A DNA stretch of 64,000 nucleotides from assembly GCA_003290165.1 (NCBI GenBank), contig QNQO01000454.1, positions 62,001-126,000 of the forward strand, in the 5' to 3' direction. Below, in pieces: positions 1 to 64,000 of this stretch. Position 1 is the stretch's first letter. Every line of letters begins with the position of its first letter. Source of the DNA: Berberis thunbergii. Its lineage: Eukaryota > Streptophyta > Magnoliopsida > Ranunculales > Berberidaceae. A program made the translations under genes and the position numbers. The notes beneath the pieces were generated by a model, which was given only the letters and a program-made list of their open reading frames with translations, did not search any database and was not told where the DNA came from.

Positions 1-364
1 TTGAAGTTTTGTGTCAATTAATCATGTTGATCTTGAGTAGATGTTCAAAGCTTTGTGGGTATTTGATGTTTTGATTCAATCATGTTGATCACTATTGGAT
101 GCTTTTCTGTACTGGTGGGGGACAAAGTTATGGACTTTTCAATTAGATTGATTTCTTGAAATTTCAAAGTATGTTAAAGTCTTGTAGAATACTAGAACCT
201 CATTTTTAATCTTATGGTTTTGTGCATTTGAGTCCATGATAACATGGTCTTTTTGTATGGTGGCATCACCTGTAGACTAGTTGTTTACTTCATTTCTTCA
301 TTGTCCATTTTGCTTGTGGGTTGGATGTGGGTTTCGTTATCATGGAGGGGTATGAAGGATAAGG

Positions 365-626
365 GTAGAGCTCCCTGATGCTTATCCGTACAAATCTCCA
401 TCAATTGGATTTGTTAATAAGATCTACCACCCAAATGTTGATGAGATGTAAGCCTATTGAATCTTAAAACGCCGTGTTTCGGTTTTGAGTTAATTTCAAG
501 TGGTTGTGATTTGTCTATCTACGTAAGGAGAAATGTTATAACTGAAAATGTTTCATTGGGTTTCAAATTTCAGGTCAGGCTCTGTTTGTTTGGATGTTAT
601 CAATCAAACCTGGAGCCCCATGTTTG
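365..626 (+). pseudogene. Ubiquitin-conjugating enzyme E2 fragment (UBC4/5/6-like)
   Basis: Two exon pieces are visible. The first (about 365-447) reads [16 protein letters not shown] then [10 protein letters not shown], and breaks at a GTAAG donor in phase 2. The second (574-626), after a TTTCAG acceptor, reads SGSVCLDVINQTWSPMF and ends at a GGTAA donor. The HPN motif and the segment with the E2 catalytic cysteine (SVCLDV) are both present, matching the plant UBC4/5/6 subgroup of class I E2 enzymes, which pass ubiquitin from E1 to substrate or E3. Only about 45 residues of the roughly 190 usual for this subgroup are here. No start, N-terminal helix or C-terminal half was found, so this is a fragment and not a working gene. 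Reading frame and splice sites are still intact, suggesting recent capture or duplication. Confidence 0.8.
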
Positions 627-1199
627 GTAAATAACAAACTAGATCATTGTCTTCTCTGAATAAGATTGTTATATTTTCGTTAAAGAATTAAATATGTTTT
701 TTTACACGGGCTGTAGTTCATTGGTCATGTTCAGTTCCTGACAATGGATTTTATATGTTTCAGATCTAGTAAACTGATGTTTTAGGATTGGTGTTTTACA
801 ATGCTTAACATTTGTCTTAAATACTGATGATGCAAACATGCTTGAAGTGTTGGTATAGAGTAATGGGTTGGGCATACTATAATAGTGTATCAAGGTTTAT
901 ACTATAAACATGTTTTAAAGTTATTATGAAAGAATCATTCACTTTTATGCACTGCATTTGGTGGTGTTTAAATTACTTTCATTTAGGCGATTTGTTTCAG
1001 ACAGAAATTCCTTGAAAACAGGGTAAAAAGAGAAGCGCGAGTTAGAGGGAAAAAAAACACTTGTAAAGATGCCCATTTTATTTTGTTTTAGTGGTGAAAT
1101 ATATTCCTTGTCCCGCCCATTCACATAATAGAATATTATTTTGAGATAAAAAGTTTGGTTGAATGTCATTGTCAACCTCAATTTCGCCTGTAGGTCTTG

Positions 1200-1585
1200 T
1201 CTTCTCGTGGAAAGTGGCGATTAAAATGCAATATGATTTGTCAAGTTTCTAGTGGACTCGGAGGTATCTGGTGTTCTCTTACCCTAGTAGTATGAGGAAG
1301 ACACCTCAATTCCTTACATCGCTTGCCTTGTGTGAGATGAAGTGTGGGTTGGTAAACACAATGATGGTTTCACGAATTGATTTTATGGTTATGGGACTGA
1401 TGTTTGTGCTCTTGGCGGGTTGGTAAACACAATGATGGTTTCACGAATTGATTTTATGGTTATGAGACTGATGTTTGTGCTCTTGGCAGTGTCGTCTACG
1501 TGGGAAGATTGATTCCAATGGCGTTGTAGCAGCTTTTCTAGAAGAGCGGCTGAATATGGGTCTCAATTTTATTCTATCTGCTGAG
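1200..1585 (+). pseudogene. TOM40 mitochondrial outer-membrane import channel fragment
   Basis: The segment 1489-1585 reads [20 protein letters not shown] followed by GLNFILSAE and a GTAATT donor. This closely matches the C-terminal strands of plant TOM40, the beta-barrel pore of the mitochondrial protein import complex. A degraded upstream piece (1200-1285) reads NMICQVSSGLGG, resembling the KMVASGQVASTG region of the same protein. Between them, a stretch reading roughly VSRIDFMV is compatible with the next TOM40 strand but lies inside a 71-bp tandem duplication. The last exon and most of the roughly 310-residue protein are missing. I infer a captured or duplicated two-to-three-exon piece that cannot make a barrel. 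The first segment is the less certain part. Confidence 0.7.
1346..1487 (+). repeat. 71-bp perfect-register tandem duplication
   Basis: Two head-to-tail copies (1346-1416 and 1417-1487) begin GGGTTGGTAAACACAATG and end GTGCTCTTGGC. I see one difference between them (atgGgact versus atgAgact). The unit includes degraded TOM40-like coding sequence, and the second copy joins the better-preserved TOM40 exon at 1488. Confidence 0.9.
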
Positions 1586-2109
1586 GTAATTCTTGTCTTT
1601 TCTTGCTTCTGGTTTATGTGGTTCCTAAGGGTATCATTAATTCCAAAACAATTTTTTTTTCTTATGAGAGAAGTACTTGTATCCTTTATTTTTGTTTTGT
1701 GAAATGCGGCGTGGGTGCCCAAAAACATGACCTGTTTAAAGCTACTTCTTTACAATGATGCAGGTCTCATGGCAAAACTATTTTTGAAATTTAGTTACCT
1801 ATATCTGTGATTAATCAGTTTAAAGCTTTTAGTTTTACAGTGACTTGTTTGGTCACAGATTGATCATCAAATGTGTATTCTTAGCACAAACAAATGTGTC
1901 TTACATAACTGGAGGTCGTGGTTTGTAAAAGTGGTATACAAGAGACACAAGTATAGTCAATGGATTTTAATATGTATCAACATTTGGTTATTAATTGTAG
2001 TCTACTTATGTCCTTGGAGGTTCAGTATTGTCTACATGTTTCTGTTTTTCCTTTTCCTTTGTCTTCCTAACTTTTCAAATATTATACGGTCTTAATGCCT
2101 TCTATGTGA

Positions 2110-2710
2110 TCCAGTTTGGTATAGAAACTATACCATACCATAGAGATTACAAGGTGTCGCTACAAAGAGAAAAACTTCTTTTCAGGAAGGTATTTTCATG
2201 ATGCATTTGTGTATTCCTTTTATTTATTTATTTTTTTAACAAACATTGTGATTCCAATTCCCATTTATTGTTATCCGTGTCTGAAATTCATGTAGAAATC
2301 ATTAAATGCTATGAGTGAGGCGGAGGTGTTGAAACCAGCTGTTCAAAGAAAGATTGAAGAGTTTAACAGAATAAGTACAAGCCAAGTAAATGGGTGGAGT
2401 CCCATCAAACTAATTACAGTGATTCTTCTCTGGATTGGCCTCCTGTCAAAAAGTTCCCTCCTACCAGCCGAGAAATTCATATAGTTGTATCTTTTTAATA
2501 TATATTCAATAACCAACATTTCTCCTTGATCTTGATTCGTGTTATTCTTGATTACTCCTCGCATGACTTGTCGAATTTTCTGCTATCCTCTGATAGATAC
2601 CTGGATATGTTGGAAGAGGAGGAACATACGAGGTTCCACGTATTCAACATGATGAATATTCACTTTCTAAGCCAAACCCAGTGGAGCAGCAGTTGCGCAA
2701 ATTGTAAGGT
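2110..2710 (+). other. Unassigned exon-like segments of one or more captured genes
   Basis: Three stretches look like coding exons flanked by plausible splice sites but match no family I can name. The first (2113-2190) reads TIPYHRDYKVSLQREKLLF and ends at AAG|GTATTT. The second (2296-2475) reads SLNAMSEAEVLKPAVQRKIE and, after a frame change, continues as a Pro/Lys-rich segment. The third (2607-2706) reads IPGYVGRGGTYEVPRI then PVEQQLRKL and ends before GTAAGG. They could come from a single gene. All lie on the plus strand, like the identified fragments on either side. The flanking DNA at 627-1195, 1590-2100 and 2710-3000 is AT-rich and intron-like, with nothing recognisable. Confidence 0.3.
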
Positions 2711-3253
2711 TCTATGCTTCTATTTTGTATTGATTTCTATAAACGTGATTAGTTCAATGATAGAATTTTGTTTTAATTCTCTGGATTCTCCATCCAGCTC
2801 TCTTACATAAACTCTCATAACAGAGTAGTTGACCTTTGAACGTGGTTTGTATATTTTCTGCTATATGCTTTCTTAGGGTCAAAATGAAAAACATTGTGAT
2901 TTGAAGATACTCCAAGTAGAAGGGGTATTGTGATTTGATTGCTATAAATAAGAGTTAGCAAAAGAAATAAGGGAATTCATTCTGTAAGAAAATCATTGTA
3001 CAGTGAGCTTTGCTCCTAGGAGATTGACAATCAGAATTAGCAGAAGTCTGGCTTTTGGGATTCCTTTACATCAAGGTACTAATTTCATTTCACATTGTTA
3101 CAATTGGTGCTTCTTTCTTGTTGATATTGTAGATATTGCAAGAATCTTTAATGTAACTAAATTTTAATGCAAACTTATCTGCTCTGTCCAGCAATGATTT
3201 GTTATCATCTCATCACCTGTTATTCCTTAACTAATTTTCATACCATTGTATAG

Positions 3254-5120
<1,867 letters not shown>

Positions 5121-7610
5121 CCGCCTCTTAATGACAAGTGCTGCTAATCATTCATTACATGGCCTAACATCAGTATTGTACATGGCACATCAAACATGAT
5201 GCTATAGAAATATCTAGGTTGTGTATTTTTACATTGTCTATCAGTAGATAACTAGCTTTTGGATGCAGAAGCTGTGTTTTTAAGCTTCATATTGTAAATT
5301 ATTCTTCTTTTATATGTTTTCCATTATTTATAAATGTTTCTGCAGATAATTGAAACCACGATAAGATCAAATTTCAAAGCATAATTTGAAAACCTTACTT
5401 AAAAGAAAGAGAAAAATAAAGAAATTGGAAAAGAAGTTACTCGTTCCTCATCTTAGGAAGGCCATATATTGGTTTGGGAGTGGCTTTTGATGCTCACTTT
5501 TTGGAACTCAGAAAATTATGTTGTCGCATAAGTGGCCTGGCATAAAATATTTAATGATTAGCGAAGGATAAGGAAACCAAATCAGATAAGATGGATTATG
5601 GATGATACTAGAAATGAGTGATTTTTAGGAATAACTGTAATTCTTGAATGGTTGAGATGTTTAGTTGGGGTACCTGCATGTATTGATTCCCCGGGCATGT
5701 ATATCTTTCAACACGGTAGCTAACAAGTTCAATAATAGTTTCATATGTATATAAACCTTGCCATTTCTCTCTTTTGTTCTTACCCACATTCATATCCCAA
5801 ATCCTAATAAAGTAAATACCTGTTAGTATGTTGTAGTGTTGTATCAAATTTATTACAAGAAACTATGTTGTATGAGCTAGCCTGGTGATGGTTTGGATCA
5901 TTGAGGTCAGAACTATCAAGCTTCTCAATCTTAATTTTAACTTCGTGTATGCTAGACTGAGCCTAGGTTTATCATGAAACTATTACGTATCATTGTTGCA
6001 TTGTTAGAAGGACAGAGAAGGATCTTGCAGGGTGAGGTGACTGGAGAGGTAAGAAGTTACAACTGGATTATGTTTTTCTGATTTTAATGTATATTGGGAG
6101 GTGAAAGTAGCAGCATTAGATCTTGTTAATGTTTTTAGGTACGGAAAGCAAATTGTCTAGTAGAGTGTCTGAGCACATGCTGCATAAGCTGAAGGACACG
6201 ATCCAACTGGGGGGGGGGCACTTCAAATTCTTTTACGTAGTCCTAAATTTCTACTGAACCTTTTACCTGTTTCTTATTTCTCTCCCTTTTTTTGGCTGGG
6301 GTATGGTGAAAATAATAGGATGCACTCAGTGTCATGTTTCAAGTATAAAAGAATTTTGTTGAGTTGGCTTCCAATTTATTATTCCCTGTTAAGTCTTCTG
6401 CTTGACCACTTTGTTATTCTCCAAAGTTCAAACAGCTAATGTAAGTGAATGTTATTCTTTCTTGTGAAGTTGAGCCGCTATTTTGAGGAGTGGGAGGAAA
6501 AAAAATATAGATATAAGGTAGTTTACTGGGGACTGTGCACTCAGCCAGTATGGGAAGACTGCAAACCCAATCTGCAAGTGATCAATCTTTCTATTACCCC
6601 CTGAAATTTATAGGGCATGTTTGTCTGTCATTGAGTACTGACTAATTTTTATATTGCAGGACTTTGAAGGTCTGAGCCAATACAGAGTATATTTGTTAAA
6701 GGTTTTGATACCTCCCTTGGCCATGATGAGGTAAAAATCCATACAGAGTTGACTCATGAAACTCTTTTCTTGATTTTGAATCATTTACAGCTGATATTTT
6801 ATATAAATAATAGTTAATAAAAGCTTAAAGAATAGTGATATGTTTATTGCAAACAAAGTCAAAGTGGCCTCTTTTCCTGAGCTCATGAACTTCAGCATTG
6901 GAGGTGTACACGTACTTAAAAATACGGCTTTATGGGAAGATATGTTTTGTCTATGCATTGATTAGTCCTTTCAGACATTGTCTTGTTACAATCATTTTCT
7001 CATAGACTTGTCTGCAGAGTTAATCTCTTAAAGACTTAAACTAGTTGGTACTTTCTGTTGTGAATAGGCTTGTATCTGTTTTTTATTTTTTTCTGTACCT
7101 TTCCATGTTCTGAGCATGCTATCCAAGAGTACAGTTTCCTCAGTTTGGCAGATTAAAGGCATTTATCTAGCAGCTCAGTGAAGCAGTTTGGAATATTACA
7201 TTGTATATAATGATTTATGCATCCCATGTTGTCTTGTGCATTTAGGTATTTAATGTTGGTAAGCTATAAGTGGAGATATAATAGTACAGACTTCACTTAC
7301 TGTATTTTCTGTTACAACATGACGTCTTTCTTGTATGCATTCACGAGGTTAGGTGAGATTCCTTGGACCTATTGTGCAATTATTCAATGTAGTGAAAAAT
7401 CATGGAAGAGACAAATATATCTTCTCTTAGGAAACTTCCATGTCTAGCAGTGTCAAATTGAAGTCTTGAACGGTGATGCTAATATTGCTTGCCTTCTTAT
7501 TTCTTCTTTATGTTCGTCATAATCATCATTGGAGTAAATGATGCTAAATTGGGGGAGGTTTCCGTACTTATTCCCGATAATACTGCTAGTGCATTTAAGA
7601 ATTTCTATAG
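5121..7610 (+). other. Intron-like spacer with unassigned exon-like scraps
   Basis: AT-rich sequence with no recognised gene. Weak exon-like stretches occur at about 6469-6580 (reads SRYFEEWEEKKYRYKVVYWG, then LCTQPVWEDCKPNLQ) and at about 6661-6730. The first has a moderately complex composition and an upstream pyrimidine tract, and could be an exon from another captured gene. A G9 run lies near 6211-6220. Nothing else stands out. Confidence 0.3.
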
Positions 7611-7617
7611 TTTACAG

Positions 7618-7711
7618 GGGTTGGAAGGTTGTATCTGTACACGGAGACAAATCTCAAACTGATCGCACAAAGTCACTTTCATTGTTCAAAGATGGAACAT
7701 GCCCTTTAATG
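7618..7711 (+). pseudogene. DEAD-box RNA helicase exon fragment (RH5-like)
   Basis: A single exon follows a TTTACAG acceptor and reads GWKVVSVHGDKSQTDRTKSL, then SLFKDGTCPLM, ending at ATG|GTAATC. This is the C-terminal RecA-like lobe between motifs IV and V of plant DEAD-box helicases of the RH5 type (VVSVHGDKSQ..RTK.L..F). The next segment of the real protein (VATDVAARGLDIP) is absent. These proteins unwind RNA, often in ribosome biogenesis. Here only about 30 of several hundred residues remain, so it is a captured exon and not a gene. Reading frame and both splice sites are intact. Confidence 0.75.
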
Positions 7712-8212
7712 GTAATCAGTCACTTCAAAACTTTAGACATATTACTGTTTTAAGAACAATGACAGCAGCTGTAATGCATCCATGTGGGTTACCTTCTTTC
7801 ACCCCTAATGTTTCCATGTAATTGAATGATGTTGTCAAGACCAAAGTATGGTGTTAGATGCTTTGACTTGAATCTTGTTTCCCTTGAGTATAAGTGAAGT
7901 CCTTGTGTTCTCTAGCATAGTTAAACAAACTATTTCCTAGTAGCAGCTATTCATAGTTACATGTTTTTTATTCTTAATGCTTACTAGATGTCACATGTTT
8001 GTGGCTCTGTTGCCTGTTCATTTGCAATTCGAGTAACTAATTTTGTTTCGTCATGGCTTGATTCTTGTAGGATTGGATGCTGAGGAGTCATGTGAGGCAA
8101 GAGATGTGGAGAAACAAAAGGCAGTTGCAGCTGTTAACATCTTTTCCTTGTTTACACACTATAGTGAGCTAACAGGCAGATTGGTGTGTGGGAAGAGATG
8201 TGGCTCAGTTGG

Positions 8213-8387
8213 GATGGGTACTCTTGGTTCATCCAACCTCTGGACTTGACGCTAGAACAGCAGCAATTGTGATGAGAACAATGAGAAACACAGTGGACAC
8301 AGGACGAACTATAGTGTGCACCATTCACCAATCTAGCATTGACAAATTTGAAGCTTTCAATGAGCTATGCAAACTTCAAGAGTAGAG
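8213..8387 (+). pseudogene. PDR-type ABCG transporter fragment
   Basis: The frame reads [20 protein letters not shown], then [20 protein letters not shown]. This is the nucleotide-binding domain from just after Walker B through the D-loop (SGLDAR) and the H-loop histidine (TIHQ) of full-size ABCG (pleiotropic drug resistance) transporters, which use ATP to export hydrophobic compounds across the plasma membrane. The Walker B acidic residues are lost (LLVHP in place of a FMDEP-like motif), and the usual proline after HQ is serine. The frame stops at 8385-8387, and no transmembrane domain follows. The frame upstream of about 8210 does not resemble the family. It sits only 230 bp from the CACTA subterminal repeats. 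Confidence 0.8.
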
Positions 8388-8612
8388 AACCAATGATGTT
8401 GTTCCACTTTCTTTGTATTTGAGATATTATTTGATAGATTTTGTGACTCAATGTAATACATTATCTTATTAATTACATTACTTTGCCTCCATTCATGGAA
8501 ATGTTTAAGTTTGGCACATTAAAAATTTTATTTTCTAGAAATAAAACTTATAAGATGTAATAAAAAGTCATTTGATAGCAAAAAAAAAAACATTATTAAA
8601 AAAAAAAAATTT

Positions 8613-8949
8613 GCCACGGCTTAACACTGTGGCTAATTATTGCAATGGCTAAAAACCGTGGCTAGTACTGGCCACGGCTTAAAACCGTTGCTAAAACTAT
8701 TGCAACGGCTTAGAACCGTGGCCATAACTTGCAACGTTTTTAAGCCGTGGCTAAGATTGTGGCAACGATTTATAACCGTGGCTAAATCATCAACCGTCCT
8801 CGAGATAAAACCGTTGCTAATATTTTAGCCACGGTTTTTAGCTGTTACTGGGGATTTAGTGACGCCTCTACAGCCCACGGCTCTAAGCCGTGACAATGGG
8901 TTACCCCCACGGTTTAAAACCGTTGCTAACGGGTATTTTTGGTGTAGTG
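8613..8949 (-). repeat. CACTA subterminal repeat block and terminal inverted repeat
   Basis: About ten degenerate copies of a 20-24 bp palindromic motif, consensus near GCCACGGCTTAAAACCGT followed by TGCTAA, occur in both orientations at roughly 34-bp spacing. The block ends in ACGGGTATTTTTGGTGTAGTG, whose reverse complement starts CACTACACCAAAAATACC. This is the classic layout of an En/Spm-type end, where clustered subterminal motifs bind the element's TNPA-like protein. A poly(A)-rich tract precedes the block. Confidence 0.8.
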
Positions 8950-8951
8950 TA

Positions 8952-9480
8952 AACACACATGTCTCTTGAAGAGATGAAAACTGCCAGGAGAAAAAATGAA
9001 TAGGAAAGGGAAATGCATTCAAGGAAACGGGAAAGGAGGGAAGAGAGAAGGCGAGACGGCAGACCACGGGAAGATAACGGTCAATCAAAGAAACATCAAA
9101 ATGGTGGAAGGACCGAGTCCAACCAGCGGGAATCCAATAAGTCACAATCGGCACGACCCAATCACTAGTGGATAACCAGCGTAATGAAAAAGGAATACAA
9201 GCCATACACGACACTAAATACAAGTAGGATCAACATCCTGAAGTACATGGCGAATTGGGATAACGTCAAGTGACCACCCAGGATGAGAGGAGACCTAGAA
9301 GGAATAGACAAAAGCAGGTACTGTTCCTTCCACAAGGATCACGGGCATGATACCTAAGACTGCTTGAAGCTGAAAGAAGAAATTGAGCATTGAATCCAAA
9401 GAGGACGACTGGACGAATTCATTGGAATGCTAGACAAACAGTTAAAAGTGAAAGAAAAGGCAGATACCACCAGCACATGA
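8952..9480 (+). pseudogene. Gag remnant of element A
   Basis: The sequence from 8952 aligns with B's gag (minus strand from about 56277). At 9311-9340 the frame reads YCSFHKDHGHDT, then a stop where B has Glu, then DCLKLKEEIEH, another stop, and GRLDEFIGMLDKQLK. The C..H...GHDT.DC..L...IE pattern is the compact zinc-binding signature at the end of Tat-lineage gag. Several stops and indels make it non-coding. The protein would package element RNA in the cytoplasm. The spacer 9481-10019 holds no recognisable protease or polymerase domain. Confidence 0.7.
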
Positions 9481-10019
9481 TTGAAATAACAATCTAGGGA
9501 ACTGATATACGCTCTATACTACATCTACCCCAACAAAGAAACACCTTCCACTCGAGCAGACCTATATCGAAGCAGGAAGATTAATGTCTTGAAGACATTT
9601 GCACTGATCGACTCAAGGACTCTATCAACGGATGCAAATTCAATCTGAATTATCAACAAAAGAATTAACAATGACGATCCATCAAGCTTCAGCAAGTGAC
9701 GCCAAGCGAGGACCAGTAGCGGGTCAAGTGAAAGAGGTCATAATTAAACGAAAAAGAGCAACAAAGGCACGAACCCCCAACACGAGGATAGACATCAACC
9801 AAGCCATGATCAAAAGGAAAAAAACAAATCATTCCCCAATGTAGCGTAACTGCTCCAGAAAAATGATCGTTAGGGATGGTCGAGACATCCAAAAAGGAAA
9901 ATCAATTAAATTACAAATTCAGTATCATCATCCCACGAAGGATAAAAGCTTCGAAATGAAGCCATGCAAAACAATCAACATATAAAGCCAAAAGGAATCA
10001 GGATGCAAGTCGGATACAT

Positions 10020-10960
10020 ATAATAAACTTCTGGTCTGATCAACCAACGAAGTAAAGGTTGAACGAATGAGTCAACCAAGTAAAAACGACTTCGGGTAGA
10101 CTAGAACGTCGAACCACCGAAGCAAAGGTTGGACAAACGAGTCAACCAAGTAAAAGCAATTTCGGGTCGACTAGAACCTCGAACCAACGAAGTAAAAGTT
10201 GGTTGAACGAGTCAACTAAGTAAAAATGACTTCGGGTCGACTAGAACATTGAACCAACAAAGTAAAAGTTGAACGAAAGAGTCAACTAAGTAAAATGACT
10301 TTGGATCGACTAGAACGTTGAACCAACAAAATAAAAGTTGGATGAACGAGTCAACTAAGTAAAAGCAACTTCGTATCGAGTAGAACGTTGAACCAACGAA
10401 GTAAAAGTTGGACAAATGAGTACGTCAACTAAGTAAAAGCGGCTTCGGGTCGATTAGAATGTCGAACCAACAAAGTAAAGGTTAAACAAATGAGTCAACC
10501 AAGTAAAAACAACTTCGAGTCGACTATAACGTCGAACCAACGAAGTAAAAGTTGGAGCAACGAGTCAACTAAATAAAAATGACTTCGGGTCGATTAAAAA
10601 GTTGAACCAACAAAGTAAAGGTTGGACAAATGAGTCAACCAAGTAAAAACGACTTCGGGTCGACTAGAATGTCGAACCAACGAAGTAAAGGTTGAACCAA
10701 AGAGTTGTAAAAGCAACTTCGGGCCGACTAGAATGTCGAACCAATGAAGTGAAAGTTGGAAGACCGAGTCAACTAAATAAAAGCAACTACGGGATGAATG
10801 AAACATCAAACCAACGAAGCAAAACTTGAATAAAGCGATTTCGGGTCAACCGGACCGTCGAGCCAACGAAGTAAGAACTGAGCGAATAAACCAACTCGAA
10901 AGAAGCAAATTTCGTGTTGATCAAAATATCAAATCAGTAAAACAAACGATGAAGGAACAA
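10020..10960 (+). repeat. 70-bp tandem array in element A
   Basis: About 12-13 head-to-tail units. The word GTCAAC recurs at 10071, 10141, 10211, 10281, 10350, 10424, 10494, 10564 and 10634, a spacing of 69-74 and mostly exactly 70. Each unit carries CGACTTCGGGTCGACTAGAA and AACCAACGAAGTAAAAGTTGG. Units toward 10700-10960 are shortened and diverged. The reverse complement of the same unit forms the array at 54405-54895 in element B. Known: 3'-region arrays of Tat/Ogre elements can seed satellite DNA. Confidence 0.9.
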
Positions 10961-11259
10961 GCAAACAAAACAGGTTTCTCACAGAAGCTCCGAGACAAAC
11001 AACATGAGGTTGAGACAGACATATTAGAGTGTAGGAGAATTCAAATAAGCAAAAGTCAGACAGAACAAAAATATAGCTGTAAAAATCAAAGCTGGAGTAC
11101 AAATCATTTTGACAATAGTGACCGACCTATAAAAGGTACATGCAACATGAACGAAGTCAACAAGATGAACCACGAGTACGAAGAAAAGTAAAGGAGAAAA
11201 TTCTTGTTCTTTCATGAACAACTATACTATTACATTCAATGAAGAAAGTAAAGGAGCAA

Positions 11260-13680
11260 GAGGTCAAGCAGAGGGATCCCTAGCATCCAGCACCATCTGA
11301 TGGACAAGGGGCAGTCGGATCACTGGCAGGAGGTTTCTCTTCAAGAAGAGAAGGCGGTGGCTCTTTAGCCGTTGGATCACCCGGAGGGTTTTCAGCACCG
11401 TCTTCATCCTCGAAGGTTTGATAGACAAAATGACGGTATTGAGACAAGTTAACAATATAATCTAGAAGCTCAGTCCGTCCATCAATAGCTCACTGCCAAT
11501 CCACACTTCCATAATGCGAAGCCTATCCTTAACAGAAGCAAGCTCATTCCTAACTGCTATAAGTCAACCCTCAGCAATAGTAAGCATCACAGAGGTATCG
11601 GCCTTGACTTCATCAAGTGAAGTCGTTGATTGCTACACCCTTTGCTCGGCAATGTCGCGATTGTTAGAGTGCTCTATCACGACACTCACAACCTCATCAT
11701 GGAGAGCCTTCTCAGCGAACAACTCTTTTTCCACATCATGCAAGCGTGCATAAACATCGTCTAATTCAGCTCTTAAAGATTCGAGCTTGTCACAAACCGA
11801 TATCGTGCACCCTTTTCTTCGACCACTCTTAAAGAATCGAGCTCGGTCACAAATCGATACCGTGCACCCTCCGCTTCGACCAACGAGGCTTGAGCAACCC
11901 GACCGCTTTGGTCCGCTTCGACCATCGCGTTCTTAACGCGTCAAATTGATAAAGAACATGGGAAAACCCTAATAGCAGCACAACAAGCTTCGTCTCCAGA
12001 GAACCCACAAGATCACGACTAGCTTGATAACCTGAACCCATCACCCCTGCGTAGGAAAGATGACTCATCCCGTCCATTATAAGCCTAAGGTCATCATCAA
12101 GATGAAGGATCGAATCCAGCACAGTCATTGAAAGCCTCTCCACCGACCATCTGTGCCATTATTTAATCAACTTACGCACACCATCTTGCACGTCAAGCCG
12201 AGAAAACCATCAAAACTTCCCGTCCAATTTGACCTGAATCTCTTCAGGGTAGGCTTCCTCCAATTAATCCGTGAATGAAAAACGCGAAGATCTGGAAGCA
12301 CGGAGGAACCACCACCCATAGGCGTGAAGGAAAAATGAACAACCAGAGCCATCCTCACCCTTTTGTTGTCCAGTAACCATAACAAAAATGGGATGAGTGG
12401 CAGTCCCAATTAGAATAGATGAGCCTAAGCGGGCCGAAGAAGTTGGGACCTCTGCCTCATCATCAACAAAAGGAGAAAGAAAACGAAGAGACTGCGTCTC
12501 AGGAACTCGATCACGACTACTAAGCTCCTTAGACTGAAGAACAACTAGTTGGAACATCTTATCATCAATGGCCCTAAGATCCTCATCAGAACACTTGGCA
12601 GCCTCTGGACCACCATAAGTAGAGAAGAACCTCTTTTCGCGATCGTCCAGAAGACGAATGGTCACTGTTTTGCTCCTTTCCAATGCCAACTTCATCTCCT
12701 CCGCCTCTTACAGAGAGAAACGATCCTCCCTCGCAAGCTCCCTATCAACAAAACTAGAGTAAAGAGAAGCACGGTGGATATAATCAATGAGCCGCTTATT
12801 CTTTGGAACACCATCGAAACTCTGGAACAATCGCTTTGATGGACTAACATGCCTCAAAACTTTTCTCTTCATGGAAGTTGGACCAGTAGTGCCAACGCTA
12901 ACAGGAACATCGAGATTCGTAACATTCGAGTTCACTTTCCCATCAATGATAGCATTACCACCATCGACTAGAGCAACGCGGGCAGCAATCTCCACAACTT
13001 GCCTCTCAGTTAGCAGAGTCCGCTTAGCTTCATTCATACTATACAAACCACTGTGCTTCACCATGTCATCGGTAAGATAGGTGTCCAAAGGAACTACAGG
13101 AAGCTGCAAAAAATGCTCACTGATAATTTATTTTTCAGTAGTCAATTGCAGATTCTTCTTCTTATTGGGAACCCAGAAAAACCTCACTATCTGCCCACCC
13201 TGCAAATTGAAGTGGCCAGAATGGACAGAAGCGTAAAACCAACCCCTGATGTCATCATTAAGGTTGCCAAAACATGTGGGAGAATGAAGAAAACAAGTAC
13301 TCTTGGATGCCAACAAAATGACCACCGAGTGCAAGATCCCAGCAGTCAAAGGAATACCAAAAAGAACGACCCTTGCATATGTGGAAACCATAACCCTCCA
13401 ACCGTTCGGACCCATCTAAGTAGGAGGAATGCCCCGAAGATCTAAATAAGACCAGAATACTCTGGAATCAAAAATCGAAAACTGACATGAAACATACGAG
13501 GGTAAAGTGCAATATATCCCTTCCTCGGATGATAAAGACTGTCGTTCTCATGAGGTAGAATGATCTCAAGGTCGGAAAGCAAATAGTAGTTTGAATGGAC
13601 GCTATCCAAGGTTGCCTGAGAAGCCTTCTTGGGAAAAAATGAGCTTCGCAGGTAGCAAGTTGTTCACCGTTAAGTAAGTC
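11260..13680 (-). pseudogene. Antisense additional ORF of element A ('putative gypsy-type transposase' family)
   Basis: On the minus strand, broken frames give GPNGWRVMVSTYARVV, SPTCFGNLNDDIRGWFYASV, QIVRFFWVPNK, then EHFLQLPVVPLDTYLTDDMV, a central acidic/basic region and a C-terminal stretch. They are collinear with B's ORF at 51610-53970. The P-N-G-W-R core and FxxxF..FWVPNK pattern fit the plant domain annotated as 'putative gypsy-type transposon'. Its function is unknown, and the name does not imply a shown transposase. Known: Tat elements may carry extra ORFs, sense or antisense, between pol and the 3' LTR. At least five frameshifts or stops are present. A leftover ATG near 13993 may mark the original start region. 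Confidence 0.7.
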
Positions 13681-14011
13681 ACCAGCAGATATCGCGAATA
13701 AGCAACAAAGGATGAAAGAAGGCGATAGAAAATATCAAAGATGGCATAAAGAAGGAAATAAAATAGTCACGATCTCCTTTTATACAACCGAGCAATGAAG
13801 AGACTGCTTGTGGGGGACGTACGGGATATAATGGCGCACAAAATTCCAAAAAAAATATGTGCGAAAATGAACGGATAAAGAAGTGATCGAGACAATCGAT
13901 CGATTGAAAGTTGTTAACAACATTAAATTCAATGCAAAGATGCAATTGGGATACTAACCGCCACAAAGTTAGTGGATACATAAACACACTCACTAACTAA
14001 GGGGGAGTAGC

Positions 14012-14559
14012 TGATGATACATCAAAATAGACCGATCATCACGGCCATACACGTGGCAGAAAACATCCATCGCGAGGATACAACGTCCCATCTAATGGGC
14101 CAGCTCGTAAAACTCAAGAATAATAAAGCCAACCACAGAAGCCCAGACAAGGCCCACTATAAGAAGATATAATCAAAGCCCGAATCCAAGCCCGAATGAA
14201 TCAAAACTCAAATCCAGGCTCGACACGAGTTTTTTCATAAAGAATAGGAACATTGCACCAAAAAGAGTGGTGGAGGAAGTTATGCCTCCACGGACACATC
14301 TCCATCAAGGAGGAGACTTCGTTGCACCTCACATGCTTAAGTCACGCAAAAAATTAATAATGACCATTAAAAAGGTAAAGGGAACATTCGACACAGGTAT
14401 GCAACTTTAACTGAGTTTTGTCCAGATTTACTTCATTCTTCAAACAGAGTTGCTGACTTAAGCATCAGAGTGCCTTCGACCACCAAAAAGGTGGTCTTTG
14501 GCAGTCTAACATTTGTTTTGCAGATCAAACTCGTAGGAGGACGATTTTTGAACGCATCG
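14012..14559 (+). repeat. 3' LTR of element A with preceding polypurine tract
   Basis: The LTR starts TGATGATACATCAAAATAG right after AAGGGGGAGTAGC (13999-14011) and ends near GAACGCATCG. It matches the reverse complement of 50751-51280, including AGTGCCTTCGACCACCAAAA and the TTTTGCAG(A/G)TCAAACT block. At 548 bp it is close in length to B's 530 bp. The expected terminal CA is degraded to CG, so the right edge is good to a few bases. Confidence 0.8.
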
Positions 14560-14996
14560 GTTACTGTTTTTTCCAAAAACAATTTTTTGGATGGTGTGGG
14601 TTAGTAGGTTAAAAAAAAGTTGAATGACGGTATGGGACAATACTTTTGGTGGTGTTAAAAAGGGCTTGCCCATATATTTATGTAACTATAGAACTTGTCT
14701 TCGTTTTATAATGAAGGAAAAATAAACATAAATTCAGAATCTAGTGAGCATGTACGAGGTCGTTAATCTTCAATCTTCTGACTTTTTGGATGAATTAGAA
14801 TGAAGCTTCATACATTTGAATGCAAGAAGGCTTAAAAATTAGTAGTGGCTCTCATCGAAAGAGAGGGTGGTTATAACAGTGCCCACAAAAACAACGCTTG
14901 GATAGCTAAAGCTATATAAGTTAAACTACAAAGCCCTAGTGAAACCCTAGTGAGCGAGAGAAAGAGGAGCTTGAGAGAGCTTAAACAACAACAACA
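14560..14996 (+). promoter_or_regulatory. Promoter region of the small basic-protein gene (TATA box, telo-box)
   Basis: A TATA-like TATATAAG lies at 14913-14920, about 75 bp before the ATG. An AAACCCTAG telo-box-like motif follows at 14942-14950, inside the presumed 5' leader. Telo-boxes are common in plant ribosome-biogenesis and translation genes, fitting the Lys/Arg-rich product. The upstream 14560-14900 is ordinary AT-rich sequence next to the LTR edge. Confidence 0.45.
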
Positions 14997-17833
14997 ATGG
15001 TGAAATCGTAGAGATCAAAGAGAGAGAAGAGACTCAGAACAATTAGGAGAGAAATCTCAAAACCCTTTTACGACAAGAAGGAGCTCGCTAAAATAACCGC
15101 TCAAGAAGCTGCCCTCGCCGTTCCCAAGCTGCCGCCACGCCTCCCTCCCACAACCAACACCACCAATGACAACAACGCTTCCATGGATATAACTACCACT
15201 GCAACCCCCACTTCAAATTTCACAATGGGTACTCATGCAATCCATTTCATTCATGTTTTTTTTGGAGTTTTAATTACATTTTCATCCCCAATTTGATCGC
15301 TCTAGTGTTCACTGAACAATTGCCTATACATACACATAAGATTAGGTAGGTGCCTTTAGTTGATCTTTTTGCTTTGTTAGTTTACCCATTTTAGTTAATC
15401 CCATATTTATGTTCAGGGTTCATATTTTTACGAATTTTGCTTGACACAGGGAATGTAGAGTAGAGATACAAAACTCAGATTATAGGTAGGACTAGGACTA
15501 GTGAGGCTAGAGTAATAGTCTCCCTGTTCCAAAAGGGCATCTTTGGCTCTTTCAGGATATAACATTAACCAGGGAGCAATTGATTGATTGGAAGATGGTA
15601 AGGTGTGAAACCAAACTAGAGTTTTGATTCTGATTTGAGTTTTGGATTAGGAAGAGAAGAGATGCATCTTCATATTCTTTTCACATTGGGGTTTTGTATT
15701 GTCAAGAGGAGGTCCCTAGCCTTTATCAATATCTGGTGTTGATTCATTATTCAATGTCATCCCCATGATTCACAAACCCTATGTGTAAATGGCATTGTTA
15801 AAAAATAGGGTAGTTTTTTTTGTAGATGACGAGAGAGGTTTGATAAAGGGAGAGGAGGCAATAGTTTGGACCTTGGAGGTGGAGGAAGTGTAGTGGTGTG
15901 ATGGGTTTACTATGGTGGCGAGAGGGTTGAAGCATATATGGTTTTATTTATAGAGATTGAAAGCCCCATTCATACAACCTCTAAGCATCACGTAGCTCCA
16001 ATAAAATTATGAACCTCTTACCTTGGTATGAGCCTCACTGCCACATTCCTTCCCTTTGGTTAATTACTGCTTCCAGATATGTTTTCTAATTTTCAAATAT
16101 TGAAATGGGTACTATTTTGTGATATTGTACTCTGCAAGGAGCCTATGAAATCAATCATTCGGAAACAATTTCATCTTTTCTTTTCAATTTTTTTTTTTTT
16201 TTTTTGCATTTTTCCTTCTTTTAGTTTAGCCTATGCTCTTTGATGCTATTTCCCTTCCCTCTAATGAGTGATGTAGACTATTGTTCTAAGTGATCTCTCC
16301 ACATTTGGGGTTTTATATGGATACTTGGTAAACATAGGGTAATATATACATCACTTATAATGTAGGGATGGCAACAGGGCGGATTTGAGCAAATTCATCC
16401 CCGATCCGTTAGGAATAACGGATCCCCCAATCCGTTTACAATTTTTATTATAAACTGTAACCGCCCCGGACGAATTGGCGGATATCTGCCCTGATCCACC
16501 AATCCGTTTACAGTTATCCATCTAACTACAGAGATTATAACAAAAATTGCAAAGATACAATAATTGCAAAGAAATTACAAAGAATCCATACATATACAAA
16601 AATTATAACAAAAAAAAAAAAATCTATCTCAGATATTAGATCTGAAATATACAGAAATTATAACAAAAAAAAATTTGATATCACATCTGAAATATACAAA
16701 ATTATAACAAAAAAAAAGTGATCTCTGATCTCAGAAAATCGATCTTGATCTCAAAAAAATCGATCTTGATCTCAGAACTTGATCTTGATCTCGATCTCAG
16801 AACTTGATCTTGATCTCAAAAAATCGATCTTGATCTCAGAAGTCCGAACTTTGATCTCAGATCTGAGATCTTTGATATCAGATCTAAGGTTTCTTCGAGT
16901 GTTGTTGTGAGAGAGAAGGAGGGAGGGTATCCGCCTTCGCTGTGAGAGAGAAGAAGGGGGGACAAGAAGCGAGGTATCCGCCTTCGCTGTGAGAAAAAAG
17001 ATTGTGAGAGAGAAGAAGGGGCGACAAGAAGTGAGGGTCTCCGCCTTTGCTGTGAGAGATGAGAAGGGAGACAAGAAGCGAGGGTCTCCGCCTTCTCTGT
17101 GAGAGATGAGAAGGGGCGAGGAGAAGCGAGGGTCGGCCTCCGCCTTCGCTGTGAGAGAAGAAGGGAGGGGGATGACTTCGCTGTGAGGAGAAACAAGACT
17201 GAGGGCTCTGTCTCTGCGTGTGCGTGTGCGTGTGAGAGGGTGTGAGATGGTTTAATCCTTTATATAGGGGAAGGGTATTTTTGTAAATTTATCGGATAAA
17301 CGGATATCCGTGGGCGGATATAGCCAATTCTGTATCCACCCCGATTAATAAACGGATACAGATTGAAAATCTGTATCCGCCTCAAGATCCAGGGACCCTT
17401 TACCAAATCCGCCCAAAACGGAGCGAGTGGGGCGGATATCCGTGAAAATCCGCCCCATTGCCATCCCTATCATAATGTAGTAAGCCAAAAAAGGGTTGAA
17501 ATATATTGTGGTTGCTGGACTGAACATACCAAGTTTTAATGGGTGGCAGAATAGATCGTGACACAAGAGTTTGAGATAAAAAAAAATAATAGAATTGCAT
17601 GTTTTATGTTAAATATAAAGTTGAACAAATTTTAAAGTTGACAGAATCATCAGTTTTTTTTCGTTGAACACTTGGATGCTTGTCTAACAATTACAGTTTC
17701 GACAGATGTTGACATGGTTGGTGGAACCTCAAAGTCACTAAAACCTGTTGGAAAAAAGTTAAAAATGAAACTGAAGATAGGTAAGGGTAAGTGCCATGGA
17801 AATGGGAAGGTCAGAAAGAAGCACAACATTTGA
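14997..17833 (+). pseudogene. Small Lys/Arg-rich, probably nucleolar protein gene with a stop at codon 5 (LLP/DUF2423-like)
   Basis: Exon 1 is 14997-15228 (ends ATG G|GTACTC) and exon 2 is 17706-17833 (after TTTCGACAG). Together they make 360 nt, an exact multiple of three, and join to read TMDVDMVGG. The product begins MVKS, then a TAG at 15009-15011, then RSKREKRLRTIRREISKPFY and DKKELAKITAQEAALA. It ends SLKPVGKKLKMKLKIGKG and KVRKKHNI. This matches a family of about 120-residue plant proteins starting MAKSKRSKREKRLR, with a very basic tail. Their role is poorly known, and a nucleolar location is inferred from composition. The TAG replaces an expected Lys (AAG). Apart from it the frame, splice sites, TATA box and 3' UTR look intact, so this is a young pseudogene, an allele, or a sequence error. 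The intron carries a transposon. Confidence 0.65.
16363..17469. mobile_element. Non-autonomous hAT-like element in the intron (1107 bp)
   Basis: Left end TAGGGATGGCAACAGGGCGG, right end CCGCCCCATTGCCATCCCTA, giving a terminal inverted repeat of about 20 bp. The flanks are TTATAATG (16355-16362) and TCATAATG (17470-17477), an 8-bp target duplication with one mismatch, as expected for hAT elements. Inside are runs of GATCTTGATCTCAGA-type repeats (about 16715-16890) and a roughly 60-bp array built on CTTCGCTGTGAGAGAGAAG (16905-17170). No transposase is present. ORFs at 16772-17196 are by-products of the low-complexity array. Confidence 0.8.
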
Positions 17834-18222
17834 TTCTCTCAGACTTCGCAACTCATTGTTTTTGTTTTCCTTTAAAGCTAGTTTTTAGCACTCTATGTAA
17901 GCGTATGATGATAGTGGTGATATGAATCTAGGTTAGATTCATATGGTAGTTTTGTTACTTTATAGACTCTTTGGATTCTGAAATGTAATCTAATTCTCTC
18001 TTTATAATGAGAATTTTGTATTTGTCATAGTGGCGTTCTGATTTTGGACTTTGTACTGTTGGATGCAAGCTTTAAGGATCATATGTTAGCACCCTATCTA
18101 ATCACGCAATAATAGATACTGTCATCTTTCCAATCCATTTTTTCCTTTTATGAAAGTTTGGGAACGACCCAACAAACACTTGGTTTGTACCCAAATTTTT
18201 TCTAGCAACCCTAATCCACTCT

Positions 18223-19110
18223 TTGCCTCTTCACCACACTCATATCCACCTACTTCCCCTCACTCTCCAATCAACACTGAAATGGAAGAATGTCGAATTT
18301 GGGGAATACAATGTTCCCCTTGCTGCTAATGTGGACAGATGCATTTCGTTGCCCCCTATCACGATAACTCAATTTGATATTAGACCAGCTATTATTAATA
18401 TGTTGTCGAAGTTTCGTGGACATGATCGAGAAAACCCATATGTATATCTTGAAAAGTTTATTGAAGTTTGTAGTACTTTTATAAATCAAAACATAGATGA
18501 GGAAAATGTCAGACTTTGGTTGTTTTCTTTTTCTCTTGATGATTGGGTCGCCTCATGGCTAAATTCCCTCATTGCCAATTTCATCAAATCATGAGAGGAT
18601 TTAGTTAGAAAGTTTCTAGCGAAGTACTTCCTCATAAGAAAGACCCTAGAAATTAGAAGAGAAATTGAGGAGTTTACTCAAACACATGATGAATTTTTTT
18701 AGGAAGCATGGGGACCGCTTTCAAGATTTACTCATCAAGTGCTCCCATCTTGGCTTTGAAAAATGAGTGCTAGTGCAAAGTTTCTATAATGGATTGAGTG
18801 TTGAATCTAGAAATATGATCGAATTCATGCACCAAGGGAAATTCATGCGTAAAACTGGTACTAATGATTATACCTTTCTAAGGGAACTTGTTGACGATTC
18901 TCTACAATGGACTGCCCATAGAGACTTGAAACCTAGTTTTTCTAGAAAATCACGTCTATTTATACCAAAAGAAGATTCCAAATCAGACATCAAAACCTTC
19001 CTCAAGGACTTTGCTAAGGAAATTAAATTTATTGTGACGAAGTCCGCCACTAAAGCCAAATAGCAGACTTCTAAGCCTTGTATCTTTTGCATCAAAGGAG
19101 ATCATATATA
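18223..19110 (+). pseudogene. Athila-like gag
   Basis: The frame gives ITQFDIRPAIINMLSKFRG, NPYVYLEKFIEVCSTFI, RLWLFSFSLDDWVASWLNSL, a stop, VRKFLAKYF and, in another frame, LVQSFYNGLSVESRNMIEF. These are successive parts of the Retrotrans_gag domain typical of Athila, ending with a partial knuckle (KPCIFCIKGDHIYSDCP) near 19075-19120. At least four stops or shifts break it. The following 19120-20150 is the degraded linker to protease, with only scattered open stretches. Confidence 0.75.
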
Positions 19111-20179
19111 TTCTGATTGCCCTTTAACTTCAGGTGGTAATGAACCTCAAGAAGAAGTGTGTATTTAACAGTGAACATAAATCAAACACATTCAGTCAAA
19201 CATACACATCTGCAATTCGACATCACTCTAACTTTTCCTATGGCTGTGCCTTTTATGAACAACCACCCAGAAGTTCAGGGAATCCTTTTGGGTTTCAACA
19301 CCCTAGGCAACCTAGTGGACAAGCTCACAACTCATGCATTATCCCAGACATGTTCAATATGTACCTCAATCTAACCATTAGCAACAAAACCAATATCCAC
19401 CATAGGGAGGACCTTTTTCATACCGACAAAATCAGCCTGTGAACCTTTCTATGGTACATGTCCCTCATAATTCCTATAGCAAACCTCAACTTCCAAGACT
19501 TGGTACCTCAAACTCAATATTCTGCTCATTTACCACCTCCAAAACCATCATTAGAGGATATGATGCACCAATGCTGTTAATTCCCAAGCCATTCACCAGC
19601 TTCAACAACAATTGCAACAGTTGATCGTGGGAAGGGAAAAATGAACATTTCCCAGTCAACCCTTCCCTAATCCAAAAGGTGCTCCCCAAGCCCATATCAA
19701 TGAAATTGGTAGTAGTGTTGATTCACATGGAGAAGTTAAAGTTGTCACCACCTTTCGTTTGGCCGAACAATTGATAATGACATAGAACAACCCAAGAAAA
19801 CTGATGTGATTTCCAAAGAGAGCGTTCCTAAATCAATTGAGAACACTAAAGGTTATTCACAAACTAGTTTAAACTCGCCCCCTCAGCTTCCCGTAAAGCC
19901 AAGAAAGTATATAACTAAGACACATTTTCCCAAAGCCCTTTTAGGTAACAAAAAAAGAAGCAATTTCAAGAAATACTAGAAATTTTTAAAGGAGTACACA
20001 TCAACATCCCTCTTTTGTCTGCTATCCAGCAAGTACCAATCTATGCAAAAAATTTCAAGGACATGTATACTAAAAAGAGAAAAATGAAAGTACCTGAAAC
20101 TGCCATGCCTTGCAAGCGATGCCACATCGCTTATTCAACAAACTGGAGTAGTTAAGTACAAGGATCCAGGAACTCCTAC

Positions 20180-20480
20180 TGTAGCATGTTTCATTGGAAA
20201 AGACTTTGAAAGTCGTGCCTTGATCGACTTAGGAGCGAGTGTGAATCTCTTACCTTATCATATATATTTAGAACTTGGGTTAAAGGAGATGCAACCAACA
20301 AAGGTAGTTCTTAAACTAACAGATGAGTCAAAACGATACCCTAGAGGAATAATTCTGAATGTGATTGTTCAAGTTGCAAAATTTCTATTATCCAGTTGAT
20401 TTAATCATCTTAGACACTAGCCCGAGCCCAAATAATCAAATTCCTGTCATCTTAGGGCGACCATTCTTAGCAACTTGCGG
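20180..20480 (+). pseudogene. Athila-like aspartic protease remnant
   Basis: The frame reads ACFIGKDFESRALIDLGASV, NLLPYHIYLELGL and SKRYPRGIILNVIVQV. The catalytic Asp sits in DLGAS, the form usual in Athila (in place of DTGA/DSGA). Stops follow near 20397, and a second open stretch reads VILGRPFLATC, the conserved end of the domain (ILGRPFLA). It would cut the Gag-Pol polyprotein. Confidence 0.7.
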
Positions 20481-20584
20481 AGGCCAACATCAACTATAGA
20501 AGTGATAGCATGTCTGTTTCCTTTGGGAACCTTAAAGGTGAATTGAATATTTTTAAGGCCCTGCAAAGGAGAGATGATTGAGAT

Positions 20585-22330
20585 ATGATTGAGAAAGAAG
20601 AAGAAGAAGAAGTGTGTATGATTCGATCTTTTGAGTCTATGACTCAATCGTCACCAGATTACATATTGCTTCATTGTCTCTCACACTTTGGTATGAACCT
20701 AGATATGGACGAGGCTATTGAAGAGGTCAACAATATGTTGGATAATGTGCCCATAATGCATATACCCGAATATGAGACATTAACACTTTATCAATATGAG
20801 GAAGAGTTGTATTCCTCATCTTCCTTCATAGGACAGTCACAAGAGAGTGACTCATCCAAAAGCATTCAAAAATCACTAGAACTTAAGCCTTTACCAAATG
20901 AATTGAGATATGCATTTCTCAGTCTCATGGAGAGTTATCCAGTGATTATTGCCTCAGATTTCACTGAGGAACACAGTGACAAGTTGTTGGAAGTCCTTAA
21001 AACTCACAAGTCAGCAATTGCTTGGAATATTCATGAAATCAAGGGTGTTGACCCTATTGTTTGTGAGCATCATATTTATTTGGAAGATGAAACCAAAACC
21101 TCCAAAGAGCCCCAGCGACGTCTAAATCCCATTTTGAAAGATGTCGCAAAAGAAGAAGTGTTGAAACTCCTGGATGCAAATATCATCTATGTTATCTCTG
21201 ATAGCCAGTGGGTTAGCCCAGTCCATGTGGTTCCTAAGAAATCAGGAATTACAGTCGTTGAAACTGAGAACAAGGAATTTTTGCCACAAATAGTGAAAAA
21301 TGGATGGAGAGTATGCATTGATTATCATAAGTTGAATTCTAATACTCGAAATGACCACTTTCCCATTCCCTTTATTGATCAGATGCTTGAGAGGTTAGCG
21401 AGTCATCCTTATTATTGTTTCTTGGATGGATATTCTGGATACAAACAAATCCCTATTGCACAAGAGGATCAACAGAAAACCACATTCACTTTTCCTTTGG
21501 GTACCTACGCTTATCGTCGCATGCCTTTTGGGATATGCAATGCATCCGCGACATTTCAAAGATGTTTGTCTAGCATATTCAGTGATATGGTGGAAAACTT
21601 TCTTGAGATCTTTATGGATGATTTTTCAGTATTCGATCATCTTTTAAACAATGCCTACATTACCTCTCACTTGTTTTAGAGTGTTGCAAAGAAAAATGTT
21701 TTGCTCTAAATTGGGAAAAGTGTCACTTCATGGTGAAACAGGGCAGTGTTCTTGGGCATGTTGTCTCTCCAAAAAACATTGAAGTGGACAAAGCTAAGAT
21801 TGATGTCATTTCATCTCCTCCAAATCCAAAATCTATTAAAGATATGTAATCTTTCTTGGGGCATGCTGGATTTTATCGCCGCTTCATTAAAGATTTCTCA
21901 AAGATTGCACGCCATTTGATTAGTCTCTTAGCCAAGGATGTTCCCTTTCTTTTTGACGACAAGTGCATATCTGCATTTCTGCATCTTAAATCTGAACTAA
22001 TCTCAGCTCCTATCATCCGAGCTCTGGATTGGGCGCTACTTTTTGAGATTATGTGTGATATCTCTGACTACGTTGTAAGTGCAGTTTTGGGTCAGAAAGT
22101 TAACAAACTCCTCATGTCATCTACTATGCTGGCAAAACTCTGAATGAGGCTCAACTCATTTACTCGACCACGGAGAAAGAGATGTTAGCCATTGTTTATG
22201 CATTAGAGAAATTGTGTTCATATCTCATTGGACCTAAAGTCATTGTGTACACTGACCATGCAACCATCTGATGGGTTTTTTGCTTCAAGAATTTGATCTT
22301 GAAAAATGAGATAAGTCAGGTACAGAAAAT
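20585..22330 (+). pseudogene. Athila-like reverse transcriptase and RNase H (longest open part 20585-21679)
   Basis: The 364-residue open frame starts inside pol. It contains SQWVSPVHVVPKKSGITVV, NGWRVCIDYHKLNSNTRNDH, YYCFLDGYSGYKQIPIA, TFPLGTYAYRRMPFGICNAS and the catalytic FMDD (residues about 342-345). The domain order is that of a Ty3/gypsy reverse transcriptase. After the stop at 21677-21679, other frames continue with the connection domain (SFLGHAGFYRRFIKDFSKIA, then a segment near FEIMCDISDYVVSAVLGQ) and a broken RNase H. The start at 20585 is only the first ATG after an upstream stop, not a true start. Several stops lie in 21680-22330. Confidence 0.85.
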
Positions 22331-22639
22331 GTGATCACCGACCACTTGTCTAGGCTAACATCACAGTCATCTACTAGTATCTTGCCCATTCAAGAGGACT
22401 TCCCAGATGAACAACTTTTCTTGGTAGAGAAAGAGCTTCCTTGGTATGCTGACATTGTCAATTTTTTAGCAATTGAGGACTCCTTTCACACTGGTCTAAG
22501 TCAGATCGTGACAAGTTTTTATCTATGGTCAAGTATTATTCTTGGGATGAGTCATATTTGTACAAATATTGCCTTGACCAACTTATTAGAAGATGTGTTC
22601 CAGAAGTTGAAACAATTGAGCCTTTTTCTTATTTTGCCA

Positions 22640-23351
22640 TGATCAAGCTCGTGGTGGGCATTTCAGTTCTAAGAAAACCGCGGAGAAGGTTTTCCAGTCA
22701 TGTTTTATTGGCCTACCTTTTTCGAGATGTTCATGAGTATTGTAAAGTCTGTCACCGATGTAACCAACTTGGACAAATAACTTGTTGACACATGATGCAT
22801 CTAGATCCTATTCTAGTGGTTGAAGTTTTTTATGTTTGGGGCATCGATTTTATAAGACCGTTTCCATCCTCCCATGGGTATCAATACATCATTCTTGCAG
22901 TGGATTACGTTTTTAAATGGATAGAGGCCATTGCCACTAAGACCAATGATCACAAATTTATTGTTTCATTCATAAGAGAGTTTATCTTTAGTAGATTTGG
23001 CACCCCAAGGGTATCATTAGTGATGACGGTAAGCATTTGTGTAACCGCATCTTTCAGCATCTTGTTAAAAAGTATGAGGTTACTCACAAAGTTTCCATTT
23101 CCTACCATCCTCAAACAAGTGGTCAAGTTGAAAGTCTCAAATCATCAAATCAGAACATTCTCGAAAAGACTTCAATCCAAATCGAAAAGAATTTGTCTTT
23201 GCGCCTTTTAGATGCCTTATGGGCATACCGAACTGCATTCAAAACTCTTTTATGGATGTCTCCTTATAGATTGGTCTTTCGTAAACCTTGTTACCTTCCT
23301 GTCGAACTCCAACATAGAGCTTATTGGGCTACCAAAGAGTCTAAACTTTGA
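22640..23351 (+). pseudogene. Athila-like integrase
   Basis: The zinc-binding part is CKVCHRCNQLGQ near 22743-22780. The core follows: YVWGIDFIRPFPSSHGYQYI with the first catalytic Asp, VDYVFKWIEAIATKTND, and a frame change to [20 protein letters not shown] with the second Asp. [10 protein letters not shown] supplies the catalytic Glu, followed by [20 protein letters not shown]. The D,D,E triad can be traced across two frames. Frameshifts near 23030 and 22790 and several stops break the gene. It would insert element DNA in the nucleus. Confidence 0.8.
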
Positions 23352-25734
23352 CCTCGATATGGTTGGTAAAAATGGAAGCTTCAGCTCGATGAGCTAGAAG
23401 AATTGAGGTGTGATGCTTATGACTTATCCAAGAACTACAAAGATAAAAATGAAGTGGATACATGAAAAAGACATCATGAGAAAATAGTTCCATTTTGGTC
23501 ATAAAGTCCTACTCTAGCAACTCTCGGCTTCACCTCTTTTCAGGTAAGCTAAAAACTCGTTTGGTCTGTTCTAATCATTGTTCGTGATGTTAAAGACACT
23601 GGTGCATCACCGTAGAAAACCCTACAAATTGTAGTCACTTTCAAGTAAATGGACCAATGATTGAAGCATACCATGAATTCCCACAAGGTCAAGTGGAACC
23701 ACTCATTTGATTTATATAACTATGTGGATTAGCACGCCTACAAATTCCTACTCCACTAAGCCTGTTTTGGGGGTGGTATCCACCACCCCATTACGTAATG
23801 GGTCAACGACATTAACCTTAGCACTACTGGGAGGCAGTTCAGTCTGTTTATGCATTCATTAATTAAAAAAAATAAAAATAAAATATAAAAAATAAAAAAT
23901 CAAAAAAATTAAATAAAAAAATTTATGAATACCGCCAATGCCATTTGGGGGTGATGTATTCTTATAATAATACGAATCTCACCCCACCAACTCACTCTTT
24001 TTACCCTCAATTGCATGGGACCACTAAGATATTCGCAACAAATCACACTGAGGTAAATAAGTCTAATTTTTATGTCTTCATTTTCATTTCCATTTGTTTT
24101 AATCACTGGGGACATGTTCTATTTGTTTGGGGGTGGGGAGATTTATCAAAATTCATACCTTGTTTGAAAATCTTTTAAAAAAAATGGTGTGGTATCCTAG
24201 CTATGATGATATTGGATTACTTGATTCATTACGTTTAGGCAAAGAGATGTCAGAAGTCTATTACTTGAGTAAACATTGCATTTGAACATTCAAGAACAAA
24301 TAAATTTTTGCACAATGAACACAGATGTAGTTTGGAATACAAAAGTAAGTAACTTCCTGAGAATCTAGAGGAATAATAGTGAAAATTTTAACCTTGTGAG
24401 TTATCAGACCTATTATTTTATTCAGAGTGTTTTTACACAACTCTGAGTCATATGATGACTTAAAATTTTATTGGATATTAACTTGTTGTGATATCTCGTT
24501 ATTCTTCTTTTTGGTTGATCACTGAGGATGACATTTTTTTCGAGTTAAGATAAACATAGGTATTGTAGTCTATTTGAGACTTATAACCACTACCAAACCT
24601 TAGAAGGTAAATTAGGCATCACTCTTGCCCATCTGAACCCTTTCAAAATCATCTTAACTAAACATTTCATCCAATACCAAATGTGAGCCTTTGTCTTGGT
24701 TTATTAGATATAAAAAAAACCCATTTTCACATTTATGTTTCTGAAAAATGTTAGGAAGATTTATGAGGAAAAAAAAGGAGTCCAAAGTGAAAATCCAAAG
24801 TCCTAGGTACTTCAGAGAAAAAAAGTTGTGAAAAAAAAAGAGTTTCAGAAGAAGGAAACAAAAAAGGGTCGTGAAGAAAGGAAATAAAGGAAGTGATTGA
24901 TGAGTTCCCTATAAGCTATTTGAAGACCCTAACCTTTTCAGAACATCTCTTTACTTACCATCTACCCCACTCTTTGCTCATAAAAAAAATCAAACCAGAT
25001 TTATTTTTAAAGAAGTCCTAATTAATCCTATGGTAAGGTATGGTAAGAAGTGGAGAGCAGATGAGAAGGCGTTGTGGTGGGTAACTCCAACATTCTTGCA
25101 AGTGATAAACATTTTTTCCATGAGGCCATTATTCTCTTTCATGTCCGTTTATTCTTATCAGCATGTGAGAAGTTAGAATTTTTGCATTTACTCTTTTCCT
25201 CACATGCAAGAGAGGAAATATTTTACCCCAAATCATAGTGATCATTTCAGAGAGATTAACTGGTGAGTTTGAAGTCAAAACAGCTATTCCAAAGTGGATT
25301 AGGATGCACGTTACTTTGACACGAAAAGTTGCATTTGTTGGTTATCACACACACACAACTTGTTTCCAAAGTTGCTCACTTGTAATGTGCATTTTAGTAA
25401 CTAATTCATATGTCTCTTGTCTCTTGTTCTATTGTGGTTGAATAACAAGGATATTCTCTAAGAAAAATAGGACACACATCAATTTTGTTTCAAATTCAAA
25501 AAAAAATGTTTGTGGGTGTCATCTTAATAACCCTCAGGAAGCTAAACTTTTTAGTGTCATGCTAGAGGTTCAGATATTATTGCATATTGTAAAATGGCAA
25601 TCGAGTCATACTAGCGAAAGTTGCATTGATTTATTTGAGAAGTTTAGGAACGAATAAAAATATTTTGTTTTGTGTCCTTATTTTCTTTTCGATGTTTTTG
25701 CTAGAGGACTAGCAAAGGTTGTTTGGGGGTAGTG
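23352..25734 (+). other. Athila-like 3' non-coding region and polypurine tract
   Basis: 2.4 kb with no supported ORF. It holds a short palindrome (GGGGGTGGTATCCACCACCCC near 23768-23788), A/G-rich stretches (24760-24900) and a purine tract GTTTGGGGGTAGTG at 25721-25734, directly before the LTR-like start. Athila elements often carry an extra ORF here, but I see none. Confidence 0.6.
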
Positions 25735-26670
25735 TGATAAGCGCCCAAACATCAATTTTTACATCTTTAAATATACAATTGTTAAGTTCAATTATCCAAT
25801 AAAAATATCTCATTATGTTATTTTGTGCATTTTGTAGGAATTCAAGCACAAATCTCAATCATGAATAAAGTGACACAATAAGGCTAAATTCAACAACTAG
25901 AATGCCTAATGAGAAGTTGAAATGCATTCATAAGGATTAAAAAATTTCAATCCAAGACCCATGAAGTCAAGCCCACAAAGCATCAACAACTACGAATCTC
26001 GAGAAAATCAACATGAAGATTGGACGTCCACATGGCCAACATTATCATAAAAAAAATTTCTACAAGACAATGTTTCCTTATTGAACTTCAACACCATTCT
26101 TTTGTTTCACTCAACCATGTTTCCTTGTTTCATTCAACCATGTTCCTTGTTTAACTCAAACCCATGTTTTTTATTTTATTTTTTTGGAAAAGCGAGTTTC
26201 TTGTTTCACTTAACCGTGTTTTCTTGTTTCACTCAACCATGTTTCTTTGTTTCACTCAAACCCTTATTTACCTATAAAACCCCATACATGGAGTTCATAA
26301 AGGATAGTTAGTCTTAGAGAGTTTTTTTTTTTTTTTCCTGTTGTAGTTCTTGGCTTTATATTTTTGCTTGGTAGAGAAGTGCATGTATACATGTTAATTT
26401 TTCTATTGAAGAAGTAAGTTTATATTTGTTTCTTTTTCAATTGTTTATCTTTCTACTTTAACTTTTAGTTTATTCTCACCATCCATTATTTTACTCTTTT
26501 CTTTATTCTTTAAATTGAAAATCATATTTGTTTTCTAATCCAAGTGAAGTAGTCGATAACCCCTACATTCACTATGCATTGTTGAAGTGTATTGCAGGTT
26601 GAAGGAAAAATAAATAAAAATATAGTTTATTCTTTGATTGACGTTGAAATCATGCAACGACATTAATATC
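25735..26670 (+). repeat. LTR of the Athila-like element (3' edge uncertain)
   Basis: Starts TGATAAGCGCCCAAACATC after the purine tract. The first 350 bp align with 35224-35600, sharing AATAAAAATATCTCATTATG, AAAGTGACACAATAAG and CAAGACCCATGAAGTCAAGC. The far end differs between the two copies. Here sequence near 26665 (TCGGTTTTTGGCATCA) resembles a degraded LTR/primer-binding-site junction. Between 26670 and 26975 nothing is recognised. Confidence 0.6.
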
Positions 26671-27469
26671 GGTTTTTGGCATCAATCATCTACTACTGAA
26701 GTAGGTTCTTAATGGTTCTAGTTGTTGGATTGTTTTATGGCTCTGCAAGGACTTGACAACTAGCAATGGGAGTGACATAATATCGAGCTATGAGCATTTG
26801 AATTTGATTTTATAAAGGCTATTTTACTTGTAATTTTCTAAATAGAATCTAAGGTATGAAGATATAAAAGTCAAACTGAATACACACATTTCATTTGGTT
26901 TGGTACACAGACCCATAAATATTTGGTCATAAATATATTTTAAAGCCTAATTTGGATCCAAACATTTCATTTTATTCAGTATTTTTGTAGCCCCCAGTAA
27001 TTCAGGTGATGCCGATGGTTATTTTAATTCAGTCAGACCTCCATTTTTTTCTTCGATCGTTAAGTCAACTCGTTTGATTATCAAAAAACATTAAAAATCT
27101 TGAAATTCCCCATTTACCCCTCACCAGGATGTGCCGTGATTTTTCCCCTCTTCCCTCTTTATCCCAACAAAACTGAGACAAAGATTGTTGAAGAAGCTAG
27201 TCAATGAACTGGATTGAACTGCATAATTGCTATGAGAGGCGAGTCTATTCGAGTCAATGCTCCCATAATCTCCACACACACCCCTCATTCTTGGCTGTTG
27301 GTTGTACTAGTGCGAATATATGTTAGGAGAAGATGGGTACCAAGTGGTAAATGTGGGAATTAAGTGGGCGACAAAAATAAAATAAAATTTTGAATATGGA
27401 TTATGTGTAAATTATTGTATAATTGACTTGCTTTGTTTGTGAATGGGCACGATATTCTCAATGGATGTC

Positions 27470-28060
27470 AATGCCAATGCCAATGATCAATTGTCAATGC
27501 AATGACCATTATAATCCAATGCAATGCAATGCAATGCAATGAGCTGAATGGCAACTTGCTGGATTGAATGGCAACCTGCTGAACTGAATGGCATGGAGTG
27601 AAATGCAAAAAGCTGCTAAAACTGAAAATGCAATGCCATTCACAACCTGTATATGAAATGCAATGCAATACCTTTCTCAACCTGCTGAAATGCAATGTCA
27701 TTCACAAACGAAAACTGCAATGCCATTCACAACCTGCTGAAATGCAATGCCATTCACAAACTGAAACTGGAAATGCATTCACTGCAATGCAATGGACTGA
27801 AATGAATAACTTAAAATTAAGTAATGCAATGCAATAGACTGAAAAACAATGCAATGGACTGAAATGAATAACCTGAAATGAAGCAATGCAATGTAATGGA
27901 CTGAAATGAATAGCTTGAAATGAAGTAATGCAATGCAATGGACTAAAATGAATAACCTGAAAGGAACCATTCTCAATGGACTGAAATGAATAACCTGAGA
28001 TGAACCATTCATAATGGACTGAAACTGAAGCTGTCATTCTCAATTGAAATGAACCATTGT
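27470..28060 (+). repeat. GCAATG-rich tandem repeat inside the MULE
   Basis: A run of AATGCAATGC words becomes a 37-43 bp repeat built on AATGGACTGAAATGAATAAC and CTGAAATGAA, with starts near 27854, 27897, 27938, 27976 and 28013. It gives rise to spurious ORFs on the minus strand. Three further copies of ACATGGCATCTACCCA lie near 28196, 28249 and 28343. Confidence 0.8.
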
Positions 28061-28456
28061 CTAACATCATATTAGTCTTACATACAAGCTTCTCAATTGA
28101 CATGACATCAAATTAGTCTTACATACAAGTTGCTCAACTGTTTACATCACAACAGTAAACATTGTCTAAACCAAGTAACCATAAGATTAGTCTTACATGG
28201 CATCTACCCATTTGTCTAAAGCAAGTAACCATTGTCATTTTTGCACATACATGGCATCTACCCAAAAACTGACATGCCATTCTATGTACCATCTATACCA
28301 AAAACCAAAAACACTGTTTGTAACCATTCATTTTAACATATACATGGCATCTACCCAAAAAACTTACATGCCATGGTTACAACAGCAAAACTAACATATA
28401 AATGTCTTGCGATATGTACTAACCATACGAAAAAGCTACACAAAAGCCACCAACCT

Positions 28457-31400
28457 TTACCTTAAACCTTGAGACAGAGTCAAATTCTGACTCATCCTGA
28501 AATGGCCTTCTTCACTAGCTGGGGTACATGGCACTACCTCTTCTTCCATCCTCATCCTCCCTTGTGGACCATTATCACCTAAAAGTATGTTCCCCAAGCC
28601 AACACCACATGGCCTCCTCTCGGAACTACTAGTAGGTACTCCTTTACATGAAGTCCTAATGTGCCCATATTGTTTGCATTTACTGCATTTCTTTGAGTTT
28701 TGCCTTGGTCCCTTGGGCCCTTCATCTTCACCCCTTCTTTTGTTATTTCTAGGTCTTCCAACAAGCCTATGAAGCAGGGGAGGCTTAACAACATGTTGTG
28801 GCTATGACAAAAAAACAAACAATGAATAAGGTATATGAGGTAAATAACTTGAGGTCCCCAAACAGTGAATAAGATACAAATGTGATGTGAAAACACATTG
28901 AAGTTATGTACTTTACCTTATGCCAATAACTTGGATTATCAAGTGAGTGCACATACAAGTCATAAGTAGCTTTGTAGGCTTCAACTGAGAAGTATGGACG
29001 GCAGTACCTACATGAAACACAAACAACTTTTAAATAACAAACAAGAGCATGGCAGACAACAAAGTTTGTGAAATATATTAAACTTACTTTGGAAAGTCTT
29101 CCCTTGTTGGAATCACCACGACACACGCATGTTCACATGGGATCCCTATGATATTCCATTCAAAGCAAGAGCATGTGTGGTTATCAAGATCCACAGTCCA
29201 CCCCACATCTATTTATAGCACAATACAATACTTGTTTGTAACCAATAATCCTTTCCTATGGTACTTCTTCTTCGGCCTCATCAAAGTTCTTTCAACCCTA
29301 GGAACAACACCACCAACCTCCATGTTCTCAGCCTCAAGTTTCCTTGCATAGTGCATACCCATGACTATCCTTTGAAACCTCTCAACCATTTTCACAATGG
29401 GCATCTCCCTCAACTCAAGCATCATCTTGTTGAATGACACTAAAAATTTGTTTGTAAAGTGTTCGCACTTTGATGTAGCATCAAAGTATGACCTTGCCCA
29501 ATGAGAAAAAGACTTTTTCACCAACCACTCATTTGCCTTGGGATCCTCTGTCTCAATCTTTCCCATCTCTACTTCAAACTCTTCAACCCTATAGGCACTA
29601 GTAGCCGCCCAAGTAAGACTCTTCATCCGATGACCATTATGGATCTTCTTGAAACTTTGGTACATGTGTCTAAAACAATACCTGTGATGACTACCCCGAA
29701 AGACTTTATCGACAGCCTTGATCAGACCCTTCTGCCTGTCTGAAGTGAAGGTAAGCTTGCTTGGGTGTTTTCTGATATATGGGCTTATAATTGTCAGAAA
29801 TGTGTTTCAACTGTCATAGTTTTTACCCATGCAAATGTAGATGGCAATAGGGAATAACCCATTATTTGCATTCAATGAAATGGCAAACAACATCACTCCA
29901 CCAATTCTCCCTTCAGAAAACACGCATCTAGACCTACTATGGGTTTACAACCATTCACAAAACCTTCCATGCTAGCTCTAAAAGCTACACATAGCCCCAC
30001 AAAGATGTCATCAGTAGGATTCTTCAACCATTCAACAATACTCCCTGGGTTGTCCTTCAAGATCTGTCTAAATAGTTCAGGGACCTTGGTGAAACTGTCC
30101 TTGTAATCCATAGATTCTTTCATTGCATATCAACTAGGAATTGTAAGCAGTCTTGTAACTGATCTTCAAACCATGCTCATCCATATGTACTGCACGATGT
30201 CAACAACCTTGAACTTTTGGTTAGTTCTCACAATTGGTTCTACCACTTCAGCAACCCAAGTAGATTTAACCATACAGTTATTATTTCCCCTTTCATCATC
30301 CTTGCATGTGTGTATGGGCTGATATGACCTCAACATGGCAGTTGGTTCCCTAAGCAGTCTTCTCACATAAACTCTCCAACTACATGTAGGGTCTTTGCAC
30401 CTCCAATCAATATTCAAATTGTCATTCTACTTGTATTCCGACTTGTTATGTATTGCATATTTTCTCATCTACTGCCTACAATTCTTCATGGTATCCCATT
30501 GCATCTTCTCATGTAAGTTTGAAATAGGGGTATGCATACCAATCATACCCTCTTCATTCATGGATGAGGTTCTCCTTGCAAATGAATTGAACTCATCTGC
30601 TTCTTCTTCTTCTAAGCTATTTTCATCTTCAGAACTCTTTAGGTTTTCATCACCCACCTCATAGTTCTCATCTAATCCCCTACCAACATGATCACTATCA
30701 TAGTGATTCTCAGCATCCAATTGGTCAATATTTATAAGTACACCTTCAAATTTAGTCAATGGCAATGGTGGTGGAACTTCGCCTTCGTCATCCTCCCTAA
30801 CATCACTGAATGACTCACCAAACTCACCAAAGTTACCACCTGCATCCCCAAAGTCACCACCTGCATCACCAATGTCCCAAAGGACCTCAAAGTCCCCATC
30901 TACATCACCAAGGTCAGCCTCAATGTCTTCATTCTAATGCACCTCCTCAATGTATTCATCCTCCTCTTCAACGACTTCATCCTGATGCACCTCCTTAAGT
31001 CATCATCAGAAAGAACAAGAGGGTTATCAAAGACTGCTCCAGCTCCTACAATTGTTTAGAATTATTCCAAATTGAATTTGATCTAAGACCATACTTCATT
31101 TTTGAAGGACCAGACAATAGTTTGGATGAACTTGGATTAGGGTTAGGCTTTCTCTTCGGCTTGAGAGTTACCAAATCAAGGTTTTGCATATACACATGAA
31201 AAAAGATTTTGTTACTGAACATTGTTTATTTAATGTTGTCCCATAAATACAACAAGTATGCATCATATTTCACCACTTTGAGACTTTGATCAGCACAAAT
31301 CCATGTAATGGTTGTTTCTTTAATTCCACAATGCTTCTCAATGTCATCTCTTAAATCCTTCAAACACCACTCATCCCCCTCAATATCTTTCAAACTTGTA

Positions 31401-31486
31401 ATGGTACCATTGATATAAGTAGGACTATCACTCGCCCATTGGCCACCATGATGAACTAAACAAGTCATCTTGTCACGTAGAGCCAC
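28457..31486 (-). pseudogene. MuDR-type MULE transposase, inactivated
   Basis: On the minus strand, in order: an N-terminal domain (VHHGGQWASDSPTYINGTIT), an acidic linker, a MuDR N-terminal zinc-like domain (CKDPTCSWRVYVRRLL...HTC), and the DDE core. The core shows GLDACFLKG with the first Asp and FTSDRQKGLIKAVDKV with the second Asp, then HRYCFRH. After it come a helical region (KSFSHWARSYFDATSKCEHF), a SWIM zinc finger (CSCFEWNIIGIPCEHA) and a C-terminal CCHC knuckle (CSKCKQYGHIRTSC). It would cut and paste the element in the nucleus. Stops include TGA at 29807-29809 (expected Trp) and TAG codons at 30427-30429 and 30469-30471. Small introns are possible around 29030-29110 and 30800-31220, so the exact model is unsure. 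Confidence 0.75.
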
Positions 31487-32269
31487 CCCTACCTAATTTA
31501 ACAAATTTTGCACAATTCAACAAATTTACAATGTATTCATTGTATATCAATGTATATAGACTAATATACAAATAAAAATTCTACTCAAACTAATTTAGCA
31601 ATTTTACACAATTAAACAGATTTACACAAAGTTACAGTGTATATCACTTACACAATTACTAAATTTAGTGTATATCAAATACAAATTTTTACTAAATTTT
31701 GCTCAAATTCAACAAATTTGAACAATTTTCAGTGAAATCAAACAGACATTGTTCAATGGCAGTGAAGAGCTTACCTGTTCAAGATGGATGACAATAGTGA
31801 GTAATTTTTAGCTGGGAATCTTCTTCGTCTCCCCCTCTCTATGTCTTCCTCTGACTCCCCCTCCCCGTATCTCCATCTCTAAGAAGATAGTCCCCTCGAG
31901 CATACTCCTTCGCTTCGCCTCCCTCGACTGTCGAGAAATCTCATTCCACCCCCCTCTCCTTTATCCCTTTCCCCCAACTGGACATAGATCTTCAGTTAGG
32001 GTTCGAGAGAGAAAAAGGAGCATGTGAATGTAACACGTGTTTCGCACGTGAGAGATAAAAAGGTTATTTCAAGATTTTTTATGTTTTCTGTTAGCCAAAT
32101 GAGTTGACTTGATGGTCAAAGGAAAAATTGGGGGTCTAGCTGAATTAAAATAACCAGGGGCACCTAATTTTGGTTTCACCTAAATTAATGGGAGCTAAAA
32201 GGTAAATAACCCAAATATTAATCGTGAGAGATAACTGACACCCCTTTAATGTACACAAGGGAAATTGTA

Positions 32270-33294
32270 ATTGGTCGGTTTTAAAACTAAAAACCTATCA
32301 ACTGTTGCAGTCTTAAATGTGAGGGTACCGTCAGCAAAATTTTTGTTACCAATGATGATAGTCTTCAAAGGCCCGTCTCCATACATCATAATATGAGTCA
32401 TAGTTTTTTAAATGAAGACGTATTCTTCGTAGGTTCCCTCCTTAACATCGATTATGAATGGCATAGTACCTTTCATAGGTACGTTTTTCAGCGCCTCATT
32501 AATAGTCTTGTACTTTCCAGATCCGTTTTGTGCTACAATGACATTAGGAGTCAGCTAGATGGGGCAACTTCAAGTGGTGCTAGTTTGGACGATGTAGCCA
32601 TGGAAGCATATCACCAAGAACTGGATCTTCTTAAAGGACACGACTGCTAACCATAGGGGTGTTCAATTCAGTAAGAATAATGAGATATTAGTAACCATGG
32701 CAAGTGCATTGCTTGTGAGCTCCATAGAGCTATTCAAGGCCTTCCTCATTGATTTGTCGGCATTCCCAGTGGTGTTTTGAAATCCATCCATGCATGTTTC
32801 TTTGTATGTTACAGTGGCACTAAGCGAAATTTGGAGATCGTTGAGTATATCATCAAACTTACTAACGGCAATTGTCTATGGAGAGTTTGATATCATCAAT
32901 TGCATAGTCGATTAACTCATACAATTATCAAGAGCATGTTTTCCCCTTAGGTCCTTTTCCAATTATCTCGACGTTTCTGATTATTTCATCTCTTCACGAA
33001 TTTTATTTACGGTGTAATTGAATGCAACCTTTATAAGTTCTTTTAGATCCATAGTGTTACTAGCAGAATAAAGACTCTTCTTACAAGTTTGCTTGTAGTC
33101 GGTAGGGTGGCAAAGTGCATCCACTGCTTTAGAAGATGTGTTTAATTCCTCGTCAGAACTAACAACCTGATTGTCATTAGACTTGCTTGAGCTGTCGTGC
33201 TTCATGTCACAGCAACTGCTACAACGCAAGCCACTAGGATTACTTACGCAATACCAGTGGTGACCACTCTCTTGTTGCTCCCTTCATTTCCCAT
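32270..33294 (-). pseudogene. Pectinesterase (PMEI-PME type) pseudogene, 5' two-thirds only
   Basis: On the minus strand the start MGNEGSNKRVVTTGIA (ATG at 33294) leads to a stop and a hydrophobic VILVACVVAVAV signal-anchor. The inhibitor (PMEI) domain follows: VDALCHPTDYKQTCKKSL, DLKELIKVAFNYTV, TVTYKETCMDGFQNTTGN, KALNSSMELTSNALAMV. The catalytic domain then begins with ALKNVPMKGTMPFIIDVKEG and MMYGDGPLKTIIIGNKNFAD. These pro-enzymes are secreted and de-esterify wall pectin, and the pollen-type subfamily fits best. At least five stops are present, and the sequence ends near 32280 before any active-site residue. The MULE end (32212) lies 60 bp beyond. Confidence 0.85.
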
Positions 33295-33328
33295 CTCGAA
33301 GAATTGTCAGATTAAAAAAGGGAGATGG

Positions 33329-33614
33329 CACTACACCAAATTACAGTTTTGTAACAACCCCAAACAATATTATTTTTTTGATGTAATAGTCCACAAAACA
33401 ATTTCAAGTCTCAGGCAAAATTTTGAAAACAGTTTCACAAATAAAGTTATACAATAAATTGAATCACCATGAATAGTATCACTTGCTGCACCATATTATT
33501 CATGGTGATCCAATCATTGTATCATTTCATTTGTGAAACTGTTCGGTGAACTGTTACAACAAAACAATGATACTTTTTTTGGGGTTGTTACAAATATGTC
33601 AATTTAATGTAGTG
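33329..33614. mobile_element. CACTA-type MITE (286 bp) with TGG target duplication
   Basis: Begins CACTACACCAAATTACAG and ends TTAATGTAGTG. The inverted ends share about 40 bp, including TTTGTAACAACCCCAAA. The flanks are TGG at 33326-33328 and TGG at 33615-33617, a perfect 3-bp duplication as expected for CACTA elements. The interior is itself largely palindromic: AACAGTTTCACAAAT...ATTTGTGAAACTGTT and AATCACCATGAATA...TATTCATGGTGAT. No coding capacity. Confidence 0.88.
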
Positions 33615-33617
33615 TGG

Positions 33618-34289
33618 AAAATATTATGAAATGGATTCTTTTGATGAGGTTTGAAGATTGTGATTGAGAGTGGATTGTTTTTTACCAAAAACGACCACAA
33701 GTAGTTTGGTATTGTCTTAACGTAAATTTTCTATCATTTTCAAATTTGATCTTAAAAATTGTTTTGAAAATAACAATATATGGTTCTTCATTCCTTATTT
33801 AGAAATATTTGTTTGCAAAGAGCTTGTATCCAAGTTTTTGCACACCTACATAGTACATTCTGATGGAGAAGTAGAGGATTGCTAGAATTTTCAACAAAAG
33901 ATTGCTAAACCTATTCGGGCTTCCTATTTTTGTTGGGCAGCAATAATCAGAAGTTAATGTGACGTTTTACATTTTTTATGGACTGAAAAATGCATCTGTA
34001 CACCATGGTGCAATTGATCTAATCCATGTGCATAATGCACCGTAAGATAAAAGAACAGAGAGGTTGAAACTTGTGCATGTACCATATTCTCAAATCTCAA
34101 TTATGTGATCAACGCCATCTCATTTGGTGGGAGGATAACACTATTTTCTCTCACTTTATCTTTAGGGTCTGTTTGGTTGCACAAAAAATAGACATGAAAA
34201 TTGAAATCGTTTTCGTGAATTTGATTTCGAGACTCCCTTCGGACTTGGATTTTTATGAGTAGTGGGAAAATAGTCTTATGAAGAATTGA
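33618..34289. other. No recognised feature
   Basis: About 670 bp of AT-rich sequence. Short ORFs such as that at 34071-34262 show no family resemblance. Confidence 0.5.
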
Positions 34290-35189
34290 ATTTTTAGTGT
34301 TAGTAAGACTACATCAAGGGTCGGCCTTAAGTTCATACATCTTTGCTTTGGTCATGGATGAGTTGACGAGACATCTGCAAGAAGATGTAACTTGGTGCAT
34401 GTTATTTGTAGATGATATTGTCTTAATTGATGAGACTAGTGAAGGTTTAGGTCCGAAATTAGATAGGTGGCAGGAGGCTTTAAAGAGTAAGGGTTTTAGA
34501 ATTAATCGTTCGAAAACAGAGTACCTAGTGTATAACTTTGGTTGTGAATCGCGAGGGAGGAGTAATGCAATTGAGATTGAAGGCGTGGCGGTCCCAGAGT
34601 GTGAGGCTTTTCAATATCTAGGATCTATAATTCAAAAGAATGGGGATATTGGAGAAGATGTAGATCATAGGATTAAAGCTGGTTGGATGAAATGGAGAAT
34701 GATGTCAGGAATATTATGCGATAAAAGGATGCATGTAAGGCTAAAAGGAAAATGATATAAGACAATTGTCCGACCAACCATGCTATATAGTTCAGAATGT
34801 TGGGCTACTACAAGAATATATACGCATAGGATGACAATAGCAGAAATGCGTATGTTAAGGTAGATGTGTGTTAAAACTCGTAAAGATAAAATTAGGAATG
34901 AAAGAATTATGAGATACTTAGGTGTAGCGCCCATAGAGGACAAAATTAGAGAAAGGCATTTAACGTGGTTTGGTCACGTGTGGAAGAGACCAATGTCTGG
35001 ATTGGCAAGTTAATGGAGGGTGTAGACGAAGGGGACGACCGTTGAAAACTTTGATGAAGGCGGTGAAGGAAGACATCATTGAGCTTGCATTAGGCGAGGA
35101 TATGTACGAATACCGCATTGCTTGGAGAACCAAAATCCATGTAGCCGACCCCGAAAGTATTGGGAATGGGCTTTGATGATGATGATGAT
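34290..35189 (+). mobile_element. 5'-truncated RTE-type LINE with (GAT)n tail
   Basis: The frame starts within the reverse transcriptase: VRLHQGSALSSYIFALVMDE, then WCMLFVDDIVLIDETSEG with the catalytic F-V-D-D, SKGFRINRSKTEYLV and FQYLGSIIQKNGDIGEDVDH. After the stop at 34753-34755 it continues in broken frames: ECWATTRIYTHRMTIAEMRM and YLGVAPIEDKIRERHLTWFG. The 3' end is GGGCTTTGATGATGATGATG, the microsatellite-like tail usual in plant RTE LINEs in place of poly(A). Endonuclease and the first half of RT are missing. Truncation at the 5' end is the common outcome of target-primed reverse transcription. Confidence 0.8.
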
Positions 35190-36950
35190 TGATGCATCCA
35201 AAAATCGTCATCTTGTGAGTTTGTGATAGCCTTATAAATGATACATTTTAAGCCCCTAATTATATATTTGTTATGTCCCAATATCTAATAAAAATATCTC
35301 ATTATATGTATTTTGTAGAAAATCAAGCACTAATATCAAATCATACACAAAGTGACACAATAAGACTAAGTTCAACAACTAAAAAGCTCATTGGAAGCTC
35401 ACACATGCATTGTCAAAGACTAAAGATCTTCAAGCCCAAGACCCATGAAGTCAAGCCCACAAATTCTCATCATCTACGGATCTTGAGGATATCAACTTGA
35501 AGATTTGAAAATCCACATGGAAAATTCATCAAAGCCAAAGAATCTCTATAAACTCCACTATCTATGCTCACATTTGGACTCCATTACTTTTACACTCCAC
35601 CTTATTTCACTCCAATATTCTTCCTTATTTTACTCCAACACTCTACCTTCCACCATATTATCTCTACCTATAAGTCTCACCATTCTTCATCTATAAATAC
35701 CCCCACACATGGATAAACACTTTGGGAGATAAATAGTTGAAGTAGTTGTAGTTTAGAGAGAAATAAGTGATGTTTGGCCTAGAGCTTACCATGTTTGGCT
35801 AACATTCCACCTTAGGGTGTGGTTGAGCCCATGGGAGGATAGCTCCAAGATGGTTCTTTTTTTGTTAATTTATTTCCAAGTTTATGTATTAGAGAAGCAA
35901 GTAGTTAGATTGATCTTGTAACTTGATTATGTCATGAGCTAATGAGGTAAGTTAGATGTTTTGTGTTTCATCATATGAATTCAATTCATGTTTTCTTCTT
36001 CTACTTCTTAAGTTCAAGATTAGATAAGTTTCTATGATTGCAATTTCTCTAATAAACTTCTACTTACAATGCTTACATATTATTAGTCTAAGTTTCATTT
36101 TGATTTGTTAGATATTTGATGTTTCATTTAAGTATGGATTCCTTGTATGCTTTTAAATCCACATTTGATTCTTAGATTACTAATATAACTAAAGCTTGAA
36201 ATTAATTTGCTCATAAAGCCATATTTTCCATCCTAAGGTAAGATGAGAATCTACCTTAGGATGTGTTAATGAGTTTGGAATGATTAATCTAAAAGTGGCC
36301 TAATGGTCCCATCTACTCACGATGGTAAATTCAAAGCCCTAACTCTCACATTTAGGTTTTACTTTGCATTTTTATTTCAAACACTTCACCAATCACTTCT
36401 TTTTTAACTAGGTTAAGTTTAGAGAGAGAATTAAAGATTAGTTTTCCGAATTTTATAGCTCTCCTTGTGGGATTCGACCCGTACTTGTCGTTATCTTACT
36501 CAATCGATACTCGTGCACTTGCGGTAAGATTTAAGATAGATCGGTTTGATCTGCAAAACAATTGTTAGACTGCCAATGACCACTTTTTTGGTGGCCAAAG
36601 ACACTCTGATGCTTAAGTCAATAACTTTGTCCGAAGAAGAATGTAAATCTTGACAAAACTCAGTTAAAGTTACATACCTGTGTCGAATGTTCTCTTTACC
36701 TTTTATAATGGTCGTGGTTAACTCTCTGCGTGACTTAAGCATGTGAGGCGCAATGGAAATATATGTTTTTTGTAACAGTCCCCTCCTTGATGGAGATGCG
36801 TCCGTGGATGCGTAAGTCCCTCTACGACACTTTTTTGTGCAATGTTCCTCTTCTTTATGAGAGAACTCGTATCGAGCATGGATTCGGGCTCTGATTCGCT
36901 TGGATCTGGATTCAGGCTCTGTTTGCGCTTCCTCATTGGAGGACCTCATA
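35190..36950 (-). repeat. LTR fragment D of the A/B family, split by an Athila-like solo LTR
   Basis: The two parts, 35190-35223 and 36544-about 36950, together match the minus-strand LTR of A and B. They show TGATGCATCC at the edge, then GATCTGCAAAACAATTGTTAG, AAGACACTCTGATGCTTAAG and TAAGCATGTGAGGCGCAATG. The LTR start (TGATGATACAT on minus) is missing, so D is truncated near 36950. No internal region is attached. An ORF at 36500-36949 is a by-product. Confidence 0.78.
35224..36543 (+). mobile_element. Athila-like solo LTR with GTTTG target duplication
   Basis: Starts TGATAGCCTTATAAATG and is homologous over its first several hundred bp to the LTR at 25735. Near its end it has TTGTGGGATTCGACCCGTAC, a motif common in such LTRs. 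It is flanked by GTTTG at 35219-35223 and GTTTG at 36544-36548, a perfect 5-bp duplication. The surrounding LTR D reads continuously across the junction once one copy is removed. The terminal CA is degraded to CG. Confidence 0.8.
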
Positions 36951-37986
36951 TAGGCCTCTGTAATTAGAGATAAAAGATGGCTATAATTGAAAGTTGAAAA
37001 ATATTTTAGGATTGAGATTCATTTCCTATAATGGTATGTTTGTAAATATAAACATATATAAGGGCAAAGAAAATGAAAAATAGCAAAAAAGGATGGTAGA
37101 ATGTACATGAGGTGGGGAGAGAAAATTTTGTGTATTTTTTCTCAAAATTAAACTTTTCATAAGTATTTAATTGGTTGTCAAATTTTGGTAAACTTATTAT
37201 CGTTGAAATGCATTTTTTAAAGATCTTTCCATTGAAAGAAATGATCAATACAAGTACTAAAAATTTATAAATATATTTAATTATTAGAAAATGTTTAATG
37301 CATTTCACGTCGTTAGTATTTTTTTCAAAAAAAATGAGACAAGCTGATCATACCAATAAAAAAAGAAATTGACGAACATTTTAATGCACATTTAAATAAA
37401 ACCATGAACTTTATGAATTGGCAAATTCAAAGTTTGGGGGGAACTCACTTTCAGCGTTTGAAATTTTTTTTCTCAACTGATTCTAATTTTGACTGAATCC
37501 AACCCTACAGTATGTACTATATATATTTTACCTAAAAATAGGTTTCACTTTTAAACCAATTGAAAGCGAAAGTGGGGATGGAAGCACAATGTTCAGTACA
37601 TGGTATTTAGCACAAAAAAAAACGTGTAAAATGCCAATGATATGGGAATACTATAGTCTATCTTACAAATCAGCTAAGTGTTTCACTATTCTTAAGAAAT
37701 TGGAAATAAAAGATGGCTAGAATTGAAAGTTGGAAAATATGTTAAGGGTTCAGATTTATTTCCTATAATGAAATGTCTATAAATAAAACATTTATAAGCG
37801 GGAATAGAGAATTTTTTGTGGGAGAGAGAAAAAAATTATGTTTTTTTAATCAAAATTAAAATTATCACTATTTACTTGGTTCTCGAATTTTGGTAAACTT
37901 GGTATCATTGGAATGCAATTTTTAAAATCTTTTCAATAAAACCAATTATTTTCAATATAAATGTTAAAATTTTAAATATATTGTTA

Positions 37987-37987
<1 letters not shown>

Positions 37988-38052
<65 letters not shown>
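37988..38052 (+). repeat. (ATT)n microsatellite
   Basis: An uninterrupted run of about 21 ATT triplets lies in unit 2 and is absent from the matching place in unit 1. Confidence 0.95.
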
Positions 38053-38439
38053 GTTTAATGCATCATGTCGTTAGTATTTTGAATATTTTTGAAAGAAATG
38101 TGATGAGCCAAACATAACAAGAAGAAATGAGACGAACATCTTAATGCACATTCAAACAAATACCATGAACTTCATGTTTTAGCGAATTCAAAATTTCAAG
38201 GAAAATTCATTCTTGTCATTTGAAAACAAAAATCACTGACTGATTTAAAGTTTATAGTATATATATTTTTTAATCTTAGAATAGACTTATACTTCAAAAC
38301 TAATTGAGGGTGAAAATGTAGATGGTGGTGGGAGTGCTCAGTACATGATATTTAGCAAAAAAAAAATTGCATGTGCAATGCCAACGACACGGGCATACCT
38401 TAATCTATATAATAAAACACAATGGACTGAGCTGGCTGC

Positions 38440-39401
38440 AGCAATATTACAGAACAGTAAAAATAATTATACACTACATATCATTTATACATACATCGAA
38501 TTAAAAAAATACAACAAATTACAAAAAAAAAAATTTCTAAAGATCAGATCTATCTGATTTTCTGATATAAAAAAATTTACAAAAAATTCAAAAAAAAATT
38601 ACAACATATTACAAAAAATTCGATCTCTGATATATTACAAAAAAAAAAAAAAAAAAAAAAAAAAAACGATCTGATATCTGAGATCTGAGATCAAATATAT
38701 CAGATCTGATCTAAACAGAGATCTGATTTTAGATCAAATTTGATCTGATCAAAGATCTCGATCAAAGATCTGGATCTGATCTAAGATCTGAGATCGAGAT
38801 CTAGATCTAGGATCTAAGATCTAAGATCAGATCTTATTGCTAAGATCAGAGAAGGAGAAGGCGCGACGATGATGCCTTCGCTGTGAGAGAGAAGAGGCGG
38901 CCGAGCTCGAGCTTCGCCTTTGCTGTGAGAGAAATCAGAGAAGAAGAGGCGGACGAGCTTCGTCTTCGCTGTGAGAGTCGAGAGAGAAGAAGAGGCGGAC
39001 GACGACCCTTCCCTTCGGCCTCCGCCTTAGCTTCATCGTTGTGTTCTCTGTGTGTGAGAGGCAGAGAGGGAGAGGCCTTCGACCCTTCGCTCAAATCATT
39101 CCTCGGCCCCTCCCCCTGTGAGTGTGAGAGGCAGAGCCGCAAAGAGGGAGAGGCGGGTGTGAGGGAGGGAATGAGGGAGAGGGATTAAGGGTTTAATCCC
39201 TTTATATAGGGGAAGGGCATTGTTGTAATTTTACCTAATAAACGGATATCCGCGGGGCGGATATGGCCAAATCCGTATCCGCCCCGAATAGTGAACGAAT
39301 ATTTTTTTGATACCCGAAACCCATTCAGCCATATCCAAAACCGCCCCAAACGGATTGGGTGGGGCGGATATCTGTGAAAATCCGCCCCACTGCCATCCCT
39401 A
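38440..39401. mobile_element. Second hAT-like element copy, left end missing
   Basis: The right end GTGAAAATCCGCCCCACTGC then CATCCCTA matches the element at 16363-17469. The same internal order is present: AT-rich lead, GATCTGAGATC-type repeats, CTTCGCTGTGAGAGAGAAG repeats, a GGTTTAATCCCTTTATATAG block and ACGGATATCCG. No TAGGGATGGCAAC left end is seen, so the copy is truncated or rearranged where it meets the unit ending near 38402. A poly(A) run of 28 lies near 38639-38666. Between 39402 and 39770 is a remnant ending CGTCCCATGCCCACCCCTA, perhaps the end of another hAT-like family. Confidence 0.7.
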
Positions 39402-39899
39402 AGAGAACGTATATTCAAGAGCTGATCTGGTTTACGAGACCTTGGGTTTCCCATGGGGTCGCCTCTATATTGGTGGGTATTTCACTGCTTAGGTGTTATC
39501 CATAACTATTTCTAGATTCCTACAATTTGCTTGTAGGTTTAAGAAAATTATTTTTCACGCTCTATATCTAATTATAAGAAAGCTATTTTTCACGCTCTTA
39601 TATGATGATAATCTTCGCAGCAGTCACATGCAGCACGTTGATCCCGTCTCGAACCCGTTTGGATGGGACGAGGTCGGAATGAGGCTTTTCCCATCCCGTC
39701 CCGATCCCGTATGAACGGAATGCGATGAGTATATCTCGTCCCATGCCCACCCCTAGTTACTACAATTTTTTTTTTATCTTAGAAAGACTTACACTTCAAA
39801 ATTGAGGTTGAAAGTGTGGATGTGTTATGGTTGTTCTATTTAGCAAAAAATTTATATGTAAATTGCTAATGGCACGGGCAATACCTAGTCCATATGATA

Positions 39900-41060
39900 A
39901 AACATGGGCTTGTCTAATTGGCGAGAAAGCGGGCGAGGGAGCCCCTCCATCCCCGTTTCCCCACCAATTAGAATTCCCCATAAAACATAAATATACAATG
40001 GACTGGACTAGCTGCACCAAAAGACATAAGTTCGTCTAAAGTTAGTTATTGGTTAAATAGTAAAAATTCCGTTAGTGCCCCGCTGTGAAAAAGCTTTTGG
40101 CTCCTCCCTTTTCCGTGCGTTTCTCTATCTTCAATTGGTGGAGTTTGACATGAGCCTAAAATGTGGGCTTATCAATTGGTAGGCAGACAATTTGGGACTG
40201 AGAATGATGAAACCCAATGAGAATTGTTGACATCATTGGAGATAAGTGGAAGATTGATTATTCATTTATGTGTTGAACCTAATTCGAGGGTGCCTCTTTT
40301 ATACATCATTTGGTTTTTTTACAGTTTTTACTTTTTCTTTTAAAAACATAATCATAAATATTATCTATGAAAGAGGTAGAAATGTCAAAACAAAACTAAG
40401 AAGAAGCACCCTAAACTTACGAATGTGTTGAACTTGCTAAACTTTCAAAGAGTTAATCTTAAACACAAATGACATCAATGGCAAGCTTTAATGCATTGGA
40501 CTTGGGCATAAAAACTGTCCTTTTAATTATCTATAATAGTTTGGACCTTCTATGGGTCACATGCTATATTCAATTTCATAAATTACTCGATTTTGGCATG
40601 AACCTTTATTTTTTTTTTCATAGTAAAATTTGCCAAAATTTTAAAACAATTCTTAAAATTGTGCCAACAGCCCAGATAATACACTAGTATATATATATAA
40701 TATATTTAGTAGCTTGTGGGCAGCTTTTTTAGAAGTTTGGTAGAAATTTTTTTTATCAACAAGTTCTAATTAAATTTTTTAACTATTTTCTAAAATTAAT
40801 CATAAGAGTCTTATTAATTATATATAAAGCTTTATTAGAATGGGTTAATTTGGGTTAAATAAACGATGTATCTCAAAACTACCTTATGGAGCATACATGC
40901 TTTTCTATGCTCCGCGGACCAGCTGATCCGCACCTCCAAAACTTTCTGCCAGTATTTGCTAACTTGGAGCTCTACTATTATTTATTTGGGAAACTTTCTT
41001 ATATTTTTTAATAAAGTATATTTTTATTTCACTTAGGAAATTTGAAAGATGTTCATATTT
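39900..41060. other. No gene recognised
   Basis: AT-rich sequence of about 1.2 kb. Short ORFs (39827-40039, 40469-40687) have no family resemblance. An AT microsatellite-like run lies near 40688-40705. Confidence 0.5.
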
Positions 41061-41283
41061 TTTTTTTATGGAGATGATCTCCTTAGTATACAACACTTCC
41101 ACAAAAACTCAACTCATTTGGAGATTTATAGCGCAGTTAAATCCGTTGCTCAAGTTAGAGAGTTACCATTCGCTCAATTTAGACATTAACTTGAACGCCC
41201 TATTTGTTGGAGTTCATAATTTCAAATTTGATGAACCTTTGAGGAAGTGAACTGTCTAGTAAAGAAATCATCTCCACAAAAAG
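41061..41283. mobile_element. Possible small MITE with about 60-bp imperfect inverted ends
   Basis: The left end TTTTTATGGAGATGATCTCC and the reverse complement of the right end, TTTTTGTGGAGATGATTTCT, match over about 30 bp. Matching continues inward (ACACTTCC.CAAA..CTCA). I find no clear target duplication, so the superfamily is open. The ORF at 41068-41250 falls inside and is probably not a gene. Confidence 0.45.
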
Positions 41284-41926
41284 ATTAATGTCTTCCAGAA
41301 TTTCTAAGTGGGTGAAGTAAATTTCGGGTCTAAAATTGGCTCACAAATATGAGTACCAATCCAACCAACATAACTTCGAAGCTTGTTGAATAACACGCAG
41401 AACTGCTTCAGCTAGGTAGCACAGGCGCTGCACATGAGATTGGATGATAACTGCACATGCAGCATAGAGCAAAATATGACAATAAGTTGCAGCTACTTGG
41501 ACATAAAAAGGAGAGAAGCTCTCATATTGCTGAGATCTGTAAAATTTGCCTGAAAATATAGATGGGACAGCCAGGGATATTTAGACCTTCCAAATTATAA
41601 AGTAACAAATACGGTGAAGTGATGTCCACTGGAGTGATCTCGTCATATCAAAATTGGCTTGACATATTGCTGCCAAGTCAATAAGGTTATCAAACAAGAA
41701 TGTCTTTTAGCCTTGGGTAGCCTTCATCTGTGGGTACCCGCAGGGTATTATGTTCAAACAGTTATCACGAAACCAGCGTATTTATGTTCAAACGAAATAT
41801 GTACCAAAACTAGCATATTTAGTTTGTGCTCCGAACTAGTAAATAGTGATCGGGTAAAATTAACACCCCTAATTATTATAAGTGTGGATGTAGAACAGTG
41901 TACATGTACAATTGTGTTGAGCTTTG

Positions 41927-42075
41927 CTAGGGGTCGAGGGAAAGGAGCGAGGAATGGGTGTAACCACCCATCCTCCTCGAGATGAGCACATCACCTTGGA
42001 GATGCGTGCTAGCACTCATCTCGAGGAGGATGGGTGGTTACACCCATCCCTCGCTCCCTTTCCCTTGACCCCTAG
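41927..42075. mobile_element. Hairpin MITE, 60-bp near-perfect inverted repeat
   Basis: The left arm 41927-41986 (CTAGGGGTCGAGGGAAAGGA...) and the right arm 42015-42075 are reverse complements with about three differences, around a 28-nt loop. The ends read cTAGGGG...CCCCTAg, so a TA target duplication (Stowaway/mariner-like) is possible. The arms contain an internal GGGTGTAACCACCC motif. The ORF 41659-41985 merely runs into the left arm. Flanks 41284-41926 and 42076-42943 hold no recognised gene. Confidence 0.8.
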
Positions 42076-42943
42076 AATTTTCGATTGTGTTTGGTGTGTT
42101 TAGCATTTGATATATGTTTGTTGGCAGAAGCAAACAATAAACTAAGCACGCACACAGACACGCATACCAAAGAGAGAGAACTTTCTTAACTTTTATTCTC
42201 AACACAAACACCCATCTTTTTCACAATGGCTAGCAATACTTTGGAGTGTGATTTCCTAAATCAAATGGAATGGTAACCGACTCCGAGAAGAAACTAACTA
42301 ATAATCACTAAAGGAAAGTAAATATTGATGTTATGGATATGAAAAGACCAATAGAAACAAACAGAGAATTGACAGATTAGAAAGAACAAACCTTGTTTCA
42401 TCCTATGTCGTGTTGAAACTCAATCATTTAGGTATGGTTAGTGGAATTTCCAATTTCCTATTACAAAAGCTACTGCAAAACAACATTGTTAGCCTTCAAA
42501 TTTCTATTGAAACTTCAAGATTCCATCAATTAGGAGTGAATGTATTACCTCATAATTTCATGATCATTTCTTGCTATTTACTAAGAGAATACAAAGAAAA
42601 AGGTCAGTATCGTCTTCTGGGTTCTTTGGCATTAACGAGATCAGCTTTTTGTTGATGACCTGATACTTTGTGCAATGGAAGACACTTTTCAAAGCTGTGA
42701 ACTAACACTAGTTGAATGCTCACCAGAAGAATAAAACGGTTTAGACGGGATGATTTATTTGAAAAGGAACATCATCAGCCAAATGTATGAGAACTTTCCC
42801 ACTTACAGTTTGGTGTGCTATCAGTACTCCATGTTTCAGAAGTGGACAGAGTGCTATAGTTAAATAAGTTGGTGGAGTAACCTAGCAATTCCAAACTTGG
42901 AAAGTGGGGGAGCTGAAAAGAGGGGGCAGCGCAAACTTGAAAA

Positions 42944-44365
42944 TTAGTTTGTTGAAGCATTCTTCTTTTTCTTCTTAGCTTTTGCCATTATTTTGACCAT
43001 GTTCCCTTCATCTACCTTTTTGACCGGCATGAAGACCTCAGTTGCAGAAGGATCTAACACATTACTTGAGCACTTAAGAATAACCCCTCTCTCTATGGCC
43101 TCATCCCAAAGTTGTCTGCCCTTATCGAACTCTCCTCCCCGACAAAGCTTGGGTATCAAAAGATCATAAACAGGCCCATGATTTCCCACGCAACTCTTCT
43201 TCATTCGTTCAAATAACTCAAGAGCATGGCCTACCCTCTCAACTCCACAAAGAACACCAACCAAATCTAGGTAGAACCTTGGTTCTGGAATCAATCCATT
43301 TTCAATCATTTCATCCACAACCTTATTCCCTTTACCAAACCTTCCACTTAAATACAAAACTCTAACAACAAGATAATAGCTTACCCAGTCAGGAGACCAA
43401 CCAGAAATTTTCATAGAATTCAGAATTCTACAAGCTTCCTTCACTCTTCTCGTCCTAGCCAAACAAGAGAGCAGTATGTTGAAACTAATTGTATTTGGAG
43501 AAATCCCATTACACCTCATCTCCACCATCGTGCTCAAAGCTTCAGGAACAAGCCCAGAGGGATTGAATTTAAGGTTTCTAGTGCAAAGGCACCTCAACAA
43601 TGTATTATAGCAAAACAAATCCAGCTGAATTCCCAGCAACTTCATTTCACTTATAATTTTTCGAGCTTCCTTTACATTTCCATAGACACACCACCCATGA
43701 AGAAGGCTCTTGTAAATTGTTTTCTCAACACCGGATATTTTACTTATGTTGTGAAAAACAACTCCTTCGGCTATTCTTGCATGGCCTTTCGCACAAAGGG
43801 CTTGAACAATAGCGATTACAACATCTCTATCTTTAGGACATTTGAACAGTTTCTCCAAGTTCTTGAACAACCCCACTGCTTCATCTTCTCTCCCAAATTT
43901 CACCAAAGTCTCAGCAACTATGCCAAAAGTTTCAAGCTCTATTGCTCGGTGCTCCTTTCGGAGATCTAAAATCAATATATCCAATGCAGTGAGATCTTTC
44001 TTCTCAGCAAACACTCGGATTGCATAATTGAAGGCCTCATCACCCAATTTGTGATCTAAGGTTCTGTTAGACCAGGAGAAGAATCTAAGAAGCCTTCTGG
44101 TGGGCACTTGAGTTTTGCACGAGTCAATGACCTGAGTGACAAGGTTAGAAGTGATTGAAGCCTTTAAAAGATTAAGACTTGCTTCCAGTTCATCTAGACC
44201 ACCAATTTCACATGAAACAACGTCACAAATCTTTTGAAAGTGTGGTGATGTTTGAGGGGGTGGTGAGTCTGGGCAAAAAAAAGAAAAGGGGAAACATTGA
44301 ATTCCATGGATAATAGTTAAAGGTGATGTAGAATTGGGTAGCTTTGGTTTCAGTAACGGTAACAT
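42944..44365 (-). CDS. P-type pentatricopeptide-repeat protein, At5g61370-like, mitochondrial
   Basis: One uninterrupted 473-codon exon. PPR proteins bind organelle RNA one base per repeat and act in its processing, stability or translation. The N-terminus (about residues 1-45, rich in Pro/Ser, few acids) looks like an organelle-targeting peptide. The family-specific lead CDVVSCEIGGLDELEASLN and VTQVIDSCKTQVPTRRLLRF follow. P-type repeats run from about residue 145 to 440, for example YKSLLHGWCVYGNVKEARKI, FNILLSCLARTRRVKEACRI, YYLVVRVLYLSGRFGKGNKV and YDLLIPKLCRGGEFDKGRQL. No E or DYW editing domain is present. The C-terminus ends in a lysine run (AKAKKKKK). The overall order matches Arabidopsis At5g61370, whose mitochondrial location is annotated. 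The first ATG after an upstream stop gives the family length. This is the one clearly intact host gene here. Confidence 0.93.
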   Translation of the reverse strand: MLPLLKPKLPNSTSPLTIIHGIQCFPFSFFCPDSPPPQTSPHFQKICDVVSCEIGGLDELEASLNLLKASITSNLVTQVIDSCKTQVPTRRLLRFFSWSNRTLDHKLGDEAFNYAIRVFAEKKDLTALDILILDLRKEHRAIELETFGIVAETLVKFGREDEAVGLFKNLEKLFKCPKDRDVVIAIVQALCAKGHARIAEGVVFHNISKISGVEKTIYKSLLHGWCVYGNVKEARKIISEMKLLGIQLDLFCYNTLLRCLCTRNLKFNPSGLVPEALSTMVEMRCNGISPNTISFNILLSCLARTRRVKEACRILNSMKISGWSPDWVSYYLVVRVLYLSGRFGKGNKVVDEMIENGLIPEPRFYLDLVGVLCGVERVGHALELFERMKKSCVGNHGPVYDLLIPKLCRGGEFDKGRQLWDEAIERGVILKCSSNVLDPSATEVFMPVKKVDEGNMVKIMAKAKKKKKNASTN

Positions 44366-45350
44366 AAAGTTTAAGGATTTTTGTCAGATAAGTTGTGTGG
44401 TTCACGCTCTGAAATAGACTTGATCTTTCCAACTAGAGAACATGCTATTACGATGAAGATGCTTCATTTTTTATTGAACTAGTATCCTCCATGGCAGTGA
44501 AGACACACCAAGATCTGCAAAGCCTGCAAGAGAGAAATTACTAAATATCGAGAGTACTAAACTGAAAACGTGAATTTAAACATTTCCAAACCCTACATGA
44601 CCGATTTTATCAACCCGAAAAACAAACTACAATGTACCAAGAAAAGGAAAATTCAAAACCCTAAGTAATATAACCCAAAAGATACATCTTCTAGCTCTTG
44701 AGATAATGGGTAGAAAACCTCGCAAGTTATGGACACATTTTCATTTAAGGCTAACTTTTGTTGCAGAGCGGCCAAAAAATTTATAGATGGCAAGTGAACT
44801 CTTCGCTAATGCACTCAGTGATCCAATAGAAAAGAATTAACAACATATAAAAGCACCAGTTTTAGAAACACCACACCATGATTCAATTTGAAATAATCTC
44901 ACCTCGTATCAACTTATCTAATGAATTAGTATGAGAACTCATCATGAGCATATTTGATGTGGAGAAGTCAAGTAGTTGTTCATTACATGTTGTCAATAGA
45001 AGATGTAAAAACTCATAGCAAGATGATTGAAAATGAGAAAAAACAACACTTGGGTTAAAAAAAAGATTGAAATGTAAGAGGAATCAATCAACCAATCAAT
45101 CTAATTAATGGATTTAATTCCTGTTCAATCACACTCCCCATACACTTTAGTAACAAAATTGAGAAGAGAGATAGAGAAGGACGACGTACCTGAGCAACAA
45201 AGAAAGTTAGGGTCCGTTGAAGAGAGTGGTTCACTGCTTCTTCTCTGGTGAGGTAGGAGCCGTGACTTCTGAAAGATAAAGTAAAATTCGCAGACGGAGT
45301 TTGAAACGAAGTTGACGAGCATGAGACGAGTTGTCCTCTCCTCTCTGCCT
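44366..45350 (-). promoter_or_regulatory. 5' leader of the PPR gene, with a likely UTR intron
   Basis: On the minus strand a donor TTGCTCAG|GTACGTCG (exon side at 45190) and an acceptor CTCTCTTGCAG|GCTTTGCAG (exon resuming at 44523) would remove 44524-45189. The exon side (45190-45350) is C/T-rich and less AT-biased, like a transcribed leader. An upstream ATG at 45322 would open a short uORF. Splice choice is inferred from motifs only. Confidence 0.4.
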
Positions 45351-46760
45351 CACCTGACTGATAGGAGAGGAGAGCGATTTCGATTGAGATTTGAGCGTGA
45401 GTTAGCCGCTATTTACACCTAAAACTTTCACTTATTCATCCACGTGACAAAATAATAATGGGTGCTGTTAAATGGCATACCCCTAAGTGGTGCCCAATAA
45501 TAAAGGCAAACCTCAACTTAAACTAGTCAACTATTTTAACTAAAATAAATAAAATCTTCCATTATTACCCATACATCTTCTTCACTCCCTCCATCAATTT
45601 TATTCATTAAACATCATCTTCATTCTCTCAAATTCTCCATTTTTTCTCCAACTTTATTCTTTTCTCCACTACCTATATTTCTTCCGTTAAACTTTCATCA
45701 CTCTCTCCCTTCCCCAACTCTTATCTTCTCTCTGTTGTCTCTATTTCCTTCTTTAAACCCTTCCCACACTCTCTCAAATCTTTCTTCTTCTTCTTCCACA
45801 ATCCTCACTCCCATTTCCTCCATTAAACCCTTACTTTTTCTCTTCCTCCAAAACTCCCTCAAAAGTTGTGGTGGTGGTGGAGCTTGATGGATTGATTGAG
45901 GATTTAGATTCAGATCCATGAGGTGGGTTTCGACTTCCATAATTCACTTGAGAGTGTTTAATGTTAGCCATGAACAAAATCAAAATCGAAAGTTCTTTCC
46001 AGTTCACACGATTAAATCAACTCGTGATATTCAATCTTACATAGTTGGTCTAATCGTGAAATCAGAATTCAAGTGGTTTGTGCTAATCGTGTGAACTGCA
46101 ACAACTCTTCAAAAGAACTTACTCTCTAAAAACTTATTCCAACCATATAGTTGGTTTAAACAGTGGTTTTCAGCATAATACAGTTGGCATGATCGCCAAA
46201 TTTGAATCCTCATTGTTGAGCCAACCATGTGATCTGGCAACAATATTTTCAAAAGCTCGCTTTCGACAAAACTTTTTCCAGTCGCCTATTTTGAGCCAAC
46301 TGTGTCAACTGACAAAAACTTTTTTAAAAAACTTGTACTTGGTTTGGGTGAGTTGGGAAGATAAGGTGGGGGGAGAAAGAAAGTGGGGGTTTTAGTGGAG
46401 GAAGTGAATGAAGTGAGAAGAAGATAAGAGATAAATTTTAGAGTTAGAGAGAATGTGGAGGGGGTTTTAATGGATAAAATGAAGATAGTGGGAGAAGAAG
46501 AAGAGAAATACATTTGAGAGTTGGGGAGGGTATAATGGAGAAAATGAAGATGGCAGGGAGAAGATGAGAATTGAGAAAGAAAAAAAAAGTAGAAAAAGAA
46601 ATGGGAGAGAAGAAATGAGATTTGGGGAAGAAGAGGTAGGTAAAGGGTACATAGGGGACGTCAAAATTTCAATTTGGGATCAACCATCCCCCATTTTAAC
46701 CAAAAGCTAAATTTAGGGTTCCCCTATTTTTTTCATCACTCCAACCATATTTCCCTATAT
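45351..46760. other. Purine/pyrimidine-biased low-complexity region, no supported gene
   Basis: 45540-45880 is C/T-rich and 46360-46640 is its purine-rich mirror (AGAAGAAG, GGAGAAAATGAAGATGG). They form a loose inverted pair around 45890-46350. The minus ORF 45698-45940 (MDLNLNPQS..., then acidic) is largely generated by this bias and has no clear family. Confidence 0.5.
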
Positions 46761-49700
46761 TAACTTTTTCATCATTATGTAAATATATCTTCCACTTTTT
46801 CATCATTGTTTTGGTTTTGGTTTTTGTTTTTGTTTTTAATTTGGAAAATTAAAAGAGTTTGAATATTTTAATATTCTTTAGGATTTGAGGGATGGTAGGG
46901 ATGCCCCCAAATATAGGGAAAGTTCGAAGTAAAGTTAAAATAGGGAAAGTTTTAGGAGTTTCCTTGGAGCATGAACTTTCCCACATGAGATTTTTAAAAT
47001 AACTTTTTAGCTATTTTAGGGGATCCATTGGAGATGCTCTAATCCAATAAATAGGGAGTATGCTTCATGTGACTTATGTTTTAAAAACTACCTTTTGGGG
47101 TCTGAAAATCCAAATAAGATCTGCCATTAACAACCCCCATAATAGAATAATAGAAGAAATAGTTTCTGAGATGTGAAAACCTTGCATCATGCGAATATCC
47201 CTATTCCAAAGGCACAAAAATAATTAACACCTCCACAACTACTTCCACCCACACACCAAAACTCCACACAAATGCAAGTAGTATACTCCTCAATATATTG
47301 GTAATAGGGACTAATGTAATACTAGGTTATCAGTTCTACAATAGTAGATTTAGATTCAACTATAAATTTTGCAACAACCACAAAGTATCTCGATTTTCTC
47401 CCTTGTAAGTGTGGATTTTTTGTGAAAATTTTGGAGTTTTACTGACAAAAATAACAAAAACAAAGAAGTAACGACAACACATTAATGAACGACGAGATTG
47501 CACCCGGAGGAATGCAAAAATATGCAACTTACCATAATTGTATCTCGAAAGTGTCCATGAGCCTGCAAGGCTCAATTGCACACAACATTAGCTTATGTGG
47601 TTTATATTCTTGTGAACCCATTTCGCAAAACCATTCATCCAAATAATCCATACGCTCATTCAATAAACAATAACCAACTAAATACAAGCTTAATTTGTGA
47701 TTGTTGCAGTTTGAGTACTCTGGCATGAAAGAAGTCTGACAGTTTTTTAGGAGAAGCAAGAAACTCAACAGATTTGGAGTATGACTAGTTGATAAATAGC
47801 ATTTTTACTAGCAAAAATCAATGGGTAGATTTGATAAGAAAATCTAGTGATATCAATTACAGTCCAGGAACTTTAAATTGCAATCTTGAGGATAGTTTCT
47901 TCATATTGTGAAATCTTCATTGAGTCAATTTGTTTTGAAATAAAATGATTAGCCACAGGCAATCTGAACCGAAGAAATGAGAACATTTAGGCTTGTAGGC
48001 TTTAAGTTTAAGGGTTTTATTTTAGAATTGCATTTGTTAAAAATAATAAACGAAAAGGAAGACAAGTTTCTAGTCTGGGTTACACAAAATGTAATCATAT
48101 CAAAATATGACATAAGAAACCTAATCAAAACACGAATGTAGGAAAAACAATAAAGAATTAATTTTCATGACTACAATAGAAAATTTTTCACTATGTTAAT
48201 GGAGAAAAAGGAAATGAGACAAAGAAATAAAATTTATTGAAGTAAGCTTTTGATTGTAACTGTGGTCATTACTGCTCTGATTGAACTCTAATTTTTAGTC
48301 TGAGTGGTGCAGTGGAGGTGACTTGAGGATGAGGAGGTTGGAAAACAAGATATATGGAAACTTTCAAGGTTTTACATTCGTTTTGGGTTTTGGGGGTTTG
48401 GTTGGCGCATCAAACAGTTTAAGGGCTTGAAGCCTATCCATCCCACTTTTACGGCTGCACAACTTTTATCCCATACACTCCAATAGACTTCGACCAGATC
48501 ACAAAGGAACCGAACCGGACAGAATCAGCTCAATTTGATTTTTTAAACAAATTGGTTCAATTCCACTTGGTATATAACCGTTCAAAATTGACCAATCCGA
48601 ATCTAGAATTATTTGTTATTTTCAAACTAAAATTCCTTGGAAATGTCAGTTTGGTTAGCTTATGGTTGGTTTTATGGTAAAATTTTAGTTTGAATGTGAT
48701 CAGGCTAGGTTTAAGATCGAATATGAAAATGAGCTTGTGAACTATGCCAAAAATTCATTTGAATATTATAAAATACATGTTATAATTATAGACTATATAT
48801 TGAGTGATGAGCTTTTGGATTGAGGCTTTGCAATGATCATTTCAAGGATATTCAACTCACGAAAACTAAGTCAAAGCCGAAATTATCGAAGCTAAAACAA
48901 GAAGTCGAGCAAGTCAATCTCATGAAAATTCCAAGAAGATGACAAGTGTTATCAATGCCTTGAAGACCAAATCCCAAGCCAAAGCAAAATGACCAATGAG
49001 TCAAGCCTAGGCCTAAAAAAAATGAGAAGATATTTGAAGACATTTGGACATCAATTCTATATAGAAATCCAAGTAAAAGAAGAACAAGAAGAATATTTAA
49101 ACAATGGAGATGAAAGACAAATTAATCAAATTTGACCAAAAGTCAAGGTTAAAGTCAAAGTTGACCAAGGACCGATCAACTAAAGTCAAACATCTAAGAA
49201 GATTGGAAGTCAAGACTCCAAGAAGTATGAAGTCCTAAAAGAATGAAGAAGTCCTAAAGAATTGACCAAATGGGTAATGGAATACCAAGTCAAAGTTAAA
49301 GTTAATCAAGGTGATTTTGGTTCAAAGAAAGAAATTTCTACAAGTTTGTTGGTTGAAACTTTGGAATTCAAATTTGAATTTGAATTAGAAATGAATGATG
49401 AAGACAAAATATTCATTAATCAGGGAGACAAGCCCATGTGACACAAAGGACAAACGGTCAAGACCGAATTTGGCTCTTTAATGAATGTGTGACGTTTGAC
49501 CTTAGTCAACATCGTTGAACAAATGATCAAGACCCAATTTCAAGCCTAATGTGTAATTATGCAAAAAAATTTGTACCAAATGTGAAATACATCTAAATTA
49601 TGTGCACCCAAAATATAAATCTCATAATTGAACATAAGTTATCAATAAAACAAGGTTTTTTTTTACATCCATTAACATGAGCTTCATTTGGTGTTCACAA

Positions 49701-50750
49701 GACAGTAAAAAACGTATAGAAAATCAATAATTTATGACAATAAAGACTAGTCAAGGAAGACATACAACCCATCCTAAAAGCAATGAAGGGGGACAAAATG
49801 GAGAAGAAAAAGCTAATAGTAGTGAGTGAAAATCGGTTAAAGGATTTCAATGAAGATGGATGGTCGATTTAAGGCCCAATTGGTGGGGGGGGGGGGGGGG
49901 GGGAGTGCAAACTAGTGGAAGGATTCAAAGTAGGAGCAATTAGACATACCCATATTCTTCCAAAATTGCCCCTGGACCATTTTTTATTAGGGGTGGGCAC
50001 CCCATCCCATGACCCTAATCCCGTCCCAACTTTCTCTGAGTTTTTTGGGTATTAATCAAACTCATTTCGATCTCTTCCCATCCCGGTCTAAAGTAGTTGG
50101 AATTAGGATGAAGATTTTCAATCTCGGCCATCCAGAACTTATTTATTAATATTTATTATTAACGAAGTCACTCCAAGCAATTGTAAATTTTGAAATATCA
50201 TACAATTGCATAGCAGTTGTTATTTGCTCTAAACCCAAAGGTTAACAATATCTATTATAGTTTAAAAGTGGAACTCATACTTACAAATTACCTCCACAGA
50301 CGATACATACAATATGGAAGTGAGCTTAACCGTTTGTAATACAACCATATGACATGACACTATCAGGGGAAAAAAAGCTTCAAACAATCATTAACACTAC
50401 CTCAGCATGATATATTGCTAAAAGGTTTCCAGTCTAGAGTGATGCTTCCATACATGTTGCTTTCAACTCATTAGATAATTTCCCGATGAAAGAGACATGA
50501 CCCATAAACCTTGTCAAGTCATATTTTGTAGACAGACAATAGAACACTATATACACATATATACTACAACAAAAAACCCTTCATAGCTTTCTCAAACTGC
50601 TTTCATAGAAGTCTAAGAGGTACAATAACCCATACATTATATAGGTATTAGTAACCTTTAAAACCTAGTTGTTTTCCAGTTGCAAAAATGCACCTTTTTG
50701 CAATGAAGAGAATTGCTCCTATATCGAAGCCCTCAATTGGATCAACCCTT
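46761..50750. other. No supported gene; short exon-like scrap, poly(G) run and transposon edges
   Basis: About 4 kb. On minus, 47529-47768 reads LYLVGYCLLNERMDYLDEWF and CEMGSQEYKPHKLMLC, and ends at ATG|GTAAGT. It faintly resembles a PPR-like repeat and could be an exon scrap. 48850-49560 is A-rich with repeated GTCAAAG words and no domains. A 19-G run lies at 49885-49903. At 49988 TAGGGGTGGGCACCCCATCC looks like the left end of a hAT-like element, but no partner end is seen. Confidence 0.4.
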
Positions 50751-51280
50751 TGATGTGTCAAAATCTCATTTTTTTTCTATAAGTTTGACCTGCAAAACAG
50801 ATGTTAGGCTGCCAATGACCACCTTTTTGGTGGTCGAAGGCACTCTGATGCTTACGTCGACAACTCTATTTGAATAAGGAAGTAAATCTTGACAAAACTC
50901 AAGTAAAATTGCACACCTTTGTTGATTGTTCCCTTTACCTTATATAATGGTTGTTGTTAATTCTCTGCGTGATTTAAGCATGTGAGGCGCAACGGAATGA
51001 GACATTCTTTGTAGCAGTCTCCTTTTTATGAAAACGTGTTCGTGGAAGCGTAACTCCCTCGACTCTTTTTTATGCAACGCTTCTCTTCTTTATGAGAGAG
51101 CTGGATTTGGGCCTTGGCCATGATTTCTCCTGATGGGATATGTCTGAGATTTTATGATTGGTCTTGCCTTCTTTGGGCTTTATGAGCTGACCCAGTAGAT
51201 GGGATACTTGATCCTCATGATGGATGATGATTTATGCCACATGTATGACTGTGATGATAGTCTATTTTGATGTATCATCA
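50751..51280 (-). repeat. 3' LTR of element B
   Basis: On minus it starts TGATGATACATCAAAATAG at 51280, preceded by the purine tract ACTAAGGGAGAGTAGC, and ends ACACATCA at 50751. At 530 bp it is homologous to A's LTR (548 bp) and to fragment D. Confidence 0.85.
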
Positions 51281-51609
51281 GCTACTCTCCCTTAGTTAGT
51301 GGGTATGCTGACGTGGCCACTAACTTCGTAACGGTTGGACTTTTAATTCCATCATTGCCTTGTATTTAATGTTTGTCAGCGACTGTTGCTTTGTTGGTGC
51401 TTCGATCTCTTGCTTATATGTTCGTTTTCACGCACATTTTTTAGATTTCGTGTGCCATCATATCCCGCACGTTGTCCCATGAGCAATCTCTTCGTTGTTC
51501 AGCTCTATAAAGGAGGACGTGACGAGTTTTTCCCTCTTTACGCCATCTTTGAAATTATGGTTCTTTCTTTTTTCCCTCTTTGTTTTTATATTCTTTTCTT
51601 GTTCGTTCA

Positions 51610-53975
51610 CGATGCCTGTCATCAATTTATTCGACGGTGAGCAGCTTGCAGCCTGCGAGGCTTATTTCTCTACCAAGAAGGTTTCCCAGGTGACGTTGGA
51701 TATCATCCGCTCTGATTATTCTTTGCCTTTCGACCTTGAGATCATTTTGCCCCGACAGAGTGATAGTCCTTGTCGTCCGAGAAAAGGGGTGTATTGCACT
51801 CTACCCGTACATGTTTCACACCGGCCTTCGATTTCAAATTCCAGAGTTATTCTGGGCTTATTTAGGCTTTCTTGGCATTCGTCCTGCTCGGATAGGCCCT
51901 AATGGTTGGAGGGTTATGGTTTCCACTTATGCAAAAACCATCCTTTCTGGTATTCTTTTGACTATTAGGACTTTGTATTCGGGGGTTGGTCAATTGGTTA
52001 CCGAAAGTATTTGTTTTATTCGTTCGCCGACGTGTTTTGGTAATCTTAACGATGATATCAGGGGTTGGTCGTGAGACTGGTTTTATGCCTCTGTTCATTC
52101 AGGCTATTTCGACTTGCAAAGTCAACAAATAGTAAGGTACTTTTGGGTTCCTAATAAGTGGAGGGATCTATAATTGACAGCGAAAGAACAAATGATTAGC
52201 GAGCATTTTTTGCAGCTTCCCGAGGTTCCTTTGGAGACCTTTCTTTCTGATGTCATGGTAGAACGCAGTGGCTTGTACAACATGAACGAGGCTGAATGGG
52301 CTTTGCTGATAGACAGGCAAGCTGAGGAGATTGTTGCCCGTGCTACTTCTGTTAACATTAGTAATGTTGGCGTTGATGGGAAAGTGAGCTCGGATGTGAC
52401 GGATCTTGATGCTCTTGTTAGTGTTGGTGTTGTTGCCCAACTTCCAAAAAGAGAAAAATCCTGAGGCTAGCTAGTCCATCGAAGCGGTTGTTTATAAGTT
52501 ATGACCGTGTTCCGAAGAGGAAACAACTTCTTGGTTCTATTCGTAGTGTTGTTCCTTGTCTGAGTTCTGTTGATAGGGACCCTGCAAGAGAGGATCCCTT
52601 ATCTCTTGAGGAGGCTGAAGAGATAAGGTTGGCGTTGGAGAAGAGTGAAAAAGAGACTATTCACCCATTGGATGATAATGAAAAGAGGCTCCTTTTTTGC
52701 ATATGGTGGGCCTGGTGCTGCTGAATGTCCAAATGATGATCCTAGAGCTATTGATGATAAGATGTTCCAACTATAGTTGTGTAATCTAAGGAGATTGACA
52801 ATCGCAGTCGAGGTTTTGAGGTGCAGTCTAACCGTTATTCTTCTGTTCCTGTCGACGGTGCGGCAAAGTTTTTACCTTCTCCTGTTTGCTTGGGTTCTTC
52901 TGCCCCTGCTGGTACTACTACGTGTTATGCTTCTGCTGTGACTACTACACAGCGCAAGGGTGAGGATGGTATTTCCGTTGTTTAGTTTTCTCTTTCGGTC
53001 ATTCAAGGTGGCTCTTTTGTGCTTCCGGATCCTCGCGTCCTTCATTCGTGGATTAGTTGGAAAGAACCTATCCCTGAAGATATTTGCGTTAAGTCGGATG
53101 AGAAGTTTTACTGGTTGACCCAGCTCGACGTGTAGGATGGTGCACATATGTTGATCAATGAGGAGCATAGGTGGTCGGTGAATAGGCCTTCGATGCTTGT
53201 GTTGGATCCGGACCTTCATCTTGATGATGACCCTAAACAAATAATGGAAGGGATGAATCATCTCACTTATGCGAAAGTGATGGGCTCGGATTACCAAACT
53301 AGTCGTAATCAGATGGTTTATCTAGATAGGACGTTCATGGTGCTGTTGTTGGTGTTTTCTCACGTCATTTGTCAATCTGACGGATTGAAGTCGAGATGTG
53401 CAGAATAGAAGAAAGTAGTTGGGGTTGCTTGGGCCTCGTTGATTGAGGCGGAGGGTGCACAGGACCAGTTTACAACTGAGCTAGAGTCTTTGAGAACCGA
53501 TCTGGATGGGGTTTGTGCGCGCTTATACGATGTGGAGAGCAAATTGTCTACCGAGAAGGTGATTCATGAAGAGGTTGCACGTGTCGTGGTTGAACAGTCC
53601 ATCAATCGCGATGTTGCTAAGAGACGGGTGGAGCAATTAATGGTCGCGCTTGACGAGGTCAAGGTAGATACCTCCGCGATGCTTACCACAGTTGAGGAAA
53701 GACTTATTGCGGTTAGGAATGAACTTGCTTCTATCAAAGACATGTTTCGCATTGTAGAGGTAGCAGATTGGCATCAAGTCGTTGATGGACGGACTAAGCT
53801 TCTCGATTATATCGAGGGGATTAGTATTGATTTGTCTCAGTACCGTCACTTGGTCGACTAGGCCTTTGAAAATGAAGATGGTGGCGAAGACGTTCAGGGT
53901 TCTTCGGGTGATCCAGTAGTTGAAGAACCATTGTTTCCTCCCCATTTCGAAGAGGGAGCCCCTGCTAGTGATTAG
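51610..53975 (+). pseudogene. Antisense additional ORF of element B ('putative gypsy-type transposase' family)
   Basis: The reading begins MPVINLFDGEQLAACEAYFS at 51610. After a +1 shift near 51750 it gives YMFHTGLRFQIPELFWAYLG, IGPNGWRVMVSTYAKTILSG, SPTCFGNLNDDIRGW, QQIVRYFWVPNKWRDL and QLPEVPLETFLSDVMVERSG. Further shifts near 52465 and 52710 lead to an acidic middle. The C-terminal part (53439-53861) is a predicted coiled coil (TTELESLRTDLDGVCARLYD, ARVVVEQSINRDVAKRRVEQ) with an acidic tail. The original protein would be about 750 residues. At least four stops or shifts are present. It is collinear with A's ORF and, more distantly, with C's. Function unknown. It lies opposite to the element's own transcript. 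Confidence 0.75.
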
Positions 53976-54404
53976 GATGTTTCCCGTCCGTCAGATGATG
54001 TCACCAATGATGTTATGATTTCCTTCTCTTTATCTCCCACTCCTTTACCATCTTCTCCGAAAGTAATAGAATATATTTATTAAGGAAAATAACTTTTCTC
54101 CTTGGTATTCTTATTTTTCATCGTAGTCGTAATTTGTCTTGTTGACTAGTTGGATGTTGCCTATACCTTTTTAGGTCAGTTGTGGTTGTCAAAATAAGTT
54201 GTGTTGCATATCTCCAATTTGATTTTTTCAGCTGAGCAGGGGGCCTTTACGACTCCATTCTGATCATGTTTGAATTTCTTGAACTGAATTCCTTTATGGC
54301 TACTTTTATGTTTTGACAAATCGGTCGCTTCGAAGTGGGTCGACTTTATCCTTTCTTCTTGATGTGTTGGAGCTCATTTGGGAAATTTGACTTTTCCGTC
54401 TCGA

Positions 54405-54895
54405 TTTTTACTTCGTATTGATCGTCCTGAAGTTGTTTTTTGTTCGAATAAGTTGACTTGCACGTCTAGCTTTTACTTCGTTGGTTCAACGTACTAGTCG
54501 TCCTGAAGCTCTTTAAGTTAAGTTGACTCGTTCGTTCAATTTTTACTTCGTTGGTTCGACATGCTAATCAACCCGAAGTTCTTTTTATTTGATTGAGATG
54601 ATTTGCTTTGTCCAACTTTTACTTCTTTGGTTTGACGTACTAGTTGACCCGAAGTTCTTGAGTAAATTGGTTCATTGCCCAACTTTTATTTCGTTAACGT
54701 ATTTATTTGATTAAGTTGACTCGTTCGTCCAACTTTTACTTCGTTGGTTTGACGTACTAGTCAACCCGAAGTTCTTTTTATTTGAATAAGTTGACTCGTT
54801 TGTCCAACTTTTACTTTGTTGGTTTGACATACTAGTCGACCTGAAGCTCTTTACTTGATTAAGTTGACTCGTTCATCCAACTTTCACTTCGTGGA
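54405..54895 (-). repeat. 70-bp tandem array in element B
   Basis: About seven units with a period near 70-73, containing GTTGACTCGTTCGTCCAACT, TTTTACTTCGTTGG and GTACTAGTCGACCCGAAGTT. This is the reverse complement of the array in element A. It has fewer units than A, so copy number changes between element copies. Confidence 0.88.
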
Positions 54896-55339
54896 TGATC
54901 AGACCATAAGTTTATTGTATATGTTTGACTCGCGTCCTGATCTCTTTTGGCTTGATGTGTTGATTGCTCTGTTTTATTGAGTTTTGATGTCTTTATTCTG
55001 TTGTCCATGCGTAAGACGAGGATTCCGAACTTGTAATTTAAATGATATTCCCTTATTGGGTATTCTAACTGATCCTTAGTGGTTATTTTTATTGAAAAGT
55101 AACGCTAGGTTGTAGAGTAGTTTGCTTCATATTCCTGAATTTTGCTTGATTGATGTCAATCGTTGTGTTGTTAGAGATTTACGTCTTTGTTGCTTTGTCT
55201 CGCCTCGCCATTGTCTTCAAGTTGCCGAATTTGCTATTGGTTTCATTAGTTTGTTACATCTCGTCATTTGTTGGATATTTTATTGTAGCTAATGGACTTG
55301 GGGTGTTTTTTGACTTGGTAACTGAGCAATGTTGAATTG

Positions 55340-55465
55340 TCCGATCATGCTTACATCAGTGCCAAGCTGTCAATCATGCTCACATTAGTGCCAAATTGTT
55401 CAATCATGCTTGTATCAGCACCAAATTGACCAATCATGCTTGCATCAGTACCAACTAGGTTTAAT
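55340..55465 (-). repeat. 34-bp tandem repeat in element B
   Basis: Four units of roughly CAATCATGCTTGCATCAGTG then CCAAATTGT, with a 33-35 bp period, between gag and the 70-bp array. The rest of 54896-55789 has no recognised domain. Confidence 0.8.
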
Positions 55466-55789
55466 CAAGTTTGTTGTCATCAATGTCGTCGTTGGTAATC
55501 CAAGTTGGGTTTGCATCCATCAGTGGGTCTTTGAATTGTGGTAGTTGATTGGTACAAGCTTCTTCGTGTTCTTTTACCATGAATCGGTAAAATGGTTTGT
55601 CTGGTTTCGTTTGGCATTAATACTCCTATCTCGATATAGATCAGCTCAAGTGGGAGGTGTTTTTGGTCGCTTCTTCAGTTGGGTTGATCATTTTGCTCCC
55701 TCCGGCCATGCAGTGTGGGGTGTATATTAGTTCCCATGGTTGTTCTTTCAATCCCGTAGTGGTATCTGCCTTTTCTTTTCCTTTGAGCT

Positions 55790-57169
55790 ATTTGTCTAGC
55801 ATTCCGATGAATTTGTTGAGTCGCCATTTCTGAACCCAATGCTCAATTCCATTTTTTAGGTTGTAGCATTCTTCAGTATCGTGCCCGTGACCCTTATGGA
55901 AGGAACAATACTTGCTTTTGTTTATAACTTCTAGGTTTCTTCTCATTCTGACTGACCAGTTGACGTCTTTCGATTGTTGTGTTTCAGTATATTTGCTCGA
56001 CTTGTTTTCAAGGCTGTGTACGGTTTGTATGCCTTTTTCATCACACTTATTACCCGCTAGTGTTTGGGTCGTGCCGACTATAGCTTCCCAGACTCTTGGT
56101 GGTTAGATTTGGGCCTCCCATTATTCTGATGCCTTTTCGACTGAATGCTATCCTTCCGAGGTTAGTCGTCTCTTCTTCTTTCCTCCCTTTTTCTCGCTTC
56201 TTTGAGTGGTTTTCTCTTTCCTGGTCATCTTTCATCCTTACAGCTTTCATCTCCTTGAGAGAAATATGTTTTTGGGCGGTTTTTAACAGGATCTCATGCT
56301 TTTTGAGGGTTCCAGGTTGAGACCATAAAAAATGGTCATTTTTAATTTCAGTCTAGCGGTGGTCGTATTATCGTTGCATCCGTCGATCATTGTCAGCTCG
56401 TTAGTGAAACGAGTGACGTATTCCCTTATCGTCGCCTCAGGCTTTTGTTTGATGTGAAGGAGGTAGTGTGGTCCTTTCTTCATTCTCTGACTTTTGATGA
56501 ATCTTGTGATAAAGGAGATGGCTAGTGCCTGGAAGGAGTCTATTGATCTCAGTGGTAAGTTGTTGAATCAGTTCATTGTTGTTGAGGTAAGACTAGTTGG
56601 AAACGTTCTACATAGGATGGACTTCATACTCTCCTTTAACGCCATTATGTGGTGGAAATGTCACAAATGATCTGTTGGGTTGGTGGTGCCATCATATGCC
56701 TCGAACTTTGGTGGGTGAACTTCTTTGGCATGGGAGTTATCATGAGGGTGTCAGAGCATGGCGGCTTGGCTAGCTCATACAATCCATTGGGATCCGTGCC
56801 TCTGACCTTGAACGGGATTTCAACAAGTGCTCCATCACTTTGCGAAGTCTTACCTTGGAGAAGTTTGATGCCTTCGAGATTTCCTTGTTGAGGTTCTGCA
56901 GGAACCTCGTTACTTTCTCGTGTTTGGTTGGTAGAGTTTTGTTGGGGGGGCACTTGCATTGGGTCGGTTGACTGAGTGCGCTCTTGAGTGAGTTTTTCCA
57001 GCATCTTCATCATGTGATTCATCTGGGTCATGAGCAGATCTACCCGAGGGTCAGTATCAGCCTCGCCGAACGTCTGGGTTGTCTGAGCTACTTCTTGTTG
57101 TGGATCTTGACCGTCGGGTGCAATTGGCCTAATGGTTAATGTTGGATCTAGATCACGGGCCACTGCCAA
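55790..57169 (-). pseudogene. Gag of element B
   Basis: The first open frame (57169-56645) is a polar N-terminal region (LLMTQMNHMMKMLEKLTQER, then Gln/Pro/Thr-rich). Other frames continue with the Retrotrans_gag core (NLPLRSIDSFQALAISFITR, and KKGPHYLLHIKQKPEATIRE). It ends in the zinc-binding motif YCSFHKGHGHDTEECYNLKN. The gag protein would coat element RNA. Two or three frameshifts and a stop after GMLDK break it. Nothing resembling protease or RT follows. Confidence 0.75.
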
Positions 57170-57313
57170 TGTCGTCGCCAGTGGGAGGGTTAATGCGATT
57201 GTCGCTGAATTAAAGGTCTGTAGAGTGTTCCATCTACTCTAATAGCTTCTTGATCATATATCAGATCTTAGTGATTTTTGTTATTGCAGATCTTCTTTTT
57301 AGAAAGGAAACTT

Positions 57314-57538
57314 GTCGTTCCCCACGGACGACACTAAACTGATGCATCCAAATCTCATCCTCCTATAAGTTTGACTTGCAAAACAGATGTTAGACTACCA
57401 AGGACCACCTTTTTTGTAGCCGAAGGCACTCCGATGCTTAAGTCAACAACTCTGTTTGAAAAATGAAGTAAATCTAAACAAAACTCAGTAAAAATTGCAT
57501 ATCTTTGTTGATTGTTCCCTTTACCTTATGATGTAGTC
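57314..57538 (-). repeat. Partial 5' LTR of element B and primer-binding-site region
   Basis: The LTR part 57340-57538 matches the U5-side of B's 3' LTR (CAAAACAGATGTTAGACTAC, GCACTCCGATGCTTAAGTCA). On minus it ends GATGCATCA, and is followed by GTTTAGTGTCGTCCGTGGGG (57339 downward), in the position and style of Tat primer-binding sites (TGGCGCCGTC.GTGGGAA). The LTR stops abruptly after CCTTA at 57534-57538, where element C begins. Confidence 0.75.
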
Positions 57539-59411
57539 GTTTTCCGCTCCATGATTTGACCAAGTTCCTGCTGACCTGCACAAGTAACACACATGAGCCA
57601 CGGACCACCATTGTGGTGGCCGATGGCACTCCGATGCTAAAGTCAAACAAGGATCTGAGGAAGGTGTAATGCTAACAGGGAATTTGTAGCGTACCTTAGC
57701 TGTCATGCCCCGATTTTCGAAGAAAACGAAAATCCCAAAATCCACGTAGGATTATCCGTTTTCCCAAAACTCGGGACGTAAAATTCAATAACAATAGAAA
57801 CATTTAGCAGCAACAACAACTTAAACATGATTTAATTACTGAAACAAAGAAAAACTCTAACCAGGAAAGACTGACGTTGCTAGCCCCACTAGCGGAACTC
57901 TAGTAATGCTACTCAAAAGTCTCTAAACCTGAAAGGCTCATCGGCTACATTCCCAAAGGAATGTACCCAAGAAGCAAAAGCTCACTTGGGTCAGCAACAA
58001 AGCTGGTGTGAGTAATCTTCATCCCAAAATCAATAAATTTGCTCGTGATAACATCAAACTAAGCACAAACAATAGACAACCACACCAACAAGTAGTTCCC
58101 CAATGAGGCAAAGGTGTCATCATCTTAACAAGTAAATATGCATTTACTTATACTCACACTGTAAAAGTTGACTATGGCAAGTCTGACCTGCAGAAATATT
58201 AGTAGACTTTCAATCCAATATGAAAAGGATTATAAACAATATAGATGTAATTTATTAATTAAAACAATTATCATCGTACATGATTCATTTTTAATGGATT
58301 GACCACTTACACAATACCACATTCGCACCACCTCCGTGCCGAAAATACATGCCCGTATGCCTTTCTCATATAAAGGAGGACTTATCCATCATCCATACCT
58401 AAGTGGAGACACATCACATACAGGCATGCATCACCGGATACTCCTTGGGTACATTCCTTTGGGAATGTAGCCGACTAGCTTGTTTTAGGATTTAGTAATT
58501 TCGGGTAGCTTAGAGCAGCTCGTTTCGTACTTGACGAGCATTGCTGGGAGTTGCACGTTGTTCGAGAGTTTAGGTCATTTGGTTTGTAGATGACAGTTTA
58601 ATCTTTTGTAATAGAACATGGAGTTTTATTTATTATTTATTGGGAGAGATACATCTGTGATTAGTTGAACTTGTTAGAGTTGGTTCTATGATATTTAATA
58701 TATTTTCCTTCCTTTTGATGGAATTTTTAGATCAGGTGTTTTATTTCCCTCTAGTTTGGTAAATTGTGCATTCGATTGTTTCTCGTAGATGCCAACAGTT
58801 ACTTTTCGTGAATGACAATTCATGTCCCCAATTTTGGGGAAAATGGATAATCTTACGTGAATTTTGGGATTTTTGTTTTTCTTCGAAAATTCGGGGCGCG
58901 ACATTAGCTTATCAACCTCACATCTTATTTATAATGCAAGGAGTCCTGGTTCTACTAGGCCATCGTAGGCATAACTTAGGAAGGAGATCTTCATGGATCC
59001 TTCTCTAATTAGGAGTCGTGTTGTAGGAGGGAAGTTCCCTGTTAGCCTTGTGTTCCTAGATACAAGGCAGATAGTTCCCAATCCAAGAGCAATCCGTAGA
59101 AGGGAGTTTCCATGTGTGGAATGAACTATGATATTTGCTTCCTGGTTGGAAGCATAGAGTAGTTGTAGTTGCTCGTCCGAAGCTGATTGTCGAGATACTT
59201 GCCTTAGTAGGACTTATGGGTATTGAGGATAGCTGTGAGATGCATGGGCCTAGCATGTTGTGAGAATTTGGGTCTATCTGGTGGACTGAATTGAACGGGC
59301 TTAGAACTACTTGGGCCGGATCAGTGTTGGGCTAATGCTAGGGCCGTATTTCCTCGGGATCATCATGACACGTGTGTGGCTTAGAGGTGTGACCGTTTTT
59401 ATGTATCATCA
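57539..59411 (-). repeat. 3' LTR of element C (interrupted)
   Basis: On minus it starts TGATGATACATAAAAACGG at 59411 and ends CGACTACATCA at 57539. Without the 1203-bp insertion and its duplicated TTAGC it is about 665 bp. Its U5-side shares ACCACCATTGTGGTGGCCG and GGCACTCCGATGCTAAAGTC with A and B in a diverged form. Confidence 0.75.
57701..58903. mobile_element. 1.2-kb fold-back element with TTAGC target duplication
   Basis: The left end TGTCATGCCCCGATTTTCGA and the reverse complement of the right end, TGTCGCGCCCCGAATTTTCG, are alike over about 90 bp. A second inverted pair lies further in (GGCTACATTCCCAAAGGAAT at about 57952 against ATTCCTTTGGGAATGTAGCC at about 58463). The flanks are TTAGC at 57696-57700 and TTAGC at 58904-58908. 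Long inverted arms are not expected of a simple solo LTR, although TG...CA ends and a 5-bp duplication would fit one. No coding frame is recognised; ORFs at 58695-59008 span the arm. Superfamily not assigned. Confidence 0.75.
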
Positions 59412-59658
59412 GCTACTCCCCCCTCAAGTTAGTGGGGCATGAAGTCAGTCCACTAACTCTTTAAAAAGTCAATTGTACCATCGTGATGATTGGACTCGAA
59501 GCGTTCGTCTCGAGCGACGCATGACATTAATGGATACGTGACTGCTCAAGGAGGGAAAGTGTGGTTGCCTTCCCTCTAAATATTTACTGTCTTGAGGAGG
59601 ATTTCCCATTGTTATCTGGGTTGTCTTTTCAAGCCATAGTATTTGTTCTTTCTTCTAA

Positions 59659-61396
59659 TGGCTGACAACGTTAAACTTTCTTCCAAGGATCCGTTATCCC
59701 TTGTTTGTATCAATTTCTTTGAAGGTTGTTTGATCGACGAAACTGAGTTGATCAAGCTCTGTAGTTTGTACCGCATCCCATTCGCAACTTGTTTCCGCAT
59801 TTAGAGTTTTAGGTCTGACTATACCTCCTCATGGGTTCATAGGCTTGCACCGAGGCATGTTCGAGTCTGGGCTCCGATTTACAATGCCAAATGATGTCTG
59901 GCGATTCTTTATCCAATTTCGTATGCCTCTCGCTCAAATGGTGCCGAGCGGGTTCAAGATATTGTTTGCAATTTCCTAAGTGCTCATGACGCTGGCTTCC
60001 GTTTGACTTCGCCGGTGATCCGCCACCTGACCAAGGCTTGATTGGATTTCATGGGTATCTGTGTGCTGAAATGTCCTTGTCTGCGACTGATGGCGGACAA
60101 CGCTAAATCTTGGGAGAAGTAATGGTTATTGGCTTCGGTGGATTCTAGTTACTTCAAGCTCGGGGAGTTGTAGAGTGTCTCGATACTTTTAGTTTGATCT
60201 TGGTGAGTTTCTTGGTTGTCGGTGCATGCATATTTTTGTATGTTCCTTCTGCAATACTAGTTCTGACGAGAGGTTTGTTATTTCGTTTCTCGGCGAGGAA
60301 GATAAGTGGATAGAGATGGAGTTTATCAAGCTCCCTATGACTTCCGTTGAGGAGGTCATAATGCCAGGCAATGTCGCACGCTGTGGGCTGCTACAGTGTT
60401 CTTATGGTGTTCGCCCCATGTCAGGTTCACCGGTTGAGGGAGTGGTCGCTTGTCGCATGAGGAAGAGAAGTTTGGCCTTGCCTAGCCCTTTCAGGCTTGC
60501 TGAATTGGAGGCGAATGTACCTCTCATCGTAGTCCTGAGGAAGAGGCAAACTTCTATTAGGGTGGCTTCTCCCCTTAGTGTGTCATGGTCTGTACAAGCG
60601 ACACCCTTGGGGTCGCGATTTTTCTCAAGATGTTATGGCTTCCCTCGTTGACTTGGCAGGGAAGAAAGTTGGGCTGGGTGTTGAGGTTTTGCGGCATCTC
60701 GGTCTCGAGGCAATTACTCGTGCCATAGAGTCTTATAGTCATGTCTTGCTGCACCCTGAAGCCCGTGGGAGGGTTCCTGTTTTAGAGAAGGCCTTCGCGG
60801 ATCTGCGGATGTCATGTTCAGACGCTCTCTATCAGGCGGACTCCCTGGATGGTTGGTTTCAGGATTCTGGCACTGTCGCGAACCGCGAGGGTGTGGAGGT
60901 CGTGGCCTTTGTTACCGAAGCAGAAGTTGTTGGTGTGAAGGCTCAACTAAGGGCTGTCGAGTTCGATTTGGCGTCAACTCATGCCGAACTGAAGCAGACC
61001 AGAGCCAAACTAGAGAACCTGGATGCGATTGTGGATAGGTGGTCTTTTGAATGAAGCTGAAAGGAAGCGGACGGAAGCAGAATGGGTCATTAAAAGGTAG
61101 CAGCTGGAAGCTGCAGTTGATGAGGGGCTTCGTCGCGTCCTAGAGGTAGAATGGTTGTTGTGGAGGAGTGTTTACACTATGAGGCCCTGTTGGGCACGGT
61201 GAATTTTGACGTGTTGGGCAAGAGGCTGTTAATCTTGTCCGAGGTCATTCGTGGTAGACTGGAGCTGGTTAGAGGAGAGAATCTCGGTATTGACCTTGAT
61301 TTCGCTCGCTATAGGAGGGTTGCTTTCAGACTGATCAATCGAGGGGAGGGCTCTTGCACCGCGAGACTTACTGATAAGAAGAATGTTTCTCCTTAG
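59659..61396 (+). pseudogene. Antisense additional ORF of element C
   Basis: Starts MADNVKLSSKDPLSLVCINF at 59659. After shifts, the middle reads RHLTKA and DFMGICVLKCP, then FVISFLGEEDKWIEMEFIKL (60270 on). The C-terminal part (60578-61054) is a long predicted coiled coil: VLRHLGLEAITRAIESYSHV, AQLRAVEFDLASTHAELKQT. The final piece is 61151-61396. The layout (N-terminal globular part, central acidic/basic part, coiled coil) is that of the A and B ORFs, but sequence similarity is low. Several stops are present. It would be expressed only from antisense transcription of the element. Role unknown. Confidence 0.6.
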
Positions 61397-61639
61397 AGTG
61401 ATTGTAATGTCCTTTATTGGACGGATAATATATAGATATGTTTTTTAATGAAAGTATTGTTTTACCACACATTGACAGATTTACTTTAGTTGCTTCGAAG
61501 ACCGTAGAGTTTGCGCTGCTGGACGGAACGCCTGTCTTCATCAGTCAAAATATACTGCTGCTTTGGGTTGTTCTAGTGACAGGTTAGGGGTTAACCAGCA
61601 GAAGTTGTTGTTGGTCAAGGGTTTGACCAGGCTCTTTCA

Positions 61640-62770
61640 GCCATTATCTGTAATGATTTCCTAAGTGTTGGCAGACTAGTGCTGACTTATGCTCCTATTC
61701 ATTCGACCATTGTGATCCGCGAGAAGCGGATTAGGCTTTGCGTACCAGAGGCCGTCGTTATGAGTTGAGGACTAACTGAGCTTTCCTGGTAAATTCGGCA
61801 CTCATTATCTGCATTGAGAGCAATGATCATTTGGTGAGTCTTCGTCATCAGTGGACAAGCACTGACTAGACACCCACTTCTTTAGCCGTCATGATCCACG
61901 CGAAACGTATTAGGCTTTGGGCACCAGAAGTCGTCGTCATCAGTTGCGAATAGACTGGGCTTACCTGGTAAGTTTTGCAATTATTGTCTGTATTGAGAGC
62001 AATGATCCCTTGGCAAGTCGTCGTCATCAGCAAACAAACGCTGACTAGACTTTCACTTCCTCAACCGTCATGATCCGCGCAAAGCGGATTAGGCTTTGGG
62101 CACTAGAAGTCGTCGTCATCAGTCGCAAACTAACTAGGCTTACCTAGTAAGTTCGAAGATCATTGTTTGTATTGAGAGCAATGATCCCTTAGTGAGTCGT
62201 CGTCATCAGCGGACAAGCACTGACTAGACTCCTACTTCCTCAGCCGTCGTGATCAGTTGCGAGCTGACTAGGCTTACCTGGTAAGTTCGGCGATCATTGT
62301 CTGTATTGAGAGCAATGATCCCTTTGCGAGTCTTCATCAACGAACAAGCGCTGAGTAGACTCCCACTTCCTCAGCCGTCGTGATCCGTGCGAATCGGATT
62401 AGGCTTTGGGCACTAGAAGTTGTTGTCATCAGTCGCAAACTGACTAGGCTTACCTGGTAAGTTTGGCGATCATCGTCTGTATTGAGAGCAATGATCCCTT
62501 GGTGAGTCGTCGTCATCAATAGACAAACACTGACTAGGCTCCCACTTCCTCAACCGTCGTGATCCACGCGAATCGGAATAGGCTTTGGGCGCCAAAACCA
62601 GTCATCATCAGTCGTGAATTGACTAGGCTTACCTGGTAAGTTCGGCGATCATCGTTTATATTGAGAACAATGATCCCCTGGCAAGTGGTCGTCATCAGCG
62701 GATAAGCGCTGACTAGACTCCCACTTCTTCAGCCGTCGTGATCCGCGCGAAACAGATTAGGCTTTGGGAT
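61640..62770 (-). repeat. 179-bp tandem array in element C
   Basis: Six to seven units. The word GTGATCC/ATGATCC recurs at 61714, 61891, 62070, (62249, shortened unit), 62380, 62559 and 62738, a period of 177-179. Each unit contains GGATTAGGCTTTGGGCACC, TCAGTCGCAAACTGACTAGG and TATTGAGAGCAATGATCCCT. One unit (62249-62379) lacks about 48 bp. The array lies between pol and the antisense ORF, as the 70-bp array does in A and B. Confidence 0.9.
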
Positions 62771-62877
62771 GATATTCGAGTTTGGACATAGCATGGCTGG
62801 TCGAGGGTTGTAACGAACAACAGTGGAAATTTTGGTAAAAGCAAAATATTTTATTGATAATAATTTTTGAGGTGTTA

Positions 62878-64000
62878 TACATTCCATGGTCGTTTAATCA
62901 TGTTGCCATCTGCGTCTTTCAGCTTGTACGTTCCTAGCTTGTTGACCTTGGCAACTCTATAAAGTCCTTCCCAGTTCGAATTTAGCTTTCCTTTTCCGGC
63001 TTCTTTGGTGTTCTGCTGGGTCTTCTTGAGTAGCCAATCTGCCACCTTGAATTCGTGTGGTTTGACCTTCTTGTTGTAGTATTACGCCATCCGTTGTTGG
63101 TAGGCGGCTATTTTGGTGGAGGCTAGATCTTGTTTTTCATTGAGGAGGTCTAGTCCCACGCGCAAGGCTTCATTATTACCGCCTAGCCTGAACTCTTCCG
63201 TCCGGAAGGTTGGTACCTCGAGTTCTACCAGGACCATAGCTTTCGACCCGATGCTAGGGCGAAGAACGTCTATTCGGTAGGGACTCTTTTAGTTGTTCGA
63301 TATGCCTAGAGTATCTATGGTAGCTCTGAAACCCATTTTCCTTTGGCTGTATTGAGCTTTCTTTTGATGGCTTCTAGGATCTTTCGGTTGGTAATTTCCG
63401 CTTGGCCGTTGGCCTGGAGGTGTTCTAGCGAGGAGAAGTGGTGTTTGATGCCATGACTATTGCACAGTTTTTTGACCTTGCTACTGTCGAACCAAGTTCT
63501 GTTGTCACTAAGAAATACTCTAGGGATGCCAAATCTACAAACAATGGTGGTCTATATGAATTTTTCGATCTGAATCTGCCCGATTTTGGATAGGGCCTCG
63601 GCCTCGACCCACTTGGTGAAGTAGTCGATGACCACAATAAGGAATTTTTTATCAGCTGAGCGGCCCGACAATGTCCATTCCCCATTGTGCGAATAACCAT
63701 GGACTAGTCATTGGAGTCGGTGGTTGGGCCGACAATGGGTGTAGTGTGCGAACCTCTGACATTTGTCGCACTTGCGGGCGAGTATCTTTGGCGTCTTGCT
63801 GCTTGGTTGGCCAATAGTACCCTAGAGTCAAGGCCTTATGGGCGAGGGTTCTCCCGCCTAGGTGATTTTCGCATATGCCGCTGTGGATCGTTCCCAAGAC
63901 TTAGCTTGCCTCTAAAGGTGATAAACATCAGAGTATAGTCCCCATTACTGACCTTCTGTATAACCTGTTGTTTAAGTGAGTGTACCTTGCTGCTATGCTT
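62878..64000 (-). pseudogene. Pol C-terminus of element C: integrase and tail
   Basis: On minus: the zinc-binding region IHSGICENHLGGRTLAHKAL with GYYWPTKQQDA (the second Cys pair is degraded), then PWLFAQWGMDIVGPLS, KKFLIVVIDYFTKWVEAEAL (first Asp) and IPRVFLSDNRTWFDSSKVKK (second Asp). QANGQAEITNR supplies the Glu. The C-terminal tail includes LWAYRTTKRVP, NSNWEGLYRVAKVNKLGTYK and MIKRPWNV. The element's conserved DNG is DNR here. Stops occur after KFI, SELP and near MA. These are few for 370 codons, so C is younger or better kept than B's gag. The enzyme inserts element DNA; the tail probably aids target choice. Confidence 0.85.

Follow-up and report, generated by a model that had tools for sequence, protein, structure and literature searches.

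A Pack-CACTA element with pieces of at least five unrelated plant genes, and its sibling copies, in Berberis thunbergii

Tgm-Express1 of soybean is a CACTA element of 5.7 kb with fragments of five unrelated host genes, exons and introns included; it was inserted in a flower-colour gene, and chimeric transcripts were shown (PMC1947982). Pack-CACTA and Pack-TYPE elements are described as non-autonomous, with terminal inverted repeats (TIR) and a target-site duplication (TSD), coding DNA from several loci and multi-copy clusters, and fusion of neighbouring elements has been evidenced (PMC8903248). For the CACTA elements of wheat chromosome 3B, 145 genes captured in 140 events were reported, a part of them transcribed and under purifying selection, and exchange of captured segments between families was proposed (PMC4290129); in Chenopodium CACTA, captured host fragments lie beside a coding domain of the element, TAD (PMC8978399).

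The window analysed here, a stretch of 64,000 nucleotides, holds the greater part of a single copy of a cut-and-paste transposon that carries pieces of at least five plant genes and is found at several loci. Set against these published descriptions, the element is striking yet of a recognisable type, namely a Pack-CACTA comparable to Tgm-Express1. As in the soybean element, fragments of unrelated host genes, in which both exons and introns are retained, are enclosed by CACTA ends; it differs in its size (9.8-12.5 kb), its presence at about seven loci and the genes concerned. It shares with the Pack-TYPE elements its non-autonomous nature, TIR and TSD, captured DNA from several loci and multiple copies, although the PIF and Mariner examples average 311 to 535 bp (PMC8903248), against about 10-12 kb and at least five fragments here. 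CACTA capture, with repeated copies of one captured gene, is common to the wheat elements and ours, but ours carry many fragments each, and their GNAT piece shows no sign of selection. Host gene fragments within a CACTA are likewise found in Chenopodium; in our case, in contrast, no transposase was found, as none of the 18 open frames of at least 66 aa in window positions 1-8949 gave a match. Our literature search returned no report of a Pack-CACTA with E2, TOM40, GNAT, helicase and ABCG content, which is no proof of absence.

We read the sequence to the left of the window on contig C454 of the 2.24-Gb plant assembly, and found that the element spans C454:61193-70949 (9,757 bp; window positions -807 to 8949), with 808 bp lying left of the first base of the window. 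The right limit originally given, 8949, is confirmed, and the start is corrected to this position outside the window. The 13-bp inverted ends, CACTACACCAAAA, are identical at left and right, and the predicted right CACTA terminus was matched at 8931-8949 with no mismatches, nowhere else in the window and in none of 100 shuffles. A left terminus, a second subterminal block and a 3-bp duplication matching 8950-8952 had also been anticipated, and all three were located, the last as TAA at C454:61190-61192; the left end lies at a distance of 9.76 kb, and not within a few hundred bp of 8600. Of the 15 occurrences of the subterminal motif in the whole C454 element, 4 fall within the leftmost 160 bp and 11 within the rightmost 337 bp, with none between. 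Excision in silico with one TAA made the retrotransposon gag region whole again and left a clean empty site. The flanks are one retroelement, split: similarity to a sister copy in the window (approximately 50777-57529, minus strand; Retrotrans_gag 2.6e-7) picks up again at 8951, in agreement with the prediction that the gag region of another element continues past 8949, and its continuation was found left of the transposon. By these observations, the insertion of more than 8.9 kb in one event is supported. Coordinates are collected in Table 1.

Table 1. Features of the Pack-CACTA and its insertion site, in window positions
Feature	Position	Strand	Remarks
Pack-CACTA, window part	1..8949	+	both termini, TAA/TAA flanks, cargo
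E2 exon 3	331..447	+	premature TGA (siblings: TGG), acceptor GG
E2 exon 4	574..626	+	both splice sites intact
71-bp tandem duplication, directly before TOM40 exon	1346..1487	+	
TOM40 exon	1490..1585	+	Porin_3, TOM40 chains
Next TOM40 exon, start only, shortened	1859..1871	+	
Exon-like pieces, open frames	2296..2704	+	
GNAT (serotonin N-acetyltransferase 1 / NSI-like) fragment	3254..5120	+	protein match, alignment of copies
3' part, most widely recurring	7079..8590	+	
DEAD-box helicase C-terminal-domain exon	7618..7711	+	splice sites intact
PDR-type ABCG transporter fragment	8173..8382	+	pleiotropic ABC efflux transporter chain 3.3e-11
Right subterminal block, short inverted and direct repeats	8613..8936	+	AACCGTGGC / GCCACGGTT type
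Right terminal inverted repeat CACTACACCAAAA	8937..8949	-	motif match; 13 bp same as left end
TAA target-site duplication	8950..8952	+	second copy left of element
Interrupted gag-bearing LTR retroelement, insertion target	8950..14562	+	sister-copy homology

Helitrons often carry several gene fragments (PMC4290129, PMC13317346), and the pieces might have been brought by a Helitron to which a short CACTA adjoins. The ends of the moved unit, however, are CACTA ends with a 3-bp duplication and not TC...CTRR ends lacking target duplication; the distance between them is 9,757 bp, TAA flanks each of them and the empty site is clean; CACTA ends of this kind enclose the cargo at three more loci as well. 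A chance cluster of host pseudogenes beside a CACTA end has nothing in its favour except the decayed state of the pieces, and against it are the ordered cargo arrangement, which is repeated at other loci, and the single retroelement split between the two flanks. We consider both readings, in the form given, to be contradicted by the CACTA ends, TAA/TAA flanks, copies and split retroelement, the Helitron being exceedingly improbable and the probability of a chance cluster practically nil.

The predicted cargo of at least five unrelated gene fragments (E2, TOM40, GNAT, helicase and ABCG), all on the plus strand and with introns kept, was confirmed by profile or protein matches for all five. We picked 21 splice sites by eye in the E2, TOM40, GNAT and helicase pieces, and 19 of these were intact, in line with the expected mostly intact sites; the E2 exon-3 acceptor and the GNAT exon-B donor are broken. 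The ubiquitin-conjugating enzyme E2 piece matched Pfam UQ_con (5.8e-17) and the E2 H chain (9.4e-22), and its first exon, whose ATG is at window position -347, and its second precede the window and are situated near the left end of the element. The TOM40 exon by itself fell just under the Pfam cut-off for Porin_3 (3.2e-6), whereas together with the next exon from the sibling C237 it matched TOM40 chains at 1.1e-7 and Porin_3 at 2.7e-12; that next exon is complete to the stop codon in C237, and the C454 copy lacks approximately 600 bp there. Near position 6112 there is a six-residue E2-like stretch, DLVNVF, with no E2 identity claimed for it, and a candidate RRM (nucleolin-like) at 6668-6730 was rejected, with no Pfam match and no credible PDB match.

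The GNAT piece matched chloroplastic serotonin N-acetyltransferase 1 at 6.4e-39, with exons at 3254-3440, 3819-3918, 4086-4177, 4609-4702 and 5041-5120, the last including the stop codon. Some exon-like pieces had originally been left unassigned, and approximately 3254-3918 can now be attributed to GNAT exons; the segment 2296-2704 gave no Pfam match and no protein match in a length-limited search. The proposed search for parent genes yielded an intact GNAT gene at C888, 92-94% identical to the C454 copy over exons and adjoining intron edges, and by this similarity C888 is likely the source of the piece or a close relative of the source. The single helicase exon matched Helicase_C at 3.9e-4, under the Pfam cut-off, and DDX3X at 6.2e-4, and is the weakest of the five assignments. 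The ABCG piece gave no match in a Pfam search at E<=1.

Search for other copies, as originally suggested, revealed related elements with both ends at C237 (12,501 bp, flanks ATG/TTG), C67 (11,649 bp, ATC/ATC) and C2022 (12,007 bp, ACC/ACT), the interior being read whole for C237 and partly for the other two. CACTA copies devoid of the fragments were not what we observed; these related elements hold the same pieces, each stands in its own flanks, and the cargo moved as a unit. The C454 copy is shorter than its siblings. The target-site duplication is perfect in 4 of the 6 complete elements (C454, C295, C1437 and C67) and has one mismatch in C237 and C2022. C454 and C7956 are a two-haplotype pair by their flanks, and the other copy pairs are presumed to be haplotype pairs as well.

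Inverted ends starting with CACTA, the 3-bp duplication and subterminal short repeats place the element in the CACTA superfamily; captured host fragments, transposition with the cargo and the absence of a transposase match among frames of at least 66 aa place it with the Pack-CACTAs, and the predicted identity was essentially right. We are highly confident, overall, in the reading of this element as a 9,757-bp non-autonomous CACTA, for which transposase would have been supplied in trans. Transposase from other CACTA elements of the genome, in which Transposase_21 is plentiful (150 of 150 scored places above cut-off), would bind the subterminal repeats and move the whole unit. The pieces were probably collected stepwise, via fusion of adjacent or nested Pack-CACTA elements with loss of the inner ends, and the chimera would then have spread in one burst to about seven loci or more. 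Over the GNAT part, divergence among seven loci (for four of which both ends were read, for C10249 one, and for C59 and C1896 no end) is near-uniform, 2.5-3.5%, as would follow a single burst; the gene pieces would have decayed neutrally afterwards.

We regard it as possible, but rather doubtful, that each piece was captured independently, for instance through template switching during gap repair, and not by way of Pack-CACTA fusion. In favour of this, every piece is a short segment of genomic DNA, a further mechanism of capture is credited to Rubin and Levy (PMC8978399), and the boundary at 7079, being due to a 2.07-kb difference, shows no separate module by itself. On the other hand, 31 of the 40 scored places of the 3' part are on contigs absent among the TOM40-to-GNAT matches listed, the GNAT piece recurs next to a cyclin-like exon with another 3' end, and a second CACTA with related ends lies 2.9 kb from the C454 element. 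With regard to position 7079, the C454 copy lacks there 2.07 kb that are held by C237, C2022 and C10249 and that in C237 include an additional DHX15/PRP43 piece. We rejected 7079 as a module boundary, because the upstream part is present in C237 as well, displaced by 2 kb, so the sharp start is a size difference between copies. A loss from the C454 copy alone was also rejected, as C1896 matches across 7079 without the 2.07 kb; loss in two loci and gain in three are both possible.

In extension of the fusion reading, we tentatively suggest, as a proposal falling somewhat short of an even balance, a modular exon shuffling in this genome, in which a lineage of CACTA ends would repeatedly fuse with its neighbours and swap pieces, each chimera then bursting, with GNAT, the helicase-ABCG 3' end, E2-TOM40, cyclin-like, exportin-like and Utp12-like blocks circulating in changing combinations. 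The Pack-CACTA is large, delimited at both ends and present in multiple copies, and the same assembly contains its siblings, some partial relatives and the likely source of at least one gene piece; it should therefore be possible to reconstruct in which order capture, rearrangement and amplification took place. Automatic gene prediction could make many false E2, GNAT, helicase and ABCG calls in such a genome.

It was also considered whether the chimera has become a gene, with a fused protein or regulatory RNA that is expressed and selected. The 19 intact splice sites and the E2 start codon with first exons near the left end are compatible with this, as are the chimeric spliced transcripts from Tgm-Express1 (PMC1947982), and chimeric RNAs could arise if the element is transcribed. 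Yet the E2 piece has a stop and a broken acceptor, other copies have frameshifts in TOM40, and two in-frame GNAT stops are inherited, being common to 13 of 13 aligned rows. The gene pieces look dead, as judged from their sequence, with no sign of a selected protein, and we think a chimeric gene very improbable. The idea of new proteins, raised originally, received no support from GNAT, the piece for which selection was tested: at the seven loci the divergence of its exons (0.0347) is no lower than that of its introns (0.0279), with no significant difference in variable columns (Fisher P 0.12), and variable sites fall at codon positions 1, 2 and 3 in 19/117, 9/117 and 13/119 cases, respectively.

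The CACTA terminus at window positions 8931-8949 was an exact match and the sole occurrence in the window, and homology to a sister retroelement, a minus-strand copy at about 50777-57529 with a Retrotrans_gag match (2.6e-7), starts at 8951, directly to its right. We searched the assembly (2.24 Gb, 11,732 contigs; the window is C454:62001-126000) and, on reading the left flank of the window, observed that the left CACTA end lies beyond the window, as originally predicted, with 808 bp of the element outside it. The first 13 bp are identical at the 2 ends, and TAA stands directly before the left terminus and directly after the right one, which is the duplication expected to match 8950-8952. The subterminal motif is present in 4 copies within the first 160 bp, thereby supplying the second subterminal block that had been sought, and in 11 copies within the last 337 bp; in a scan of the whole element it was absent between these segments. 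When the empty site was reconstructed, 60 bases of each flank plus one TAA could be aligned to the sister retroelement with one gap, of a single base, so that the insertion hit the gag region of another copy of this retroelement, whose sequence continues on the far side. Both copies of this gag-bearing LTR element also contain 70-75-bp tandem repeats. Coordinates are collected in the table.

Coordinates of the Pack-CACTA, its relatives and other features
Feature	Location	Length	Flanks	Remarks
Pack-CACTA	C454:61193-70949	9,757 bp	TAA/TAA	
Same insertion	C7956:27700-37501	9,802 bp		
Related element	C237	12,501 bp	ATG/TTG	both ends and whole interior read
Related element	C67	11,649 bp	ATC/ATC	both ends read, interior in part
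Related element	C2022	12,007 bp	ACC/ACT	both ends read, interior in part
CACTA, related ends, complete	C295:656025-665648	9,624 bp	TSD GGT	Utp12 piece (1.7e-9)
CACTA, related ends, complete	C1437:193145-198764			
Second CACTA, related ends	C454:47577-58289			minus, opposite to Pack-CACTA, 2.9 kb to its left
GNAT gene	C888:380143-381616			three stop-free exons; second copy on C9285
Tandem repeats in LTR element copies	window 10042-10828, 54439-54892		 	unit 70-75 bp
GATCT-type repeat-rich blocks	window 16719-17469, 38668-39401			related 220-bp stretch (78%)
Tandem array	window 61713-62768			unit about 179 bp

The flanks of the insertion on C7956 agree with those on C454 over the stretches compared (27.7 kb left, 7.0 kb right). 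The element shows 13 substitutions over 9,754 aligned bases and the right flank 4 over 7,047, and we read the 2 copies as two haplotypes.

The identities of all five captured genes (ubiquitin E2, TOM40, GNAT acetyltransferase, DEAD-box helicase and ABCG transporter) were upheld, every piece being on the plus strand, and 19 of 21 splice sites picked by eye were intact, in keeping with the mostly intact sites first described. The GNAT piece is of the plastid serotonin N-acetyltransferase 1 type. The helicase piece, a single exon, is the weakest of the five identities; it and the TOM40 piece of the window scored just below the Pfam curated cut-offs, and the PDR-type ABCG piece had no match in the Pfam search. 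The E2 fragment begins left of the window, with a start codon at -347 and two exons. Some of the exon-like pieces left unassigned in the original prediction are instead N-terminal GNAT exons: when the pieces between 2296 and 3940 served as a protein query, 43 of 109 candidates matched, and those with a name were plant acetyltransferases aligned over roughly half of the query length (best matches Thalictrum, 78%, and Ranunculus, 76%). Such matches would fit a host near Ranunculales. The pieces at 2296-2704 were without match in Pfam or in a search comparing only proteins of similar length.

The search for other copies yielded three related elements with both ends (C237, C67, C2022); at C10249 the right end was found, and no left end in the stretch read, while the C59 and C1896 loci provided cargo sequence only, their ends lying outside what was read. 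Among the best 40 of 745 first-look candidates scored with window 1440-3960, C454 and C7956 matched the whole query. In 10 more places the match started at query position 437, with the first 432 bases present as a detached piece in 8 of them; in 2 places it started at 1465, and in 26 the main match started at 1560-1705. Window 3900-5990 was present whole in 8 of the best 40 of 186 candidates, and window 5900-8600 in 3 (C454, C7956, C1896) of the best 40 of 1,381. For the other 37 the listed match starts between query positions 1178 and 1342, and 33 of these starts fall within 14 bp of one another, at the point where the window copy is without 2.07 kb; C237 keeps the upstream part 2 kb away, which is not among the matches listed. 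Contigs in neither of the other two listed sets carry 31 of the 40 listed places for this 3' part, which also occurs on C67, C2022 and C10249, beyond the best 40 of 1,381, so that the listed sets are lower bounds. Relative to C237, the window copy is without about 0.6 kb bearing the end of TOM40, and its missing 2.07 kb holds a DHX15/PRP43 exon (1.6e-15). The latter part is present in C237 and, as far as these were read, in C2022 and C10249 (the last with an internal gap), and is absent from C1896, so that either loss from two loci or gain in three would account for the difference.

Over element positions 3712-6250, which hold the GNAT part, pairwise divergence is 2.5-3.5% among seven loci and 0-0.75% within six presumed haplotype pairs. 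This star-like divergence suggests one burst. If neutral change proceeds at about 7e-9 per site and year, the burst would date to roughly two million years ago. The search for parent genes found a GNAT candidate on C888, either the source or a close relative, with 92-94% identity to the window copy and 92-95% to four other element copies over exons and intron edges (453 bases compared). If it is the source, such identity would mean that capture took genomic DNA, introns included, and predates the burst.

Nothing in these sequences points to a maintained protein, contrary to the suggestion that fused fragments might yield new ones. Two in-frame TGA codons, in a frame inferred from intact exons, are shared by 13 of 13 aligned rows from the seven loci, and the lesions in the E2 and TOM40 pieces vary from copy to copy. 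GNAT exons are as variable as introns: over all pairs of loci, differences amount to 392/11,291 compared sites (0.0347) in exons, with exon B set 22 bp too long, and 692/24,816 (0.0279) in introns, and variable columns to 62/573 and 111/1,308, respectively (Fisher P 0.12). By codon position 1, 2 and 3, variable sites were 19/117, 9/117 and 13/119 (three of five exons).

With CACTA ends, a TAA duplication, host-gene cargo, transposition as a unit with that cargo and no transposase among 18 tested open frames, the element is a Pack-CACTA as first proposed. A CACTA transposase encoded elsewhere would presumably move it in trans. Transposase_21 copies, matched by family and not by ends, are abundant in the genome (150 of the 150 best-scored of 7,809 candidates over the cut-off, many uninterrupted). 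Large and amplified, the element is of the same kind as soybean Tgm-Express1, a CACTA that contains fragments of five host genes and gives rise to chimeric transcripts with alternative splicing (PMC1947982), and the 140 CACTA captures of wheat chromosome 3B (PMC4290129).

At C6941 the same GNAT piece is joined to a cyclin-like exon (Cyclin_N 0.001, below cut-off) and to sequence resembling the 3' part of the different element on C295. The second CACTA on C454 carries two pieces, one exportin-like (Xpo1-like, 5.3e-8) and the other a weak match to AARP2CN (0.19), and is degraded, its right-type end being CGCTA, not CACTA. These arrangements, with the Utp12 piece on C295, fit the published model (PMC8903248) in which neighbouring Pack elements fuse through loss of inner ends; no fusion intermediate was seen among the elements read. 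The C295 and C1437 elements have a common 502-bp block (98% identity), their interiors otherwise differing. Of the other repeats in the window, the two GATCT-type blocks are possibly another non-autonomous element.
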